Positions 1-64,000 of a stretch of DNA of 64,000 bases are shown here, in pieces. The DNA comes from Clostridium sp. AM22-11AC. GTDB taxonomy: Bacteria; Bacillota; Clostridia; Lachnospirales; Lachnospiraceae. Where the stretch lies: the NCBI RefSeq assembly GCF_003473545.1, contig NZ_QUCM01000008.1:39307-103306 (forward strand). Reading direction: 5' to 3'. A program made the position numbers and the translations under genes. Under the pieces are notes generated by a model. That model searched no databases, was not told the origin of the DNA, and saw nothing but the letters and a program-made list of their open reading frames with translations. The number at the start of each line of letters is the position of its first letter. Positions within the stretch are counted from its first letter, which is position 1.

Positions 1-136
1 AATCCAGCTTCATGCTTGGGGTTTTATCATTATGGAACGGGCAGCAAGCCATCCCGTTCCGACCTACATGGATTCCATAATGCTCCGCAGCCTGTCTTGT
101 TGTGACGGACTGCTTCACAGCTTCAAATACATTCAA
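1..136 (-). CDS. DNA primase N-terminus, CHC2 zinc finger (partial)
   Basis: This is the N-terminal 45 codons of a CHC2 zinc-finger primase; the rest runs off the left edge. The frame reads MNVFEAVKQSVTTRQAAEHY and then a zinc-ribbon segment CCPFHNDKTPS typical of DnaG-type primases. The only in-frame start is TTG at 134-136, preceded by AAGGAGGG at good spacing. It follows the relaxase gene (ends at 202) in the same direction. Family knowledge: such primases make primers for replication of the transferred strand of mobilizable elements. Confidence 0.8.
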   Translation of the reverse strand, partial: MNVFEAVKQSVTTRQAAEHYGIHVGRNGMACCPFHNDKTPSMKLD

Positions 137-161
137 ATCTATCCCTCCTTGAAAATAAGAA

Positions 162-200
162 AAGCACCTGACATTCTCTGATTGAAAATGGCAAGTGCCT
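162..200 (-). terminator. Hairpin between relaxase and primase genes
   Basis: An imperfect inverted repeat (GGCACTTGCCATT paired with AATGTCAGGTGC) is followed on the minus strand by TTTTC. It lies directly after the relaxase stop and before the primase ribosome binding site, so it probably acts as a partial terminator or attenuator. Confidence 0.5.
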
Positions 201-201
201 G

Positions 202-1782
202 TTAAAGTTCCATATCCTGTTGTCTGTGTTTCGCCTGTGCCGGGGCGGTTCTTTGAGCCTTTTTCTCGTCTGCCTTATCCTGCAAGACTTCCTTGATGGG
301 CTGCTTCTTAGGCGGCTCTTTACTTTCCTCTGTGCCGGGTGTGGCTTTCCGTACCCAGTAGCGGATGTCCCGCAGCTTCTTCAAATCCTCCTGTACCTCG
401 GTCAGTGGTACTTTCAACTCTGCGATTTCTTCCAAAAGCGTTTCCTGCTCCTCTTGCAGCTCCTTTTGGGTACTGTCCTTATCATCTGGGTGCTTGGCAA
501 GGTAGGCGGCGGCTTTTTCATACCGGGCAACCTCCGGGTGTTCCTGTTTGAATTTCTCCTTTGTTTTCTTAAAAAATATCTTCTGGTACTTCTCATAGAC
601 AGGCTTACATTCCTTGCAGTCTGTCCGGCTGGCAAGAATCCCGTCAATCACTTTGCTTCGGGCTTCCTTTGGCTTCATCTGATTGCGGTAATCTGCGGCT
701 GATTTCCCGGAAGATTCCAGAAACGCTTCTAAGTCCTCCACAGTGGAAAGTCCCTTTTGCCGGAGATAGGACAATGCTTCGCTGACTGCCTTTAAGTCCT
801 GTGAAGTCCCCCGGTTCTGTCCAGCCCTTGTCCAGTCCCTCCGTTCTTCTTTTCGTATCTCCATATACTTCATCAGCAGATTGGGAAGAAGTGTCGCTTC
901 CTCCGCCGTTTTTTGTGCAAGCAGCTCTTTCCGTTTTTCTCCCAGTTCGGTAATCCAGCCTTTGAGGTTTTGAATGAGCTGCCGAATGGACTGCATCAGG
1001 CGGTTGGCGGCTCTGATTTCCCGGTTCAGGTTGCCGATGTTCGTCTGGATACCCCGCTTTTCCATCTGCCGGACAGCAGCTCCCTCATGGACAGTAGGGA
1101 TAATATCAAGCCCCTGTCTGGCATAAGAACGCAAGTCCACACGCTCTGGGCGGTCATTGGCTTCCAGATAGCGGTTCTGGATGACCTCCCATTCATGCCG
1201 CCAGATTTCGCAATACTTCTGGTCGTTCCAATCCACCGTATCCTCCTTGTGGCTTTTCCATCTGCCGGACGGAAGTTTTATCCGTTCCCCGTTTTCGTCA
1301 AGGTCATAAACCTTGCGGCTCTTGGGAAGCCATTTTCCATGTTCGTCCATTGCCCTCATAGTGAGCATGACATGGGCGTGGGGATTGTGTCCCGGCGGAT
1401 AAGTGTCATGGATGGCAAAGTCAACAATCATTCCTTTGGAAACAAACTGCTGCTCACAAAACTCCCGGACAAGGACAGCGTACTGGTCAGGCGGTATCTC
1501 TCTGGGAATGGTAAGCACCCACCTCCTTGCAAGCTGGGAGTTCCATTGTTTTTCCACAGCTTCGGCGGCGTTCCATAGGGTATTGCGGTCTGCATACTCC
1601 GGCGGAGCATTTGCCGGGAGCAGGATTTCATTGTGGACGATACCACGCTTTTCCGGGTAGTGCTTCACTTCCTGGTCGTATTCACAGAACAGCTTTTCGC
1701 CGCTCTGGTAAGCAGCGGCGGCAACAGCAGACTGCCGCTGGCTGCGCTGCACAATAGAAATTTCGTTGTGTGGACAGGGCAT
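202..1782 (-). CDS. mobA: MobA/MobL family relaxase (MOBQ type)
   Basis: This relaxase nicks the origin of transfer and pilots the single strand during mobilization. From the ATG at 1782 the protein begins MPCPHNEISIVQRSQRQSAV, with the likely catalytic Tyr at residue 25 and the metal-binding histidine cluster HNPHAH at residues 132-137. The N-terminal 230 residues are the nuclease domain; the rest is a charged, probably coiled-coil tail of about 290 residues. The ATG at 1782 is chosen because AGGAAGGAGGGACACGAA precedes it; an upstream ATG at 1890 has no such site and lies in a terminator region. A candidate oriT lies about 740 bp upstream at 2525-2572. The primase gene follows in the same direction. 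Confidence 0.92.
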   Translation of the reverse strand: MPCPHNEISIVQRSQRQSAVAAAAYQSGEKLFCEYDQEVKHYPEKRGIVHNEILLPANAPPEYADRNTLWNAAEAVEKQWNSQLARRWVLTIPREIPPDQYAVLVREFCEQQFVSKGMIVDFAIHDTYPPGHNPHAHVMLTMRAMDEHGKWLPKSRKVYDLDENGERIKLPSGRWKSHKEDTVDWNDQKYCEIWRHEWEVIQNRYLEANDRPERVDLRSYARQGLDIIPTVHEGAAVRQMEKRGIQTNIGNLNREIRAANRLMQSIRQLIQNLKGWITELGEKRKELLAQKTAEEATLLPNLLMKYMEIRKEERRDWTRAGQNRGTSQDLKAVSEALSYLRQKGLSTVEDLEAFLESSGKSAADYRNQMKPKEARSKVIDGILASRTDCKECKPVYEKYQKIFFKKTKEKFKQEHPEVARYEKAAAYLAKHPDDKDSTQKELQEEQETLLEEIAELKVPLTEVQEDLKKLRDIRYWVRKATPGTEESKEPPKKQPIKEVLQDKADEKKAQRTAPAQAKHRQQDMEL

Positions 1783-1845
1783 TTCGTGTCCCTCCTTCCT
1801 GTGATTGACTGATGGGGTGGCGTTTTGCCACCCCACCTTGGGCAG

Positions 1846-1886
1846 AAAAAAAGCAGGAGATCTTTTCAGATTTCCTGCTTGGTGTG
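1846..1886 (-). terminator. Intrinsic terminator, conserved between two mobile elements
   Basis: On the minus strand, AGCAGGAAATCT pairs with AGATCTCCTGCT around a GAAA-like loop and is followed by seven T. It follows the DUF4318 gene and precedes the relaxase. A closely similar hairpin with matching flanks is at 13709-13750 in the other mobilizable element. Confidence 0.75.
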
Positions 1887-1966
1887 CCACTGTGTAGGCG
1901 GCGGGTATTTAGTTGTGAAAGTTCGGGGCAAGTTGACCCGATGTGTAGGGAATGAAAAACTGGAAA

Positions 1967-2188
1967 TTATTTTTCTTTGCATTTTATACCGTAATTTCCC
2001 CTACTACCATTTTCGTAGCCCCGATATATTTCATATCTTTTTCCATTTATCTCCACTTCGTCATCGTTAATAAATGTATAAGACTCGCCATTTTCTTCAC
2101 AATATTTTGAAATTGCTTCCATAGTTTTTGCAAGAGTTGGGTAATTGGTACTATCCTCATAAGGAACCCAAAAAGCCTTTTTAAACAT
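1967..2188 (-). CDS. DUF4318 family small protein
   Basis: A 73-residue protein beginning MFKKAFWVPYED and containing INDDEVEINGKRYEIYRGYE, which I recognise as the DUF4318 pattern. Function is unknown. No signal peptide or membrane segment is visible. The ATG has a strong AGAAGGAGG site. It lies between the candidate oriT region and the relaxase gene in the same orientation and is followed by a terminator, so it appears to be its own transcription unit. Confidence 0.7.
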   Translation of the reverse strand: MFKKAFWVPYEDSTNYPTLAKTMEAISKYCEENGESYTFINDDEVEINGKRYEIYRGYENGSRGNYGIKCKEK

Positions 2189-2524
2189 ATAAAATACCTC
2201 CTTCTAATTTGTTAAATAATCCACGAATTTTCAAATCTTTGTAAAATAATAGTATCATACAACTTCGCAAAAGTCCACTTATAACTTCTAATTTGTTGCT
2301 GTCTTTATTATACTGCATTGCCTATCGAAAAGATAGTATATTTTATAAAACTTGTCGGCTGGGAACAGCTTGCAATGCAAGGTGTCCCCAGATGGCAAGT
2401 CCACAAAAGGGTAGCTGGCGAAAGCCAGCGCAGGGGAAGCGTAGCGTCCCCTGTTTGATTTGGAGCAGACCATGACTGCGGAAAATCACAGCCCTCCGGC
2501 GAGGAGCCTTCGGAGAACGCAATG
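2189..2524. other. Non-coding region upstream of the candidate oriT
   Basis: No convincing gene is present. The segment contains short inverted repeats such as CTATC-GAAAA-GATAG near 2320 and several GC-rich direct and inverted motifs from 2360 to 2520 leading into the candidate oriT. It could hold relaxosome accessory binding sites; that is inference. Confidence 0.4.
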
Positions 2525-2572
2525 CACCGACCTCTGGGTGGTGTATAATTGCGCCCTTAGTAAACTAAGGGG
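2525..2572. other. oriT: Candidate origin of transfer (oriT) with IncQ-like nic motif
   Basis: An imperfect inverted repeat (CACCGACC with GGGTGGTG, 2525-2543) is followed by TATAATTGCGCCCTTAG. The core TGCG/CCCTTA resembles the nic region of MOBQ origins (RSF1010 and pSK41/pGO1 share TGCG followed by CCCT). The predicted nick is between 2553 and 2554. CCCTTAGT and ACTAAGGG form a second palindrome at 2554-2571. A MOBQ-type relaxase gene lies nearby, which supports the call. Confidence 0.6.
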
Positions 2573-2861
2573 TTTCCGGCTTCTCCCGTTCCAGCAGTTT
2601 TTTCAACAGTTCCTGTGTGTTCTGTCTGTGAAAAATGAGTTTCAACAACAGCATGACATCATCATCTGTCAGGCGTTCCGGCTCTTGTAGAAAACTTTCC
2701 AGCATACCGCCACGAGTACAGAGCCGGTGCGTCCGTTCCTTTCGGGTAAGCTGCTTTAACTGGTGCTGCAATGCCTTTTCATCATGGATGGCTTTCCGCA
2801 GTTTCTTTTCGCTTTTCTCCAGCTCCCGGTTTAGCTTTTCCAGCTTTGAGGTATCAGGCAA
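2565..2861 (-). CDS. DUF3847 family protein
   Basis: A 98-residue, highly charged protein. Residues 1-50 form an obvious heptad-rich helix (KLEKLNRELEKSEKKLRKAI), followed by RKERTHRLCTRGGMLESFL, the signature I associate with DUF3847. It starts at a TTG overlapping the last codons of the upstream RepA-like gene, preceded by GGGGG. Function is unknown; it is commonly carried beside mobilization genes. Its 3' end abuts the candidate oriT, so a DNA-binding accessory role is possible but unproven. Confidence 0.75.
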   Translation of the reverse strand: MPDTSKLEKLNRELEKSEKKLRKAIHDEKALQHQLKQLTRKERTHRLCTRGGMLESFLQEPERLTDDDVMLLLKLIFHRQNTQELLKKLLEREKPETP

Positions 2862-3195
2862 GGGCAGCGTCCCCCTTTCCCGGTATCAGCACATAAATCC
2901 GGTTTGGTTCTCCAACGCCCTGACGCACCCGCATGATAAGTCCGGCGGTTTCCAGTTCATTCAGAGAACGCTTGACCGTCATGGGACTGCGGGACAGGAC
3001 TGCGGCAATGGCTGTGACAGGGAAGCAGACAAACAGGATTCCGTTCTCGTCCTCTTGCCCTTTGGATAGCATAGCGTCCAGCATCCGGCAGTACATGACC
3101 TTTGCGGTGCTGCTGACTGGAAATCCTGTCAACGCTCTGGGAAAGGGCATACAGGGCGGCAATGATGTGTCTATCGTCATAAATTCAAAATTCAT
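2854..3195 (-). CDS. Short RepA_N-type replication initiator
   Basis: A 113-residue protein made only of a winged-helix RepA_N-like domain. It has PFPRALTGFPVSSTAKVMYC, then an HTH (SRSPMTVKRSLNELETAGLI) and the closing motif RQGVGEPNRIYVLIP, the same layout as the N-terminal half of the larger RepA at 20451-21518. No C-terminal domain is present. It starts at an ATG with GGAGGAACACACAGA and overlaps the upstream 4-Cys gene by 4 nt and the downstream DUF3847 gene by 8 nt, so the three are co-translated. The likely role is element replication or control of it. Confidence 0.75.
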   Translation of the reverse strand: MNFEFMTIDTSLPPCMPFPRALTGFPVSSTAKVMYCRMLDAMLSKGQEDENGILFVCFPVTAIAAVLSRSPMTVKRSLNELETAGLIMRVRQGVGEPNRIYVLIPGKGDAALA

Positions 3196-3380
3196 TCTGT
3201 GTGTTCCTCCTTTTTCTTTGCTCGTTTGGATAAATAACGGGGGCAGTCAATCACAACCGCCCGGAAGCTCTGCTTGCACCCATGCTGGCATTTCCGGCAT
3301 AATTCGTTGTAAGTGACACGCCCCCGGTCATTGAGGTAAAATGAAAGCTCATGCTTCCTCTTTTTGCTCATTCTCGGCAT
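3192..3380 (-). CDS. Small basic four-cysteine protein (copy 1)
   Basis: A 62-residue protein with N-terminal MPRMSKKRKHELSFYLNDRG and a C28-C31-C35-C46 pattern in NELCRKCQHGCKQSFRAV. The spacing suggests a small zinc-binding fold. A paralogue with identical Cys spacing is at 10878-11072 in the other element. Both copies overlap the start of a replication-type gene. The start has GGGAGG nine bases upstream. I do not know its function; DNA binding in replication or mobilization is a guess. Confidence 0.7.
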   Translation of the reverse strand: MPRMSKKRKHELSFYLNDRGRVTYNELCRKCQHGCKQSFRAVVIDCPRYLSKRAKKKEEHTE

Positions 3381-3787
3381 ATTGCGCTTCCTCCCGTTTT
3401 CGTGTATGGTTTCGGGGCGATTTTCGGCAAAATTACGGTCATAGAGCCGCCTAAAATCTCCCGAAGTATCAGCGATAGGATAGACTGTCCCCCTATCAGA
3501 TTGTCGTGTTTCGGTATCATTTCGGTGTCAGTCCGCCAGTTCTCCCCGGTGTCGTTCCTCCCCTGAATCTCACAGCGGCGTATCGCTCCCGTTGGTACGC
3601 TCGTTTTGGTCAGGGTTCCTCCATATCCCTGCCAAAAGTCATGGCGCTACATCGCCGGGGAAGCATATCCCACACAGGCTGGTCATTCGATTGGAATAAT
3701 CCATCGATGAACTACCTGTATCATAGAACATTTTTGTGCCCTGTGCCGTATGTCCACAAAGTAGGAATTAGGGGTAAAAATCAGAAA
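3381..3787. other. Non-coding spacer between divergent genes
   Basis: No supported gene. It contains the phrase TTTCGGTATCATTTCGG (near 3511), which recurs upstream of the paralogous 4-Cys gene near 11229, so part of this leader is related between the two elements. The rest is GC-rich with no strong hairpin that I can assign. Confidence 0.4.
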
Positions 3788-3817
3788 TTTCCACGATTGC
3801 GGAAAGTGTGCTATAAT
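3788..3817 (+). promoter_or_regulatory. Extended -10 promoter and inverted repeat of the HTH regulator gene
   Basis: An extended -10 (TGCTATAAT, box at 3812-3817) lies 47 bp upstream of the regulator ATG. Just upstream is an inverted repeat TTTCC-N8-GGAAA (3788-3805), a plausible operator for autoregulation. No good -35 box is visible, which fits an extended -10 promoter. Confidence 0.5.
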
Positions 3818-3863
3818 CCAGTTAAGCGGCAGCAATGCAACCGCCGGAAAGGAGCGTGCGCCC

Positions 3864-4670
3864 ATGAAAGGAGCAACAAGCATACAGGAACGCCTTTGGG
3901 AACTCCGCAAGGACAAAGGCTTAAATCTGGAAGAATTATCAGAGCTGACGGGTATTTCCAAATCAGCCCTTGGCAGTTATGAGAAAGAGGATTATAAGGA
4001 AATCAATCATGGCAACCTTATCACGCTGGCAGATTTCTATGGGGTTTCCGTTGATTATCTGCTGTGCCGGACAGAGAACCGGGAGCAGATTAACACGCCA
4101 CTAACAGAGCTGCATTTGAATGATGAGATGGTTGCACTTCTGAAAAGCGGTCGGATTAACAACCGCCTGCTCTGTGAGCTTGCCACACATAAAGATTTTA
4201 TCAAGTTTCTTGCGGACATTGAGATTTATGTGGATGGGATTGCCACCATGCAGATTCAGAACCTCAACGCCCTTGTCGATACCGTCCGGCATGAAATCAT
4301 TGAACGGTATCGCCCCGGCGAAGATGACCCCCATTTGAAAGTGTTGCAAGCCGCCCATATCAGCGATGATGAATATTTCAGCCACATGGTTCTGGATGAC
4401 CTCAACCTGATTATCCGGGATATTCGGGAAGCTCACAAAAAGGACAGCGAGAGTGCACCCCAGACCACCGTTGCTGATGAACTGAAAGAAAATCTGGAAG
4501 CGGTCGAAAATTTCAAGGGCAGCCGGGATGAAAAGCTCGTTGTACTTTACTGCAAGCAGCTTGGTATCAACTACAAAAATTTATCGGAAGAAGAATTTCG
4601 CTGGCTGATTCGGATTCTCCAAAAATCAAAGAAAATGGGAACGCCTATCAGCCAGAGGAAAAAACGGTAA
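3864..4670 (+). CDS. XRE-family HTH regulator with long C-terminal region
   Basis: A 268-residue protein. Residues 7-70 are a Cro/CI-type HTH (IQERLWELRKDKGLNLEELS, then TGISKSALGSYE). The remaining 190 residues form an acidic helical region with no motif I recognise. The ATG is preceded by AAAGGAG at nine bases. It is the only plus-strand gene in this part of the element, facing away from the replication/mobilization operon, which fits a master repressor. A terminator follows at 4674. Confidence 0.85.
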   Translation: MKGATSIQERLWELRKDKGLNLEELSELTGISKSALGSYEKEDYKEINHGNLITLADFYGVSVDYLLCRTENREQINTPLTELHLNDEMVALLKSGRINNRLLCELATHKDFIKFLADIEIYVDGIATMQIQNLNALVDTVRHEIIERYRPGEDDPHLKVLQAAHISDDEYFSHMVLDDLNLIIRDIREAHKKDSESAPQTTVADELKENLEAVENFKGSRDEKLVVLYCKQLGINYKNLSEEEFRWLIRILQKSKKMGTPISQRKKR

Positions 4671-4673
4671 CAA

Positions 4674-4724
4674 AAAACCGCTGTTGCATGGTTGGGGTGG
4701 CTTCCATGTAGCAGCGGTTTATGC
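4674..4724 (+). terminator. Terminator after the HTH regulator
   Basis: AACCGCTG and GCATGG pair with CCATG and GCAGCGGTT to give an interrupted stem directly after the stop codon at 4670, ending in TTTATG. Confidence 0.65.
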
Positions 4725-4781
4725 TGTGCTTATTTAGTTAAAATTTAGGGTGACAAACTGAGGATACAACTAAAATACTCC

Positions 4782-5246
4782 CTATAATTGGATTGCCGAT
4801 TTCTCTGAATCATTTATATATACTGCAATCGAATCTGTTTCTTTCATATACGGCTTATCCCATAAAAGATGGCTTTTGTGATGATAAATCTTCCCTCCGT
4901 ATGTATAGCTGTAAAGAACTCTGTACGGGGACTTTTTTCCATATTGTAGAAACTTTTGCATATATACCTTTTCTACAATCCCATTAACTTTAATTCCGTT
5001 AGAAATCAACTCGCAATATGATTTCCTCTTTGCTGAAGCGAGAACTGTAAAAATAGCTTGTGCAATTAAAAAAGCGACACCAAGTACAGAAAAAACAATC
5101 CCAATGTGCCTTTGACTTTGAACTATTGACGCTGATGTAGGCTGTAATATTCCAATAAAACTAAGCAAACCAAAAACGATAAAAGCACAGCCTAAGCACA
5201 TAGAAATAAGAGCATATAACTGTTCTGCATATTTGATTCTATTCAT
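4782..5246 (-). CDS. DUF3592-like membrane protein
   Basis: A 154-residue protein with two predicted membrane helices (about residues 12-33 and 46-70). A soluble domain follows in which NGIKVNGIVEKVYMQ...YRVLYSYTYGGKIYHHKSH resembles the DUF3592 fold. Function is unknown. It starts at an ATG with AAAGGAG upstream and lies 21 bp after the SRPBCC gene in the same direction, so the two are probably co-transcribed cargo. Base composition is clearly AT-richer than the mobilization genes around it, suggesting separate acquisition. Confidence 0.7.
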   Translation of the reverse strand: MNRIKYAEQLYALISMCLGCAFIVFGLLSFIGILQPTSASIVQSQRHIGIVFSVLGVAFLIAQAIFTVLASAKRKSYCELISNGIKVNGIVEKVYMQKFLQYGKKSPYRVLYSYTYGGKIYHHKSHLLWDKPYMKETDSIAVYINDSEKSAIQL

Positions 5247-5267
5247 AGTATTCTCTCCTTTACAACT

Positions 5268-5672
5268 TCAACTTTGTTGTTCCAATGTTTTTTTTAAGTC
5301 CAGAACAAATTGAGTTTGCTGCTTCTTCAAATAGAGTTTTACAAAAGGTTTCATAAACCACTTTTTAGGTGTCACATTTTCTGTAAAATCAATTTGTGTT
5401 TCATTTCCCTTAGCTGTAAAAATACCAGTCCAATGCCCGGCCATATTGCTATTTTCCATGTCAAATTCCCAGCGGTTATATGGCTCAACAGCAGTAATAG
5501 AAAATGTAGTTGCATATCCGTCTTTCGTGTACTCAATAAACTGCTTCTCATTTATGATTTCTGTTTTGCTTAAATCGCTTCGCCACGCACTATATTTATC
5601 AACAGCAAAAACAATATCCCAAACTTTATGAATATCATCATTGATAATCGCATTTATATTCGAAATTGCCAT
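5268..5672 (-). CDS. SRPBCC (START/polyketide cyclase-like) domain protein
   Basis: About 134 residues with the SRPBCC layout: N-terminal strand and helix AIINDDIHKVWDIVFAVDKY, central RWEFDMENSNMAGHWTGIFT, and a long C-terminal helix. Members bind hydrophobic ligands or act as stress-response lipid-binding proteins; the ligand here cannot be inferred. ATG at 5672 is chosen over the one six bases upstream because GGGGG then sits at normal distance. AT-rich cargo paired with the DUF3592 gene. Confidence 0.75.
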   Translation of the reverse strand: MAISNINAIINDDIHKVWDIVFAVDKYSAWRSDLSKTEIINEKQFIEYTKDGYATTFSITAVEPYNRWEFDMENSNMAGHWTGIFTAKGNETQIDFTENVTPKKWFMKPFVKLYLKKQQTQFVLDLKKTLEQQS

Positions 5673-5722
5673 TTTCATACCCCCTTCAAACTCTATTTTG
5701 TCATAATCATTCTACCATACCA

Positions 5723-6100
5723 TTATGAATAAATCATCTCATACAAAACAATTTCTTCTGCCCGGTTGTGAATGTTATTGCAACGCTGCACCCATTCCAT
5801 TTGACAGGTACGCTTCAATTCCTCGGTCACGCCCTCGGCAGCTTTCATCTGCTCCATGATGGTGTCTAACCGTTCCTGTACCTGTTCGTTCAGGTCTGCA
5901 AGGTATGTCCATAACTCCCCTGTCAAGGTCAAGGTGTTCAATTTGGCTGGGTGGACTTCTCTTAAATACTCCCGGTGCATCCGTCCGTACTTTCCGATAG
6001 GGCGGTGTTCCTCCGGCAGCTTCAAATCTGGGATATAGTAATCTCCGACAAGGATATAATCAATTCCGTTTTCCGTTATTCTTGGTTTCAATTCGCTCAT
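5723..6100 (-). CDS. tnpV: TnpV-type transposon protein
   Basis: A 125-residue protein beginning MSELKPRITENGIDYILVGD and containing PIGKYGRMHREYLREVHPAKLN, the pattern of TnpV proteins of Tn4451-like mobilizable transposons. The C-terminal half is helical and charged. Function is not established; it is a marker of this element family. It starts inside the 3' end of the upstream HTH gene (41 bp overlap) with GGAGG in place, so the two are translationally coupled. Confidence 0.85.
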   Translation of the reverse strand: MSELKPRITENGIDYILVGDYYIPDLKLPEEHRPIGKYGRMHREYLREVHPAKLNTLTLTGELWTYLADLNEQVQERLDTIMEQMKAAEGVTEELKRTCQMEWVQRCNNIHNRAEEIVLYEMIYS

Positions 6101-6332
6101 GCTCCTTACCTCCTGTGGAAGCAGGCTCGTCTGATACTAACTCAATCACATCGGTAATCTCACAATTCAGCGTTTCGCAGATACGGGCTAATGTATCCAT
6201 GCTGATGTGCTTTCCCTCTTTGCTCATGTTGGCAATCATATTCGTTGTCATACCAGCAGCAAGCCTTAAATCTTCTTTTCTCATATCACGCTCTAACAGT
6301 GTATGCCAGAGTGGTTTATAGCTGATGTGCAT
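6060..6332 (-). CDS. XRE/Cro-type HTH regulator
   Basis: About 90 residues with a Cro/CI-type HTH spanning nearly the whole protein (HISYKPLWHTLLERDMRKED, then AGMTTNMIANMSKEGKHISM). This resembles the YozG/XRE regulators that accompany tnpV. ATG at 6332 is chosen because AGGCGG precedes it and the domain starts there; an upstream in-frame start at 6422 would add a low-quality extension. It is the first gene inside the right end of the left mobilizable element and probably autoregulates with tnpV. Confidence 0.8.
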   Translation of the reverse strand: MHISYKPLWHTLLERDMRKEDLRLAAGMTTNMIANMSKEGKHISMDTLARICETLNCEITDVIELVSDEPASTGGKEHERIETKNNGKRN

Positions 6333-6487
6333 ATTGCTTTCCCGCCTTCCTATCCATACCACCGGGGCGGCTGCCCCGGCAGGAACTTTTCTCTTATTAT
6401 AGCACCAATCTTGTGAAATCACAATTTATTCTTGTGGACTGCCGCTGATACCGTCTGGATTGTGCTTTTCCTTTCTTTTTGTTCCCT

Positions 6488-6524
6488 TTAATTAGCCATG
6501 AACTGCTTGATGCCCTGCGATTTT
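6488..6524 (-). pseudogene. maff2: maff2 3' fragment, separated from its 5' part by a 9.2 kb insertion
   Basis: On the minus strand this reads KSQGIKQFMAN and then a stop. KSQGIKQ is the continuation of the maff2 product, whose first 41 codons are at 15680-15803. The two pieces flank the serine-recombinase element exactly, with CAAA shared at both junctions. The normal Gly-rich hydrophobic C-terminus is missing, indicating a second disruption at about 6490. Confidence 0.8.
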
Positions 6525-6613
6525 GTTGATGTGTGATAAAGAAGTAATAGAAGTGCAAAAAATTTTGCCGTTCCTATCCGGCACTTAGCTCTTGTGTCGG
6601 ATAGGTCGGGCGG

Positions 6614-8224
6614 TTATTCGGGCAAGTCCACCTTGCCAACAAAAGAATAATAAATCTCAATGTCCTGCCTACGGGTCTTGTTCTCGTCATAGCTGCACTC
6701 ATGCACAACGATTTTCTCTACAAACTCCCGCAACAAAGTAGGGGTAAGTTCTTCAAAGCTGGTATGCCGCCGGACAACATTCATAAACTTTTCTGCGTTC
6801 ACGGTGGCTTCCTGTGCTTTGGAAAGCTCCGCTTGAATAACAGCGGCTCTTTCTTTCAGTTCCCGTTGCTCCGCTTCATAGTCTGCCGACAGCTCTGTGA
6901 AACGCTCGTCTGATATGCGCCCGGTCACGCTGTCCTCATACAGTCGCTTGAAGATAGCGGATAACTCGGCTATGCGTTTCTCGGTGGCTTCCAGCTCCTT
7001 TTTCTTGGCGGCGTTCCTGCGCTTGCCCCCGTCCTCGTTCTGCTGGGTCAAGAGCTTCATAAACCGGGCTTCATGCTTTGCCGCATAGCTGGTCACTTTC
7101 CGCAGATTGGAGAGTACACCAGCGGTCAAGAGGTCGGTGCGGATAAAGTGCGCCGTACAGTCATGGGTGCGTTTCTTGTAGTTGCCGCAGATATAACAGT
7201 CCTGCTTGCGCTTGTCCGTCTGGTATCGCTGCTGATACATCACGCTGCCGCAGTCCGCACAGAACAGTATGCCGGAGAACAAACCCACTTCATCATAGCG
7301 GTTTGGGCGTTTGCGCTGTTTGCGAAGCTCCTGCACCCGTTCCCATGTTTGGGTGTCTATGATAGGCTCGTGGTGGTTCCCGAAAATCACTTGCTTTTCC
7401 GGGGGATTTTCTACACTGTGCTTGACTTTGTAAGAAAGTTTTTCTGTCTTGAAATTTACCAGACAGCCTGTGTATTCCCGGTTTTCAAGGATATGCACTA
7501 CGGTATTGGTCGCCCACTTGCACTCATAGCCGGGGTGGTAGCGGCGGGTGCTGCCCGTCCTGCGGTATTCAAGCGTTCCCGGCGTGGGGATTTGCTGCTC
7601 TGTGAGCATACGGGCTATCTTGGTCGGACCGTTCCCGGCAAGGCAGAGGTTGTATATCTGCTTAACTACGGGTGCAGCTTCATCGTCAATAATGAAATTT
7701 TCGTCCTCGTCCATGAGGTAGCCATACACAGGTTTGCTTGTGATTGGCTTGCCACTCATACCTTTTGAGCGTTTTACTGCTTTGATTTTCTTGCTCGTAT
7801 CTCTCACCAGCCATTCGTTAAAGATATTCCGCAGCGGGGCAAAGTCATTGTCGCCCTGTGCGCTGTCCACTCCGTCATTGATAGCGATGAAGCGGACGCC
7901 TTTCTGTGGGAAAACCATTTCCGTGTACATTCCCACTTGCAGGTAGTTTCGCCCTAACCTCGACATATCCTTTACGATAACTGTCCCGACTTTTCCGGCT
8001 TCAATGTCCGCAAGCATGGCTTGAAAACCGGGTCTTTGAAAGTTCGCACCAGAATAACCGTCGTCCGTGTACCAGCGCAGATTGGAAAAGCCGTTCTGCT
8101 TTGCATAGGTTTCAAGAATACGCTTCTGGTTGGAAATGGAATTGCTCTCGCCTTGCAGCTCGTCCTCATGGGAAAGTCTTGGGTAAAGGGCGGTAATTGG
8201 TTGTTGGTTGGTCTGTCTTAACAT
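6614..8224 (-). CDS. Large serine recombinase (TnpX/TndX-like)
   Basis: A 536-residue site-specific recombinase that excises and integrates the element. The N-terminal resolvase domain (residues 8-155) has the catalytic Ser18 in ALYPRLSHEDE, followed by DDGYSGANFQRPGFQ and KDMSRLGRNYLQVG. Then come the Recombinase domain (KPVYGYLMDEDE...IARMLTEQQIPTP), a zinc-ribbon with CADCG and CGNYKKRTHDC (about 325-365), a coiled coil (about 400-490) and a C-terminal DUF4368-like end. It lies at the left end of the element with its 3' end about 90 bp from the junction, as in Tn5397-type elements. Full length for the family; no frameshift seen. Confidence 0.95.
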   Translation of the reverse strand: MLRQTNQQPITALYPRLSHEDELQGESNSISNQKRILETYAKQNGFSNLRWYTDDGYSGANFQRPGFQAMLADIEAGKVGTVIVKDMSRLGRNYLQVGMYTEMVFPQKGVRFIAINDGVDSAQGDNDFAPLRNIFNEWLVRDTSKKIKAVKRSKGMSGKPITSKPVYGYLMDEDENFIIDDEAAPVVKQIYNLCLAGNGPTKIARMLTEQQIPTPGTLEYRRTGSTRRYHPGYECKWATNTVVHILENREYTGCLVNFKTEKLSYKVKHSVENPPEKQVIFGNHHEPIIDTQTWERVQELRKQRKRPNRYDEVGLFSGILFCADCGSVMYQQRYQTDKRKQDCYICGNYKKRTHDCTAHFIRTDLLTAGVLSNLRKVTSYAAKHEARFMKLLTQQNEDGGKRRNAAKKKELEATEKRIAELSAIFKRLYEDSVTGRISDERFTELSADYEAEQRELKERAAVIQAELSKAQEATVNAEKFMNVVRRHTSFEELTPTLLREFVEKIVVHECSYDENKTRRQDIEIYYSFVGKVDLPE

Positions 8225-8240
8225 AAAATCCTCCGTTTCC

Positions 8241-8293
8241 GACAGCCAGCCCCACTATTCCGTATTTCGATTATACCACATGGGGCGGCTGTC
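8241..8293. repeat. Inverted repeat upstream of the recombinase gene
   Basis: GACAGCC-A-GCCCCA (8241-8254) pairs with TGGGGCGGCTGTC (8281-8293) around a 26 bp AT-rich loop. It lies 17-70 bp upstream of the recombinase start, so it could be an operator or a recombinase-binding site. Confidence 0.55.
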
Positions 8294-8308
8294 TGTATAG
8301 CGGCTTCT

Positions 8309-8321
8309 GCTTCTTTACCGC
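8309..8321. repeat. Internal copy of the element-end motif
   Basis: GCTTCTTTACCGC occurs here and at 15657-15669 at the right end of the element, in the same orientation. Here it is part of the palindrome TTTACCG-CC-CGGTAAA (8314-8329). It may be an additional recombinase-binding site or a relic boundary. Confidence 0.5.
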
Positions 8322-8370
8322 CCGGTAAAATGACGATTTTTTACTGTGCGGCTTCTCGCTGCAAAAAAGA

Positions 8371-8399
8371 TAGAAAAGTTCATAACTCTGTGATATACT
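8371..8399 (+). promoter_or_regulatory. Putative promoter of the alpha/beta hydrolase gene
   Basis: TAGAAA (8371-8376) and, after 17 bp, TATACT (8394-8399) with an upstream TG (extended -10). It lies about 40 bp before the hydrolase ATG. Confidence 0.5.
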
Positions 8400-8436
8400 T
8401 TACCGTAAATACACATCAGACATTGCAGGAGAGAAA

Positions 8437-9057
8437 ATGAAAACTATATTACTTCATGGATTAGGGCAAACATCATCAAGCTGGAAAAATACGATTAACA
8501 CTATGGGGAAAAGTGCGGACATTTTATGCCCGAACCTTTTTGATTGGTTTGAAGATAAAGAGGTCTGCTATCAAGTTTTATATCTTGCTTTCTCCGAATA
8601 CTGTAAGCAATTTTCAGAACCGGTCAATATCTGTGGGCTATCTTTAGGCGGTATTCTCGCATTGCAATATGGGATTGAAAATCCAGATAAAATAAACTCT
8701 TTGGCGTTGGTTGCGACACAATATACAATGCCGAAAAAACTCTTGCAATTTCAAAATATGCTCTTTCAGTTTATGCCTAAAAGAACATTTGAAAGCATGG
8801 GACTTGGTAAAACGGATTTTATCAATCTGTCAAAATCCATGATAAACTTGGATTTCCAAAAAGAATTGAAGTGTATCAATAGCCCTGTAATGGTTATCTG
8901 CGGGGAGAAAGATGCAGCAAATAAACAGGCTTCTTTACAGCTTCAATCGCAGTTACCACAAGCCGAATTATTAGTGATTAAAAATTCTGGACATGAAGTA
9001 AACATAGACGCTCCCGAAGATTTGGGGAAAGCACTCTCCGCATTTTTCAACCTATAA
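8437..9057 (+). CDS. Alpha/beta hydrolase (cargo)
   Basis: A 206-residue alpha/beta hydrolase. The oxyanion motif is HGLGQTSSSW near the N-terminus and the nucleophile elbow GLSLGG has Ser69. The probable acid is Asp159 (ICGEKDA) and the base His186 (NSGHEVN). Substrate is unknown; the size and layout fit small esterases or acyl hydrolases. No signal peptide. It starts at an ATG preceded by GGAGAG. It is the only plus-strand gene of the mobilizable element and is AT-rich compared with the flanking mobilization genes, consistent with acquired cargo. Confidence 0.85.
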   Translation: MKTILLHGLGQTSSSWKNTINTMGKSADILCPNLFDWFEDKEVCYQVLYLAFSEYCKQFSEPVNICGLSLGGILALQYGIENPDKINSLALVATQYTMPKKLLQFQNMLFQFMPKRTFESMGLGKTDFINLSKSMINLDFQKELKCINSPVMVICGEKDAANKQASLQLQSQLPQAELLVIKNSGHEVNIDAPEDLGKALSAFFNL

Positions 9058-9066
9058 TTTCTCCGC

Positions 9067-9098
9067 CAGCGGTCACGCCAAAAGCGTGACCGCTTTTC
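9067..9098 (+). terminator. Bidirectional terminator between hydrolase and tnpW
   Basis: AGCGGTCACGC and GCGTGACCGCT form a perfect stem around CAAAA and are followed by TTT. It separates two convergent genes. Confidence 0.8.
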
Positions 9099-9107
9099 AG
9101 TATCATG

Positions 9108-9296
9108 TTAAATCACCGTTTTTTGTGTAGCAGTTTCCGCTTCCAGCACTTTCATCATCTTGTCGGCTGCGGTGGCTGTGGTATCTTTCTTGAAAAAGCC
9201 GGACACAACAAGCACGGTGTTACCCATGCGGATCTCCGTCACGCAGTCCGGGCGGCGGTCGGTGCGGTCATTGTTATTCTGTTTGTTTTCTGTCAT
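9108..9296 (-). CDS. tnpW: TnpW-family transposon protein
   Basis: A 62-residue protein with DRRPDCVTEIRMGNTVLVVS and GFFKKDTTATAADKMMKVLE, the conserved pattern of TnpW proteins of Tn4451-type mobilizable transposons. Function is unknown. ATG at 9296 is preceded by AAAGGAG; a TTG two codons upstream is less likely because it abuts the site. It is the last gene of the mobilization/replication operon. Confidence 0.85.
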   Translation of the reverse strand: MTENKQNNNDRTDRRPDCVTEIRMGNTVLVVSGFFKKDTTATAADKMMKVLEAETATQKTVI

Positions 9297-9308
9297 AGGC
9301 AACTCCTT

Positions 9309-10148
9309 TCACTTCAACAGTTCTTTTAGTCCATTGAGCTTGGCTTGTGCCGTTTCCTTTCGGAAGTTCTTGCCTGTAAAGAGGATAGGCAGACACATTT
9401 CAAGCACTCGGTCATGGATACGGGCGTGGGCGGTGTCCTGTGGATTCTGCAGTTCCGTAAGGCTTAGATTGGTGGTGACAATCAGCGGCTTTCGGCTGCG
9501 GTATCGGCTGTCAATTACATTGTAGACCTGTTCCAAACCGTACTCTGTGCCACGCTCCATACCAAAATCATCAAGTATCAGCAGAGGGAAACGGCAAAGA
9601 CGCTCGATATATTCGTTTCGCCCCTCAAAGCTGGCAGTTAAATCATTCAGTATCGCAGAAAAGTTTGTCATGCGGACGGAGATTTCCTGTTCCATAAGGG
9701 CATTGGCAATGCACCCGGCAAAATAGCTTTTTCCTGTGCCTACCTTGCCCCACAAGAGCAGACCATAGTTGTTTTCTCTCATCTGCTCCCAATGCTCCAC
9801 ATATAAATGTGCCTTGCTCATCTGCGGGCATTTGCCGTTGTCATGTGCAAAAGTCCATTCCTGCATGGTGAGGTCGGTAAAGCCCCGGCGTTTCAGTTCC
9901 ATAACGGTGTTAAGGTGTCGTCTGCGTTCCTCGGCGGATTCACATTCCAAACGCTTCTCCCGTTGGCAGTCACATTCTGTCGGGTGCTTGTCATGCCCCA
10001 ACCATGCGGCGGTTTCTTTGGGAAAGTAGGCTTCTTTCGCCGTGCGGCATTTGCTGCAGTAAAGCAGACCGTCCTCGCCCGTGTAGTCCTCCGGCTCTGC
10101 GGTAGTAGTCATCATATTCAAAACGGTATCGGTAAAAAGTTCAGTCAT
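9309..10148 (-). CDS. DnaC/IstB-like ATP-binding protein
   Basis: A 279-residue AAA+ ATPase of the DnaC helicase-loader type. The N-terminal 80 residues include Cys pairs CSKC and CDCQREKRLEC (probable zinc site). Walker A is LLLWGKVGTGKSYFAG (about residue 140), Walker B LLILDDFG, and sensor 1 IVTTNLS. The likely job is loading a helicase onto the replicating element. Its start overlaps the replisome-organizer stop by 4 bp (coupled translation), and tnpW follows after about 12 bp. Confidence 0.88.
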   Translation of the reverse strand: MTELFTDTVLNMMTTTAEPEDYTGEDGLLYCSKCRTAKEAYFPKETAAWLGHDKHPTECDCQREKRLECESAEERRRHLNTVMELKRRGFTDLTMQEWTFAHDNGKCPQMSKAHLYVEHWEQMRENNYGLLLWGKVGTGKSYFAGCIANALMEQEISVRMTNFSAILNDLTASFEGRNEYIERLCRFPLLILDDFGMERGTEYGLEQVYNVIDSRYRSRKPLIVTTNLSLTELQNPQDTAHARIHDRVLEMCLPILFTGKNFRKETAQAKLNGLKELLK

Positions 10149-10888
10149 AAACTCTCGCCCTCCTTAAAGGTGTAATCGGGTATGCCTTTTTTCGGCGGTT
10201 TCTTGGCTTCGTCCTCCTGCGCCCACTTGTATATCGTGGCTGCATGACTGCGGTATTTCGTTCCTTTGGACGCTATATGAGTAGATAAGCGGTCAATATA
10301 ATACTCCCATTTGTCGGGCAGTTCCGCTTTCAGCTCGTCCAGTTCCGTATCGGAAAGAAAAACATTGTTGTATCTGCCATAGCTGCGGGCGGGGGCTTGT
10401 CCCGTTTCTAACTCTCTCTCTTTTTCTATCTCTATATCTATCTCTTTCTTTATCTCTATCTCTGGCGGACGAATGTCGGACAAATGTCCGCCGTTTGTCC
10501 GGGGTGGTGGCAAAGCCTTGTTTGCAAGCCTTGCCGCCCGTTTTCGTTCCGCTTCGGTAGAGGATTGCCCTATCATCAGTTCAATATCGGTCATGTAGAG
10601 CAAGCCGCCGTGTAGCTGCTCCACAAGCCCCAACTGCTGAAAAATCCCTAACGCCCGTTCCACCGTGCCTACCTGCTGACGGGTAAGAGTGGCGATCATC
10701 TGTGCTGTGTAAGGGATATTCTCGTCAAGCTGCAACTTGCCGCCGTTTTTCAGCGATTTTAAGTACAGCTTCAAGAGAATGTTGGAATAGAGAATACCGT
10801 CCGGCATACTCTCCAACAGCACGATAGCGTCATCATCAAAATAGCTTTCTTTCAGTTTGAGGTAGTAATATTTGCGGTTATCTGCCAT
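10145..10888 (-). CDS. Replisome organizer / DnaD-like replication protein
   Basis: A 247-residue protein. Residues 1-130 match the phage replisome organizer N-terminal domain (KYYYLKLKESYFDDDAIVLLESMPDG, with winged-helix TLTRQQVGTVERALGIFQQL). A low-complexity linker rich in I/E/K (EIEIKKEIDIEIEKERELE) leads to a C-terminal helical region seen in DnaD-like proteins. It probably binds the element origin and recruits the DnaC-like ATPase encoded next. The linker is encoded by a TCTCTATCT-type simple repeat at about 10420-10460. Confidence 0.85.
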   Translation of the reverse strand: MADNRKYYYLKLKESYFDDDAIVLLESMPDGILYSNILLKLYLKSLKNGGKLQLDENIPYTAQMIATLTRQQVGTVERALGIFQQLGLVEQLHGGLLYMTDIELMIGQSSTEAERKRAARLANKALPPPRTNGGHLSDIRPPEIEIKKEIDIEIEKERELETGQAPARSYGRYNNVFLSDTELDELKAELPDKWEYYIDRLSTHIASKGTKYRSHAATIYKWAQEDEAKKPPKKGIPDYTFKEGESL

Positions 10889-11072
10889 AGGCGGTGTCCT
10901 CCTTTGGTTTCCAACGCTTGGAGTAATACCGGTGGCAGAGGATAATCACGGCTCGGAAACTCTGCTTGCAATCGTGGGTGCAACCCCGGCAAAGGTCGTT
11001 ATAGGTAATTCGGTTTCGGTGGTTGAGGAAAAAGCTCCATTCAATCCGCCGTTTGTTGCTCATGCGTGGCAT
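10878..11072 (-). CDS. Small basic four-cysteine protein (copy 2)
   Basis: A 64-residue protein, MPRMSNKRRIEWSFFLNHRN..., with Cys at 28, 31, 35 and 46 in the same spacing as the protein at 3192-3380 and the shared CKQSFRAV motif. ATG at 11072 is preceded by AAAGGAG. It overlaps the replisome-organizer start by 11 bp. Two copies in two unrelated mobilization modules, each coupled to a replication gene, point to a role in element replication. No function is known to me. Confidence 0.72.
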   Translation of the reverse strand: MPRMSNKRRIEWSFFLNHRNRITYNDLCRGCTHDCKQSFRAVIILCHRYYSKRWKPKEDTAYGR

Positions 11073-11257
11073 TGGTACGCTCCTTTCTGCCGTTTCCGTG
11101 GGTATCACGGATAGGGCGGGAAAACTGTATCTTCTCGGTATCATTTTCGGGGATTTTTTGCCCTGTACGCCCTGTTTTGAGGTCGGGGAGTATTGCGGAT
11201 AGGGGTAAGGGTATATCCCTGTTTTTGTTTGGTTTCGGTATCATTTCGGGGCGGTTT

Positions 11258-12883
11258 TTAACGCTCCTGTTCATGCTTTTTCTGTCTGCTCGGTTCGCCG
11301 TGGTGCATTTGGGAAAGATTGCTTTTCATGGTCTGCAACTCCCGGACACGCTCTTTATTTGCCCGGTACTCGTTGTAAAGGGCGTTCTTCTCGGCGGTAA
11401 GCTGCTCGATTTCAGCCTGCAACGATTTATAGGTGGGCAGCTTGATAATGTCTTTTTGCCGAAAATATCTTACGGCTGCGTCTGCTATGATAAAGTCGCT
11501 TTCATGCTTTTCACGGTAGGCTTTGCGTGCCTTATCGGTTTTCTGCTTTTTCAAGCCGTCACGCACATCTCTTGTCTTGGCATAGGCAAGCACCTGTTTC
11601 TGCAAGTCCTTTTTCTCACGGATAGCCGTTTCAATGGGCTTCAGCTTGGCGGTGCTGCTGTGTAAATCCGCATTGGCAGACACAAGGGCTGCGTCCAGTT
11701 CATCCGGGGTAAAGCCGTATTGCTCCATAGCGGCAACGGTAGCCGCCATCTGTTTGAGATTGTGGACAGCCGCCCAACGGTCATAGCCGATACCTTTTCC
11801 CTCGGCTCGCTTCGCCGCACGGTCAACCATTCTCTGAATGTTGCCTGTCGGGGCGATTTTCTGCGTTTTTCCTCGCTCTGTGCGGTTTGTTTCAGCGGTA
11901 TGGTATTCGGGTATGGGTACGGTCTTTTCGGCGGCTCTGTGGGCGTTCTGCTCCAAAAGAGTAAGAACGGCAGCGCGGTCAAAATCATCTCCCAGCTTGC
12001 GGGCGGTAATGGGCTTTGTCCTGTCCGGCGTGAGGTAGGATAGCCGCCCTCGGCTCTCCTTGACAGTCACGCCCTGTTGCAAGAGAACGGCGGCGAACTC
12101 GCCATAGCTTGCGGCAGAGGACAGCGCGGTGCGTATGGCCTGCCGCAATTTTTCCTTGTCTGTTTCAAACTTCGTGGGCTTGGCTGGCTGCTCCTCGGCT
12201 GGCAAGGCGGCAGCTTCCTTGTCCAGCTTTGCCTGCCCTTTCCGCTGCGCCCAATACTCACGCTCGGTAATGCGGTTTTTGCTGCCATGCAAAAGGTCGA
12301 TTTGATAGAGATTTTCCCGGTGGCACATCTCCATGACCTCGGCTTTGAAGTATTCCATAGCAGCGTCCGTACAGCGGTGCTTGCACCCGGCACGGGTATC
12401 TGCCGGTCTGTCCATGTAGGGCAGTAAGGGTACTTCCTCGATACGCAGAGAATTGATAACAATGTGAACATGGATATTGCCGCTGTGGTTGTGTCCGTCC
12501 GGGTGGGTACAGACAATGGCTTGGTGTCCTGGGAAATGCTCGGCACAAAATTCCTCGCCCAATGCTTGCGCCCGGTCTACGGTCAAGCCGTTGTCCGCTG
12601 CGTCCCGTGGGTCAAAGGAAATGATATAGTGGTGGCTTTTCACATCTTCCCGTTTTTGGTTCTTGCCGTATCGGAGATTTGCCCGCATACAGGCAACGGC
12701 AAAATCTTCCTCGCCGCAGTTCAGCGTGGCTATTCGGTAATCCTCCCGGAGAATGAGCCGCCCGGCTTCGTCAAGGGTGGGCTTCATGGTAAACTCGTCA
12801 TGCTCAAAGGTTAGATACTGCTCGGCTGCACCGTAGTCCGCATTTTTAGAGCTGATATGCTTGAATGTTGCCAACAGCGTCAC
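11258..12883 (-). CDS. Relaxase/mobilization nuclease (VirD2/MobP-like)
   Basis: A 541-residue relaxase for the serine-recombinase element. The likely catalytic Tyr is among the N-terminal tyrosines (YGAAEQYL, residues 17-23). The metal-binding histidines are in HNHSGNIHVHIVINS (131-140). The C-terminal 250 residues are charged and helical, with GMLTRQ-free coiled-coil segments. It starts at a GTG that overlaps the end of mobC, so the pair is coupled. The upstream site is AAAGG. It differs in family from the MobA/MobL relaxase at 202-1782, confirming two independent mobilization systems. Confidence 0.9.
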   Translation of the reverse strand: MTLLATFKHISSKNADYGAAEQYLTFEHDEFTMKPTLDEAGRLILREDYRIATLNCGEEDFAVACMRANLRYGKNQKREDVKSHHYIISFDPRDAADNGLTVDRAQALGEEFCAEHFPGHQAIVCTHPDGHNHSGNIHVHIVINSLRIEEVPLLPYMDRPADTRAGCKHRCTDAAMEYFKAEVMEMCHRENLYQIDLLHGSKNRITEREYWAQRKGQAKLDKEAAALPAEEQPAKPTKFETDKEKLRQAIRTALSSAASYGEFAAVLLQQGVTVKESRGRLSYLTPDRTKPITARKLGDDFDRAAVLTLLEQNAHRAAEKTVPIPEYHTAETNRTERGKTQKIAPTGNIQRMVDRAAKRAEGKGIGYDRWAAVHNLKQMAATVAAMEQYGFTPDELDAALVSANADLHSSTAKLKPIETAIREKKDLQKQVLAYAKTRDVRDGLKKQKTDKARKAYREKHESDFIIADAAVRYFRQKDIIKLPTYKSLQAEIEQLTAEKNALYNEYRANKERVRELQTMKSNLSQMHHGEPSRQKKHEQER

Positions 12884-13253
12884 CTACCTTTCGCAAGACT
12901 TCAAACTTCAAGGCGGCAAGGTCGGAAATGGCGGCTCGCACTTCAACGGACAGCGTATTGTAGGGCGTTCCGTATTCGTTGAGGGCACGGGCGATCTGAT
13001 TAAGGTTGCCGCCGATTTTTCCGTATTCGGCTATCAACTTTCCAACAGCGGACAGCAGTTCATCATTGACCGGGGAAACGGTAACAATGGGGCGAATGGT
13101 CGCCCTTGTAATGGCTTGTCGGATAAACTCGGCTTGGCTCATGTCATAATTCTTTAGCCGTTCTGTGAAGTCGGCATATTCTTCTTCGGTCATGCGTGTC
13201 TTGACTACATGGCTTCGGTGGGGCGTATTGTATCGCTTTCCTATGGGTATCAA
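12846..13253 (-). CDS. mobC: MobC-like relaxosome protein
   Basis: A 135-residue ribbon-helix-helix type accessory protein (KTRMTEEEYADFTERLKNYD, SQAEFIRQAI), with the MobC C-terminal motif GKIGGNLNQIARALNEYGTP. It binds near oriT and helps the relaxase. The start is uncertain: the TTG at 13253 directly abuts AAAGGAG, while a codon ATA in the same frame sits at the ideal distance. Its 3' end overlaps the relaxase gene by 38 bp. Confidence 0.85.
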   Translation of the reverse strand: MIPIGKRYNTPHRSHVVKTRMTEEEYADFTERLKNYDMSQAEFIRQAITRATIRPIVTVSPVNDELLSAVGKLIAEYGKIGGNLNQIARALNEYGTPYNTLSVEVRAAISDLAALKFEVLRKVGDAVGNIQAYQL

Positions 13254-13315
13254 CTCCTTTCACTTACCGCCGTTTTGTGGGCGATTTTTTAAGTATTTTT
13301 TGGTGGGATTTTCAA

Positions 13316-13359
13316 GCGGCACAAGCCGCATAGCAGGGTTTGGGGAAGGCACTCCCCAA
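13316..13359. other. oriT: Candidate oriT of the serine-recombinase element
   Basis: Two adjacent hairpins lie directly upstream of mobC: GCGGC-ACAA-GCCGC (13316-13329) and TTGGGGA-N6-TCCCCAA (13340-13359), separated by ATAGCAGGG. The position and the inverted-repeat layout fit an oriT recognised by the adjacent MobC and relaxase. No nic consensus could be assigned. Confidence 0.4.
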
Positions 13360-13703
13360 CAAGATTCCCGCAGGGGCAAAATGAGCGATAAGCGAATTTT
13401 GGCACCTCGGTAGAATCTTGCTCTAAGAAACTGCCGGACTGCCGTTCACTTGCTACTGCCACTTTTTCGGGAAATCTATAACCAGCTTTTTTATAAAAGG
13501 CTGCGGGCGGCGTTCTCCCCTTACTCCCTACAACACCGCAAAAAGCAAAAATGACGGACTTTCCGGCAAGAACTTTTCCTGCGGCGTGGTCTTTCCCGAC
13601 AATAAGGCGTTTTGGAAACTGTGTTTTGCTCGCCGTCTGAAAAAAACGGCAATCTTTTTTGGCTTCACTGTCTAATACGGAACATTTGGAAATTTGCCAA
13701 AAA
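13360..13703. other. Non-coding region upstream of the mobilization operon
   Basis: No supported gene in about 340 bp. It probably contains the mobC operon promoter and relaxosome sites. Short A/T runs and GC-rich segments alternate (for example CTTTTTTATAAAAGGCTGC near 13490), but no promoter with good boxes was identified. Confidence 0.35.
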
Positions 13704-13708
13704 TGGGC

Positions 13709-13750
13709 GCAAAAAAAGCAGCAAATCTTTTTCGGATTTACTGCTTCATG
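13709..13750 (-). terminator. Intrinsic terminator after the HTH/sigma genes
   Basis: On the minus strand AAGCAGTAAATCC pairs with GATTTGCTGCTT and is followed by TTTTTTT. It directly follows the HTH gene. It is a homologue of the hairpin at 1846-1886, with about 75 percent identity over roughly 75 bp including flanks. Confidence 0.75.
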
Positions 13751-13786
13751 TGCCGCTGCGGGGCGGCGGGATATTCAGTTTTTATG

Positions 13787-13987
13787 TTATCGGTCAAGCC
13801 GAAACTTGAACAGGCTTTCAATCAGCTTTGTTCTGATGTAGTCCTCCATATCAGAGTTATAATAACCGTTCATGTTGGAGAAGTAGCGGATATATCCAGC
13901 GTATCGGTCAAGGACGGCTTGTATCGCTATGGGGTCGCCCTCATGTGCCTTTATGATAGTGTCATAGGGGAGAAGTCGGTTACTCAT
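13787..13987 (-). CDS. Conjugative-transposon HTH protein
   Basis: A 66-residue protein beginning MSNRLLPYDTIIKAHEGDPI, matching the small helix-turn-helix proteins that sit beside the sigma factor in Tn916-like and related elements. Probably a regulator of element genes. Its start overlaps the sigma-factor stop by 8 bp, so it is translationally coupled. A terminator follows. Confidence 0.8.
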   Translation of the reverse strand: MSNRLLPYDTIIKAHEGDPIAIQAVLDRYAGYIRYFSNMNGYYNSDMEDYIRTKLIESLFKFRLDR

Positions 13988-14423
13988 GGGACAACACCTC
14001 CATTTCCTCTTTCAGCCGCTTCAAGGCAAGCTGAATATGCCGCCCGATTGTGCTGCGTGTCCAGCCGCTTTGTTCTCCGATTTCTTTCTGTGTCAAGTGC
14101 TGGAAGTAATATAAAAAGATTTCCTCTTGTGTCTGTTCCGGCAGCCCGGCAAGAGCCGCCGCAAGGGAACAGCTATCTAAAAATATCGTCTGCCCCCGGA
14201 CAGAAAACAGATAAGTTTCGCCATAGTCCGGCACTTGAAAATACTCGTCTGTGGTGCTTAGTGGGACAAACTTTTCTTCGGTCAAATATTCAAGAGAGAT
14301 TTCCCGTCTCCACCTCGCCGCCAGCATACGGGCAGCGTCAAAGGACGCATGGCGAATAACAATCCGGCAATAGGTATCATGGGTATAGCGGATATGTTCT
14401 TGATAGGCTTCCTGTTCGGTCAT
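13980..14423 (-). CDS. Sigma-70 family RNA polymerase sigma factor (element-encoded)
   Basis: About 147 residues. The C-terminal region-4 HTH is clear: FLYYFQHLTQKEIGEQSGWT followed by STIGRHIQLALKRLKEE. The N-terminal half is divergent from region 2. Family knowledge: such factors activate transfer genes in Tn916-type elements. ATG at 14423 is preceded by AAAGGGGG at eight bases; a start seven codons upstream would overlap that site. Coupled with the HTH gene downstream. Confidence 0.85.
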   Translation of the reverse strand: MTEQEAYQEHIRYTHDTYCRIVIRHASFDAARMLAARWRREISLEYLTEEKFVPLSTTDEYFQVPDYGETYLFSVRGQTIFLDSCSLAAALAGLPEQTQEEIFLYYFQHLTQKEIGEQSGWTRSTIGRHIQLALKRLKEEMEVLSHE

Positions 14424-14454
14424 GGAAAATCCCCCTTTCTTCAATTATGGGAAA

Positions 14455-14482
14455 GGGCGGCAGCATTTTCTGCTGTCGCCCC
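14455..14482. terminator. Hairpin upstream of the sigma-factor gene
   Basis: GGGCGGCAGCA and TGCTGTCGCCC pair around TTTTC, a strong stem between the DUF2812 gene and the sigma factor. No long T run follows, so it may be a terminator or a leader structure. Confidence 0.5.
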
Positions 14483-14580
14483 TTGATTACCCACCGGCAA
14501 GGACAGGCGGGGCTGTCAACGGTGGGTGCAGCCCATTTACTTGCCGTTGACTGGCTCGGCTGGATTTGCTATTTATATTA

Positions 14581-15165
14581 TCATTCTTGTGTTTTTGCTT
14601 CTTGTCTGTTGTGCATGATTTGTATTTGATATATAAGAACGGGAATCAGAGAAATCAAAGCAAGCACACCAAAAACAATCGAATGATTTATAACTGCAAA
14701 TATTGCAAACATAAGCAGTATCAACAACCATGGATTACGCAGATTTCTGTAATAGTTTTCCTTGTCCTCATAGGAAGTATGAAGTTCAAACGGCTTTCCA
14801 TCATTCTCTTTTTCTACAATCAACAATTCACGGTTGAAGGTTGTAGTGTTGGTCGCAATGCGTCCGCCTTTTTCAGCCCATGGACGCCAACGCACCTTAC
14901 CGACAGAATAGTTAAGATTGATATTTTTGAAAAATACCTTATAGCCCATATCTTCCAAAAAGAGGGAATAGTCTTTTGCATTCTCTTTCGATTTTTCTCC
15001 GATAAATTCTACACAGTATTTTACTTCATTAGGTTTACATTCTTCAAACTCATATAACATTTTCCCCGCTCGAATAAGACGATAGCCCTTCTCCGACATT
15101 TTATTCAGCCAATTCGCCTGTGCATTCAACAGACCACCAAAAAAATGATAACATTTTTTTCTCAT
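14581..15165 (-). CDS. DUF2812 membrane protein (cargo)
   Basis: A 194-residue protein. The soluble N-terminal part MRKKCYHFFGGLLNAQANWL...MSEKGYRLIRAGKMLYEFEE is the DUF2812 pattern, and two membrane helices follow (about 144-160 and 164-182). Function is unknown. It overlaps the PadR gene by 4 bp. PadR-DUF2812 pairs are common in Firmicutes and usually interpreted as a regulator with its membrane target. AT-rich relative to the mobilization genes. Confidence 0.85.
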   Translation of the reverse strand: MRKKCYHFFGGLLNAQANWLNKMSEKGYRLIRAGKMLYEFEECKPNEVKYCVEFIGEKSKENAKDYSLFLEDMGYKVFFKNINLNYSVGKVRWRPWAEKGGRIATNTTTFNRELLIVEKENDGKPFELHTSYEDKENYYRNLRNPWLLILLMFAIFAVINHSIVFGVLALISLIPVLIYQIQIMHNRQEAKTQE

Positions 15166-15485
15166 ACTGTACCTCCAATAATTCCACTTGCAACCTCTAC
15201 AAGTTCATTAAGCCTTACAAGTTCTTTTTTCGCAACTTCTTTTCCCAGTGAGGTAATGATGTATTCTTTTTTTCTACCTTCACAATCTCCGCAAGGCTTA
15301 ATCCATTTCTTTTCCTGCAAAGAGTTTAGCGCACCATACAAAGTGCCTGCTCCCAATGAAAGCCGCCCACCTGTTTTTTCTTCGATAAATTGCATGACAG
15401 CATATCCATGTTTTGGAGCATAGAGAGAAAGTAAAATGTAAAATGTCACTTCTGTAAGCGCACCACCTTTCATATTATCACGCAT
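15162..15485 (-). CDS. PadR family transcriptional regulator
   Basis: A 107-residue winged-helix repressor: GGALTEVTFYILLSLYAPKHGYAVMQFIEE, then GAGTLYGALNSLQEKKWIKP and a dimerization helix. PadR proteins repress their own operon and a neighbouring membrane protein gene. The ATG is preceded by AAGGAGGAT. It forms a two-gene operon with the DUF2812 gene under the promoter/operator at 15501-15546. Confidence 0.9.
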   Translation of the reverse strand: MRDNMKGGALTEVTFYILLSLYAPKHGYAVMQFIEEKTGGRLSLGAGTLYGALNSLQEKKWIKPCGDCEGRKKEYIITSLGKEVAKKELVRLNELVEVASGIIGGTV

Positions 15486-15500
15486 TGTTTATCCTCCTTG

Positions 15501-15546
15501 TTACGGTTACTGTAATAAATATATCACTAACCGTAATAGAAGTCAA
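15501..15546 (-). promoter_or_regulatory. PadR promoter with palindromic operator
   Basis: On the minus strand TTGACT (15541-15546), 17 bp, TATATT (15518-15523). A perfect 9 bp inverted repeat TTACGGTTA/TAACCGTAA (15501-15509 and 15528-15536) overlaps the -10 box and spacer, as expected for PadR autorepression. Confidence 0.75.
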
Positions 15547-15662
15547 CAGCGTTCAAAGAAATTTGGAAATATGAAAATGAAGCAGCAACATCTTGGTGTT
15601 ACTGCTCCATTCTTATACGGTATAGCGGTAGCCTTGGCTGCCTTTGTCTTGGTTTAGCTTCT

Positions 15663-15803
15663 TTACCGCACATGAGCATTTGCACCTGGATTATCATTTC
15701 CATATCCTTCGAGAAGATTGATTACTCCCCACACACCTACACCTGCGCCGATTGCGGTTACTACTGTTTTAAGTCCTGTTACTGATGTTGTAAAAAAGCC
15801 CAT
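15663..15803 (-). pseudogene. maff2: maff2 5' part, interrupted by the mobilizable element
   Basis: The frame reads MGFFTTSVTGLKTVVTAIGA followed by a hydrophobic segment and LLEGYGNDNPGA, the start of a Maff2-family small membrane protein. After Ala41 the frame enters the inserted element and stops within five codons (46 residues in all). The ribosome site AAAGGAG is intact. The downstream remainder of the gene is at 6488-6524. Family role unknown; it normally sits next to the coupling-protein gene in such ICEs, as here. Confidence 0.88.
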
Positions 15804-15835
15804 TTGATCGTCTCCTTTTGCTTGAAAATTAAATG

Positions 15836-15880
15836 AAAAAAGGGAGCTGTTCTGATTTGTGATTTTTCAGAAAAACTCCC
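15836..15880 (-). terminator. Terminator between the coupling-protein gene and maff2
   Basis: On the minus strand GGGAGTTTTTCTGA pairs with TCAGAACAGCTCCC and is followed by TTTTTTC. It lies between the VirD4 stop and the maff2 ribosome site, so maff2 expression would be attenuated or need its own promoter. Confidence 0.65.
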
Positions 15881-15913
15881 ATAACAATAGTTCCAATATT
15901 TAGTTGTAAAGTC

Positions 15914-15938
15914 ACTTCTGGACGCTGTGACCAGAAGT
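15914..15938. repeat. 25 bp inverted repeat, copy 1
   Basis: Arms ACTTCTGG and CCAGAAGT around a 9 bp centre. It overlaps the VirD4 stop codon and lies 110 bp upstream of maff2. It is one of three near-identical copies (others at 18531 and 19288), differing by one base in the centre. Confidence 0.8.
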
Positions 15939-17755
15939 TAAGCTGTGATTTCTCCGACATCGCATACCTCATCCACCACATCATTCCTCTTAAAACGAAG
16001 TCTGTTGCGGTTCTTCACGTATTTTTCAATGTCAAATTCATTCTTTTTGTCATAATCGGATAACAGCGGGTACTGCTTATGCTTCGTTATATCAAATTTA
16101 TCTGAGAAAAATGGTCTTACACCTCTAAGCTGCATGATACACTTGCTGCCATCCATGACCGCAATCTCGTCCTGACTCATTAACTCCTTTCCGGTCTTTT
16201 GATAATTCAGACCGTAGGACTGGCTCGTACCTCTCGTATCCGAGGTATTATAAAGGTCAATCGTTTCTTTTCCAAGGATTTCTGCCAGATCTTTCAGAGT
16301 ATCTTTCTCTTTTCCTCCCAGAAACAGGGTAGTGTCGCAGTTTCCTTCAATCGTGGAAGCGTTGTCCCGGTACAGAGCCTTGAGCTGTGACTTTGACTGC
16401 AAAATAATAGAAGCTGATATTTCCCGGCTACGAATGGTAGCAATCAGCTTCTCAAACTGTGGAATCTGCCCGATGTTTGCAAACTCGTCCAGTAAGCACC
16501 GGACGTGAATCGGCAGTCTTCCGTTATATACATCATCTGCCTTGTCACAAAGCAGATTGAATAACTGCGAATACATGATACTTACAATGAAATTGAATGT
16601 CGCATCGGTATCGGAGATAATGACAAACAGTGCTGTCTTTTTCTCCCCCAATGTATCAAGCTCCAGTTCATCATAAGCAGTCAGGTCACGCAGCTCCTTG
16701 ATGTCAAATGGTGCCAACCTTGCACCACAGCTAATCAGAATAGATTTTGCTGTCTTTCCTGCGGCAAGTTTATACTTCTTATACTGCCTTACCGCAAAAT
16801 GGTTTGGGTTCTTCTGCTCCAGCTCCTCAAACAGCAGGTCAACCGCATTTTTGAAATTTTCATCATCCTCCCTAGCTTCGCTGGCATCCACCAGATCAAT
16901 CAGCATGGAAAAATTCTGTTCTTCCTCCGGTGCTTCGTACCAGATATATGCGATCAGTGCCGTGTAATAGAGCTTTTCGGCTTTCACCCAGAAATCCTCA
17001 GAGGCTTGCTGTCCTTCCCCTTTGGTATTTACAATGATTGTGTTTACGAGTTTCAGAATGTCCTTTTCGCTCCGGATGTAAGCGAAAGGATTATAATGCA
17101 TTGATTTTGCAAAGTTAATGGTATTCAGCACCTTGATCCGGTAATCATTCTTGGACAACATTTTGCCACATTCCACGAGGACTGTGCCTTTGGGATCAGT
17201 CACAACGTAGGAACTGTGCATCTGCATGAGGTTCGGCTTTACAAAAAATCTGGTCTTTCCGGAACCGGAACCACCGATTACAAGTATGTTTTTATTTCTC
17301 GCATACTTCGGCTGCTTTGGTCTGCCGGACATCATAAGACGCTCCGTTGCCGTTAAAAGCACGTTGTTTTCAAATACCGGATCGACATAAGGCTCTATGT
17401 CTTTGGCAGTTCCCCACCTTGCCGAACCGTATTCTACTCCCTGCCGGAATTTCTTTGCATTTTTCGCTTTATAATATACTACCATACGAAATCCTATCCC
17501 GCATCCCACGCCAACCAGTAAATCCCTTGGCATAAAACTGGGAAACGGGTTTACAAACGCACCTCCCATCCCATTGATCGTGTCCAACACCTTCTGTAAG
17601 GTGTTATCACCTGCCTGCTGTCCATACAGCCATGAAACCTTATTCAGAACATACCCGAAGATCACATAGGGAGCGCATTTCAGGGCAAGCTGCTTTTTAT
17701 TTACCCCTTTTGTTTTTTCTTTGAGATTTTTCGGAATTGACTGCAAATCTTTCAC
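15938..17755 (-). CDS. virD4: VirD4/TraG-type conjugative coupling protein
   Basis: A 605-residue type IV coupling ATPase that links the relaxosome to the secretion channel. Two N-terminal membrane segments (about 28-45 and 78-95). Walker A GGSGSGKT is at residues 161-168, followed by the VVTDPKGTV motif, Walker B RCLLDEFANIGQIP and a TraG-like C-terminus with ILQSKSQLKALY. It starts at a GTG 20 bp after the PcfB-like stop. Full length. It serves the outer ICE and could also transfer the two mobilizable elements nested in it. Confidence 0.95.
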   Translation of the reverse strand: MKDLQSIPKNLKEKTKGVNKKQLALKCAPYVIFGYVLNKVSWLYGQQAGDNTLQKVLDTINGMGGAFVNPFPSFMPRDLLVGVGCGIGFRMVVYYKAKNAKKFRQGVEYGSARWGTAKDIEPYVDPVFENNVLLTATERLMMSGRPKQPKYARNKNILVIGGSGSGKTRFFVKPNLMQMHSSYVVTDPKGTVLVECGKMLSKNDYRIKVLNTINFAKSMHYNPFAYIRSEKDILKLVNTIIVNTKGEGQQASEDFWVKAEKLYYTALIAYIWYEAPEEEQNFSMLIDLVDASEAREDDENFKNAVDLLFEELEQKNPNHFAVRQYKKYKLAAGKTAKSILISCGARLAPFDIKELRDLTAYDELELDTLGEKKTALFVIISDTDATFNFIVSIMYSQLFNLLCDKADDVYNGRLPIHVRCLLDEFANIGQIPQFEKLIATIRSREISASIILQSKSQLKALYRDNASTIEGNCDTTLFLGGKEKDTLKDLAEILGKETIDLYNTSDTRGTSQSYGLNYQKTGKELMSQDEIAVMDGSKCIMQLRGVRPFFSDKFDITKHKQYPLLSDYDKKNEFDIEKYVKNRNRLRFKRNDVVDEVCDVGEITA

Positions 17756-17775
17756 AATCCCGTCAATGACCTTGC

Positions 17776-18249
17776 TTATAAGCTCTGTCCCCTGTCCTTA
17801 TTTTTCTCTCTGCTGCGCTCCTTATTTTTATTCTGTGCAACAATCTTCTGAAGTCCTTTCAGTTTCTGTCTGAGTGACGGACGCTGCTGTTTTTTCTCAT
17901 TAACTTTTACAAATTCCTTGAATGCCTGTGCAATCACATCGGCATCTTTGCCCTTGAAAAATACAAGATACCTGGGTGGTTCCGTGGTCTTATCCCTTTT
18001 TACTGCGAAATCGACATTGTATTTCCTTGCGACACGCTCAAAGGATTTTATATTGCTATCCGTAACCTCAATGGACTTTGCACCCTCTCCCTGACCGACC
18101 AGCTTTTTTACCGGAATTTTCCCATGCGAAGGCTCCTTATGCTTCTGATGCTCCAGATACATCTTCATTGCCTTCTGTAAAACGCTTGCGGTCAGCTTGG
18201 AAGTCTTGATTGCAAGAGCAATCGTTTTCTGTGTTGTTTCCTCCTGCAC
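17776..18249 (-). CDS. PcfB-like (DUF3801) conjugation protein
   Basis: A 157-residue protein with the PcfB/DUF3801 pattern KTSKLTASVLQKAMKMYLEH and DVIAQAFKEFVKVNEKKQQ, and a highly basic C-terminal tail. In pCF10, PcfB is an accessory relaxosome factor that contacts the coupling protein; here the coupling-protein gene is directly downstream, which supports that role. GTG start with GGAAGGAGGTACACC. Confidence 0.88.
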   Translation of the reverse strand: MQEETTQKTIALAIKTSKLTASVLQKAMKMYLEHQKHKEPSHGKIPVKKLVGQGEGAKSIEVTDSNIKSFERVARKYNVDFAVKRDKTTEPPRYLVFFKGKDADVIAQAFKEFVKVNEKKQQRPSLRQKLKGLQKIVAQNKNKERSREKNKDRGQSL

Positions 18250-18330
18250 GGTGTACCTCCTTCCTTATCTGCACCGATTGGATTCAGGGTGGAACCAACA
18301 GCCTGTGGAGCTGTATTTTCATTCCCATAT

Positions 18331-18516
18331 TTACAATTCCTCTCCTTCCTCAAACTCCCTGTCCCACCAGTTCAGTTCTTCCTCATAAAAATCATCCAAT
18401 GCAGACCTGAGTTCTTCTTCCTGCTTTTTTGCCTTTATGACATCCCTCACTGCCTTTACCACAACTGCCCCTACTGCAACCGCAATCAATAACTTCTTTC
18501 CATTTTTTTTACTCAT
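18331..18516 (-). CDS. Small membrane-anchored acidic protein
   Basis: A 61-residue protein: a basic start MSKKNGKK, one membrane helix (LLIAVAVGAVVVKAV) and a strongly acidic C-terminus with paired Trp (NWWDREFEEGEEL). No family recognised. The ATG follows AAAGGAA, which is immediately preceded by the 25 bp inverted repeat at 18531-18555. It is located just before the PcfB gene in the conjugation module. Confidence 0.7.
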   Translation of the reverse strand: MSKKNGKKLLIAVAVGAVVVKAVRDVIKAKKQEEELRSALDDFYEEELNWWDREFEEGEEL

Positions 18517-18530
18517 TTTTGTTCCTTTCC

Positions 18531-18555
18531 ACTTCTGGACGTTGTGACCAGAAGT
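18531..18555. repeat. 25 bp inverted repeat, copy 2
   Basis: Same arms as the copy at 15914; ends 14 bp before the ATG of the 61-residue protein gene, directly abutting its ribosome binding site (GGAAAGGAA). Confidence 0.85.
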
Positions 18556-18562
18556 TGTTGCA

Positions 18563-18606
18563 ATAAAAAAAGGCAGCTACAAAATCTTTCGATCTCATAC
18601 CTGCCT
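18563..18606 (-). terminator. Terminator after the ICE protein gene at 18626
   Basis: On the minus strand GGCAGGTATGAGATC pairs imperfectly with GATTTTGTAGCTGCC, followed by seven T. It directly precedes the inverted repeat copy at 18531-18555. Confidence 0.75.
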
Positions 18607-18625
18607 TAACGCTGTTACTTTTTCA

Positions 18626-19273
18626 CTATCCTATAAAAATTGTATAGAGCTTAGCTTCAATCTCTCCGTCCCGCAGCACCACATCATCCAATAACAGACA
18701 ATGTGCCAATACCTCTACATCCTCCATATCCATAAGCCGATTAACCACCTCATTCCCTTTGTCCGGTACTTTGGCTGAACATACAGCAAAATCCCGCCTA
18801 GCTTCCCTGCAATACTTATATAACCCCAAAATATACTTGTTTGACATAATAAATCCAAACGCTTCATTCTTCTGATACGTCATCTTGTGTGTATTCCATT
18901 CTTCCTCCGGCAAAGAAAAGTAACACCTTGCCGTCTCGACATAGCAGTCTCCCTGATAAGTCGGCTGTAACTTTTTCTCCTGCCGCAGCATCTGATGATA
19001 GATTTTCTCCCTGTCAAAAACACTTCTTGCCCTTGTAAAATCCGGTGTTTTTCCTCTCATAAACGTATAGACATTATTGATTATGGTCTTGCCCGCCAAT
19101 GCCTTATATTCCCCCACTCTATGGAGATACTTCAATACCTCTGTCAATTTCTCTTTTGATGCGATCTCCTGATAACAGGTTGCGTCCAGTTCAATCCTTT
19201 CAAATTGAAGCGGTGTACTGCCTTTCTTAATCTCCCGCTCCATAATCCGTTTCGTATCACGCATTGATTCCAT
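18626..19273 (-). CDS. ICE protein of unknown function
   Basis: A 215-residue soluble protein beginning MESMRDTKRIMEREIKKGST, with no motif I recognise; Tyr- and charge-rich, probably helical, no membrane segment. ATG at 19273 is chosen because AAAGGAAAT precedes it; a longer frame up to 19345 would run through the inverted repeat and terminator and is rejected. It lies in the conjugation module with its own terminator on both sides. Confidence 0.65.
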   Translation of the reverse strand: MESMRDTKRIMEREIKKGSTPLQFERIELDATCYQEIASKEKLTEVLKYLHRVGEYKALAGKTIINNVYTFMRGKTPDFTRARSVFDREKIYHQMLRQEKKLQPTYQGDCYVETARCYFSLPEEEWNTHKMTYQKNEAFGFIMSNKYILGLYKYCREARRDFAVCSAKVPDKGNEVVNRLMDMEDVEVLAHCLLLDDVVLRDGEIEAKLYTIFIG

Positions 19274-19287
19274 TTTATTTCCTTTCC

Positions 19288-19312
19288 ACTTCTGGACGTT
19301 GTGACCAGAAGT
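19288..19312. repeat. 25 bp inverted repeat, copy 3
   Basis: Identical in sequence to the copy at 18531, and again ending 14 bp before an ATG and abutting GGAAAGGAA. This gives a repeated unit of terminator, inverted repeat and ribosome site. Confidence 0.85.
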
Positions 19313-19314
19313 TA

Positions 19315-19352
19315 TAAAAAGGCAGTTACAAATCTCTCGACTCATAACTGCC
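19315..19352 (-). terminator. Terminator after the HNH-like gene
   Basis: On the minus strand GGCAGTTA pairs with TAACTGCC and is followed by TTTTT. It lies between the HNH-like gene stop and the inverted repeat at 19288. Confidence 0.75.
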
Positions 19353-19364
19353 CTATTGCTATTT

Positions 19365-20111
19365 TTACCTAATACTTATATATTCCCTTTTCTTCTCTTT
19401 CGTCCAATTTTTAATTGGTGCCACCCGATTTAGTAATGCAACCCCATGTCCATGTTTCCCAGAAATATATTCTTCAAACCATTTTATACCTGGTGCCACA
19501 CCATAACTTCCCTCTATTTGATAATCAATAAATCTAAGTTTATTAGGAATAAATTCATAATTGTTCCGATAATCTAACATAATTGAACGAGCATCATTTA
19601 TAACAATTCTGTAATCAGCATCATATAATAAAAATGCCAGTTCCACCACTGCATCTCTTTCAAGTCCCTCCAATATTAACTTTGCAGGGTAATTAAAGAA
19701 AATGGTAATCTGTATCAATTCCGTTTGAAAATCCTTAAACATTTTTAATGCAATATGCTCTGTATTCTTACACTCTATATCTAATGTGTTTCCTTTGGCT
19801 ACATTCTCATTTCTTGAGAGAAAACATAGATTATTTATATTACAGTTAAAACCATCTCCATCCATGTGGTCAACAACAAAATTATCTGCTGTCATAGTAT
19901 CAAGAATTTCCTTTGTATACCACTTTTCCATAATATATCTATGCAAGTATCCCAATTTTGCATTGTAAAAGTATTTTCCGTTCTTTCCCCATGTGACAGA
20001 CATCAATTCATCACGATAATCATCCCGTATAGATGCAACCGCATGAAACATACCATCTGCAGTGTGTATTCTAACCAGATCACCACTTATATCAAAACTA
20101 TTATTACTCAT
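19365..20111 (-). CDS. HNH-endonuclease-like protein
   Basis: A 248-residue protein. Residues about 70-115 contain VVDHMDGDGFNCNINNLCFL followed by SRNENVAKG, which fits the HNH_3 motif (DH, then the N-x-x-N-L segment) of phage and mobile-element endonucleases. The N-terminal 60 residues contain two beta-rich repeats; the C-terminal half is of unknown fold. ATG with GGAG eight bases upstream. AT-rich relative to the rest of the ICE. It could be a homing-type endonuclease or a degenerate relative; catalytic competence is unknown. Confidence 0.7.
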   Translation of the reverse strand: MSNNSFDISGDLVRIHTADGMFHAVASIRDDYRDELMSVTWGKNGKYFYNAKLGYLHRYIMEKWYTKEILDTMTADNFVVDHMDGDGFNCNINNLCFLSRNENVAKGNTLDIECKNTEHIALKMFKDFQTELIQITIFFNYPAKLILEGLERDAVVELAFLLYDADYRIVINDARSIMLDYRNNYEFIPNKLRFIDYQIEGSYGVAPGIKWFEEYISGKHGHGVALLNRVAPIKNWTKEKKREYISIR

Positions 20112-20161
20112 GAAATATTCTCCCAGTCTTTTAAGATAAGACCAATTATAGCATAAACGGG

Positions 20162-20470
20162 CTATTTTTTACATCTTACAAAATTTAGTATTTCGATAAA
20201 TATACTTGTAATCTTAATAATAATAATTCCTCCGCCTATCACACCTCCAATGACACAATTTAATGCCAGAATTCCTATATTCCCAGCAATACCAAAGTTC
20301 TTCGGCACAATAAACATACACATTTTTCGGATACCATAGGGGCATCCAATCATAATCCAGTAAAGGAAAAAATCAAAGCCATCTGCCCTTATGCAAATCC
20401 AATAACACATATTCATCCACGCTGCAATCACAAGCAATGGCAGTATCACCTTAAACAATACCCTTTTCAT
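20162..20470 (-). CDS. DUF6050-like small membrane protein
   Basis: A 102-residue protein with three hydrophobic helices (about 5-22, 28-45, 63-95) and GCPYGIRKMCMFIVPKNFGI, a pattern I associate with DUF6050 proteins of ICEs. Function is unknown. ATG at 20470 follows GGGGGAGG; the gene starts inside the 3' end of the rep gene (20 bp overlap), indicating coupled translation. Confidence 0.7.
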   Translation of the reverse strand: MKRVLFKVILPLLVIAAWMNMCYWICIRADGFDFFLYWIMIGCPYGIRKMCMFIVPKNFGIAGNIGILALNCVIGGVIGGGIIIIKITSIFIEILNFVRCKK

Positions 20471-21518
20471 GCCAGCCTCCCCCATACATATCATGCTGCA
20501 CTTCCTGTTGATAAAAATGATTTATCGTAGTGGGTGCATTATAAAGTGCCGTAACCATATATGCCTTGATATTTGTGATTTTAGTGGTGGTATTTTGCAT
20601 ACAGCCAATCACATATTCCAAATGGCTGCTTTCCAGTTTCAAAAACCTTGATTTCACAAGCTCATACGGATATTCTTCTCCTGCTACCCTGATTGTTGGA
20701 TGCTTCACGCAGACTACCTCACAGATTACCTGGAACAGTTCATCGTAAAGCTCTCTCTTTCCATAACCATCATACTGCATATGGTGATCGTAACTGATAT
20801 TTTCTTTGATTAGCTCTATGTATGTCTGGACATCATCCATCACATCCATCGTATCCTTTTTCCTTGAATCAGATTGAATGATAGGATTGATATAACTCTC
20901 CTCAGTATAGTTTAAATCAGTCTGATTATAGTTAGTATAATTAGGGTTCGATTCTCCGACTTCTTGAGGTTCGATTTCCGGACTTCCAGAGGTCTGTTTT
21001 TCCGACTTCTTGAAGTTCGATTTTCCGACTTCTTGAAGTTCGATTTCCGGACTTCTTGGAGTTCGATTTTCCGACTTCTTGAAGTCTGATTTTCCGACTT
21101 CTGTGATTTTATCAGTGTTTCTAGACTTTTTTTCATCTACATTTTCTGCCAGTGAAGCAAAGTTCTTCACATATATGATGTCCGGTTTGCCCAATCCTCT
21201 ACGCACTTTCTCTACCAGCCCAATTCCCTTAACAGAATCCAGCTCTGCAAGAACCTTAACCGCCTTTTCCTTTCCACACCCCAAATCTTCCATAATACTG
21301 TCTATGGTGTATATGATATATGCCCGATTGTCCTCATCAAACCACTCATTTTTTATAGATAAGGACATACGATCAAGCATCAGACCGTATAAAAGTTTTG
21401 CATCACTGGATAATTTCTTAAATCTTTCATCCTTGATCAGCAGGCGGGGAACACGATAGAATGAGAACTGTTCTGCTTCTATTCCATAATAATAATCCAG
21501 TTGTAATATTTCACTCAT
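20451..21518 (-). CDS. repA: RepA_N replication initiator with DUF6017-like C-terminus
   Basis: A 355-residue initiator. Residues 15-115 are RepA_N (FSFYRVPRLLIKDERFKKLS and the HTH segment LGCGKEKAVKVLAELD, ending RRGLGKPDIIYVKNF). Residues about 125-200 are a hydrophilic repeat region with a 23-residue period. The C-terminal 150 residues resemble DUF6017. Family knowledge: RepA_N plasmids carry their origin as iterons inside rep. ATG with AAAGGAGG. ParB/ParA follow upstream in the same operon, so the ICE likely replicates as a circle when excised. Confidence 0.9.
   Translation of the reverse strand: MSEILQLDYYYGIEAEQFSFYRVPRLLIKDERFKKLSSDAKLLYGLMLDRMSLSIKNEWFDEDNRAYIIYTIDSIMEDLGCGKEKAVKVLAELDSVKGIGLVEKVRRGLGKPDIIYVKNFASLAENVDEKKSRNTDKITEVGKSDFKKSENRTPRSPEIELQEVGKSNFKKSEKQTSGSPEIEPQEVGESNPNYTNYNQTDLNYTEESYINPIIQSDSRKKDTMDVMDDVQTYIELIKENISYDHHMQYDGYGKRELYDELFQVICEVVCVKHPTIRVAGEEYPYELVKSRFLKLESSHLEYVIGCMQNTTTKITNIKAYMVTALYNAPTTINHFYQQEVQHDMYGGGWHEKGIV
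20947..21105. repeat. oriV: Seven 22-23 bp iterons inside repA (candidate oriV)
   Basis: Seven tandem units resembling GTTCGATTTTCCGACTTCTT plus GAA, starting at 20947, 20970, 20993, 21015, 21038, 21061 and 21084. Each holds the short palindrome ACTTC-TT-GAAGT or a variant. Because the unit is mostly 23 bp, three units encode one 23-residue protein repeat. The placement inside a RepA_N gene matches known intragenic origins of that family. Confidence 0.75.
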
Positions 21519-21534
21519 TCCCGGCTCCTCCTTT

Positions 21535-22413
21535 CTACTGTGTGCTCTTCCAATTCTCCAATAACTGATAAATAATATTCTCTATTTGCTCCCTGCTGTA
21601 TGTCGCAGGAAAATAATTGTTAATGCGCTCTGTTTTTATGACAACCTTTCGCTCCACGGTTTTCTCTTTTTCCAACATCATGCGAACCATCGGAAAGGTA
21701 AGTTCCCCTTTTTTGTCACTTTCCTTGAGCATGGCACTCTGCTGAGTTGTGATAACAACATTTGTTTCCTGTATTGCAACCAAAACCCATTGCTGTGCAT
21801 CCTCTGATAAAAATGATAAGTCAACCGCCTGCATGATACCGATTTTCTTTGCATCCACCATATCGAGTAGCGAATCCGACAGGCGTGAAATCCATATATA
21901 TCTCTGAACCGTCTTTGCACTCTCTCCTGCCGCTTCTCCCAGTTCTCCAAGCGTAAGTCCGCCTTCCTTACTTCCCTGATGCTTCATTGCATCGTATTTC
22001 ATTCTGTATGCCTTTGCTTTCTCACTCGGAAGAATATCCTCCCGCTGAATATTGGAATCTACCATGATAATCGTAGCTTCGTCATCCGTATAATCACGGA
22101 TGAACATCGGCATTGTAGTAAGTCCGACAAGCTCACAGGCGTGTCTCCTGCGATGTCCGGCAATAATCTCATAACCGCCATCTTTCATTGGTCTGGCAAT
22201 GCCTGGCATCAACACTCCATGCTCCCTGACGCTTTCTACCGTTTCCTGCATCTTTTCATCATCCAGTACCTTAAACGGGTGTCCTTTGAACTCATGCAGT
22301 TCTGACAATGCGATTTCCTGTACCTGCTCTGTTCCTGTCTGTGGCTGCTCCGTTCCAAATAAATCATCAAAACTGTTCAACTTTACCTTTGCGGCACTTC
22401 CTGTCTTACTCAT
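21535..22413 (-). CDS. parB: ParB-type partition protein
   Basis: A 292-residue ParB. The N-terminal part has ALSELHEFKGHPFKVLDDEK and the CTP-binding/nuclease-like motifs GIARPMKDGGYEIIAGHRRR; a central HTH is in LTLGELGEAAGESAKTVQRYI. It binds centromere-like sites for segregation of the excised ICE. ATG at 22413 (GGAGG nine bases upstream) is preferred to a TTG two codons earlier. It overlaps the parA stop by 8 bp. Confidence 0.93.
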   Translation of the reverse strand: MSKTGSAAKVKLNSFDDLFGTEQPQTGTEQVQEIALSELHEFKGHPFKVLDDEKMQETVESVREHGVLMPGIARPMKDGGYEIIAGHRRRHACELVGLTTMPMFIRDYTDDEATIIMVDSNIQREDILPSEKAKAYRMKYDAMKHQGSKEGGLTLGELGEAAGESAKTVQRYIWISRLSDSLLDMVDAKKIGIMQAVDLSFLSEDAQQWVLVAIQETNVVITTQQSAMLKESDKKGELTFPMVRMMLEKEKTVERKVVIKTERINNYFPATYSREQIENIIYQLLENWKSTQ

Positions 22414-23188
22414 TGCCAAGCACCTCCTCCGTCAGTGATTGGTAGGCACTTGCTACCTTGCCATTCGGATCGTGCTTATAAATGCTCACACCTTCCGCAG
22501 AAATCTCCGCAGCTCTTACCGACATTGGAATACTGTTTTCAAATATCCGCACTCTACTTCCATAATTTTCAATCAGCAGATTGCTGATGTCTCTGGCATA
22601 ATTGGTACGATTATCAACCATTGTAAGCAAAATTCCCTCAATCTCCAGTTTCGGATTGATCTGTCTCTTTACTTTTCCAATAGTTTTAATCAGCTGTTCC
22701 AGACCTTTTACCGGCAGATACGCTGCCTGTACCGGAATCAAGATACTGTCCGCACTGGTAAAAGCATTTATCGTAATCATGCCGAGTGATGGCATACAGT
22801 CAATTAGAATGTAATCATAGCGGTCTTTCTGCTGTTCTATGTAGGTACGAAGCACCGTCTCCCTGCTCATAACATTCACAAGCGAGGTTTCCAAACCGGA
22901 AAGCTCAATATTTCCCGGCATGAAATCCACACCTTCCTCATGTCTTAAAATGCCGTACTCCGGTTTTATTTCCTCATCATTGATAATGGATGCCATAATG
23001 GTTGCAAGTGTAATTTCCAGTCTATCCGGCTCCTGAATACCAAGACTTGCCGTAAGGCTACCCTGTGCATCTGCATCTATCAGCAAAACTCTCTTTCCCT
23101 GTTTTGCCAGTCCGATTCCTAAATTGCTTGTTGTGGTGGTCTTTCCAACTCCACCCTTCTGATTTGCGATTGCTATAACTTTACACAT
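22406..23188 (-). CDS. parA: ParA-type partition ATPase
   Basis: A 260-residue ParA/Soj ATPase with the deviant Walker A KGGVGKTTTTSNLG (residues 10-23), Walker A' RVLLIDADAQGSLT and Walker B YILIDCMPSLGMIT. It works with ParB in segregation or stable maintenance of the excised ICE. ATG preceded by AAGGAGAATTTT. First gene of the parA-parB-repA-DUF6050 series. Confidence 0.95.
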   Translation of the reverse strand: MCKVIAIANQKGGVGKTTTTSNLGIGLAKQGKRVLLIDADAQGSLTASLGIQEPDRLEITLATIMASIINDEEIKPEYGILRHEEGVDFMPGNIELSGLETSLVNVMSRETVLRTYIEQQKDRYDYILIDCMPSLGMITINAFTSADSILIPVQAAYLPVKGLEQLIKTIGKVKRQINPKLEIEGILLTMVDNRTNYARDISNLLIENYGSRVRIFENSIPMSVRAAEISAEGVSIYKHDPNGKVASAYQSLTEEVLGNE

Positions 23189-23211
23189 GATAAAATTCTC
23201 CTTATTCTCTA

Positions 23212-23388
23212 CTATTGATTTTTCACATTGCTTTTCTGTACTTCCGCATAAGCTCTGTAATATTTGTTTGTTCCTTTGTTGCTATAAAGCTCTGATATTT
23301 CCAATACCTCAATTTTGGGATGACGCTGTAAAATTTTCTGAAACCATACAATGTCATTCTTTGTTCCCATCAGTCTGACTTTTAACAT
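23212..23388 (-). CDS. DUF3970 family small protein
   Basis: A 58-residue protein starting MLKVRLMGTKNDIVWFQKIL with ELYSNKGTNKYYRAYAEV, matching DUF3970 proteins of Firmicutes mobile elements. Function is unknown. The ATG overlaps the stop of the DUF6075 gene (TAATG), with GGAGGAGCAG upstream, so translation is coupled. It is followed directly by parA. Confidence 0.82.
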   Translation of the reverse strand: MLKVRLMGTKNDIVWFQKILQRHPKIEVLEISELYSNKGTNKYYRAYAEVQKSNVKNQ

Positions 23389-23861
23389 TAGTCTGCTCCT
23401 CCAAATAAGGCATACAGTTCCCGGTTATAAGTCGCATACTCCGGATAGCGGATCTGTATCGCCTGCCAAAAGAAAGGTGCATAGGCACAGCAGAACAAGT
23501 CCTCCACTGTATACTGCCTGCACTCGTTTACCTGTTCCTCTGTTTTTGTGTAATCATCTACACTCGGTGTGCCGTTGCAATACAGATTAAATGCCATTCG
23601 CACCACCTTCATACTGCCACTGGTCTGCCAGCCTTCATGCAGACACTCTGTTTTTACACATCCTGTTTTAAAATCATAGATGCTATTGATATTTCTTCTC
23701 GTATCATCACTGATACCAAGACAATAGCAAAGTGCCTTGTGGTACACATCCTGATAGCGTACCTCTTTTAATTTTTCATAGTAGAATTTTTCATGTGCTT
23801 CGCTGATAAAATTGATTGTCTGTTTCTTATTGTTTTCTGCTCCTAACGCTGTGTTGTTCAT
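23388..23861 (-). CDS. DUF6075 family protein
   Basis: A 157-residue protein with FISEAHEKFYYEKLKEVRYQ, CLGISDDTRRNINSIYDF and HEGWQTSGSMKVVRMAFNLY, the pattern I associate with DUF6075. It is soluble; function unknown. The ATG has AAAGGAGG nine bases upstream. It is the outermost intact gene at the right end of the ICE. Confidence 0.8.
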   Translation of the reverse strand: MNNTALGAENNKKQTINFISEAHEKFYYEKLKEVRYQDVYHKALCYCLGISDDTRRNINSIYDFKTGCVKTECLHEGWQTSGSMKVVRMAFNLYCNGTPSVDDYTKTEEQVNECRQYTVEDLFCCAYAPFFWQAIQIRYPEYATYNRELYALFGGAD

Positions 23862-23897
23862 AGTGAACCTCCTTTAAAAAATTTTTATTTTGCATAT

Positions 23898-23987
23898 AAA
23901 AAAGGACTAAGTCCTTTTTAAGCCATAGCTTTAAGGATTTAGTCCTAATCGAGAGATATAAGAAAGGGAAGCATTGCGCTTCCCTTT
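23898..23987. terminator. Hairpin cluster near the ICE right end
   Basis: Two hairpins: AAAAAGGACT-A-AGTCCTTTTT (about 23898-23919), and the perfect 10 bp stem AAAGGGAAGC-ATTGC-GCTTCCCTTT (23963-23987). A partial repeat of the first (AAGGATTTAGTCCT) lies between. They probably insulate the ICE end from flanking transcription. Confidence 0.6.
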
Positions 23988-23991
23988 CGAG

Positions 23992-24120
23992 TTATATATA
24001 GATTTTGCAAACAATATCTTTAAATCGGTTCGCTTTCGTGTACTCAGCATGATATTTCATGTACTCATTCACATCATCCCTTGTAACAATCAGCGTTGTG
24101 AAGTAAAAATATTTACGCTC
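23992..24120 (-). pseudogene. C-terminal remnant of an ICE gene at the right boundary
   Basis: An open frame without a start codon ends ...IVTRDDVNEYMKYHAEYTKANRFKD and a few more residues before a TAA at 23992. It has normal coding character and runs into the ICE/chromosome junction. It may be a truncated element gene or the end of a gene formed by integration. Parent family not recognised. Confidence 0.35.
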
Positions 24121-24122
24121 TT

Positions 24123-24587
24123 CTACTTTCCTGCATTGGCAATCGCTGCCTGGGTTGCTGCAAATACAGCATCACCCCACACGTTACCAGTAGTGCCGCC
24201 CCAGAACAGAACATTCAACGGAGTTGAAATAGCTACAGCCACAAAACCTGCCACACAGGCGGTGATGATAGCCTTCGGGAAGGACTTCATAAAGCCCAGA
24301 CGTGCCATGATTCCTGCCGCCGCGCCAATACCAAGACTGGTCAGTGCATAAATCAACGTAATATTATCACCTGCGGAAAATCCGTAGATCAGGTTATTAG
24401 CTGCTCCGCAGATTGCTCCGATAATGGGACCACCCAGGCATCCACCGATACAGGTTCCAATGGAATCCAGCCACAACGGAAGCTTTAACACGCTGGCAAA
24501 CAGCTTTCCAAGATAGTTAATACCGATGCAGGCCGGAATCAATACGATCACTGCCACATCAAATTTAGTTTTGAATAAATTCTTCAT
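24123..24587 (-). pseudogene. ECF transporter S component, truncated by the ICE
   Basis: 154 codons of a membrane S component: KTKFDVAVIVLIPACIGINY, LDSIGTCIGGCLGGPIIGAI and AGIMARLGFMKSFPKAIITA are typical of ECF-type substrate-binding subunits. About four or five membrane helices remain. The frame ends ATQAAIANAGK at the ICE boundary, so the C-terminal helices are missing; the other part should lie beyond the left end of the ICE. ATG at 24587 (AAAGGA upstream). It is downstream of a nucleoside phosphorylase, suggesting nucleoside uptake. Confidence 0.75.
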
Positions 24588-24645
24588 AACATACATCCTT
24601 TCCCATTTGATCGCTCCAGTTTCAGAAGCTGTATTTTTTGCTGCA

Positions 24646-25380
24646 TTACTGTCTTGTTAACGCTGCAAACGCTGTCAAGATCTCATATTCCTCGCCCTGG
24701 GCAGTCAATGTCTCACCATCCACGTATCGTCCGATGTTTTCAGCTACATTGCCCTTGCAGGCTGCCACTACATTTAAAATAGATGCTGTCCTCATACCAC
24801 GTATCCTGCCAACCACAAAAAGTGCCGCAGTTTCCATGTCAAACGCCAGCACGCCTTTCTTTGCCCATTCCTCATAAATAACCGGATTGTCATCCCGGTA
24901 CAAGCAGTCATGACTTCTGGCAATGCCGGTATGGAACCGGCAGCCGGCCTCCTTTGCGCTCTCCTCACAGGCGGTAAGCAGCCTGTGGTCTGCAACAGCC
25001 GGATAACTAAGTGGCGCGTATCCAAGTGAAGTTCCTTCATCACGTACAGCGGCTTCTACCATAACCAGATCTCCGACTCTGACCTCCGGCTGCAGCGCAC
25101 CGCAGCTTCCGATCCGCACAGCCGCTTCTACACCGATCTTTTGCAGTTCTTCCACAGCAATTGCCATAGACGGACCACCCATTCCGGTGGACATGACCAG
25201 AACCGGCACACCATTCCAGAAACCGCTGTAGCTTTTATACTCCCGGTTGAAGGTTAAGAGCTTTGCATCTTTTAAATAACCTGCTGCCCGCTCTGCCCGG
25301 GCCGGATCTCCCGGCAGCACTGCATACCGGATTCCCAGATTCTCCGGAAGCTGGATATGCGGCATTTTATTTTCTCCCAT
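24646..25380 (-). CDS. Nucleoside phosphorylase (uridine/purine phosphorylase family)
   Basis: About 244 residues of the PNP/UDP family, which splits nucleosides with phosphate into base and ribose-1-phosphate. Visible motifs: YAVLPGDPARAERAAGYL (phosphate loop with GDPxR), VRIGSCGALQPEVRVGDLV, and LAFDMETAALFVVGR (ribose-binding Met-Glu). Substrate (uridine or purine) not resolved. ATG at 25380 has GGAAGGAG upstream and fits the family start; a longer frame to 25446 is less likely. In an operon with the S-component gene 59 bp downstream, under the promoter at 25509. Confidence 0.88.
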   Translation of the reverse strand: MGENKMPHIQLPENLGIRYAVLPGDPARAERAAGYLKDAKLLTFNREYKSYSGFWNGVPVLVMSTGMGGPSMAIAVEELQKIGVEAAVRIGSCGALQPEVRVGDLVMVEAAVRDEGTSLGYAPLSYPAVADHRLLTACEESAKEAGCRFHTGIARSHDCLYRDDNPVIYEEWAKKGVLAFDMETAALFVVGRIRGMRTASILNVVAACKGNVAENIGRYVDGETLTAQGEEYEILTAFAALTRQ

Positions 25381-25508
25381 TTCACAATCTCCTTCCCAAC
25401 TGTATGACACTTTGTACCTTGTATATCTGCCACCAGATTTTTTCATGTTGTTCCTTCTAAATCAGGAAAATGTACACCCATTTATGAATTTAACAACAAT
25501 TTACGATA

Positions 25509-25537
25509 AAGATAACATTATCCTTACACAAAGTCAA
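25509..25537 (-). promoter_or_regulatory. Promoter of the phosphorylase/S-component operon
   Basis: On the minus strand TTGACT (25532-25537), a 17 bp spacer, TATCTT (25509-25514); 130 bp before the phosphorylase ATG. Confidence 0.6.
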
Positions 25538-25590
25538 TGAAATGAGCCAATTCAGAGTCTTATTGTTAATAAATTAACATATTGTTTTGC

Positions 25591-25619
25591 TTGTAAAATT
25601 TTAAGTGTAAAACTATACT
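25591..25619 (+). promoter_or_regulatory. Promoter of the isochorismatase-family gene
   Basis: TTGTAA (25591-25596), 17 bp spacer, TATACT (25614-25619); 40 bp before the ATG at 25659. Confidence 0.6.
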
Positions 25620-25658
25620 GAAAATACATTAATACTGTTCTCCCGGAGGATTTTCAGA

Positions 25659-26261
25659 ATGGAACAAAACAATTCATCAGACCTGCTGTTAGTCATTGAC
25701 ATGCAGAATGTTTATACAAAAGGACAGGAATGGGCCTGTAAAGGCATTGAACATGCATCTGCCTCCATCCTCCGTCTATTAAACAGTCAAAAAACAAAGC
25801 AGGTCATCTTTACCCAATATCTGGCTACAGAACACCCGGACGGTGTCTGGAAAGAATATAATAAAGTTAATGCGGCTGTAAACTCTGATCCATGGCTCAA
25901 TGAAATGATGCCGGAATTCCTTCCATGGGTAAAAACATACCCGGTATTCACCAAAAGTGTCTATTCCTCCTTTGCCATCCCCGAGGTTGTAAAAGCCGCA
26001 AAAAAAGCCCGGCATCTTGTCATCTCCGGCGTAGTAGCAGAATGCTGCGTACTCTCTACTGTGCTTTCTGCCATTGACGCCGGCTGTAAAGTCATTTACC
26101 TGACCGATGCCGTAGCCGGACTCAGTGAAGTTTCCCGCAAAGAAACCGAAAACATTATCTCTTACTTTGCTCCGCTCCACACAGTACTCATGACTACAGA
26201 AGAATACCTGCTCTCTGATACTCCTAAGTCACACCTCTGCTATAAAGTTTCCGGTCATTAA
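25659..26261 (+). CDS. Isochorismatase-family cysteine hydrolase
   Basis: A 200-residue hydrolase of the nicotinamidase/isochorismatase fold. The triad is visible: Asp14 (LLVIDMQN), Lys99 (FTKSVYSS) and Cys130 (GVVAECCVLST); a cis-peptide region VVAE precedes the Cys. Substrate is not determined (nicotinamide, ureidoacrylate or isochorismate-like). ATG preceded by CCCGGAGGA. It is divergent from the nucleoside operon and ends at a strong terminator. Confidence 0.88.
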   Translation: MEQNNSSDLLLVIDMQNVYTKGQEWACKGIEHASASILRLLNSQKTKQVIFTQYLATEHPDGVWKEYNKVNAAVNSDPWLNEMMPEFLPWVKTYPVFTKSVYSSFAIPEVVKAAKKARHLVISGVVAECCVLSTVLSAIDAGCKVIYLTDAVAGLSEVSRKETENIISYFAPLHTVLMTTEEYLLSDTPKSHLCYKVSGH

Positions 26262-26276
26262 ATCCGAATCTAAAAA

Positions 26277-26310
26277 AAGACAGGTTCCTTGTGGGCCTGT
26301 CTCTTTTTAG
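26277..26310 (+). terminator. Terminator after the cysteine hydrolase
   Basis: AGACAGG and CCTGTCT pair around TTCCTTGTGGG and are followed by CTTTTT. Confidence 0.85.
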
Positions 26311-26359
26311 GATCTTCCTTACATTTTCTATTTATTTTTTTACTATTTATGTTTTCTAT

Positions 26360-28870
26360 TTACGTTTCCGGTTTATGCTCCCGTTTTCCATTCTGGATCA
26401 GGATTTCCTCTTTTGCTGTTAAATTCTTGTCATTTTCTACCATTACATCCCAGTTATAGGGGGCACTTTCCAGCAGGTTCTCTCCCACAGGCATTTCCCC
26501 GGACATTTTCTCCCCGGACTGTTCTTCTGCCTGCTTCTCTTCCGCAGCCCGTTCCAGACGCATTTCCGCCCTGGTCTCCTGGCGCACTTGCGGGAAAATA
26601 ACCTGAGCCTTGAACAGATCGCCGTCAATGGTGATCACAAACTCACCTTTCTGCAGCTGGGTCAGGCTCCGGGCAATGGAAAGTCCTAATCCGCTGCCTT
26701 CTGTTGTCCGCGCCACATCTCCTCTGACAAAACGTTCTGTCAGTTCATCCGGGCTGATATTTAACGGCTTTTCCGAAATATTTTTCATAGTGAAAATGGC
26801 TTTTCCATCTACAGAAGCCACATCCACATATACCCGGCTGCCTTCCTGGGCATATTTAAAAGCATTGGTATAAAGATTTTCCAGAACACGCCATAATCTG
26901 CGCCCATCTGCTCTAATAATGATCATACCATCTGGGAAATCAGAGATGATCTTTAAATGGCGCTGTTCAAAACGCTCTTCAAATTCACCATTGGTCTGCT
27001 GTACCAGCTCCACCAAGTCAATATCTGCCATCTCCAGCTTCAGGTTTCCGGAACTTGCCTTGGAAGCTTCCACCAGATCTTCCGTCAGTGTTTTTAAACG
27101 CTGGGATTTCTGGTCCAAAACTTCCAGATAGGAAGCGATCTTAGGATCCTGTATCTTCTGGCGTTTTAACAGATCCACATAGTTGATAATGGACGTAAGA
27201 GGCGTTTTAATATCATGGGACACATTGGTGATCAGATCCGCTTTCAGGCGTTCGCTCTTTACCTTCTCCTGAAGAGCCGTGTCCAAGCCGCTTCCAATGT
27301 TATTAATGTGGTCTCCCACTGTCCGCTCTTTTCCTGTCAGCTTTTTCGTATCCAGGCGGAAACCGGTATCGCCTTTTGCAATACAGGTGATCGCATTATT
27401 TAAAAGATCCTTCTGCTCCGCTTTCCTGAACAGCTTATGGAATACCCATCCATCCAGACCAACAAATAAAACAGCACATACATAAAAGAGAATACGGAAA
27501 GTCAGTTTCTCATCTATATAGGCAAACAGGAATAAAATGCCCCACAGCATTACGCCATTGGCTCCTAAAAACAGAAGATAGCAAAGTCCGATCCCGGCTA
27601 CAAAACTGGCTTTTGCAATATAATCCTTAGAAGCCTTTACTACCTTTTTTGCAATACTCTTTTTCCACAGGGTATCTGCCTTGTATCTTCTTAAAAGACT
27701 GAAACCGCATAGAATACTGCACCCGTAGATGATCACATATTTCAGCAGTTTACTCCAGTATGCCAGGTGTTCTTCGGAGGCAAATAAGCCGATCACCATC
27801 ATCCCCAGTCTTTTACAGAAGTACAAGATCACAGCTGTCACCACCGCCCACAAAAGGACACAGGTTTCTGTATAGATCCTGTCGATGGGGAAAAGACGGA
27901 TCTTGCCATCTGCTCCATCTTCATGGCCGGATAAAAGGACCAATGTTACCAGTGTAGCAAAAAATCCTGCAATTCCTACGATCACACCGCCCATTCCCAT
28001 GATAAACGTGGATCTGGCACTTTTATATTCCCCGGCTTCCTCTGCATAATTATCAGAATAAGGATAGGTAGTATCCACAGAGACCACCATATAATTCTGG
28101 TCATTGTCAAAGGGATTCCATGTTTCCAGAAGAGAAGCCGCATTGTCCGGGATCGTTGCAAGATTGCTTTCCATACGAATGGTATTTCCGGGAATGAACA
28201 GATATTTTCCAAATCCCCGCAGCTCATCTAAAGACATAGAAGGAACATTGGTATAAACCACTTCTCTTCCATCATTGCTTTTATAGAGGATACGGAAACG
28301 GACATTTGTGTTATTGCTGATGAAATTATAATAAATGGTATAATATTTTCCCAACCGGTCCAGGATGTCCAGTGCCATTTCCTCTTTGGTCATCCTGGTC
28401 TCCAGGCCATCAACATCTGCCAGGTCCGTTTTTGCGGATTTATACTCTACCGTTATCTCCATGTCATCATCATCCATGGCCATAGGAGATCCCTGTACTG
28501 TAAAATCTTCTCCCAGATAATATCCCCGGATCTTGGCATAGCGGACAATCTGATCCAGTGTCATATCCTCATCTACACCGGGACCGTCTATAATACGCAC
28601 AATGGGTTTGTGCATATCCAGGACACCATTGGTCTCAAACATATCCTTATATCCGATATAGGTAAAAATATTACTGATATCTATGCCAAGCTGGGAACAG
28701 AAGGCATCTGAGTCTTCATAAGTCTCATCATAGATCCAGCGGATCCCTTTTCCATATCCGCCGTTTAAGTACATGGCGCTGATCCCTGCCAGTGTGATAA
28801 CAAGAAATATCACATGAAACACTGACAGAAGCACCTTCCATTTTCTCAGACCAAACGCTCTTTTTTCCAT
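26360..28870 (-). CDS. Membrane sensor histidine kinase, large extracytoplasmic domain
   Basis: An 836-residue kinase. One N-terminal helix (about 12-32), an extracytoplasmic domain of about 250 residues, then a block of some six membrane helices (about 290-485). A linker leads to the HisKA domain with phospho-acceptor His552 (NVSHDIKTPLTS). HATPase follows, with the N box RVLENLYTNAFKYA and G box GSGLGLSIARSL. The C-terminal 75 residues are an acidic Glu/Met-rich tail. It overlaps the operon with the response regulator (7 bp gap). The signal is unknown; the neighbouring cell-wall lipoprotein gene suggests envelope sensing. Confidence 0.92.
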   Translation of the reverse strand: MEKRAFGLRKWKVLLSVFHVIFLVITLAGISAMYLNGGYGKGIRWIYDETYEDSDAFCSQLGIDISNIFTYIGYKDMFETNGVLDMHKPIVRIIDGPGVDEDMTLDQIVRYAKIRGYYLGEDFTVQGSPMAMDDDDMEITVEYKSAKTDLADVDGLETRMTKEEMALDILDRLGKYYTIYYNFISNNTNVRFRILYKSNDGREVVYTNVPSMSLDELRGFGKYLFIPGNTIRMESNLATIPDNAASLLETWNPFDNDQNYMVVSVDTTYPYSDNYAEEAGEYKSARSTFIMGMGGVIVGIAGFFATLVTLVLLSGHEDGADGKIRLFPIDRIYTETCVLLWAVVTAVILYFCKRLGMMVIGLFASEEHLAYWSKLLKYVIIYGCSILCGFSLLRRYKADTLWKKSIAKKVVKASKDYIAKASFVAGIGLCYLLFLGANGVMLWGILFLFAYIDEKLTFRILFYVCAVLFVGLDGWVFHKLFRKAEQKDLLNNAITCIAKGDTGFRLDTKKLTGKERTVGDHINNIGSGLDTALQEKVKSERLKADLITNVSHDIKTPLTSIINYVDLLKRQKIQDPKIASYLEVLDQKSQRLKTLTEDLVEASKASSGNLKLEMADIDLVELVQQTNGEFEERFEQRHLKIISDFPDGMIIIRADGRRLWRVLENLYTNAFKYAQEGSRVYVDVASVDGKAIFTMKNISEKPLNISPDELTERFVRGDVARTTEGSGLGLSIARSLTQLQKGEFVITIDGDLFKAQVIFPQVRQETRAEMRLERAAEEKQAEEQSGEKMSGEMPVGENLLESAPYNWDVMVENDKNLTAKEEILIQNGKREHKPET

Positions 28871-28877
28871 AGGCCAC

Positions 28878-29573
28878 CTACTGTTTCTCGATCTTATAGC
28901 CTACGCCCCATACTACCTTCAGATATTTTGGCTCTCTTGGGTTGATCTCGATCTTTTCACGGATGTGGCGGATATGGACAGCTACTGTGTTATCCGCGCC
29001 AATGGCTTCCTCATTCCAGATCTTTTCGTAGATCTCATCAATGGAAAATACCTTTCCTGCGTTCTTTACCAGAAGCAGGAGGATATTGTATTCAATAGGA
29101 GTCAGCTTAATCGGATCTCCATCAACTGTAACTTCTTTGTTATCATCATTGATCTGAAGACCGCCACACTTGTAGACCTGTCCTTCCGCCTGCTGGTTCA
29201 TGTTTCCAAGCTGTGTATAACGGCGCAGCTGGGATTTAACTCTTGCAACCAGTTCCAGCGGGTTGAATGGCTTTGTAATGTAATCATCTGCACCAATATT
29301 AAGTCCTAAGATCTTATCTGCATCTTCTGACTTTGCGGAAAGAATGATGATCGGGATACTGCTGGTCTCACGTACCTTTAAAGTAGTGCGGATGCCATCC
29401 AGTCCCGGCATCATTACATCTAAGATCAAAAGATCTGCGGACTGGGTCTCCAGATATTCCAGAGCCTCATAACCGTCATATGTTTTTATAACTTTAAAGC
29501 CTTCTCCTGTAAGATAAATGTCAATGGCTTCCACAATCTGTTTATCGTCATCACATACCAGAATCGTCTGCAT
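28878..29573 (-). CDS. OmpR/PhoB-family response regulator
   Basis: A 231-residue regulator. The receiver domain has acidic pocket CDDD (7-10), phospho-acceptor Asp52 (LLILDVMMPG) and Lys in LSAKSEDADK. A C-terminal winged helix follows (KLTPIEYNILLLLVKNAGKV...AVHIRHIREKIE). ATG at 29573 follows GGAGGGACATTT; the longer frame to 29705 runs through GC-rich hairpins and is rejected. It is the partner of the downstream kinase gene. Confidence 0.95.
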   Translation of the reverse strand: MQTILVCDDDKQIVEAIDIYLTGEGFKVIKTYDGYEALEYLETQSADLLILDVMMPGLDGIRTTLKVRETSSIPIIILSAKSEDADKILGLNIGADDYITKPFNPLELVARVKSQLRRYTQLGNMNQQAEGQVYKCGGLQINDDNKEVTVDGDPIKLTPIEYNILLLLVKNAGKVFSIDEIYEKIWNEEAIGADNTVAVHIRHIREKIEINPREPKYLKVVWGVGYKIEKQ

Positions 29574-29605
29574 AAATGTCCCTCCTTTTATTGATATATC
29601 CTTCT

Positions 29606-29668
29606 GCGCCCGGCCGGGCGCAAATTTGCTACAATTTGTACCACCTGCGTCCGCGCCGGCAGGCGCGG
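29606..29668. repeat. Two GC-rich palindromes upstream of the response regulator
   Basis: A perfect 16 bp palindrome GCGCCCGGCCGGGCGC (29606-29621) and a hairpin CCGCGCC-GGCA-GGCGCGG (29651-29668) stand out from the surrounding composition. They lie between the lipoprotein stop (29680) and the response-regulator start, and may act as a terminator for the lipoprotein gene although no T run follows. Confidence 0.65.
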
Positions 29669-29679
29669 GGCAACTTAAT

Positions 29680-31290
29680 TTAGAAGATACGCCAAGCGCA
29701 GACAAAGTTGCTTCTCCACCAGGAACTTAAACCTCTGTGGACAACTTTACCGTTACTGGAAGAAGCATCGATGACTGTTCCGCCGCCTGCAGCGATACCT
29801 ACATGGCCTCTTACTACTACGATATCTCCTGCCTGGATATCATTGAAATTGCTTACCTTTGTATAACGTCCTGCGCTTCTCCAGCCGGAAGAAGTCATAT
29901 AACTCTGGCTCACGCCTACCTGCTTTAAGCACCAATATACAAAACCGGAACAGTCAAAGGAGCTTGGTCCCTTTGCACCCCATACATATGGACTTCCCAG
30001 TTTGGAAGATGCTACGGATATCAGAGCTGAAACACCTGCACCGGAAGCTGGTCTCGGAGCCGGTGAGCTGGTATTTCCACCGCTGTTGCCCTTACTTGAG
30101 CTATTATTCTTATTGCTGCTGCTATTTGATTTATTACTCTTAGTTGACGCTGCTGTAGTAGGCGCCGGCTTCTTAACATTATCACTGGTCAGCTTTGCCA
30201 TGGTCTGTACGCCTACTTTACCGTCTGCAGACAGGCCGTTTCGTGACTGGAAGTTCTTTACCGCGTCTTCTGTTGCTTCACCATAGTAGCCGGTTACATT
30301 GGAAGACGGCAGATAGCCGTACTTGCTTAACAGCTGCTGTACTCTGGTAACAGAATCACCCTGTTCGCCGATCATCAGGCCGTTTGGCTTTGCGTCAGAA
30401 CTGTTTAATACAATACGTGTGGATGGTCCTAAGTAACCATCTACTACCTGGTCGTTTCTTGCCTGGAACTGCTTAACTGCGATCACAGTGTCCTGACCGT
30501 AGGTACCGTCCGGTGTAGTAGTCAGATAGCCCAGATCCTTTAAACGCTGCTGGCATGCTAATACCACATCGCTCTTTTCGCCATATGCAAGCATATTTGC
30601 CTTAATGTCATCGCTGTACATCAGGTTATAGGTCTGCTGGCCTACCTTGCCGTCTTCTGCAAGGCCATTGACGCCCTGGAGTTTTAAAACAGCGGTTTCT
30701 GTGGCATCGTCAAAGTTGCCTGTTACCTGGTCTGCAGAAGCCAGATAGCCCAGTTCGTATAATCGCTGCTGGATCTTCTGGATATCATCCCCCTGGGTTC
30801 CCTTTGATACTGCGTAATGTTTGGCATCATCTGCCATCAGTTCATTCCAGGTGGTATCACCTACAATACCATCCTGAGGCAGTTCATTCTGTCTCTGGAA
30901 ATGTTTCACTGCTGTAAGAGTGACCTGACCAAAATAGTCAGTAGGTTCATCGTTATCCATAAAGCCCAAGTCCATTAATCGCTGCTGTAACTTCTTTACG
31001 ATCTCATGGCGTACACCTTCTCTTAAATACTGAGGCGCTGCCTGTGCATCTTCCGGCAATTCTACATCATCCAGTCCAGGAAGGATCTGCCCATCCATTC
31101 CTAAAGGTGCTATGGTCTCATCTGTTCCATCTGAAACTGCTGCCTGTCCGTCCTGGGCATTTGCAGCTACAGCCTCATTCTGAGTTGCAACTCCTCTTTC
31201 CCCTGAAGAACAGCCTCCTAACGCCAACGCTGCCGCCAGCGCACTGGATATGCAGGCATATCGCAGATAATATGTATATTTTTCATTCAT
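29680..31290 (-). CDS. Lipoprotein with peptidoglycan-binding repeats and NlpC/P60 hydrolase
   Basis: A 536-residue secreted cell-wall hydrolase. The signal peptide ends in the lipobox ALALGGC (Cys about residue 26). Four to five PG_binding_1 repeats follow (residues about 90-375; for example VKKLQQRLMDLGFMDNDEPT and IQKIQQRLYELGYLASADQV). A Ser/Asn/Lys linker leads to a C-terminal NlpC/P60 domain with Cys in SSFDCSGFVYW and His in VRGHVGIAAGGG. It probably cleaves peptide stems of peptidoglycan. ATG at 31290 is chosen from the lipoprotein signal and GAGG upstream. It precedes the two-component genes in the same direction. Confidence 0.92.
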   Translation of the reverse strand: MNEKYTYYLRYACISSALAAALALGGCSSGERGVATQNEAVAANAQDGQAAVSDGTDETIAPLGMDGQILPGLDDVELPEDAQAAPQYLREGVRHEIVKKLQQRLMDLGFMDNDEPTDYFGQVTLTAVKHFQRQNELPQDGIVGDTTWNELMADDAKHYAVSKGTQGDDIQKIQQRLYELGYLASADQVTGNFDDATETAVLKLQGVNGLAEDGKVGQQTYNLMYSDDIKANMLAYGEKSDVVLACQQRLKDLGYLTTTPDGTYGQDTVIAVKQFQARNDQVVDGYLGPSTRIVLNSSDAKPNGLMIGEQGDSVTRVQQLLSKYGYLPSSNVTGYYGEATEDAVKNFQSRNGLSADGKVGVQTMAKLTSDNVKKPAPTTAASTKSNKSNSSSNKNNSSSKGNSGGNTSSPAPRPASGAGVSALISVASSKLGSPYVWGAKGPSSFDCSGFVYWCLKQVGVSQSYMTSSGWRSAGRYTKVSNFNDIQAGDIVVVRGHVGIAAGGGTVIDASSSNGKVVHRGLSSWWRSNFVCAWRIF

Positions 31291-31370
31291 GAAATGTATC
31301 CTCGCTTGTTGTTTGTTGCTTCTGTAAATCCAATCCCTGAAGATTTCGCTTCCACTAGTTTCACTCAGGA

Positions 31371-31404
31371 CCACGCGCTTGCGCGCTCTACTGCCTGCTT
31401 GCGC
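31371..31404. repeat. GC-rich dispersed repeat, copy 1
   Basis: The reverse complement contains GCAGGCAGTAGAGCGCGCAA followed by GCGCG and closely resembles the sequence at 63310-63344. It includes the inverted motif GCGCTTGCGCGC. It lies in the intergenic region upstream of the lipoprotein gene. Confidence 0.55.
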
Positions 31405-31556
31405 TTATCAGATTATAGCACATATCCTACTATTTTTCGATATTTTTCACAGTCTTAAGAAAATCGCAAAAAAGGACAAACCAGAAACAGCTTCCATAAC
31501 AGCGCTCCCTGGCTTGTCCTTCTTTTTCTTTGTTTTTATTATTTTTCTTATTTTCT

Positions 31557-32240
31557 TTAACTTCTCTTTTCCCTGTGAAAAAGCTTCTTAGCCCCCCGTC
31601 CAAAGCGTTTTCTTTTAAAAAATGGCACTTTTGTTGCAGCAGCTTCCTCCTGTCCTGCTTTCTGGAAGGAACGGATGGTTTCATCCAGGAGACGAAAACG
31701 TTCCTCTTCCTTCTGGCCGGACTCCTGAAGAAGAAGTTCCAATTCACCTGCCAGCCGCTGTTTTACCAGGCAGCTGATATCCTGACTCAGTTTTTCATTG
31801 TTTACCTCAAGGGCCCGTCCAATGATCAGGTTCATCATCTGCTGAAACTGGGCCATTTTCTCTTCTGCGCTTACAGGCAGCGGACTTCCATCTGCAGATG
31901 TGCTTACCATAGCTGTATTTTCCTCTTTCTCTTCTTCCTTAAGTTCTTTTAAAGCAGCATCCATATCCTGCTCTAAAATCTCATCTGTCAGTTCGCCTTC
32001 CAGCTTTCCGTCCTTTTTTATCTGTTCTAAAGCATGTTTGATCGCCTTTAACTGATACCCTTTTTCCTTCAGATTTTTAACCTGCTTAAACAGCCGGATA
32101 TGAAAATCCGTATAATACCTGTGTCCCATTTCATTCCGTGGGATCGCAAGTTCTAACTCCTCCTCCCAGTACCTTAATACATGGGCTTCCACATCCACCT
32201 TTCTGGATGCATCCGATATAAGATAATGTACTTCATCCAT
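31557..32240 (-). CDS. MerR-family-like transcriptional regulator
   Basis: About 227 residues. The N-terminal MerR HTH is clear (YLISDASRKVDVEAHVLRYW, then the wing GHRYYTDFHIRLFKQVKNLK). The rest is acidic and coiled-coil, followed by a basic tail. No effector-binding motif. ATG at 32240 is preferred because GGAG is then nine bases upstream; in-frame ATGs at 32246 and 32270 are alternatives. It lies downstream of dnaB in the same direction after a 150 bp gap. Confidence 0.85.
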   Translation of the reverse strand: MDEVHYLISDASRKVDVEAHVLRYWEEELELAIPRNEMGHRYYTDFHIRLFKQVKNLKEKGYQLKAIKHALEQIKKDGKLEGELTDEILEQDMDAALKELKEEEKEENTAMVSTSADGSPLPVSAEEKMAQFQQMMNLIIGRALEVNNEKLSQDISCLVKQRLAGELELLLQESGQKEEERFRLLDETIRSFQKAGQEEAAATKVPFFKRKRFGRGAKKLFHREKRS

Positions 32241-32391
32241 AGCCATTCTCTCCTTCACAACACGTATCATTCTGATTAACTGCAGCCCTTTTGCCGCTGT
32301 TTATTATCAATGTATGCGTTGAGAATGACTATTATGACTAAAAATATAAATGGCACCTGCATCAACTGATACAAGTGCCAGATCATATACA

Positions 32392-33750
32392 TTATCCTTC
32401 CTGATTTCCACCCTGAGGACGCACTGCATTTACAAACTTGGTGTACTCCGGTTTCCAGATCAGGTTTACAGTACCGATAGGGCCGTTTCGCTGTTTGGCG
32501 ATAATAACTTCGGCCTCATTTGGATGTTCCGTATCTTTATTATAATAATCATCACGATATAAGAACATAACAACGTCCGCATCCTGCTCGATGGCTCCGG
32601 ACTCTCGAAGGTCGGAAAGCATAGGTCTGTGGTCTGTACGTGTCTCACAGGCACGGGACAGCTGGGACAGGGCAATGACCGGGGCATGAAGTTCTCTTGC
32701 CAGTGCCTTTAAAGAACGGGAAATATCGGAAATTTCCTGCTGACGGTTGTCATTTCCCCCTTTGCGGCTTCCGCTCATCAACTGTAAGTAGTCAATGATA
32801 ACAATACTTAAGCCATATTCCAGCTTCATTTTCCTGCACTTGGAACGCAGCTCAGAAATGGAAATACCCGGTGTATCATCAATGATCAGCTTGGAATTAC
32901 CGATAATGCCGATACCTTCCACAACCGCATCCCAGTCAGAGTCTGTCAGCGTACCTGTACGCAGCTTCTGGGAGTCTACATTGGACTCCATGGAAAGCAT
33001 ACGGTTTACCAGCTGTTCCTTTGACATTTCCAGACTGAATACCATACAGGGCAGGTTCTTACGCACAGAAACATAGTCAACTACATTTAAGACAAAAGCC
33101 GTTTTACCCATAGAAGGACGGGCTGCGATCAGGATAAAATCGGAAGGCTGGAAACCGGACAGTTTATAATCCAGATCAATAAATCCGGAAGGGATACCGG
33201 TAACCGTTCCCTGGTTTTTATATGCATCCTCGATCTTTTCCAGAACATTGATGGCAACCTGCTTGATGGGTACAAATTCCTGTCCGCCCTTGTTCTGGAG
33301 CAGGTCAAAAATAGATTTTTCCGTATCCGCCAGAATATTTTCCAGTGGCTCTTTTCCTGCATAACAGGTATTTGCGATCTCTTCTGTTGTCTTTATAAGC
33401 CGGCGCAGAACTGCTTTCTCACTGACAATCGTAGCATAGGATTTAACATTGGCTGATGTAGGCACAATGGTAATGATATCCCGGACAAAATCCAGGCTGC
33501 TGACTTCCGGCGGAACATCCTTCTCCTTTAAACGGTCCTGAAGTGTGACCAGGTCTACCGGCTTTCCTTCATTGAACAGTTCCACCATGGCATCAAACAT
33601 GATCCCGTACTGCTGCTGATAAAAATCGCTGCCCGTGATGATCTCCGATGCAGCGATTACCGCTTCCCTGTCCATTAACATAGAACCTATAACAGACTGT
33701 TCCGCCTCTATACTGTGAGGAAGCACCCGCTTGATCAGGGTCTCTTCCAT
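32392..33750 (-). CDS. dnaB: Replicative DNA helicase DnaB
   Basis: A 452-residue hexameric replication-fork helicase. The N-terminal domain begins LPHSIEAEQSVIGSMLMDRE; the RecA-like domain has Walker A ARPSMGKTAF, LVNRMLSMES, Walker B IVIIDYLQLM and the Arg-containing end MFLYRDDYYN. Full length. It forms the conserved gdpP-rplI-dnaB cluster with the two upstream genes. Confidence 0.97.
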   Translation of the reverse strand: MEETLIKRVLPHSIEAEQSVIGSMLMDREAVIAASEIITGSDFYQQQYGIMFDAMVELFNEGKPVDLVTLQDRLKEKDVPPEVSSLDFVRDIITIVPTSANVKSYATIVSEKAVLRRLIKTTEEIANTCYAGKEPLENILADTEKSIFDLLQNKGGQEFVPIKQVAINVLEKIEDAYKNQGTVTGIPSGFIDLDYKLSGFQPSDFILIAARPSMGKTAFVLNVVDYVSVRKNLPCMVFSLEMSKEQLVNRMLSMESNVDSQKLRTGTLTDSDWDAVVEGIGIIGNSKLIIDDTPGISISELRSKCRKMKLEYGLSIVIIDYLQLMSGSRKGGNDNRQQEISDISRSLKALARELHAPVIALSQLSRACETRTDHRPMLSDLRESGAIEQDADVVMFLYRDDYYNKDTEHPNEAEVIIAKQRNGPIGTVNLIWKPEYTKFVNAVRPQGGNQEG

Positions 33751-33799
33751 AAACTTATCTCCTTACATTTCCGGGTAGTGTTCCCGGACTGTGTTATCT

Positions 33800-34246
33800 T
33801 TATGCTTCTACTACCTTAACTGCCAGTTTTGCAGTTACTTCTTTGTGAAGCTTTACAGATACCTCAAAGCTTCCGATTGCCTTGATCGGTGTGTTTAATA
33901 CGATCTTCTTCTTGTCGATCTCCAGACCTAACTGATCCATAGCTGCCTTCTCAATCTCCTTAGAAGAAACAGCACCGAAAGCTCTTCCGCCTTCGCCAGC
34001 CTTGATAGAAACAGTCACAGAAGCATTGTTTAACTTCTCAGCCAGTTCCTTAGCTGCTGCCAGCTGCTCCGCTGCGATCTTTGCATCATTTGCTTTCTGA
34101 AGCTTTAAGTCATTTAAGTTCTTGGAGGTTGCTTCTACACCTAATTTCTTTGGAAGGATGAAGTTGCGTGCGTAACCGTCATTTACCTTTACAACCTGTC
34201 CTTTTTTACCTAATGCCTTTACATCTTCTAATAATACGATTTCCAT
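33800..34246 (-). CDS. rplI: 50S ribosomal protein L9
   Basis: A 148-residue L9 with the conserved start [20 protein letters not shown] and [20 protein letters not shown], then a connecting helix and C-terminal domain [15 protein letters not shown]. It binds 23S rRNA in the large subunit. Typical position between gdpP and dnaB. Confidence 0.97.
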
Positions 34247-34320
34247 TTTACAAAACTTCCTTTCTATATCATCTGAATATCTCTATATCTTATATCTCTG
34301 AATATCTTCGATACTGTCTG

Positions 34321-36369
34321 TTAAGACACATCACCTTCATCCATCATCTGACGGATAACCGCTTTCAGGCGCTCCTTGGCTTCTTCAATGGTAACTCCCT
34401 GCATCTGGGCACCTGCAATAGTCCTGTGACCGCCGCCACCCAGTTTTTCCATCATAACCTGAACATTGACCTCATCAATAGACCGGGCACTGAAATAAAT
34501 GGTATTATTGTAATCAGTAAGTACCACAGAAGCCTTAATGCCCTTGATCTCAAGAAGCTCATTAGCCGCCTGGGCACCGATGATCGTCGGGCTGTCTAAC
34601 CCTTCTGCCGGGCAGACGCTGATAGCAAATGCGTCCATATAAACCTCTGCAGCCCTTACTGCCTCTGCCTTCGCCTGATAATCTACCATATTTTCACGGA
34701 ACAGCTTGCGCACTCTTGTTACATCCGCGCCGCTTCTTCTAAGGAATGCTGCCGCCTCAAAGGTACGCACGCCTGTCTGGTTGGTAAAATTCTGGGTATC
34801 GATCACGATACCTGCATACATGGCATCTGCCTCACAGGGCCTTACTTTAATGCCGTCTGCAATATACTGCAATACTTCCGCAACCATTTCACAGGCAGAA
34901 GAAGCATATGGCTCTACATAAGAAAGAACCGCATTGTCGATCACTTCGCTGCTGGTACGGTGATGGTCCAGAACCACAATGGTCCGGATCAGACGCAGCA
35001 GGCTCGGTTCATCGGTAATACTTGGGCGGTTTACGTCCACAACCACCAGCATAGTACCTGCATCCACCAGCTCCGCAGCCTTGGCGCCGTTTAAGAACAT
35101 ATCATCCGGGTACTCCGGATTGTTCTGGAAACGTTCCATCATAGGACGTACAGAAGAAGTTACATCATTGAGTACGATATTTGCCTTTTTATTCATGGAC
35201 ATGGCAATACGGTAAATACCAACTGCCGCACCGAAAGCATCAATATCTGCCATCCTGTGTCCCATGATCAACAGACGGTCTTTATTATCCATCAGCTCTT
35301 TTAAAGCATGTGCCTTCACACGGGCCTTTACACGGGTGGTCTTTTCCATCTGCTGGGCTTTTCCGCCGTAATAAAGGATCTTATCGGAGTCCTTTACAAC
35401 TGCCTGGTCACCGCCGCGGCCAAGTGCCATATCGATGGAAGTTCTTGCATAATCATAATTCTGTGCATAACTTTCACCGTTCATACCAATACCGATACTT
35501 AAAGTGACTGCCATGTCATTACCGATATTGACTGTTTTTACATCTTCCAGAATGGAAAAACGCTCATCCTGCATCTTTGCAACATACTGCTGCTTGATCA
35601 CAAAGAAATATTTATCCTTCTCAATACTTTTTACAATACCGTTCATGGAAGAAATATACTTGCTGATCTTTCGATCAATCAAAGCTGTTAAAAGAGAACG
35701 GCGTACTTCCTCAACGCTTTCCAGCGCCTCATCATAATTGTCCAGATAAATAAGACCGGCTACCAGTTTCTGGTCATTGATCTGCTGCTTATATAACAGC
35801 ATCTGAGTCTCATCGATCAGATAAATGGCTGTTACCAGGGAATTTCCCTCATCCAGTCCACAGTCAGCTGCCGCTGCCTGAGCCTCTTCTGTATGGATCT
35901 CTTTCATGTCCACACGGTACTTCTTATCTTTAAAAGAGCTGTGGATACTTACAGTTTCTCCACCGGTGGCAAGCATTTCCTTTGTGACATCCGGAAACAT
36001 CTGGGTAATGTTTTTGATGGTTGCTTTATCATCCCCAAGAATGGCTTCCATTTCCTGGTTCATCCACAAAATACGACCTGCTATATCCGCCACACAGTAA
36101 GGCACCAGCATTTCTTCCAGAAATTTACTTTTGCTCTTGTCGTAGACCTGTGAAAATGCGATCAGTCCCGCAAGAATGCCCTTTCTTCTGGAAAAGTAGA
36201 TCCATAACGCTATTCCAATATAGATAAGAGTAAAAAATGAAACTATAATGCCTGCTCTTAATGAAACTGCCCCCACAGCAGCTGTCAGCAGGACCATCAG
36301 GACCGATAAAAAAATGGGCCACTGAAGATAAATGCGGAAGTTCCCCCGCACCTTCCTTTTCTCATCCAT
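34321..36369 (-). CDS. gdpP: Cyclic-di-AMP phosphodiesterase GdpP
   Basis: A 682-residue membrane phosphodiesterase that hydrolyses c-di-AMP. Two N-terminal helices (about 14-58), a PAS-like domain (about 85-150), and a degenerate GGDEF domain (about 175-305). The DHH catalytic domain has IMGHRMADIDAFGAA, VVVDVNRPS and IVVLDHHRTS. The DHHA1 end is GGGGHRTIAGAQ. All metal-binding motifs look intact. ATG with GGAGGAAGACT. First gene of gdpP-rplI-dnaB. Confidence 0.96.
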   Translation of the reverse strand: MDEKRKVRGNFRIYLQWPIFLSVLMVLLTAAVGAVSLRAGIIVSFFTLIYIGIALWIYFSRRKGILAGLIAFSQVYDKSKSKFLEEMLVPYCVADIAGRILWMNQEMEAILGDDKATIKNITQMFPDVTKEMLATGGETVSIHSSFKDKKYRVDMKEIHTEEAQAAAADCGLDEGNSLVTAIYLIDETQMLLYKQQINDQKLVAGLIYLDNYDEALESVEEVRRSLLTALIDRKISKYISSMNGIVKSIEKDKYFFVIKQQYVAKMQDERFSILEDVKTVNIGNDMAVTLSIGIGMNGESYAQNYDYARTSIDMALGRGGDQAVVKDSDKILYYGGKAQQMEKTTRVKARVKAHALKELMDNKDRLLIMGHRMADIDAFGAAVGIYRIAMSMNKKANIVLNDVTSSVRPMMERFQNNPEYPDDMFLNGAKAAELVDAGTMLVVVDVNRPSITDEPSLLRLIRTIVVLDHHRTSSEVIDNAVLSYVEPYASSACEMVAEVLQYIADGIKVRPCEADAMYAGIVIDTQNFTNQTGVRTFEAAAFLRRSGADVTRVRKLFRENMVDYQAKAEAVRAAEVYMDAFAISVCPAEGLDSPTIIGAQAANELLEIKGIKASVVLTDYNNTIYFSARSIDEVNVQVMMEKLGGGGHRTIAGAQMQGVTIEEAKERLKAVIRQMMDEGDVS

Positions 36370-36551
36370 AGTCTTCCTCCAATCGTACCCAAAAATGAAT
36401 GGAATACGCCTATCTTATGAATTATACCATATGCAGGGCCATTCGTCCATGATAAACATTATCAGTCAAAGAATTCCGTAAATTTTTTTCAAAAAAAGTA
36501 TTGATTTTTCCTTTTTTCTATGGTATCATCATTACTGCTTGAAAAAGCCAT

Positions 36552-36633
36552 GGGCGAATTCCCGAGTGGCCAAAGGGGACAGACTGTAAATCTGCTGGCA
36601 CTGCCTTCGGTGGTTCGAATCCACCTTCGCCCA
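36552..36633 (+). tRNA. tRNA-Tyr (GTA)
   Basis: Acceptor arms GGGCGAA/TTCGCCC with discriminator A, anticodon loop CTGTAAA (anticodon GTA), a long variable arm typical of tRNA-Tyr, and T arm GGTGGTTCGAATCCACC. CCA is not encoded. Confidence 0.96.
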
Positions 36634-36712
36634 TTTACATACCTGCTAAGAGCGACAGTGCTTGCACGTATGCGCCTGATTTCAGCAATAGGTATGTATG
36701 AAAAAAGAATAT

Positions 36713-36798
36713 GCCGTAGTGGCGGAACTGGCAGACGCCCGGGACTTAAAATCCCGTGGGTAGTGATACCCGTACCGGTTCGATTCCGGTCTACGGCA
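36713..36798 (+). tRNA. tRNA-Leu (TAA)
   Basis: Acceptor GCCGTAG/CTACGGC with discriminator A, anticodon loop CTTAAAA (anticodon TAA), class II variable arm TGGGTAGTGATACCCGT, T arm CCGGTTCGATTCCGG. It lies 79 bp after tRNA-Tyr in the same direction, probably one transcript. Confidence 0.96.
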
Positions 36799-36805
36799 GC
36801 TTTTG

Positions 36806-36837
36806 GAACAGAACCTGATTGGTTCTGTTCTTTTTTT
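36806..36837 (+). terminator. Terminator after the tRNA genes
   Basis: Perfect stem GAACAGAACC/GGTTCTGTTC with loop TGATT, then seven T. Confidence 0.95.
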
Positions 36838-36882
36838 GTAAACAGCGTGGCAAATTTCGTTTCGTCTTGCCACAATAACTGC

Positions 36883-36924
36883 AAAAGAAGCAGACTCCCA
36901 GCAAAACCGGAGTCTGCTTCTTTT
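36883..36924. terminator. Bidirectional terminator after the GH13 gene
   Basis: AAAAGAAGCAGACTCC and GGAGTCTGCTTCTTTT form a perfect stem with T runs in both directions. It lies between the convergent tRNA and GH13 transcripts. Confidence 0.92.
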
Positions 36925-36944
36925 ATATGCTCTTTTATATCTTT

Positions 36945-39095
36945 TTATGCTTCCGCAGCTTTCTCAAGCTGCTCTTTTTCCCTTGCCTCTTCTTCTCCCT
37001 CTTCTACAAAACGAGATGGAAGCACCGGATAAAAATCTTCCGGATGGGAAGCAAAGACCGCACCGCTGTATGCAGGCATTCTTACTTTCAAAATACCGTC
37101 TTTTACATGGTAGAATAAAATTCCTGCATTGTAGCCGTCCTCTGTTGTTATAATAGGACGTCCCATAATATCTTCATCTGTGATGCCTAACTGCCATACC
37201 GGAATTTCTATCGCAGACGGTTGTGGCAAATTGGAAATAACTGTCACTGTCTGGTATCTGTCCCACATACGGCCATAGGCAATCTGCTGGTTTGCCGCAA
37301 ATAATGGCTTTACAGCGCCTTTTCGCAGTGCAGGAAGACGTTTGTGGATACCGGCCATATAACGGTGGAATTCCATTAATTCCAGGTCTTCTCTTCCCCA
37401 TGGATAAGTTCTTCTGCTGTCCGGATCGGTCCAGCCGCACACACCGGCCTCATCGCCGTAATACAGTGTAGGAGCACCCGGCCAGGTCATCTGAATCATG
37501 ACCGCCTCTCTCATAACACATTTCTTTACATTTTCAGAAGCACGTTCCGGTCCCATACTTCCGATACGGCCTACTACCTGGTTGGTCCTTGTAAGGAAGC
37601 GGGAGTGGTCGTGATTTGACAGCTGGTTCATGGCTGTAAACACCGTGTTGGTCTGCATCCGGCTCATATGATAAGCCATGGCATCAAAGAAAGACTGTCC
37701 ATTTCCGTAAAGACCGCCATTATAGCTGTCACTGTGCTTTTCCATACCTGTCAGGAACCATGTGACCGGCTCCATAAAGGCATCATAGTTCATAATAGAG
37801 TCCCACTCATCTCCCTGAAGCCAGCCGGACGGGTCGCCGTAATGCTCTGCAAGGATCAGTGCCTGGGGATTTGCCTCTTTTACCGCCTTTCTGAATTTTT
37901 TCCAGAAAGCGTGATTATATTCTGCTGTATGTCCCAGATCTGCCGCTACATCCAGACGCCAGCCATCTACGCTGTAAGGCGGAGACACCCATTTTTTTGC
38001 CACATTTAAAATATACTCAACTAATTTATCAGAGCCTTCATAATTCAGCTTTGGCAGGGTATCATGCCCCCACCAGCCGTCATAGGTGCGGTTGTAAGGC
38101 CATGCTTTATCACTGTTGTCATGAAAATGGAAAAAGCTGTGATAAGGGCTGTCCTTGGAAATATAGGCCCCTGGCTCATAATCACCGGAACGCTCATAGA
38201 TCTGCTCTGCATCCAGCCATTTATTAAAGGATCCGCAGTGATTGAACACACCGTCTAAGATCACCTTCATGCCGCGGTTGTGTACTTCTTTTACGAATTC
38301 CGCAAAAAAGGCATCACTGGCTTCCAGGTTTTCACGGTCTGCGGAGCGCACTACATACCGCTCTGCTTTTGTGTTATCCGCAGCATTCTGATCCACCATG
38401 GAACCGCCGTCTTTTACGATCTTTCCAAAATGAGGATCAATATGTTCATAATCCTGGCAGTCGTATTTATGGTTGGACGGGGATACGAATACCGGGTTTA
38501 AATAAATAACTTCTACGCCCAGGCTCTTGATATAGTCCAGTTTGTCCCACACGCCCTGAAGGTCGCCGCCGTAAAAACAGCCTACGTCCATAGTAGAAGG
38601 ATTTCTGCTCCAGTCTTTTACCTGGTAAACCGGTTTGCCAATATAGACATACTCACAGGACTGTACATCATTGGTCGGATCTCCATTGCAGAAACGGTCT
38701 ACAAAGATCTGGTACATCACGGCACCTTTTGCCCAGTCCGGAGTGTGAAAACCAGGTGTGATCTTAAAATCAAACTGGTCCGTGTCCTGATCAGAAACTC
38801 CCAGACGGTTATACTGACAGACTTCTGTTCCCTTTACTATTTTAAAATGATACAGGATCTGTTCCTCTCCTGCTGTCATTGTGTGCTCATAATAATCAAA
38901 AAGAGTATCTGAGACAGTTTTTTTCATCTCTGTCTCTTTCTTTCCCTCTATATAATAAACATGATCCACATCATCCTTTGCCGTGCGCATTCTCACTACA
39001 ACTTTATCATGAATATCCGGCTCTGCAGGCATACGGTAATCCTGAGTTTCTGCTGAAAACAGGGCATCCCTGTTTATCTGAATATTATTTTTCAC
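36945..39095 (-). CDS. GH13 alpha-amylase family enzyme (neopullulanase/cyclomaltodextrinase-like)
   Basis: A cytoplasmic glycoside hydrolase of about 716 residues that should act on maltodextrins or cyclodextrins. An N-terminal beta-sandwich (about 1-125) precedes the catalytic barrel. Region I is DGVFNHCG; the nucleophile Asp is in DGWRLDVAADLG, the acid/base Glu in LILAEHYGDP, and the third carboxylate in LSNHDHSRFL. No signal peptide. GTG at 39095 is chosen because AGAGGAAAAACCT precedes it; an ATG at 39131 adds 12 residues but has no ribosome site. Monocistronic, with terminators on both sides. Confidence 0.9.
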   Translation of the reverse strand: MKNNIQINRDALFSAETQDYRMPAEPDIHDKVVVRMRTAKDDVDHVYYIEGKKETEMKKTVSDTLFDYYEHTMTAGEEQILYHFKIVKGTEVCQYNRLGVSDQDTDQFDFKITPGFHTPDWAKGAVMYQIFVDRFCNGDPTNDVQSCEYVYIGKPVYQVKDWSRNPSTMDVGCFYGGDLQGVWDKLDYIKSLGVEVIYLNPVFVSPSNHKYDCQDYEHIDPHFGKIVKDGGSMVDQNAADNTKAERYVVRSADRENLEASDAFFAEFVKEVHNRGMKVILDGVFNHCGSFNKWLDAEQIYERSGDYEPGAYISKDSPYHSFFHFHDNSDKAWPYNRTYDGWWGHDTLPKLNYEGSDKLVEYILNVAKKWVSPPYSVDGWRLDVAADLGHTAEYNHAFWKKFRKAVKEANPQALILAEHYGDPSGWLQGDEWDSIMNYDAFMEPVTWFLTGMEKHSDSYNGGLYGNGQSFFDAMAYHMSRMQTNTVFTAMNQLSNHDHSRFLTRTNQVVGRIGSMGPERASENVKKCVMREAVMIQMTWPGAPTLYYGDEAGVCGWTDPDSRRTYPWGREDLELMEFHRYMAGIHKRLPALRKGAVKPLFAANQQIAYGRMWDRYQTVTVISNLPQPSAIEIPVWQLGITDEDIMGRPIITTEDGYNAGILFYHVKDGILKVRMPAYSGAVFASHPEDFYPVLPSRFVEEGEEEAREKEQLEKAAEA

Positions 39096-39427
39096 AGGTT
39101 TTTCCTCTTTTATATTTATTATTAAATCCATAATTATTTTAAATCAATTTTTTCAAATATGTAACACACCGGTATACCGGTTATTAACTTTCTTCTCTTT
39201 ATTTTCCATTTTTTTCCACATATCCAGATATGCGAAAAGCCTGGCGGGGTAGCCAGGCTTTTCAGGAGAAGGTATTTCGTTTCTTATGGGGTGTAGCAAA
39301 AACTATATAATGTATTGGGGGGTTACATCTATTATAATAGCATAACTCCCCACAAAAGTGTGCACAAAGATATATTTTTTTCACGGTTTTTCGCTGTCAA
39401 TTTTAACAGCTGCTTTTTGCTGTATTT
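39096..39427. other. Intergenic region between ftsH and the GH13 gene
   Basis: About 330 bp without a gene. A terminator hairpin (AAAAGCCTGG/CCAGGCTTTT, 39234-39263) lies within it. AT-rich sequence with TATTATAATAG on the minus strand near 39335 could be a -10 region, but no matching -35 box was assigned. Confidence 0.5.
39234..39263 (-). terminator. Hairpin terminator downstream of ftsH
   Basis: GAAAAGCCTGG pairs with CCAGGCTTTTC around CGGGGTAG; on the minus strand it is followed by TTTTCGC. It would end the yab-ftsH operon. Confidence 0.75.
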
Positions 39428-41269
39428 TTACATCTCACCATCATTGTGCATGACAGGTTCGTGATTTTTAAACAAAGCCTCGAATTCTTCCTGTCCGATC
39501 TTCTCTTTTTCGATGAGAAGGGCTGCACAGGAATGAAGTACATCTTCATGTTCCAGAATGATATTTTTCGCCTTGGTGTAGCATTCATCTACGATCCGCT
39601 TTACTTCTTCGTCGATCACATCTGCGATCTCGTTTCCGTAGGACTTGGTGTGTGCCAGATCACGGCCGATAAATACTTCGTCCTCATCACTGCCATACTG
39701 GATCATTCCCACACGATCAGACATACCATACTGGGTGACCATGGCTCTTGCAAGCTTGCTTGCCTGCTTGATATCCTGGGAAGCACCGGTGGTCACATCT
39801 TTAAAGATGATCTCCTCTGCAATACGTCCGCCCAGGTCTACCATAATGTTCTGAAGCATCTTACCCTTTGTATTAAACATTTCATCCTTTTCCGGAAGCG
39901 GCATGGTATAACCAGCTGCGCCAACACCGGTAGGAATAATGGAAACGGTATGCACAGGACCTACATCAGGAAGCACATGGAACAGGATCGCATGGCCTGC
40001 CTCATGGTAAGCAGTGATCTTCTTGTCTTTCTCAGAGATCACACGGCTCTTCTTCTCAGCACCGATGCCAACCTTTACAAATGCCTTGTCAATATCTGCC
40101 TGGCGGATAAAGCGGCGGTTGTCTCTTGCGGAAATGATTGCTGCCTCATTCATCAGGTTTTCCAAATCTGCACCTGTAAATCCAGCTGTTGTCTGGGCTA
40201 CTCTGCGAAGGTCTACATCTTCACTTAAAGGCTTTTCTTTGGAATGTACCTTTAAGATCTCTTCTCTTCCCTTTACATCCGGGCGGCCTACAGCCACCTT
40301 ACGGTCAAAACGTCCCGGACGAAGGATCGCCGGATCAAGGATATCCACACGGTTAGTAGCAGCCATAACGATAATGCCTTCATTGACACCGAAACCATCC
40401 ATCTCAACCAGTAACTGGTTTAATGTCTGCTCTCTCTCATCATGTCCGCCGCCCATTCCGGTACCTCTGCGACGGGCCACTGCATCGATCTCATCAATGA
40501 AAACGATACATGGTGCATTTTTCTTTGCTTCTTCAAACAGGTCGCGGACACGGGAAGCGCCCACACCTACGAACATTTCTACGAAATCAGAACCGGAAAT
40601 GGAAAAAAATGGAACTCCCGCTTCTCCGGCTACTGCCTTTGCAAGAAGGGTCTTACCGGTTCCTGGAGGGCCTACTAAAAGCATTCCCTTAGGGATACGT
40701 GCACCTACGCTGGTGTATTTCTGAGGATTTTTTAAGAAATCCACTACTTCTTCCAGCTCCTCTTTTTCCTCTTCCAGACCAGCTACATTGGTGAAATTCA
40801 CCTTGCTGTCACGGCTGAGTTTTGCACGGCTTCTGCCAAAGTTCATCATTCTGGCATTGGAACCGCCGCCTGCTGCTCCACGGTTCATCATGGTAACGAT
40901 CACTACCACCACTACGATGGAAAGCATGAAAGGCATTACCACAGTAAGAAGGGTATTCTCCTGAGGTACATCCTCCATGGAATAATCAATGCTATTGTCC
41001 TTTAAAAGCTGCTCTGCATCTTTTACGTCAGATACGTTCTGGCGGACTGTCTGGCCATTTGCCAGTGTAACTGTCACATATCCGCTTGGTGTCTGGGGAT
41101 TTGGGCTGATCACTGCCTCTGCCACGTTTCCGCTTCCCAAGATCTGCTCAAATTCCTGGGCTGTTACCGTCTGTGCCTGCCTTGCATAAGGAAAACGCAG
41201 CGCAAGCATAAGAAGGATCAGCATCAGGATAATAAACATAAAACCTCTGAATGTCTGTTGCTGTTTCAA
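39428..41269 (-). CDS. ftsH: ATP-dependent zinc metalloprotease FtsH
   Basis: A 613-residue membrane protease. Two N-terminal membrane helices (about 8-26 and 105-128) flank an extracytoplasmic domain. The AAA domain has Walker [14 protein letters not shown], Walker [16 protein letters not shown] and the [23 protein letters not shown]. The peptidase domain has the zinc motif HEAGH. It degrades misfolded and regulatory membrane proteins. The hpt gene is 31 bp upstream; the order tilS-hpt-ftsH is conserved in Firmicutes. Confidence 0.97.
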
Positions 41270-41300
41270 CGAATTGCCTCCTTAATTTTAGGACCCGGAA

Positions 41301-41846
41301 TTATTCCTGTGTCTCTTCCTGATCCTGCTCTACCACTCCGATATAAGGAAGGTTGCGGTATTTCTGGTCATAATCCAGTCCATAACCTACTACAAACTCA
41401 TCCGGAATGGTAAAGCATGTGTAATCTACTTTTACCTGCTTCTTTACACGGCGCTCCGGCTTGTCAAGAAGGGTACAAAGATGGATATCCTTCGGTCCTC
41501 TCTGCTTTAATACTTCGATCAGGTAAGCCAGGGTACGGCCGGAATCAATGATATCTTCTACGATCAGGACATTCTTTCCCTCTAACGGTTCATCTAAGTC
41601 CTTGATGATCCTTACCACACCGCTGGACACAGTGCCTGCGCCGTAACTGGATACGGACATAAAGTCCATGGAAACCGGCATGTTCAGTCTCTTTGCCAGT
41701 TCACAGGTAAAAAATACACCACCCTTTAAAATACAGATCAGGTGAACGCTCTTGCCTGCATAATCTTTGTTGATCTGCTCTGCTACTTCATTGATCCGCT
41801 TATCTACTTCTTCTTCTGTTAATAATACACGAATTTTGTCTGCCAT
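41301..41846 (-). CDS. hpt: Hypoxanthine phosphoribosyltransferase
   Basis: A 181-residue purine salvage enzyme converting hypoxanthine or guanine plus PRPP to IMP or GMP. The PRPP-binding motif VLIVEDIIDSGRTLAYL is intact, and FVVGYGLDYDQKYRNLPYIG is the conserved C-terminal segment. ATG preceded by CGGAGGATAAATC. Lies between tilS and ftsH as in Bacillus. Confidence 0.96.
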   Translation of the reverse strand: MADKIRVLLTEEEVDKRINEVAEQINKDYAGKSVHLICILKGGVFFTCELAKRLNMPVSMDFMSVSSYGAGTVSSGVVRIIKDLDEPLEGKNVLIVEDIIDSGRTLAYLIEVLKQRGPKDIHLCTLLDKPERRVKKQVKVDYTCFTIPDEFVVGYGLDYDQKYRNLPYIGVVEQDQEETQE

Positions 41847-41863
41847 GATTTATCCTCCGTTTT

Positions 41864-43240
41864 CTATGATAATGTACTTTGGGAAACTTTCGCCTGTAAT
41901 ACACGCCGTGTATCAGGGCCTATTTTATAATAACTGCTGATCCGCCTGCCTATGATCCACATGATATGGTCCCCATCTGCTAACAGGGCTATTTCATCCC
42001 TTTTATCTGCAGGTATTTTTTCGTCGATCATAAAGCGTCTTAATGGTTTGCGACTGCCATTTTCCAGGGTGATATAATCCCCGGTCTGCCTGGTTCTGAC
42101 AACGGGCGTACCCTTTATTTTATCACAGTCGAACCATTTCGTATACGTCTTTTTGGGAAATTCCATTGCTTTTTCATAAGAAAAAACCTCAAAAGAAAGC
42201 TCCGGAAGGGGATTTTTTATTCTTTCCTCCAAAGGCTCCTTTTTTACTGCCTGGAGGCTGATCCCGCCGTATACTTTTCGGGCTTCCAGTCCATAAGGAA
42301 GAGACACCTTCCGCCCGGTCTGAAGGTCAACAAGTTTTTCTACCTGTTCTGCATGGACCAGTCCCAGGTCCTTTGCACACCCGGCTGCTGTTTTTAAAAG
42401 TTCCATAACACTGTAAAGGCGGATCACCGGATCTGCCTCTTTAAAAGGTCCTTCCGGGATCATCCAGGTATGCTCTTCCTCTTTTACATATTTTTGCACC
42501 CACTGATCTGCCTGTTTTTTCAGATACACATCTGCCATTCCTGCCAGATACCCGGCACGGCGTATTCCTGCCTCTGCTCCCGGATTGATCTCTTCTTTGA
42601 TCGCCGGAAGAATGTGGGAACGGACACGGTTTCTGGCATAATAGTCTGTGTCATTACTGGAATCATTGACCCATTTTAACCGTTTTTTTTCAAGATAAGG
42701 GATGATATCTTCTTTGGAAACATCCAACATAGGGCGTATAATACGATCTCTCACATAGGGGATCCCTTTTAAACCGCCAAGACCGCTACCCCGAAACAGG
42801 TTTAAAAGTATGGTCTCCGCCTGATCCCTGCTGTGATGAGCCACTGCGATCTTTACTGTCTGACCGTTTTCTCCTTCCCAGGCCCCTGCTTCTTCCTCCA
42901 GGGCTTTATAACGCAGGATCCTTCCGGCTTCTTCTTCCGACATCCCCGTCTGGGATGCATATTTTTTTACCTCTGCTTTTATCATATGACAGGGGACACC
43001 CAAAGCTTCACTGATCTTTATGGAAAAATCCCCATCACGGTCCGCTTCTTCTCCCCGCAGTCCGTGATGGACATGAAGGCTCCTCAGTTTCAGCCCCATT
43101 TCCTCTCTCATATCCGCAAGCAGACTTAAAAGGCAGACAGAGTCTGCCCCTCCGGACAGCGCGATGACCACCTGATCACCGGGCTGCAGCATATGATACC
43201 GGCAGATCGTCTGCCTGACTGTATACTCCAGTTTCTCCAT
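41864..43240 (-). CDS. tilS: tRNA(Ile)-lysidine synthase
   Basis: A 458-residue enzyme that modifies C34 of the minor tRNA-Ile so that it reads AUA. The PP-loop motif SGGADS is at residues 29-34, with HVHHGLRGEEADRD and AVAHHSRDQAETILLNLFRGSG. A C-terminal tRNA-binding domain (TilS substrate-binding) follows. The ribosome site is weak (GGAAA, 12 bases). Confidence 0.96.
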   Translation of the reverse strand: MEKLEYTVRQTICRYHMLQPGDQVVIALSGGADSVCLLSLLADMREEMGLKLRSLHVHHGLRGEEADRDGDFSIKISEALGVPCHMIKAEVKKYASQTGMSEEEAGRILRYKALEEEAGAWEGENGQTVKIAVAHHSRDQAETILLNLFRGSGLGGLKGIPYVRDRIIRPMLDVSKEDIIPYLEKKRLKWVNDSSNDTDYYARNRVRSHILPAIKEEINPGAEAGIRRAGYLAGMADVYLKKQADQWVQKYVKEEEHTWMIPEGPFKEADPVIRLYSVMELLKTAAGCAKDLGLVHAEQVEKLVDLQTGRKVSLPYGLEARKVYGGISLQAVKKEPLEERIKNPLPELSFEVFSYEKAMEFPKKTYTKWFDCDKIKGTPVVRTRQTGDYITLENGSRKPLRRFMIDEKIPADKRDEIALLADGDHIMWIIGRRISSYYKIGPDTRRVLQAKVSQSTLS

Positions 43241-43392
43241 AGTATGTTCATTTCCGTTTCTGTCTTGCTTACATGACCCTTAAAGATCATGTCCACTCTT
43301 ACTATACCCACATCCTTCCCCATACGCAAGGGGCTCTTTATTTTTGTTACACAACCTTATCCTGCCGCTGTTCTTGCATTGCATATGCAATA

Positions 43393-44793
43393 TTACCGTT
43401 TCCACACCTGCGCAGTAAGAACTGTCATATCATCCCTTGCCCCGGGAACAAAAGAAAGGGCAAACTCCAGGATCCGCTCTGCCATATCCTGAGGCGGCAT
43501 TTCCTCCAGACTTTCTAAAAACTGCCCCATGACCTGTTCCTTATCTTCTCCCGGAAGGGCGTCTAAAACACCGTCCGTCACCATAACAAGCCTGTCCCCG
43601 TCCCATAATTTCTGTGAAAGAAGGACCGGTTCTGCCTGCCCTAAAGCGCCTGCCGGTACCTGGCCTGCTTTTAACACCTGTATGCCTTCTTCTCCCATTA
43701 CAAAAGTAGGAGCAGCCCCCAGTTTGAATACTTCCAGGGCGCCTGTATACAGATCAATACAGCCTGCGTCCAACGCTGCCGGGTGTTGTTCTCCGCCTGC
43801 TAAAAGGAGTACTGTATTTACCAGTTTAAAAGCGGATCTGGGGGCAAAACCGGCTTCCAAAAGCGCCTCTAAAAGTTCCACGATCCGCCGGCTTTCCTGT
43901 CCTGCCACTGCCCCGCTTCCCATTCCGTCACACAGGCTGAACATTACCTGACAGCTGCCTCGCTCACAAAAACTGTAATTATCGCCCGAGTAGCGTTCTC
44001 CCTGTTTGGGAACTCCCGCAGCACCCCAGGTAAGATAATAATCTCCTTTTTCTTCAAACCGCACTGTTTCATACCTGCGTGTGATGATACTGCGACTGTC
44101 CTTTGCCGGAAGCCAGGTGGTATCAGGAAAAACGCTCTCCATCAGCTCTGCCGCATCCTTGGAAGTAACACAGCGTCCGTTTGTGGTCTTTGCTGTAAGA
44201 TAGATCTCCCTGCGCCCGCTTTCATATTCCAGCAAAAGCATACTGTCCACCAGGATATGATACCTGCGAAATGCTTTTTTAACTGCTCCTTTATATTCCT
44301 CTGTAATATTTTTTGCTTCATCGATCTGCCTGGAAAATTCTTCCAGTATCACTGCCAGCTCACGGAACTGGGATATGACCACATCCCTGCTTTCCAGAAA
44401 GCGGTTCTTCCAGGACAAATTCATGGAAGCCCTGGTAAAACTGCGGTTTAACTGCTCTAAGTAATCCCGTTTCCTGCGGCAGTCCTTCTTAAAAAGCTCC
44501 GGCATATCCTCTGTGCCGATCCGCCCGTTCTGTTCAAATATACGCAAAAGATAATACAGATAATAACTGTCTTCTTTTTCACTGTCTGCATAAAGGCTGC
44601 ATCCGCCACAGTTACCGCAGACCAGTGCAGCGCAGGTCTGCATGGCAGCCAGTCCATCATCCTTTGTAAGGCTCATTGTCTCACCGGCACCTTCATCAAA
44701 GGCCTTTGCCAGCTGCTCTAATGACTGCGCCATATCTTTTAATTTCCTGGCTGTATAATAATTGATCCCATTTTCATTTTTGCCTGATAACAC
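43393..44793 (-). CDS. spoIIE: SpoIIE-like protein phosphatase lacking the membrane domain
   Basis: About 466 residues. The C-terminal 200 residues are a PP2C/SpoIIE phosphatase (FSLCDGMGSGAVAGQESRRI, VTDGVLDAL, GARDDMTVL). The N-terminal region has a Cys cluster CGNCGGC and coiled coil resembling the central part of SpoIIE. Classical SpoIIE is over 800 residues with about ten membrane helices; none are visible here. In sporulation SpoIIE dephosphorylates SpoIIAA to activate sigma-F. GTG at 44793 follows AGGAGGGATTTTT. It sits in the conserved divIC-spoIIE-tilS order. Confidence 0.88.
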   Translation of the reverse strand: MLSGKNENGINYYTARKLKDMAQSLEQLAKAFDEGAGETMSLTKDDGLAAMQTCAALVCGNCGGCSLYADSEKEDSYYLYYLLRIFEQNGRIGTEDMPELFKKDCRRKRDYLEQLNRSFTRASMNLSWKNRFLESRDVVISQFRELAVILEEFSRQIDEAKNITEEYKGAVKKAFRRYHILVDSMLLLEYESGRREIYLTAKTTNGRCVTSKDAAELMESVFPDTTWLPAKDSRSIITRRYETVRFEEKGDYYLTWGAAGVPKQGERYSGDNYSFCERGSCQVMFSLCDGMGSGAVAGQESRRIVELLEALLEAGFAPRSAFKLVNTVLLLAGGEQHPAALDAGCIDLYTGALEVFKLGAAPTFVMGEEGIQVLKAGQVPAGALGQAEPVLLSQKLWDGDRLVMVTDGVLDALPGEDKEQVMGQFLESLEEMPPQDMAERILEFALSFVPGARDDMTVLTAQVWKR

Positions 44794-44920
44794 AAAAATC
44801 CCTCCTAATCTGCGCAACATCCAGTATACGCACCCAGGAGGGAAATATCTGTCATATTTTCATGTTTCTTCCAGAAAATGTTTCGACATTTTCTGCCGGT
44901 CATTTATTCCGAAACTCATT

Positions 44921-45238
44921 TTACTGATTGGGCTTTAAAAGGATCTCATCCGGATTTACCAGACCCAGTTTCTCCTTTGCAACTTCTTCTGCAAACTGTT
45001 TTGTCTTTACATATACCTTGTACTCTTCCAGCTTTTTCGTCCGTTCTTCTTCTTCCCGTACCTGTTCTTCCAGCTGCTTCTCCTTTTGCTGATAATCCAG
45101 GTCAGACTTCTTCAAAGTTGAGCCCTTGGCATTTACAGCAACTGCAAGACAGAGAACTACCATTGTAACGCCCAGTACAGCCATTCTGTTTGCCCATTTT
45201 TCCCGCTTTACGCGTTTTGATCTTCCGTAGGAGCTCAT
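44921..45238 (-). CDS. divIC: Septum formation initiator, DivIC/FtsB family
   Basis: A 105-residue bitopic membrane protein: basic cytoplasmic start, one helix (MAVLGVTMVVLCLAVAVNAKG), a coiled coil (KQLEEQVREEEERTKKLEEY) and the conserved end FAEEVAKEKLGLVNPDEILL. It is part of the divisome core that signals septal wall synthesis. Between yabQ and spoIIE. Confidence 0.93.
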   Translation of the reverse strand: MSSYGRSKRVKREKWANRMAVLGVTMVVLCLAVAVNAKGSTLKKSDLDYQQKEKQLEEQVREEEERTKKLEEYKVYVKTKQFAEEVAKEKLGLVNPDEILLKPNQ

Positions 45239-45257
45239 GTATCGGTCACCATCTTTT

Positions 45258-45590
45258 TTATCTATTTCTTTTTATTTTAAACCATTTACCAGCCTTTTTC
45301 AAGGCTGCAAAGAGAAACCGGCTGACAATTTTATCATAAAGGATCATCCCCGTAAAGACGCCCGCAACTGCATACATCCTGACTCCGCCGTCATTTAGCT
45401 CATACAGCAGCATAAAAGTGGCTGTCCCCGCATAGATCCAGTAAAAAAAGTCTTCTATCCCCATTACAAAAGAGCTGTGTTTTATCATAAGCCGCAATAC
45501 CCGCAGCAGGTCATACACCAGCATCAGCCAGCAGCCCACCAACAGGCTCAAAAGTAGCAGCCAGGCTTCAAAACGGATCTGCATGCTCAT
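45258..45590 (-). CDS. yabQ: Spore cortex protein YabQ
   Basis: A 110-residue membrane protein with four hydrophobic segments and the YabQ pattern GCWLMLVYDLLRVLRLMI and GIEDFFYWIYAGTATFMLLY. YabQ is needed for cortex formation during sporulation in Bacillus. ATG with GGAGGTGATTT. Adjacent to yabP. Confidence 0.92.
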   Translation of the reverse strand: MSMQIRFEAWLLLLSLLVGCWLMLVYDLLRVLRLMIKHSSFVMGIEDFFYWIYAGTATFMLLYELNDGGVRMYAVAGVFTGMILYDKIVSRFLFAALKKAGKWFKIKRNR

Positions 45591-45605
45591 AAATCACCTC
45601 CAGGA

Positions 45606-45893
45606 TTATTTAAAAAGACGGTTAAGAAATGAGTCTCCCGACCGTTTCAGTGCTGCATTGGAACTGTAATTCAAACTGTCCACCTGTCCTTCCAGATCCA
45701 GCTCCCCCTTTTCCAATGTAAGCCGCTTTACATGAAGTTCCTTTCCCCTGACAGTCAAAAGGCCCATATCCGTATCCAGCACGATCTCATTTTCATCAAA
45801 AGACACCACATCATTGACTCCTGTTACAGAACCTGTATGCCTGTCCGAAAGCACCAGCCGGTGAAGCCTGCCGGATGATATTTTTTCTTCCAT
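45606..45893 (-). CDS. yabP: Sporulation protein YabP
   Basis: A 95-residue protein with RLVLSDRHTGSVTGVNDVVS and DTDMGLLTVRGKELHVKRLT, the YabP/YqfC spore protein fold. ATG at 45893 follows GGGGGTAATTTTT; an in-frame ATG at 45920 is less likely. First gene after the WYL/AAA island; in Bacillus yabO (rqcP) would be its direct upstream neighbour. Confidence 0.92.
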   Translation of the reverse strand: MEEKISSGRLHRLVLSDRHTGSVTGVNDVVSFDENEIVLDTDMGLLTVRGKELHVKRLTLEKGELDLEGQVDSLNYSSNAALKRSGDSFLNRLFK

Positions 45894-45996
45894 AAAAATT
45901 ACCCCCATATATTCACTCATTAACCTGCTCTGAGCTTTCAGAGTATGTATCAGTTAAATATATGGGGTGGAAACACATTCTATGACTTTTAAGTTT

Positions 45997-47160
45997 TTAT
46001 TCGTAAAGAGCCAGCCCTGCTTTCAGGTTTTCAACCACTTTTTCCCGCAGTTTTTGAGGGCTGATCACCTTGCAGTGCCTACAGTGATGGGTACAGAAAA
46101 CAGCTGCCCCCATCAGGCTTGCTTTTGCAGTTACATGGACCCAGTCTGGATGGTCCGGATCTTTTATATCCCGTGTCTGGATGTTCCAGCCAAAATCATC
46201 CACCAGATTATTTAAGATCACCGGATCACAGCTTAAATGGATCCGCACTGTTTCGTCTGAATACATGACCGGATGGTCATTGCGGTACTCGCTGGCCTGA
46301 AAAACTTCATGGGCCGCATCCTTGAAATAGGGAAGAAGGGCGCTCGGCAATGGTTTTCTGGGCTCATCCAACATCTGGATCTGTAAAATACGGTCAATGC
46401 GGAAATTGGTCAGTCCATCGGGATATTTGGGATTTCCTGCTATGAGATAATAATAACCGTTACTTGACATCACTGCATAAGGTTCAATGGTCCGTGCATC
46501 TTCACTGGTAGGCGCCAGTTCCAGATTTCTGTCATACCGTCCATATAGGATCCGGAGTTTTTTCTTCTTGCGGATACTGTCCCGTATTACTGACAAACTG
46601 GCGAAAATATCCGTTGCCTGGTTTTTCAGCCTGGGGTCCGCAAATGCTGTATAAAGAGACTGTTCCCGGCAGTCAAAAGGCTTTTTATGCTCCAGATCAG
46701 CCAGGATCTCCCTTGTTTTTTCCGCTGAAAGGTACTGGTTAATAGCAACGGTACTTTGAAGCAGTTCCAGCTCCTCCGGTGACATTTCATCTTCTATATA
46801 ATAATATAAAACACTGTTTTCCGGGATTTCCTCTTCCGGCAGACAGATCCGGTAGCTGCTTTCATTTCCGGGCTTTCTGCCATTTTCCCTGCTTTTTTCT
46901 TTCCCTTCCTCTTTCCGGCAGCGAAACAGCCTGCTGCACAGATACTGTCTGAAAAAAGACTCTTCATCCTGGTCCGCAGACAGCATCTGGTCTGTAAGGA
47001 TCTTCATATGATTAAAAACCGTCTTCCGGTCCAGATCGATCCCCAGTTCCTTTAAACGGCGATGGACCATAGGTGCCGAATAGGGCTTTTTCGGAGAAGC
47101 ATCCAGTTTCAGAATATTAAAAATATAAAGCATAGTCAGCTGATTGTACCGGGAAGCCAT
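45997..47160 (-). CDS. WYL-domain transcriptional regulator
   Basis: About 387 residues. The N-terminal winged helix is in MASRYNQLTMLYIFNILKLD and KELGIDLDRKTVFNHMKILT. The central WYL domain has IEPYAVMSSNGYYYLIAGNP and FRIDRILQIQML, and the C-terminal WCX-like extension follows. WYL domains bind nucleic acid or nucleotide ligands and often control stress or defence genes. ATG at 47160 is preferred (AAGGAG upstream); 47220 is an alternative. Divergent from the AAA ATPase gene, with a candidate operator between them. Confidence 0.88.
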   Translation of the reverse strand: MASRYNQLTMLYIFNILKLDASPKKPYSAPMVHRRLKELGIDLDRKTVFNHMKILTDQMLSADQDEESFFRQYLCSRLFRCRKEEGKEKSRENGRKPGNESSYRICLPEEEIPENSVLYYYIEDEMSPEELELLQSTVAINQYLSAEKTREILADLEHKKPFDCREQSLYTAFADPRLKNQATDIFASLSVIRDSIRKKKKLRILYGRYDRNLELAPTSEDARTIEPYAVMSSNGYYYLIAGNPKYPDGLTNFRIDRILQIQMLDEPRKPLPSALLPYFKDAAHEVFQASEYRNDHPVMYSDETVRIHLSCDPVILNNLVDDFGWNIQTRDIKDPDHPDWVHVTAKASLMGAAVFCTHHCRHCKVISPQKLREKVVENLKAGLALYE

Positions 47161-47261
47161 ATGTCTGTGATCTCCTTTTGTATTTTTATGTAATCTTATT
47201 TTATGTACCCTCGTTTCCATTCTCTTTCACAAGTATACAGGAAAAAATAAATTTTTTCAAA

Positions 47262-47296
47262 ATCAGGCAATTTTGCATAGCCTGATCCGTTATAGT
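47262..47296 (+). promoter_or_regulatory. Inverted repeat next to the AAA ATPase promoter
   Basis: ATCAGGC (47262-47268) and GCCTGAT (47280-47286) form a 7 bp inverted repeat five bases upstream of a -10-like TATAGT (47291-47296). Position between divergent regulator and target genes fits an operator; no good -35 box is seen, so activation is possible. Confidence 0.5.
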
Positions 47297-47364
47297 AAGG
47301 GCGTGATCAACAAGACAACAACCTTAAAAACCTGAAAACAGATACAGATAAAAGAGCGGATCCT

Positions 47365-49254
47365 ATGAGTACTAAAAAGAACCTGATCGTACCAAAACTT
47401 CAAAAACAAAATCTGGGCAAAGTCAATCCCCAGAAAGCAGAGTATTTATATATATCCAAAGAGTTCTGTAAAGAAGGACTTTCACAGATCATAAAAGACG
47501 GGGGAGTGCAGTTTAAAGAGATCCAGAAATTTGTAAAGGATCACCAGGAACCACAGTATATCCTGGTACACGCTTCCAAACTGGAAGAAGGATACCTGGC
47601 TATCAGCCTTTTAGCAGGTATCTACAATGAGATTCACAGTCGTGGAGAGTGGGAAGAAGGGGCAGAGCCTGACATCCAGTGGTCAGACAGCTGGCAATGC
47701 CTCCCCATTATTCCATTTAAAGAAGCCGATGACTATTACAACTGGCAGGAAAATGACTTCTCCTCTTTTGGAAACTCCTTTCTGGCCAGCCAGAAGACAA
47801 ATGACACCTTTGTTCCTTACTGGGCAGAAAATGAGGATAAACCTGTCTGTATCTCTATGGAGAATATCAGTTTTTTCAGGTGTGACCCGATCATTGATAC
47901 CTTAAATAGCTTCCGCAGCAATGAACAGGTCTACGTCCTGATCCTTCACGAAGAAAATGACTTCGACTCCTTTAACTCTTTTGGAGGATTTGGCGGATTT
48001 GACACCTTTGAGTCAAATGAGGATAAAAACCTGAACCAGATCATATTAAGCCTTACCGCAGAAGAGCTGGAAATACCAAAAACAAGCTCTGTCTCTCTCT
48101 ACTATGAAAATATCTGGAAACAAATGGTCACAAACAGCGGCTGCAAGCTGGAACGTAAATTTCCGGTCCATGATTTTTTACTGGATATTGAAAAAATGAA
48201 TAAAGAGTTTTCCTATGACTTTTTAGATAAGATCCTAAAATATGCCCTGCGGAACAAGGAACATGGTATCCTGCGAAAAAAGGATTTTCAGTTTATGGAA
48301 CGTTTTGCAGGCAAACGGGGACCTGCAGAGCAGAAGACAGAGACCCGTTCTGCCATCCGCTGTTTAAGAGAAGATCTGATCGGCATGGACCAGGTAAAAG
48401 AACAGGTCATGGAAACCGTCCAGGTCATGAAATTCAACCGTCTGCGCAAGGAAATGGGCATGAAAAAGAGCAGTTACCACAACGTTCACATGATGCTTGG
48501 TGCTCCCGGAACTGCCAAAACCACAGTAGCTAAATTAATGGGAAAGATCATGGAAGAAGAAAAACTTCTGCCTGGAAGTCAGTTCACCTGCGTAAACGGT
48601 GCTGAATTAAAGGGCATGTATGTAGGCCATTCCGCCCCGAAAACCAAAGCTTTATTTGAGGAAAATGACATTATCGTTATTGATGAAGCTTATTCTCTCA
48701 CCGGTGACCGAAGCGAACCGGACTCCTTCAGCAGAGAAGCCATTGCCCAGTTAGTGATCGAGTTAGAAGAACATGCAGAAGATAAACTGGTGATCTTTGC
48801 CGGATATGGCGGAACGGATATAGATGAAAAAAACAACAAGATGAAAGAATTTATCGATGCCAACCCCGGTATCAAGAGCCGTATTAACTCCACTTTCTAT
48901 TTTCCGTCCTATACAGCCCCGGAGATGGCGGAGATCTTTAAGAAACATGCGGAAATGAGTGGATACGAACTGCCGGAAAACTGGAAAGAACCGATCACTG
49001 CTTATTTCTCAACCCGTGTAAATGATGAAAACTTTGGAAACGGTCGTGAAGCCAGAGCCTTATTTGAAAAAGTTTCTGTCCAGATGGCGAAACGGATCAT
49101 GGGCGATGCAAACGGAGGTCTTCAAAATTCCATTAATGAAAAAGCCATAAAACAATGCCGGATCAGCGACATTGAAGGCGCGATCCGGCGGGCAAGGGAA
49201 GAAAACAAACAGATCTCAGGCCGTGTGAAAGTGCACAACAGAATTGGATTTTAA
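47365..49254 (+). CDS. AAA ATPase, SpoVK/CbbX-like, with novel N-terminal region
   Basis: A 629-residue protein. The C-terminal AAA+ module has Walker A GAPGTAKTT (about 378-386), Walker B IIVIDEAYSL (about 436-445), and NSTFYFPSYTAPEMAEIFKK, resembling CbbX, SpoVK and EccA-type ATPases. The N-terminal 330 residues match no family I know; they contain a Phe/Gly/Asp/Ser-rich stretch (FNSFGGFGGFDTF, about 205-225). No membrane segment. It could remodel a protein partner; the target is unknown. It starts at an ATG with GAGCGGATCCT, a weak site. Its 3' end overlaps the convergent gene at 49216 by 39 bp. Confidence 0.85.
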   Translation: MSTKKNLIVPKLQKQNLGKVNPQKAEYLYISKEFCKEGLSQIIKDGGVQFKEIQKFVKDHQEPQYILVHASKLEEGYLAISLLAGIYNEIHSRGEWEEGAEPDIQWSDSWQCLPIIPFKEADDYYNWQENDFSSFGNSFLASQKTNDTFVPYWAENEDKPVCISMENISFFRCDPIIDTLNSFRSNEQVYVLILHEENDFDSFNSFGGFGGFDTFESNEDKNLNQIILSLTAEELEIPKTSSVSLYYENIWKQMVTNSGCKLERKFPVHDFLLDIEKMNKEFSYDFLDKILKYALRNKEHGILRKKDFQFMERFAGKRGPAEQKTETRSAIRCLREDLIGMDQVKEQVMETVQVMKFNRLRKEMGMKKSSYHNVHMMLGAPGTAKTTVAKLMGKIMEEEKLLPGSQFTCVNGAELKGMYVGHSAPKTKALFEENDIIVIDEAYSLTGDRSEPDSFSREAIAQLVIELEEHAEDKLVIFAGYGGTDIDEKNNKMKEFIDANPGIKSRINSTFYFPSYTAPEMAEIFKKHAEMSGYELPENWKEPITAYFSTRVNDENFGNGREARALFEKVSVQMAKRIMGDANGGLQNSINEKAIKQCRISDIEGAIRRAREENKQISGRVKVHNRIGF

Positions 49255-49605
49255 TCCCCTTCCGTCTCGCACGTTCATCGAAGGATTAAGTTCCAGACAG
49301 GCAGCTACATAAGTAGCTAAAGTCACATTTTCCAGATCATGATCCGGGACCAGACTGCCATAACGGTTTTTCTTAAAACAGAAAAGCCGGATGCTGCAGT
49401 AATCGGTCACGGAAGTGGTCTGGTAAAAATCGTTGAGAAACCGCTTTACCGTATCTGCAGAAACCATTTTCCGGGGAGCTGTTACATGATCATAGCGATG
49501 GTTAATGATCCCTGCCAGTTCAGACACTGTAACCGGCTTATGCAGCTCCAACAATGTGTTTAAAATAAAGATCCCATTTAAACGGCTGGTAAACAGTGTA
49601 TTCAT
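49216..49605 (-). CDS. Small protein with winged-helix-like N-terminus
   Basis: A 129-residue protein. The N-terminal segment FILNTLLELHKPVTVSELAG and SADTVKRFLNDFY suggests a winged-helix DNA-binding fold; the rest has no recognised motif. The start codon has an excellent AAAGGAGGATTTTCTT site, which supports a real gene despite the 39 bp tail-to-tail overlap with the AAA ATPase gene. It may regulate the island. Family not recognised. Confidence 0.65.
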   Translation of the reverse strand: MNTLFTSRLNGIFILNTLLELHKPVTVSELAGIINHRYDHVTAPRKMVSADTVKRFLNDFYQTTSVTDYCSIRLFCFKKNRYGSLVPDHDLENVTLATYVAACLELNPSMNVRDGRGLKSNSVVHFHTA

Positions 49606-49704
49606 AAGAAAATCCTCCTTTGCTATCTCTGTTACCAGATCATAGCAAAGAAGCTGGGGAAAAATTTCCCCAAACCAGATCCCATCTTCTATTCCTGTCT
49701 TCTT

Positions 49705-50361
49705 TTATTCCGTTTTTCCCTTACACCACATAAGAAGCATTTCTTTCAGATATTTTAACTCCTGGGTATGGTCCGTTTTATGATCATTGGCCCATACGAT
49801 CCCCTGGGCATAGCGCTCTGCCACCGCCAGCATGGCAATGGCTACAGTTGTGAAAAGCTCCTGCTCTGAAAGATCGGTGCGGATACTGTGATCCACTTTT
49901 GCCTGTTCATAAAGCTTGTGATACATGGCTCTTAAAGGTTCCAACACGTCCAGGTGTTCCCCTAAAGGCTCTTCTTCAATTCCTTCATGGTAAATAAAGT
50001 TCTTATAATTATTGCTGAACCGGAGCATTTCCGGTTTTTCCCTGTATAACCGGATGATCATGTCCAGATAAAATTCAATATACTCATAAGCTGTAAAGTT
50101 TTCAAAGAAATCCGGTCCATTCTGGGCCAGCACACTTTTCCAGATATCCCCCCATATCTTTCCACTGATGGCTACTACCAGTTTTACCTTTGTCTGGTAA
50201 TATTTGTACATAGTGGCAACCCCTACATCCGCTGCATCTGCCACCTTCTGCAAACTTACATTTTCGATCCCATTCTCTGAAAACAGTTTAAATCCAGCTT
50301 TCATCAGCTGTTCTTTTCTGCGCGTGGCTTCTCTCTCGTCACGTTCCGTATTTCTTGCCAT
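49705..50361 (-). CDS. TetR/AcrR family regulator
   Basis: About 218 residues. The N-terminal TetR HTH reads RRKEQLMKAGFKLFSENGIE and VADAADVGVATMYKYYQTKV; the C-terminal ligand/dimer domain is helical and unspecific. ATG at 50361 has GGAG six bases upstream. The promoter and a palindrome CAACT-G-AGTTG lie just upstream, which suggests autoregulation. Target genes are unknown; no transporter gene is adjacent. Confidence 0.9.
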   Translation of the reverse strand: MARNTERDEREATRRKEQLMKAGFKLFSENGIENVSLQKVADAADVGVATMYKYYQTKVKLVVAISGKIWGDIWKSVLAQNGPDFFENFTAYEYIEFYLDMIIRLYREKPEMLRFSNNYKNFIYHEGIEEEPLGEHLDVLEPLRAMYHKLYEQAKVDHSIRTDLSEQELFTTVAIAMLAVAERYAQGIVWANDHKTDHTQELKYLKEMLLMWCKGKTE

Positions 50362-50430
50362 ATCGTTCTCCATGTTTTTAATGCATTCCCAACCTTTCAG
50401 ATCAGAAACACATTTTAAAGTTTTGCTACA

Positions 50431-50483
50431 CAACTGAGTTGACACTCTATTTGTATTATAGATTAAAAAATTTTTTCAGGCAA
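50431..50483 (-). promoter_or_regulatory. TetR gene promoter with palindromic operator
   Basis: On the minus strand TTGCCT (50478-50483), 17 bp, TATAAT (50455-50460). The palindrome CAACTGAGTTG at 50431-50441, flanked by matching TGT/ACA bases, lies just downstream near the transcription start. Confidence 0.75.
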
Positions 50484-50491
50484 CTAAAAAT

Positions 50492-50531
50492 CGCCAGAGG
50501 ATCCTGTAACTTTCACAGAATTCCCTGACGA
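50492..50531 (-). terminator. Terminator after rqcP
   Basis: On the minus strand CAGGGAATTCTGT pairs imperfectly with ACAGGATCCTCTG, followed by GCGATTTTT. It ends the mazG-hup-rqcP side of the interrupted cluster. Confidence 0.6.
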
Positions 50532-50552
50532 AGTCTATTTATTGGTCTGTTT

Positions 50553-50792
50553 TTACAGATACTCAAACATCTCTTTGGCATCTTCCTTGCGGATGGCATC
50601 CTGTACGCTTGTAACCTTCACTTTCACAGCCTTGGTACCAAAGGCAATTTCGATCACATCACCTACTTTAACCTCTGCACTGGCTCTTGCTACTTTGTCA
50701 TTAAGCATAACCCGACCGCTGTCACAGGCTTCATTGGCCACGGTTCTTCTCTTGATGATACGGGATACTTTCAGGTATTTATCTAATCTCAT
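50553..50792 (-). CDS. rqcP: S4-domain RNA-binding protein RqcP (YabO)
   Basis: A 79-residue protein made of one S4 domain: MRLDKYLKVSRIIKRRTVAN and GRVMLNDKVARASAEVKVGD. The B. subtilis orthologue YabO/RqcP stabilises stalled 50S complexes with RqcH during alanine tailing. Same position relative to hup and mazG as in other Clostridia. Confidence 0.92.
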   Translation of the reverse strand: MRLDKYLKVSRIIKRRTVANEACDSGRVMLNDKVARASAEVKVGDVIEIAFGTKAVKVKVTSVQDAIRKEDAKEMFEYL

Positions 50793-50814
50793 AAAGTCGC
50801 TCCTTTTAATACAA

Positions 50815-50851
50815 AATCCCCTCCATGATGCAAATGTTCACGGAGGGGATT
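50815..50851 (-). terminator. Strong hairpin between hup and rqcP
   Basis: AATCCCCTCC and GGAGGGGATT form a perfect 10 bp stem with a 17 nt loop, followed on the minus strand by TTGTATT. Probably a partial terminator that sets a high hup to rqcP ratio. Confidence 0.7.
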
Positions 50852-50874
50852 ACCGAATTTTCTTATAAAATCAA

Positions 50875-51150
50875 TTATTTGTTGATCTCGTCCTTTAAAG
50901 CCTTACCTGGTTTGAACTTAGGTGTCTTGGAAGCAGCGATGGTCATAGTCTCGCCGGTTCTTGGGTTTCTTCCCTCTCTTGCTGGTCTTTCGCTAACTTC
51001 AAAGTTACCAAATCCAACTAACTGAACCTTTCCGCCCTTTGCCAGTTCTTCTGCTACTGCATCAGTAAAAGCCTTAACTGCCTTTTCTGCATCCTTTTTA
51101 GAAATTTCTGCCTTCTCAGCTACTGCTGCGATTAACTCTGTCTTGTTCAT
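50875..51150 (-). CDS. hup: Nucleoid protein HU
   Basis: A 91-residue HU protein: MNKTELIAAVAEKAEISKKD, the hinge VQLVGFGNFEVSERPAREGR, and the arm NPRTGETMTIAASKTPKFKP. It binds and bends DNA. The true ATG is at 51150 with AGGAGGAAAATTTG. A strong promoter lies 76 bp upstream. Confidence 0.97.
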   Translation of the reverse strand: MNKTELIAAVAEKAEISKKDAEKAVKAFTDAVAEELAKGGKVQLVGFGNFEVSERPAREGRNPRTGETMTIAASKTPKFKPGKALKDEINK

Positions 51151-51225
51151 CAAATTTTCCTCCTAAACCGAATCCGAAAAAAACAGGTTCGGACCGTTTT
51201 CGTTCTTGTCTGTGATACCCTATCA

Positions 51226-51254
51226 TTTATATCTGTTTTACTATAATTTGTCAA
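51226..51254 (-). promoter_or_regulatory. Strong hup promoter
   Basis: Perfect -35 TTGACA (51249-51254), 17 bp spacer and -10 TATAAA (51226-51231) on the minus strand. The -35 overlaps the mazG stop codon. Confidence 0.85.
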
Positions 51255-51631
51255 GGTTTTTTGGCCTTTTCCTGCATTTTTATCCGGGCCCAGAGAGCCT
51301 CTCCTTCTTCGGTCGAATTTATCTTTTCACCACCGAATACCCAGGGGTGTCTGCGCACCATTTTTTCGCAGATCCCACCTATCACATCATCTATAGAAAA
51401 CAGCCCTTTTTCCTTTGCGATCTGGCTGTTTAACATCACCTGAAAGAGCACATCTCCCAGTTCTTCACAAAGGTTTTCCATGTCATTTTTATCCACTGCC
51501 TGAACTGCTTCCTCTGCCTCTTCCCGCATATATTTTCGCAGGCTTTCAAAGGTCTGTTCCCGGTCCCAGGGACAGCCATCTTCTGCCCGTAATTTCGCGG
51601 TGATCTCTACCAGATCTTTAAATGTATACAT
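51251..51631 (-). CDS. mazG: MazG-type nucleotide pyrophosphohydrolase
   Basis: A 126-residue single-domain MazG. GCPWDREQTFESLRKYMREE begins the conserved all-alpha fold, followed by EEAEEAVQAVDKNDMENLCEELGDVLFQV with the Mg-binding Glu/Asp cluster. It hydrolyses NTPs or dNTPs to monophosphates. Shorter than the two-domain E. coli enzyme. Heads the conserved mazG-hup-rqcP group. Confidence 0.93.
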   Translation of the reverse strand: MYTFKDLVEITAKLRAEDGCPWDREQTFESLRKYMREEAEEAVQAVDKNDMENLCEELGDVLFQVMLNSQIAKEKGLFSIDDVIGGICEKMVRRHPWVFGGEKINSTEEGEALWARIKMQEKAKKP

Positions 51632-51697
51632 GATACAGTATCCCCCTATTTCAATCCATTCAGGCGCTTTGTCAGCTTCTCCATTTTATTATTTCCA

Positions 51698-52315
51698 TCA
51701 CCCGGTCTTCATCCTCTTAATGACTTTCAGACGGGTAAATTCTTCCCTTTCCTTCTCTTCCAGAGCATTGGAAATAGACTTGGACAGCTCTTCATAATGA
51801 GGAATGGTAATGTTCTTCAACGCATTGGCACGCTTCTGAGTCTTCTTAATAGAATTTGCCAGCCGGTATGCAGAGTTTTCCACCATAGACAGCTTAATGG
51901 TCAGCTCCTTTACCCGTTCAAACCGCTCTCTGGCAATGTCTAACGCCTCCGAGGTATTATTAAACCCATAAGCCAGCTCCATAGGCTTTTCCTGATGCTG
52001 CACCAGAGGGATTTCCGTTCCCATGATACTTCTTGCCTTGATCTTTACCGTATCGTCCACAGGAACGGACATTCCGATCTCCTGGACATAATTGATGCCC
52101 AGCTCAATATTGGCGCTCTGCAGTGCTTCATAAGCAGCCTTAAACACAGTGTCGATCTCAGACTGTATCCCCTTTGCCTCATCGATCAGCCCCATAAGCT
52201 CACGGATCAGGATATTTCTCTTCTTATCCATTAATCCGTAGCCCATAGTTGCCAGTTTCAGGGAGTTTTTCGCAGCGATCAGATTACCTTTTGTGGGAAA
52301 TGTATTTGGATCCAT
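51698..52315 (-). CDS. atpD: V-type ATP synthase subunit D
   Basis: A 205-residue central-stalk subunit: two long coiled-coil helices (N-terminal PTKGNLIAAKNSLKLATMGY, C-terminal RRLANSIKKTQKRANALKNI). It rotates inside the A3B3 head. Last gene of the nine-gene operon, 11 bp after subunit B. Confidence 0.95.
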   Translation of the reverse strand: MDPNTFPTKGNLIAAKNSLKLATMGYGLMDKKRNILIRELMGLIDEAKGIQSEIDTVFKAAYEALQSANIELGINYVQEIGMSVPVDDTVKIKARSIMGTEIPLVQHQEKPMELAYGFNNTSEALDIARERFERVKELTIKLSMVENSAYRLANSIKKTQKRANALKNITIPHYEELSKSISNALEEKEREEFTRLKVIKRMKTG

Positions 52316-52326
52316 TCCTGCTCACC

Positions 52327-53700
52327 TCACTCCTCGTAGTATTGATCCAGAACCTTGGTATCAATACGGTCTAATTCCTCTCTTGGAAGCATACGTAAAA
52401 GTTTCCAGCCGATCTCCAGAGTCTCTATGATGGAGCGGTTCTCATGATGTGCCTGGCCAATAAAATGCTCCTCAAATGCTTTACCAAACTCCAGATACTT
52501 CTTGTCAATGGCAGACAGCTCATCTTCACCGATAACAGATGCCAGCGCCCTGGCGTCACCTACCTTGGCATAGCAGGAAAACAGCTGGTTTGCCACATCC
52601 TGGTGGTCTTTTCTTGTATATCCTTCACCGATACCGTCCTTCATCAGTCGTGAAAGAGATGGGAGTACGCTGATCGGCGGATAAACAGACTGGCTGTTTA
52701 ACTGACGGTCCAGAACGATCTGTCCCTCTGTAATATAACCGGTCAGGTCCGGGATCGGGTGTGTAATATCATCATTTGGCATAGTTAAGATCGGGATCTG
52801 GGTAACAGATCCATTTCTTCCTGCTACGATACCGGCTCTTTCATATAAGGATGCCAGATCACTGTACAGATAACCTGGGAAGCCTTTTCGTGAAGGAATC
52901 TCGCCCTTAGAGGAAGAAACCTCACGCAATGCCTCTGCATAAGAAGTCATATCTGTTAAAATGACCAGGATGTGCATTCCCTTTTCATAAGCCAGATACT
53001 CTGCCAGTGTCAATGCGATCTTTGGCGTGATAAGCCTCTCTACTACCGGGTCATTTGCCAGATTGATAAACATGGCTACATGTTCGGAAACACCGCTTTC
53101 CTCAAAGGTACGGCGGAAGAAATCAGCCACATCATGCTTTACGCCCATAGCGCCAAAAACGATGGCAAACTTTTCATCAGAATTATCACCTAATGATGCC
53201 TGCTGCACGATCTGGGCCGCCAGCTGGTCATGAGGAAGGCCATTTCCTGAGAAAATAGGAAGCTTCTGACCGCGGATCAGTGTAGTCAGTCCGTCAATGG
53301 CGGAAATTCCGGTACGGATGTAGTTTCTTGGATACTCACGGGATACCGGGTTTAAGGGCTGTCCGTTAATGTCCATGCGGATATCAGAAATAATATCCCC
53401 CAGTCCGTCAATAGGCTGTCCGATACCATTAAAGGTACGTCCTAACATTTCCTCTGAAACGGCGATCTCCATAGGATGTCCTGTCAGCCTTGTATGGGTA
53501 TTTCTAAGGGCCATACCGTCTGTTCCCTCAAATACCTGGATAATGGCTTTATCCCCGTAGATCTCAATAATACGTCCGATCTTCTTTGTAGTGCCGCCAA
53601 CGGTCATTTCCACGATTTCATCATAAGCTGCGCCCTGAACGCCCTCTAACACTACCAGAGGACCATTGATCTCACTTAAACCTAAATATTCAACTGCCAT
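52327..53700 (-). CDS. atpB: V-type ATP synthase subunit B
   Basis: A 457-residue regulatory nucleotide-binding subunit: [40 protein letters not shown], and [15 protein letters not shown] in place of a P-loop. ATG with AAGGAGGACTTAAA, 12 bp after subunit A. Confidence 0.97.
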
Positions 53701-53712
53701 TTTAAGTCCTCC

Positions 53713-55479
53713 TTATGCGTTGCGCTCCAGCACATGCTCATAGAACGCGTCAATCTGTTTCTTGTAATCATCAAACATGTCCAAACGGTCATTTGGCACA
53801 TCATACTTAATAGAAATGATCTTATCAAAGATCTTGTCCTCTTTTAACACGGACATAGGCATTCCCATGGCGATCAGTGCCTTTGACTTCTTGTACAGAT
53901 ATAAAATGGTCTCCATCATCTTAAACTGCTTGGTAAGGGGTACGGAAGTATCATCCTTGTGGAATGCATTCTGCTGAAGGAAACCTACACGGATGACCTT
54001 TGCGATCTCTAAGACCAGTTTCTGGTCATCAGGGAGAACATCTGCACCGATCAGCTTTACGATCTCCATCAAACTGCTTTCCTGGGTCAATAACGCCATC
54101 AGGCGGTTTCTGTCACTTACAAAGTTCTTGTCTACGTTATCAATATACCAGGATGACAGGTCATTTACATACTCTGAATAACTGGTCAGCCAGTGGATCG
54201 CCGGGAAATGCCTTGCATAAGAAAGGTTCTTATCCAGTCCCCAGAAGCAGCGTACAAAACGTTTGGTATTCTGGGTAACAGGCTCAGAGAAATCACCGCC
54301 CTGAGGGGAAACCGCACCGATAATGGTAACGGAACCTTCTGTACCATTTAAATTGCGCATCATGCCTGCTCTCTCGTAGAAAGAAGACAGACGGGATGCC
54401 AGATAAGCCGGGAAACCTTCCTCTGCCGGCATCTCTTCCAGACGGCCGGAAAGCTCACGTAGCGCCTCAGCCCAACGGGAAGTAGAGTCTGCCATGATTG
54501 CTACATGATATCCCATATCCCTGTAATATTCTGCCAATGTTACACCGGCATACAGACTTGCCTCACGGGCTGCAACAGGCATGTTGGAGGTATTTGCGAT
54601 CAATGTAGTTCTGTCCATCAGGGGATTTCCGCTCTTTGGATCGATCAGCTCTGAAAATTCTTCCAGAACCTGGGTCATTTCATTTCCACGCTCACCACAG
54701 CCGATGTAGATAATAACATCCGCATCAGACCATTTTGCGATCTGATGCTGGGTCATGGTCTTTCCTGTACCAAAACCTCCTGGAATTGCCGCTGTACCTC
54801 CCTTTGCCAGTGGGAACATGGTATCCAGGATACGCTGTCCGGTGATCAGAGGTCTGGTTGCCGGATAACGCTTTGCAGAAGGTCTCGGCACACGGATCGG
54901 CCATTTCTGGGTCATGGTCAGCTTCTTTTCTGTTCCATCAAGTAACTGAAGCGTAAGAAGAGGCTCATTAATGGTATATTCCCCATCTTCCACTACGTCT
55001 AATACATAGCCCTCTGTATCCGGCGGCACCATTATCTTATGGATAATAGCCCTTGTCTCAGGAACCTCTGCGATAATGGTTCCCGGAAGCACCCGGTCGC
55101 CTTTCTTTACTGTCATATGTGTTTTCCATTTTTTGGAAGTATCCAGAGAATCTACGCTGATGCCACGGCTGATATAGTAGCCGCTGCGCTCTGCGATCTT
55201 GCTTAACGGACGCTCAATACCATCAAAAATGTTATCTAAAATACCAGGGGCCAGTGTAACAGAAACCGGTGCTCCTGTTCCTGTTACCACCTCACCAGGC
55301 TTTAAACCGCTGGTCTCCTCATACACCTGGACCGTTGTTTTTTCTGAGGTAAGCCCAATGACTTCGCCTACCAGATTTTCCTTACCAACGTACACCATTT
55401 CGTTCATCTGAAATCCGGGATCACCGGCCAGAGAAACTACAGGTCCGTTGATACCGTAGATCACACCTGTCTTAGCCAT
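53713..55479 (-). CDS. atpA: V-type ATP synthase catalytic subunit A
   Basis: A 588-residue catalytic subunit with P-loop [11 protein letters not shown], the V-type non-homologous insert ([20 protein letters not shown]) and [20 protein letters not shown]. Three copies alternate with B. It abuts subunit E directly. Confidence 0.97.
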
Positions 55480-56073
55480 TTACTGCTTACCTCCCAAGTC
55501 AAACTTAAATTCATGGCGCGCTTCTTCCAGTTTTGTCTTAAAGGAACTGTCGATCAGGATATGTTTGGACGGGATCACTGCGCGGATACCGCCGTCAAAG
55601 GAATATTCACTGATCTTCACTGTTACATTGTGGTGCATGGCCAGTCTGCGGGCCTTATCCTCATCTGAAGGATCCATATACACGATCATGGCCTCATCAC
55701 CGGCAACCTTTTTAGCTGCCCCGATCTGTTTTTCCAACAGATCCAGATACTCTCTGGTTTCCATGAAATTCGCCAGTTTATCTCTCACTTCTACAAACAG
55801 TTTATCCTTTAATTCTTCCTGTCTGCGGCTTACTTCTCTTCTTAAGTCCAGCTGTCCGATGGAAAGCTTTTTGTTGCGCTCACGCCCTAACTTTTCCGTC
55901 TCAGCCTCTTCCTGCATTTTCGCCCGCTTCCTGGCATCCTCTGTATGCTCCTCATAGGCCTTATCAAGAGTTTTTGCGTAATCGTCCAGTATTTTTGCAC
56001 TTTTTTCCCTTGCATCTGTCATACAGATCTCCTGAAAATGCTTCAGCTTTTCCTCTGTTGTCAAGCTCTTCAC
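55480..56073 (-). CDS. atpE: V-type ATP synthase subunit E
   Basis: A 197-residue peripheral-stalk subunit: a long charged N-terminal coiled coil (to about residue 100) and a globular C-terminus (HNVTVKISEYSFDGGIRAVI). It starts at GTG. It pairs with the 103-residue stalk protein encoded first in the operon. Confidence 0.9.
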   Translation of the reverse strand: MKSLTTEEKLKHFQEICMTDAREKSAKILDDYAKTLDKAYEEHTEDARKRAKMQEEAETEKLGRERNKKLSIGQLDLRREVSRRQEELKDKLFVEVRDKLANFMETREYLDLLEKQIGAAKKVAGDEAMIVYMDPSDEDKARRLAMHHNVTVKISEYSFDGGIRAVIPSKHILIDSSFKTKLEEARHEFKFDLGGKQ

Positions 56074-56080
56074 CTGCTTT

Positions 56081-56389
56081 CTATAGTTTCAGTCCAATGG
56101 CCTCGTTTACATAAGAGGTGATAAAGTCCGGCTTGCGGCCGGTTCCGTGGCGGTCCGGGATCTCTACGATCAGCGGCAGCTTCCGCTCCAGCTTTACATT
56201 GTCGATGATCTCCGGAAATTCCCTGCCAAACTTTTCAGTTAACAGGATAATACCAATGGATTTATCGGCCAGAACCTTATCCAGCTCACGTTTCAGTTCG
56301 TCCCTCTCATGTACCACAGCCCCGTCAACACCTGCCAGGCGCATGCCGGTCCAGGTGTCGATGTTATCGCTGATGAGATACATTTTCAT
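56081..56389 (-). CDS. atpF: V-type ATP synthase subunit F
   Basis: A 102-residue central-stalk subunit: MKMYLISDNIDTWTGMRLAG, GIILLTEKFGREFPEIIDNV and IVEIPDRHG are typical. It starts just after subunit K (1 bp gap). Confidence 0.92.
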   Translation of the reverse strand: MKMYLISDNIDTWTGMRLAGVDGAVVHERDELKRELDKVLADKSIGIILLTEKFGREFPEIIDNVKLERKLPLIVEIPDRHGTGRKPDFITSYVNEAIGLKL

Positions 56390-56390
56390 A

Positions 56391-56825
56391 TTAAAGCTTA
56401 CCTAAGATCATAAAGGAAATGATCAGACCATACAGGCACACACCTTCGGCAAGACCTACGAAGATAAGGGATTTACCAAGAATAGAGCTGTCTTCACTGA
56501 TAGCGCCCAGTGCTGCACTTGCTGCTGCAGATACTGCAATACCACCGCCTAAACAGGAAAGACCGGTTGCAAGAGCCGCTGACAGATAGCCCATTCCGGC
56601 TGCGCTGTTAGAAGCGGCTGCTGCTGTTTCCTCTGCTGCAAATGCATTTCCTGAAAACATGAAAGCTGCTGCTGCGATCATGGTACCGAAGAATAAAAAT
56701 ACGTTTACGCCAAGAGCTGTTTTATAACGTCCCTTTGTCTTTTCTCCTGCTGCAAATGCTCCAAAAGGTACACCGATGCTTAATACTAATGCTGCGCTTA
56801 ATGTCATTTTAACTAATAAACTCAT
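56391..56825 (-). CDS. atpK: V-type ATP synthase membrane subunit K (c ring)
   Basis: A 144-residue proteolipid with four hydrophobic helices in two hairpins. Only the second hairpin holds the ion-binding Glu (FVGLAEGVCLYGLI, about residue 129); the first hairpin has no carboxylate. A Gly/Ala-rich helix (GLSCLGGGIAVSAAASAAL) pairs with it. The coupling ion (sodium or proton) is not resolved. Confidence 0.92.
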   Translation of the reverse strand: MSLLVKMTLSAALVLSIGVPFGAFAAGEKTKGRYKTALGVNVFLFFGTMIAAAAFMFSGNAFAAEETAAAASNSAAGMGYLSAALATGLSCLGGGIAVSAAASAALGAISEDSSILGKSLIFVGLAEGVCLYGLIISFMILGKL

Positions 56826-56855
56826 GATTGATTTCTCCTTTTTCTCTTCATTCTG

Positions 56856-58784
56856 CTAATGCTTGCCATACGGCTCAAATGCCCGTCCGCTTCCTCTGTA
56901 GAACCGGCTGAACAGCTCATAATATTCCAGACGAAGTACCTGGATACCTACGATCAGGCCTTCCATACCGCATACAAACAGGTTTCCCCCGATAACAACC
57001 GCCCAGTTAGGACTTCCGGCCTCTGCGCCTGCAAGCATTAAAACCACCTGCATCATGGCTGCATGGCTCACTGCGAAAGCGCCTACACGGACGAAAGAAA
57101 GGGTATTGGAAAAATAACTTAAAAGCACTTCAAACAGTTCAAATACGCCCTGAGTAATGAACATTCCCACGCCGCCTTCCATTTTCTGTGCCTTCTTCTC
57201 TACCATTGCTGACAACGGTTCCTTAAAGAACATAAGCAGTAACGGGATAATAAATAATACAGTCAGTACAATAGTCGCCGGAAGCGCATTTCCGCTCATA
57301 TACAGGACAATGACAGTTGCCAGTGCAAAGTAAAATACCAGTCCCGCAGCGCCGTTGGTGTCAAACCATGTTTTCTCTGTGTTGTGCTCCTTTACGCTGT
57401 TGATGATATTTAAGATCATGCATAACAGGATAATGCCCATACCGATGGCAATAGCAACTACGAATACAGTGTTTAATTTTCCAATAAATGGAAGATCTGT
57501 CATGGCTTCCTGAGGTCTTAACCACACTGCGTCAATGATATCCTCAAATCCGAACACACTGCCGAACAGCACGCCGAATATGGTAGAGAAGAAGCCACAG
57601 CAAGAAATAATGCCTGCCAGACGCATTTTTTTGAACTTATACAGTAAAAATCCACCAATGAGAAGGCAGAGTCCCTGTCCCGCATCACCAAACATAAATC
57701 CAAATAAAATAGAATAGGTGATACCGATGAGGATCGTAGGATCGATCTCATTATAAGAAGGCAGACCATACATCTCCACATACATTTCAAATGGCTTAAA
57801 CAGTCCCGGATTTTTCATTTTCGTAGGCGGAGTGCTCATAATGTTGTTGTGGTTATCTTCCATGATGCAGAAAGTATCTGCGTCAGACTCGATCTCTTTC
57901 TGGAACTTCTTTGCGTCTGTTTCGCTCATCCAGCCGCAGAGAATGTAGAAAGTATGATCTCCATGCTTGGTGCAGGCTGCCATTTTACGCACATCAAAGT
58001 TGACGGAGAAGCGCTCCAGTCTGGTACGGGCTGCTGCCAGCTCTTTTTTATTTTCATCCAGTGTCTGAAGGATCTTTCCTTCCACTTCCTGTTTTTCAGC
58101 CTCTAACGCCTTGATCCTGTCATCTAACACATGTTCCGCTTCCATCGGAGTACCTTCATACTCATCCGGCAGGAAACACCGTTCAAAATGCATGGACGCG
58201 TAAATGGCATCGATCTTGTCTGCCAGCTTCTCCGGCACGAAATAGACGATCCAGACATATTCCGCATCTTCCAGGCATTTAAACATCACCGTGTCAATGG
58301 TCTCGTACACATAGCTGTTGAACTTGTCAAAGTATTCCCTGGAAATACGGCCAAAGCGGAACTTGATGAACTGGAAGCCCAGGATCTCTTTTACGCTGTA
58401 ATTTAACTCTGTAAATGGTGCTACCTGGTCTTTAGAGCGCTTTAAAGTCTGGATCTGCGCCTGAAGCTCTTCTTTCTTATCATTTAATTCCTTTAACCGG
58501 CTGTTCAGATCATCTACCATCTTTGCTGCTTCTTCCTGTGTAGGAAGTTCCGTCTCTGAAACCTCTGGCAGCTGTCCGCCGATCTTTTCTGCCAGTTCTC
58601 TGGCAATATTCAATTTTTCCTTATATGGATTGGTCTCAATATAAGGTCTTAAGTCTTTTACCGTCTTTAACTCTGACAGGGCATTTTCCAGATGGATCTC
58701 ATATCTGGAAAGATAGGTATCCACCACCCGGTCAATGTCTGCCTTGGGGCCGGTAATGCTTAAGAACTTCATCTTCTCTATCAC
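56856..58784 (-). CDS. atpI: V-type ATP synthase subunit I (a subunit)
   Basis: A 642-residue stator membrane subunit. The N-terminal 340 residues are cytoplasmic with coiled coils; the C-terminal half has about seven helices, including FGDAGQGLCLLIGGFLLYKF and NTLSFVRVGAFAVSHAAMM with the essential Arg. It forms the ion path with the c ring. GTG start. Confidence 0.95.
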   Translation of the reverse strand: MIEKMKFLSITGPKADIDRVVDTYLSRYEIHLENALSELKTVKDLRPYIETNPYKEKLNIARELAEKIGGQLPEVSETELPTQEEAAKMVDDLNSRLKELNDKKEELQAQIQTLKRSKDQVAPFTELNYSVKEILGFQFIKFRFGRISREYFDKFNSYVYETIDTVMFKCLEDAEYVWIVYFVPEKLADKIDAIYASMHFERCFLPDEYEGTPMEAEHVLDDRIKALEAEKQEVEGKILQTLDENKKELAAARTRLERFSVNFDVRKMAACTKHGDHTFYILCGWMSETDAKKFQKEIESDADTFCIMEDNHNNIMSTPPTKMKNPGLFKPFEMYVEMYGLPSYNEIDPTILIGITYSILFGFMFGDAGQGLCLLIGGFLLYKFKKMRLAGIISCCGFFSTIFGVLFGSVFGFEDIIDAVWLRPQEAMTDLPFIGKLNTVFVVAIAIGMGIILLCMILNIINSVKEHNTEKTWFDTNGAAGLVFYFALATVIVLYMSGNALPATIVLTVLFIIPLLLMFFKEPLSAMVEKKAQKMEGGVGMFITQGVFELFEVLLSYFSNTLSFVRVGAFAVSHAAMMQVVLMLAGAEAGSPNWAVVIGGNLFVCGMEGLIVGIQVLRLEYYELFSRFYRGSGRAFEPYGKH

Positions 58785-58799
58785 TTCACATTAACCCCC

Positions 58800-59819
58800 T
58801 TATGTCCTTGCTGTCATCCCATAACGTATCTTTTCGATGGTAGTTATGATCTGCTCGATCTCTCTTTCTTTAAAATAAAGATAAGAGTTTAATACTGCTG
58901 CTGAATAAGGCTCTTTCCTGCTGGTAAGCTCATAGATCTTATCTGTAAGCTCCTTTGCCGCATTTCCAAGGCCCTGATCCATCAGCTCTTCTATATTCTG
59001 GCATTTGTACCAGCTGTTTTTGATCACCCCGTAAACCTGTTCCATGTTTTCCGCCTGAGCCATGGTCTGAATCTCTTTTTTGGTAACATGATACTGGATC
59101 GGAATGATCAGCGCATAAATATCACCTTCCGACAGGTTATAATATTTTTTCGCCCTGCAGATCCACTGAAAATTCAACATATCCATTTTCGTGCCAAAGC
59201 ACTGGGCCAGCATTTTTGCCTCCGCCTTTGAAAGATATTTATCCTTTATCTTCCAGATAGTCTTGAAATAAAGCATATCCATAGCCGTTTCACAGGCCGG
59301 AAGCGTTGCTTTTCCCTGCTCTAAAAGCTTTTCTAATGGCTCATAGTAAGCAGAACCTTTTAACCCGCGGATCACATCTTCTATGCTCCTGCACTGGGAC
59401 AGCTGCACCAGATCCATATCCGAATGTTTATCAAAAAATTCCTTAAACCCCGAAAGATCCTGGGCACTTTCTCTGTTTCCCGCTGCATTTCTGAGACAGG
59501 TTTTTAATATATCGATCTCATAATGCATGAAATAAAGGTCCAGAAAACGCCTCTGCCCTACATTTGCAAACCGGTACAGCTTTGCAAAATCATGGTATTT
59601 GCTTAAGTTTAACAGCTGCTCGATCTTTCCGCGGTGAAGCTCATCCTCAGAAGCTTTGGAAAATGCCTTTTCATAAGAGGGGTTACTCCTTAAGAACTGA
59701 ACCGCCTCAGGCACAGATCCCAGGTCTGCCATTGCCTCAAATTGCTCCGGGCGGATCCTGAAACGCTCCATAGCCTTCACCTTGGTGGAAATGCCGCTGT
59801 AACTGATCAGGCTTCCCAT
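58800..59819 (-). CDS. atpC: V-type ATP synthase subunit C (d subunit)
   Basis: A 339-residue all-helical subunit (ISTKVKAMERFRIRPEQFEA; YFKTIWKIKDKYLSKAEAKM) that couples the central stalk to the c ring. ATG with AAAGGAGTGAGAAC. Confidence 0.92.
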   Translation of the reverse strand: MGSLISYSGISTKVKAMERFRIRPEQFEAMADLGSVPEAVQFLRSNPSYEKAFSKASEDELHRGKIEQLLNLSKYHDFAKLYRFANVGQRRFLDLYFMHYEIDILKTCLRNAAGNRESAQDLSGFKEFFDKHSDMDLVQLSQCRSIEDVIRGLKGSAYYEPLEKLLEQGKATLPACETAMDMLYFKTIWKIKDKYLSKAEAKMLAQCFGTKMDMLNFQWICRAKKYYNLSEGDIYALIIPIQYHVTKKEIQTMAQAENMEQVYGVIKNSWYKCQNIEELMDQGLGNAAKELTDKIYELTSRKEPYSAAVLNSYLYFKEREIEQIITTIEKIRYGMTART

Positions 59820-59823
59820 GTTC

Positions 59824-60135
59824 TCACTCCTTTATCATATTTTTAAAGAGAGCCTGCGCATATTCCTCATGCCGGTTTTCGTAGGTGGCCTCCAGGCGCT
59901 TCATCGTAGCTTTGGCATCCTCTGATTGTTGTCTTAACTCCTGCTGTAATTCCTCTTCCATTTTGCTGCGTATCTGGGAAATGCGATCCTGGTTTTCTTT
60001 TTCCAGCTGTGCATCAAAAGCCGCCGTTTTCTCTTCCATTTCACGGGCCATCTGCTTTTTTCGCTCACTGGCACCATCCATCACAGAAACGGCGGCTTTC
60101 TCAATATCAGACAGCCGGTTGATCACTGTATCCAT
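59824..60135 (-). CDS. V-type ATP synthase peripheral stalk subunit (G/H type)
   Basis: A 103-residue, nearly all coiled-coil protein (KKQMAREMEEKTAAFDAQLE; KMEEELQQELRQQSEDAKAT). First gene of the V-ATPase operon, which is where the G/H (NtpF-like) stalk subunit normally lies. ATG with GGGAGGACTGTGAC. Confidence 0.85.
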   Translation of the reverse strand: MDTVINRLSDIEKAAVSVMDGASERKKQMAREMEEKTAAFDAQLEKENQDRISQIRSKMEEELQQELRQQSEDAKATMKRLEATYENRHEEYAQALFKNMIKE

Positions 60136-60284
60136 GTCACAGTCCTCCCTTTCTTTGTTCTTTTTTTAATGCAATTTGCTTTTTGCATTTTTTTATCATA
60201 CTACTTTTTTCAAAAATTAACAGAGCGAAATTGTACATAAATTAAAAATTTAACGAAATTTTTAAGCGTTATGCACAAAAACAA

Positions 60285-60325
60285 GGAGAATGGGACCTTT
60301 TTATGGGTCTCATTCTCCTGTTTTG
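60285..60325 (-). terminator. Terminator after the SH3-domain gene
   Basis: AGGAGAATGAGACCC and GGTCCCATTCTCCT form a long stem with loop ATAAAAA, followed on the minus strand by TGTTTTTG. It separates this gene from the V-ATPase operon. Confidence 0.9.
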
Positions 60326-60372
60326 CACAAAGTTCTCAATAACTCAGCCATACACTGACCAAACCAGCGACA

Positions 60373-61596
60373 CTACTGGTTTGCTGCAGTCTCGCCTTCA
60401 GCGGCTGTTTCTGCTTCTGCCTGGGTCTCTGCAGTTGTTTCTGCTTCCTGTTTTGCTATATACTGGCTGGAAACATAAGCTTCCTGACCATCATAATTGA
60501 TCACAGTCCAGTCATTATTATAACGCTTTACATAAGTAACTTCTGTTCCGCCTTCCAACTGTACTAAAATACGGCCATTGGTAGACGGTTCTGTACGTAC
60601 ATTTACTTTATTTCCTGTAACTACATATACATCAGCCGGTGGCTGGGTCTCTTCCGGAGTCGGTGCTTCTGTCTCTGCTGATGTCATTTCTGTGGACATG
60701 GTCTCCGGCTGGGTCGGATCTGCTTTCTTCTTTCCCGGCACCAGAGTGCGGATCGCTACTACCAGGACTACGATCACAAGGATCGGGATCAGGAATTTTA
60801 ATACCATTGCCACAGGTGATGGTCTGTGTTTTCTTCTGCGAGTCCTTCCGCTGCGGGAAGATCCGCTGTAGGAGCGGTTGGTACTTTGGGAATTTCTGTT
60901 TCTGCTGCCTGTGCTGCTATTGCTTCCTGCCGTTCTCCGGCTTCCGTTTGCTCCGGAACGACTGGAAAGTCCCTGCAGTTCTGCACCGGAGCGCGGTCCA
61001 TTTCCTGTACCGTTAGAGGTTCTGGCTGATGTCTGGGATCTCGGGGATGTCTGACTTCTTACAGATGACTGTGCTCTTGAAGCTGCAGTCTGCCCTGCAC
61101 CGGTACCTGTACGCGGTCTTGCCCCGCCTGTCTGACCATAGGATGCACTTCCTGCACCTGAACTGCCAGTGGTTGCACCTGTTCTGGCATTTCGCACCGG
61201 TCTTGTATCTGTTACCGGTACTGTAAAGGTCTTTGCCACCTGAAAATCATGAGAAAATGCATAAACCTGTTTGGTTAGAAGCTGATATGCCTGATTTGCA
61301 TTATAGGCCGTATTATCGTTTTCATGGACCGCCTTATTTCCCAGAATACGGATGGTATGATAATCATCCTTGGTCGTCTTGTCGATCCAATGTCCCTCAT
61401 ACAGCTGATCTATGGTATCTGCCAGATCTCCATCTACAAGACACGCCTTCTCAGCCAGACATCGGACCATACACTCCAACGTCTGTCTGGCCTTCACCAT
61501 AACAAGATTGTAATCTTTACTGACGATCAGGCGCTCCGCTTCCTTCACCCCCTGCTGGATCTGCTGCCAGCTGGTAGTACGTTCAAAGTTTGACAT
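60373..61596 (-). CDS. DUF4145-like protein with membrane helix and extracellular SH3 domain
   Basis: A 407-residue protein. Residues 1-120 are a DUF4145-type helical domain (VKARQTLECMVRCLAEKACL, then ILGNKAVHEN). A Ser/Arg/Thr/Gly-rich linker follows (about 135-260). One membrane helix (MVLKFLIPILVIVVLVVAIR, about 270-290) precedes a Thr/Glu/Pro-rich stretch and a bacterial SH3 domain (VYVVTGNKVNVRTEPSTNGR). A Thr/Ala/Glu tail ends it. Topology: N-terminus inside, SH3 outside. ATG with GGAGGAAGGGCG. Confidence 0.82.
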   Translation of the reverse strand: MSNFERTTSWQQIQQGVKEAERLIVSKDYNLVMVKARQTLECMVRCLAEKACLVDGDLADTIDQLYEGHWIDKTTKDDYHTIRILGNKAVHENDNTAYNANQAYQLLTKQVYAFSHDFQVAKTFTVPVTDTRPVRNARTGATTGSSGAGSASYGQTGGARPRTGTGAGQTAASRAQSSVRSQTSPRSQTSARTSNGTGNGPRSGAELQGLSSRSGANGSRRTAGSNSSTGSRNRNSQSTNRSYSGSSRSGRTRRRKHRPSPVAMVLKFLIPILVIVVLVVAIRTLVPGKKKADPTQPETMSTEMTSAETEAPTPEETQPPADVYVVTGNKVNVRTEPSTNGRILVQLEGGTEVTYVKRYNNDWTVINYDGQEAYVSSQYIAKQEAETTAETQAEAETAAEGETAANQ

Positions 61597-61652
61597 CGCC
61601 CTTCCTCCTTTGTATGTAATTTTCCCCCCGAAATCACTTATTCATAAACTTA

Positions 61653-61781
61653 AAAAGAGCAGTCTTCGTGTTTTTGGCAAAACACGAAGCTTCGGGCGCT
61701 GCCCGAATATTCGGAAACGAAAGCAAGCGCTTATGCAAGCAAGCTTGCAACACCCTTGTTTTCACTCCCGACTGCTCTTTT
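61653..61781. repeat. Nested multi-hairpin element
   Basis: A 129 bp unit bounded by a 12 bp inverted repeat AAAAGAGCAGTC (61653-61664) / GACTGCTCTTTT (61770-61781). It encloses two perfect hairpins (TTCGTGTTTT-TGGC-AAAACACGAA at 61665-61688; TTCGGGC-GCT-GCCCGAA at 61691-61707) and a GCAAGC/GCTTGC cluster (61723-61748). It lies between two divergent genes. It could be a bidirectional terminator, a structured RNA or a miniature repeat element. Confidence 0.65.
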
Positions 61782-61935
61782 ATCTGCTAACGTAAGTATA
61801 CTAAATTTTCCTTCACCTTGCAATCACTAAGCACTATATGATATAGTTACTAGCAGATATATTTTCACCATATATCCGTATTTTCCGCAGTTGCGGAAGA
61901 TACTTTTCACCATATTAAGAAAGAGGACAATATCC

Positions 61936-62598
61936 ATGCGTTTAAGACATATACGCGGGGCAGAAGAGACTATTGCTACCAGCCCCTATGTGATCCAGGA
62001 ACCAGAGCTTCACAAAGGCAGCTGGAACCAGGTTTTTGGCAACGACAACCCCATCCAGATCGAAGTAGGTATGGGAAAAGGACGTTTTATCATGGAACTG
62101 GCACAGCAGAACCCTGATATCAACTACATCGGCATTGAACGCTATTCCAGCGTACTTTTAAGAGGACTTCAAAAACGTGCCCAGTTAGAATTAAACAATA
62201 TTTATTTCATGTGCATCGATGCCAAAAACATGGCAGACTACTTTGCACCGGGAGAAGTAGACAAGATCTACCTTAACTTCTCCGATCCATGGCCAAAAGA
62301 CCGCCATGCAAAGCGCCGTCTGACTTCCCCGGATTTTATGGCCGTATATGACAAGATCCTGGCAGCTGACGGTATGGTAGAATTTAAGACCGACAATAAG
62401 GGCCTTTTTGATTACTCCCTGGAAGCAATCCCTGAAGCTGGCTGGACCATTACCGCCCACACCTTCGATCTGCACCACGATCCGGTCATGTGTGCCGGAA
62501 ATGTAATGACAGAATATGAAGAAAAGTTTTCCTCTATGGGAAATCCTATCTGCAAACTGATCGCTATGAGAGAGCCTAAAGAAAACAAAGAAAAATAA
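61936..62598 (+). CDS. trmB: tRNA (guanine-N7-)-methyltransferase
   Basis: A 220-residue SAM-dependent enzyme making m7G46 in tRNA. Visible: MRLRHIRGAEETIATSPYVI, SAM motif IEVGMGKGRFIMELA, NYIGIERYSSV, FSDPWPKDRHAKRRL and FKTDNKGLF. ATG at 61936 has GAGG nine bases upstream; an earlier in-frame ATG at 61891 lies in the AT-rich leader. Confidence 0.96.
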   Translation: MRLRHIRGAEETIATSPYVIQEPELHKGSWNQVFGNDNPIQIEVGMGKGRFIMELAQQNPDINYIGIERYSSVLLRGLQKRAQLELNNIYFMCIDAKNMADYFAPGEVDKIYLNFSDPWPKDRHAKRRLTSPDFMAVYDKILAADGMVEFKTDNKGLFDYSLEAIPEAGWTITAHTFDLHHDPVMCAGNVMTEYEEKFSSMGNPICKLIAMREPKENKEK

Positions 62599-62619
62599 AC
62601 CACCGTATATGCACCCAGG

Positions 62620-62648
62620 TCCCGGCATACCAATCCGCCGGGATCTTT
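62620..62648 (+). terminator. Weak terminator after trmB
   Basis: TCCCGGC and GCCGGGA pair around ATACCAATCC and are followed by TCTTTGC. Confidence 0.5.
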
Positions 62649-62782
62649 GCATTTTAAATCCATTTATCTCATTTTATCCACATTCATCCACATATTATCT
62701 CTTTTTCCCTTCTTTTATCCACATTTCATTTTCCTACATATTATATATAGAAATAACAAAACAAAAAAGGAGCCTCATTTCC

Positions 62783-62938
62783 ATGAAACTCCCACCCAAA
62801 CTGACCCGACAACTCTGCAAAGCCACCTGCGACAAAAAAGACTGGGACAAACGGGCTTTAAAGCTTTGCAAAGCTTTTCGCGAGGTAAATAAATGCCTCG
62901 GTCCCTGTCCCAGCCATAAACACTGCCATAAGAAATAA
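62783..62938 (+). CDS. 51-residue cysteine-rich protein
   Basis: A small basic protein, MKLPPKLTRQLCKATCDKKD..., with Cys at 12, 16, 29, 38, 42 and 48 and a His-rich end (CPSHKHCHKK). The Cys spacing suggests a metal-binding or disulfide-stabilised fold. The ATG has AAAAAGGAG ten bases upstream. No family recognised. It lies alone between trmB and tRNA-Lys. Confidence 0.62.
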   Translation: MKLPPKLTRQLCKATCDKKDWDKRALKLCKAFREVNKCLGPCPSHKHCHKK

Positions 62939-63037
62939 TGATCCAGCCACAATCTCATTGCGCCTGTTCATCTAATTTTATACAACAAAAAAGTCCGACC
63001 CCGCAGCCTCCAATATCTGCAAAATCAGACCTTTCAA

Positions 63038-63110
63038 TGCGCCTTCAGGGACTCGAACCCTGGACAAATAGATTAAGAGTCTACTGCTCTACCAACTGAG
63101 CTAAAGGCGC
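63038..63110 (-). tRNA. tRNA-Lys (CTT)
   Basis: On the minus strand: acceptor GCGCCTT/AAGGCGC with discriminator A, D arm GCTCAGTTGGTAGAGC, anticodon loop CTCTTAA (anticodon CTT), T arm CAGGGTTCGAGTCCCTG. 73 nt, CCA not encoded. Confidence 0.95.
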
Positions 63111-63309
63111 GTTCTCTTGAACACAACGAGAATTATAGCGTATCATCCTCTTCTTGTCAATAATTTTTTTAATATTTTTTTTAAAAAATTTCACCGAATG
63201 TTTACAATACATTGTCCACACTTTCAATTCATGATATAATGAGTCCAAGAGAAAAACAAGCGCCGCCAAGAGCGGCATTTGTTTTTCTTGGGCTATTAAC
63301 GAAGGTTCC

Positions 63310-63344
63310 GCCTGCGTAGCAGGCAGTGGAGCGCGTCAGCGCGG
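63310..63344. repeat. GC-rich dispersed repeat, copy 2
   Basis: Contains GCAGGCAGTGGAGCGCG followed by TCAGCGCGG; matches the reverse complement of 31371-31404 at most positions. It includes inverted motifs CCTGC/GCAGG and GCGCG/CGCGC. It lies just upstream of the mscS gene. Confidence 0.55.
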
Positions 63345-63383
63345 GAAACCTGAGTTTACACCGAAAAGCAGGAGGAAAAACCT

Positions 63384-64000
63384 ATGATACTATTCACCGC
63401 CCAGGAAAGCAGCGCTCTTCCTACCCTTGCAGAGACCCAGGCAGTTGCTGCCGAAGTCCACGAAGACCTACAGCAGTTAAAGCCCAATGCCATTTTAGAG
63501 TCTATAAAGTCCTGGACTCCCGGCCTTTTGTCCCTGGCTTACCGGTTATTTGTTGCTGCCCTTATTATCTTCATCGGTTCTCGGATCGCCTTATACATCA
63601 GCCATTTTCTGAAAAAGACCTTTGACCGTATGGGAATGGACCTGAGCCTGAGTAAATTCCTTATTTCTCTGGCAAATGCCATTACCTATGCTATTGTCAT
63701 TTTCATGGCATTAGAAAAGATCGGCGTTCCATCCGCTTCTATTATCGCACTTTTAGGTTCTGCAACATTGGCCATCGGCCTGTCACTTCAGGGAAGCCTT
63801 GCAAACTTCGCAGGCGGCATCCTGATCCTTGTTATGCGGCCTTTTGGTATCCATGATTACATTGTCTGTGAAGGTACCGAGGGAACAGTACAGAACATCG
63901 GTCTTGTATACACAACCTTAGTTACTGTAGACAACCGAAAGATCACCATTCCAAACGGCAGCCTTTCCAATGCGGTCATCACAAACGTAACAGCCCAGCC
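63384..64000 (+). CDS. mscS: Small-conductance mechanosensitive channel MscS (partial)
   Basis: The first 205 codons; the gene runs off the right edge. Three membrane helices (about 48-72, 88-106 and 112-140). The third is the pore helix with the Gly/Ala pattern ALLGSATLAIGLSLQGSLAN, followed by FAGGILILVMRPFGIHDYIV and the start of the beta domain (VDNRKITIPNGSLSNAVITN). It opens on membrane tension to release solutes under hypo-osmotic shock. ATG with AGGAGGAAAAACCT. Confidence 0.95.
   Translation, partial: MILFTAQESSALPTLAETQAVAAEVHEDLQQLKPNAILESIKSWTPGLLSLAYRLFVAALIIFIGSRIALYISHFLKKTFDRMGMDLSLSKFLISLANAITYAIVIFMALEKIGVPSASIIALLGSATLAIGLSLQGSLANFAGGILILVMRPFGIHDYIVCEGTEGTVQNIGLVYTTLVTVDNRKITIPNGSLSNAVITNVTAQ

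Follow-up and report, generated by a model that had tools for sequence, protein, structure and literature searches.

The stretch of DNA that we analyzed (the window; 64,000 nucleotides from Clostridium sp. AM22-11AC) carries, on the minus strand, the gene for a VirD4 coupling protein of the host ICE (positions 15938 to 17755; CD1115 family; 571.7 bits, cutoff of 250) and, beside it, the 5′ part of maff2. Minus-strand positions 15803 to 15681 read MGFFTTSVTGLKTVVTAIGAGVGVWGVINLLEGYGNDNPGA, after which the frame enters the sequence of a mobilizable element, IME-1, continues with NAHVR, and meets a stop codon at 15663 to 15665. The truncated maff2 open reading frame (ORF; 15663 to 15803, minus strand) consists of 41 native codons (15681 to 15803) followed by NAHVR and the stop codon from IME-1. 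Two intact Maff2 proteins, P0113 and P0118, are identical to residues 1 to 41 of the window and then continue with KSQGIKQ. P0113 matches the PF12750 Maff2 profile with 127.5 bits, and an intact Maff2 with the window's first 41 amino acids goes on as KSQGIKQLMAGGG. In the window, positions 6523 to 6491 (minus strand) encode KSQGIKQFMAN, with a stop codon at 6490 to 6488. A previous, sequence-only reading had placed the 5′ part of maff2 at 15663 to 15803 and KSQGIKQ at 6491 to 6523 on the same strand. Both are present there, and the alignment to intact Maff2 that it proposed as a check, with 41 shared residues and then KSQGIKQ in P0113 and P0118, is beyond chance. We conclude that the split of maff2 is real and that IME-1 is inserted after codon 41. 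The same reading had described both halves of the gene as readable, which proved too generous. Beyond KSQGIKQ, P0113 has 22 more residues (LMAGGG...), whereas the window reads FMAN and a stop codon, which is the end of another element, IME-2. Only 7 codons of maff2 follow IME-1, as a stub between IME-1 and IME-2 (KSQGIKQ; 6503 to 6523, minus strand), and the window contains no 3′ remainder of the gene.

We read both junctions of IME-1 directly. This serine recombinase/relaxase element measures 9157 bp from core to core (6524 to 15680, minus strand). The crossover core, identified from the junctions and from relatives, is AA, at 15679 to 15680 on the 5′ side of maff2 and at 6522 to 6523 on the 3′ side (minus strand in both cases). 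The terminal arms (18 nt), at 15661 to 15678 and, at the recombinase end, at 6524 to 6541 (both minus strand), form an inverted match at 14 of 18 positions, and the end of the element lies 90 bp beyond the recombinase stop codon. A general repeat search returned short pairs only and did not reveal these ends. The boundaries of IME-1, earlier placed to within a few bases, are now fixed to the base. The core had been taken to be CAAA. That sequence is present at both junctions, but across relatives the host base varies both before AA at the left junction and after AA at the right junction; hence, the core is AA.

Among the best 80 of 519 relatives of the IME-1 recombinase, a set whose counts are not population frequencies, 76 had a readable recombinase-side flank, and 48 of the 76 continued in frame with KSQG[IMV]K, i.e., maff2. 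For loci whose opposite end could be located as well, that end held the 5′ half of maff2 in frame at 36 of 36 maff2 loci, compared with 0 of 14 loci with other targets. The core AA was kept at 27 of 28 non-maff2 targets. At set distances from the core, G was present in 93%, another G in 82%, and T in 89% of these 28 targets, and left flanks of non-maff2 targets (n = 14) had the mirrored A (71%), C (71%), and C (86%). The site-1 target is strongly constrained at the positions A-N2-CC-N7-AA-N7-GG-N2-T. T is favored at position −15 in secondary targets (79% of 14) but is absent from maff2, which has G there (36 of 36); therefore, the target motif is not fully explained.

Domain searches of IME-1 covered its 10 main ORFs and left out small ones (e.g., 10878 to 11144, 88 amino acids). 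On the minus strand, these searches identified a large serine recombinase (6614 to 8224; Resolvase, Recombinase, zinc ribbon, and DUF4368 domains), a DnaC/IstB-like helicase loader (9309 to 10148), a phage-type replisome organizer (10145 to 10888), a MobP-type relaxase (11258 to 12883; PF03432), a MobC/NikA-like accessory protein (12846 to 13253), an HTH_16 protein and a sigma-70 region 4 protein (13787 to 14444), and, as cargo, DUF2812 and PadR proteins (14581 to 15485). An alpha/beta hydrolase, also cargo, is encoded on the plus strand (8437 to 9057). The hydrolase had no counterpart in the 80 relatives (E value of 1e-8, half coverage), and the DUF2812/PadR cargo was matched in 2 of the 80 (L001 and L026). 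IME-1 has what defines an IME: its own integrase, its own relaxase (PF03432) with a MobC/NikA-like partner, and site-specific, delimited ends. Neither VirB4 nor a secretion system of its own was found among the 10 main ORFs. Domains and ends agree with the original description of a recombinase/relaxase element that is mobilizable and targets maff2, and they show that the insertion is site specific.

Below approximately position 6503, the DNA belongs to the end of another mobilizable element, which has a MobQ relaxase and is inserted in the same maff2, 18 bp further along. IME-2 is incomplete in the window (1 to 6503, minus strand), and its end reads FMAN and a stop codon at 6488 to 6502. It encodes the relaxase (202 to 1890, minus strand; 239.9 bits, cutoff of 200) and, near its end, a TnpV protein and an HTH protein (5723 to 6422, minus strand). 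The junctions and the symmetry that they show point to CA, at 6504 to 6505 (minus strand), as the probable site-2 core, at a distance of 18 bp from the core of site 1. In Vescimonas plasmid pMM35_01, a near-identical IME-2 end lies alone in maff2, between the genes for VirD4 and those for VirB6, PrgI, and VirB4. Both IME-2-type junctions in maff2 can be read in that plasmid, and the near junction can be read in the window. A serine recombinase for the IME-2 type is present in Vescimonas and in several relatives; the window ends before that part of IME-2. The stub was also considered as IME-2's own end and rejected: its codons vary among loci that share the FMAN end, and in Vescimonas it joins maff2 without a break.

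The sequence-only reading envisaged maff2 as interrupted by one IME, with ICE sequence immediately below position 6488. KSQGIKQ is indeed in frame and on the right strand; however, the frame ends after FMAN, an element with a MobQ relaxase comes next, and a near-identical element end cuts maff2 by itself in Vescimonas. We consider a single IME highly improbable. The location of a mobilizable element in the maff2 of an ICE, beside a CD1115-family VirD4 gene, is retained, but the low-coordinate side belongs to a second IME rather than to the ICE.

We observed the same arrangement in relatives among gut bacteria. Of the 48 maff2 loci (best 80 of 519 relatives), 12 were doubly interrupted, with a stub and an early stop codon like those in the window. 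At least five different kinds of site-2 end occurred among these 12, suggesting that double insertions may have been assembled repeatedly. Both recombinases lay on a single contig, with the expected spacing and in the same orientation, in L026, L037, L038, L058, and L069. In L074, the second recombinase adjoins but is inverted, and a search of the 20 kb retrieved did not reveal the other end of the second element. The best whole-genome match to the IME-2 recombinase was only 40% in L034, 39% in L063, and 53% in L067, and the second elements of these three are therefore of another or unproven kind; the count of IME-2-type recombinases is for whole genomes and a large family, in which low-identity matches are no evidence for IME-2. 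Among 391 genomes of a class, 2 had the exact double-junction pattern, as did 1 among 128 genomes of a family; this search misses variants, and the center genome is counted in each set. Multicopy recombinases (9 to 45 matches per genome in 12 genomes) can mislead assemblies, and two elements might have been joined via similar maff2 copies. We regard such an artifact as very unlikely, given that a double junction of the same kind is found in 12 genomes with differing site-1 and site-2 variants, in some cases on contigs between 98 kb and 984 kb long.

We conclude with high confidence that one ICE maff2 holds two IMEs in series, each inserted at a separate site by its own large serine recombinase. 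The order would be maff2 codons 1 to 41, IME-1 (MobP, 9157 bp), codons 42 to 48, and IME-2 (MobQ); the remainder of maff2 and then the ICE would follow outside the window, where the far junction and the IME-2 recombinase of this genome presumably lie. In a variant of this layout, IME-2 has decayed or the downstream ICE genes have been deleted outside the window, such that the ICE is no longer intact. The window is without ICE genes downstream of maff2 and without an IME-2 recombinase, and many decayed streptococcal ICEs are said to carry such IMEs (PMC5357655). However, the frames of the IME-2 genes within the window are open, and maff2 (codons 49 onward) resumes past IME-2 in all five same-orientation relatives for which we retrieved the far side; six other doubly interrupted relatives (L034, L036, L047, L063, L067, and L078) lie outside this sample. 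We consider the decayed variant unlikely, and a layout of two IMEs in an ICE that continues beyond them remains our preferred reading.

Insertion of IMEs into maff2, at either of two sites and with a MobP or a MobQ relaxase, has been described previously (PMC5357655, PMC5704250). A single maff2 that holds two IMEs adds an example to a known type of nested insertion. PMC5704250 also describes two IMEs that occupy separate sites within the same ICE gene; there, the gene is that of the VirD4 coupling protein, not maff2. According to published tables, IME_ScoC232_maff2_site1 of Streptococcus constellatus (PMC5357655, PMC5704250), at internal site S1 of maff2 in Tn5252-related ICEs, resembles IME-1 in having a serine integrase, MobP, a replisome organizer, and DnaC. 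IME-1 fits the maff2_site1 group by this gene set and differs in its PadR/DUF2812 and hydrolase cargo. By the same kind of tables, IMESp2907 of Streptococcus pyogenes resembles IME-2, with a MobQ relaxase at the second maff2 site (S2); IME-2 fits the MobQ maff2_site2 type on two points, the relaxase and insertion within maff2. IMESp2907 carries erm(TR), whereas none was found in the IME-2 ORFs scanned in the window, where the element is incomplete. In the features described for it in PMC12904643, IME_Rho_tet resembles IME-1, with a serine recombinase, MobC, and inverted terminal repeats. Its 3′ boundary is 81 to 90 bp past the recombinase stop codon, a range that includes the 90 bp of IME-1, and, as for IME-1 relatives, maff2 is its commonest target among others. 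IME_Rho_tet is defined with a tetracycline ribosomal-protection gene; none is present among the 10 main ORFs of IME-1.

The predicted structure of Maff2 is a two-helix hairpin (pLDDT, 92.8). Foldseek returned no match to this model at an E value of ≤0.001; the matches listed were many unrelated helical hairpins and no pilin. In a Pfam scan to an E value of 10, Maff2 itself was the only family matched apart from an insignificant hit to UPF0154, with no pilin family, and a PDB sequence search gave nothing below an E value of 1. Gram-positive systems are stated to lack virB2 homologues (PMC12102498). It is a speculation that Maff2 might be a VirB2/TrbC-like conjugation pilin.

Each IME is likely to be excised by its own recombinase and nicked by its own relaxase, borrowing the conjugation machine of this ICE family. 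We infer the excision and transfer of IME-1 and IME-2 and the order in which they inserted. The idea that the IME travels with the ICE finds a parallel in the joint transfer recorded for ICESp2905, which has an IME in maff2, but transfers of the IME alone and of the ICE without the IME are also recorded (PMC5704250). The constrained site-1 positions on the 3′ side all lie within the 18-bp stub; therefore, site 1 should still be usable when an IME-2 occupies site 2. We tentatively propose, as a possibility that falls a little short of an even chance, that maff2 is a double docking site for two IME families, with cores 18 bp apart and each sparing the other's essential half-site, the sparing being supported for site 1 only. 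If so, the IMEs would stack, travel, and be lost independently, and with both present the ICE would remain interrupted in this gene, with loss of the second helix of its product. The double layout also provides a natural setting for testing whether a host ICE can transfer only after its IMEs have left. Tetracycline resistance is found on elements with this recombination module in relatives (a ribosomal-protection gene in L003, L007, and L040), as it is in the similar family described in PMC12904643. The exact target, core, and stacking ability may help to delimit such elements in gut genomes, with the caution that an apparent maff2 end may be the end of a second element.

The sequence-only reading held that maff2 of the host integrative and conjugative element (ICE) is split by a serine-recombinase/relaxase element, here called IME-1 and of the MobP type, with both halves still readable. 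The minus strand at 15803-15681 translates to Maff2 residues 1-41; at 6523-6491 it encodes KSQGIKQFMAN and then a stop. In two intact database Maff2 proteins, P0113 (which the PF12750 Maff2 match spans at full length) and P0118, the first 41 residues are identical to those of the window and are followed by KSQGIKQ and by 22 further residues starting LMAGGG. Because both proteins share the 41 residues and do continue with KSQGIKQ, we concluded that the split is real; intact relatives continuing otherwise, which the sequence-only reading had named as its refutation, did not turn up here. The 5′ half is readable as proposed, but past IME-1 only 7 maff2 codons (the stub) remain before FMAN-stop.

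The earlier account of the DNA beyond 6488 was mistaken: a MobQ element (IME-2) starts 18 bp past the IME-1 core. The first 6.5 kb of the window matches, in three pieces, the MobQ element of Vescimonas fastidiosa pMM35_01 at 94.1% and an unannotated plasmid of Subdoligranulum variabile at 92.6%. In Vescimonas this element is the sole interrupter of maff2, between VirD4 and VirB6/PrgI/VirB4 genes; its FMAN-stop end lies on the maff2 5′ side and LMAGGG resumes on the other. What the window shows is the site-specific insertion of IME-1 in maff2 and, for IME-2, its near junction with that gene. It is possible, though rather unlikely, that IME-2 has decayed or that downstream ICE genes have been deleted, on which only DNA outside the window bears; since this variant overlaps the preferred explanation, the confidences do not sum to one. 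The cargo stretch of IME-2 at 5263-5702, which encodes a polyketide-cyclase-like protein, has 83.6% identity to an Enterococcus faecium plasmid record.

CAAA had been taken as the likely crossover core. In the window, AA is flanked by two 18-nt arms that are inverted matches of each other at 14 of 18 positions, which places the core at AA instead. Large serine recombinases use a 2-bp crossover, which AA fits. We compared the best 80 of 519 relatives, found via the recombinase; the recombinase-end flank was readable in 76 of the 80 loci (all except L018, L049, L066, and L068). This flank was an intact maff2 3′ part in 36 of the 76, a stub with an early stop in 12, and other sequence in 28 (e.g., L005, L006, and L017). 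The opposite end, where found, carried the maff2 5′ half in frame at 36/36 maff2 loci and 0/14 others. AA was kept at 27 of 28 non-maff2 targets, with GG and T at fixed distances, and these targets agreed with the maff2 half-site consensus at 7.9/18 positions on average (range, 3-12), versus 4.5/18 (s.d. 1.9; maximum, 12) for random flank positions (n=5600). The mirrored A and CC were present in the available non-maff2 left flanks (n=14), where T at -15, absent from maff2, was also favoured. The target motif common to maff2 and other sites is short and symmetric: A-N2-CC-N7-AA-N7-GG-N2-T.

IME-1 spans 6524 to 15680 (9157 bp). Alongside its large serine recombinase and PF03432 relaxase, it codes for a DnaC-like loader, a replisome organizer, and MobC/NikA-like, HTH_16, and sigma-4 proteins; its cargo is an alpha/beta hydrolase and a pair of PadR and DUF2812 proteins. 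Across the same 80 loci, with those ending at contig ends scored as misses, matches numbered 76 for DnaC, 75 for the relaxase, 75 for MobC, 69 for the replisome organizer, 55 for HTH_16, 50 for the sigma protein, and 2 for PadR and DUF2812. The hydrolase (8437-9057, opposite strand) had no match at the threshold used in the best 80 of 519 relatives and hence appears to be rare or recent cargo. Recombinase sequences point to recent spread across families. Records with 98-99% identity to the window recombinase (L001-L028) include Faecalibacterium, Lachnoanaerobaculum, Hungatella, Veillonella, and Streptococcus pseudopneumoniae. Separately, three of seven relatives' ORFs tested were TetM/TetW/TetO/TetS-type ribosomal-protection genes (L003, L007, and L040); those of L007 and L040 lie inside the delimited element, and the left end of L003 was looked for and not found.

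A stub of the window kind was present in 12 of the best 80 of 519 relatives, ending in FMAN (L026, L036, L037, L038, L047, and L078), LMAN (L058), VMAN (L063 and L069), or otherwise (L034, L067, and L074). Searching the whole of each of these 12 doubly interrupted genomes for the Vescimonas IME-2 recombinase gave a best match of 99% identity in six, 83-84% in another three, and 39-53% in the remaining three. At L026, L037, L038, L058, L069, and L074 the match lies beside the first recombinase on the same contig, and for these 6 of 12 loci we fetched the far side: maff2 resumes at LMAGGG beyond the second element in all 5 same-orientation loci. The exception is L074/L100, where the element at site 2 of maff2 lies in the opposite orientation to that of the other tandem loci; the 20 kb fetched did not show where its other end is.

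The main claim about maff2 is right, and the arrangement falls into an already described class of nested elements. IMEs with MobP or MobQ relaxases are published for two sites of maff2 (PMC5357655 and PMC5704250). In the available parts of the published reports, IME_ScoC232_maff2_site1 (PMC5704250) has a MobP relaxase, a replisome organizer, and DnaC, each with a counterpart in IME-1; IMESp2907 (PMC5704250), like IME-2, is a MobQ element in maff2 (site S2). The same parts name a VirD4 gene that holds an IME at each of two sites (PMC5704250) and describe nesting or tandem arrangement as frequent for ICEs and IMEs (PMC9092696). For IME_Rho_tet (PMC12904643), MAFF2 genes account for 116 of 256 matched sites, the inverted ends measure 21 bp, and the boundary falls 81-90 bp past the stop of the recombinase. 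Among the open-access matches listed, as far as their available text goes, we saw no maff2 gene occupied by two IMEs.

The constrained 3′-side positions of the site-1 target, ≤14 bp from the core, sit inside the 18-bp stub, which may account for both maff2 sites being fillable. Each IME would be excised independently by its own recombinase, and the MobP and MobQ relaxases would mobilize the IMEs via a conjugation machine of the host ICE family. PMC7168690 did not detect excision of two IMEs carried by Streptococcus suis ICEs. Intact Maff2 is modelled as a hairpin of two helices (2-36 and 39-68). On this model, an element at site 1 takes away almost the whole second helix and one at site 2 about two thirds; since either would cost most of that helix, Maff2 is probably non-functional until the elements leave. 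The part of the finding worth keeping is the double occupancy of one maff2, which is recurrent, with cores 18 bp apart.
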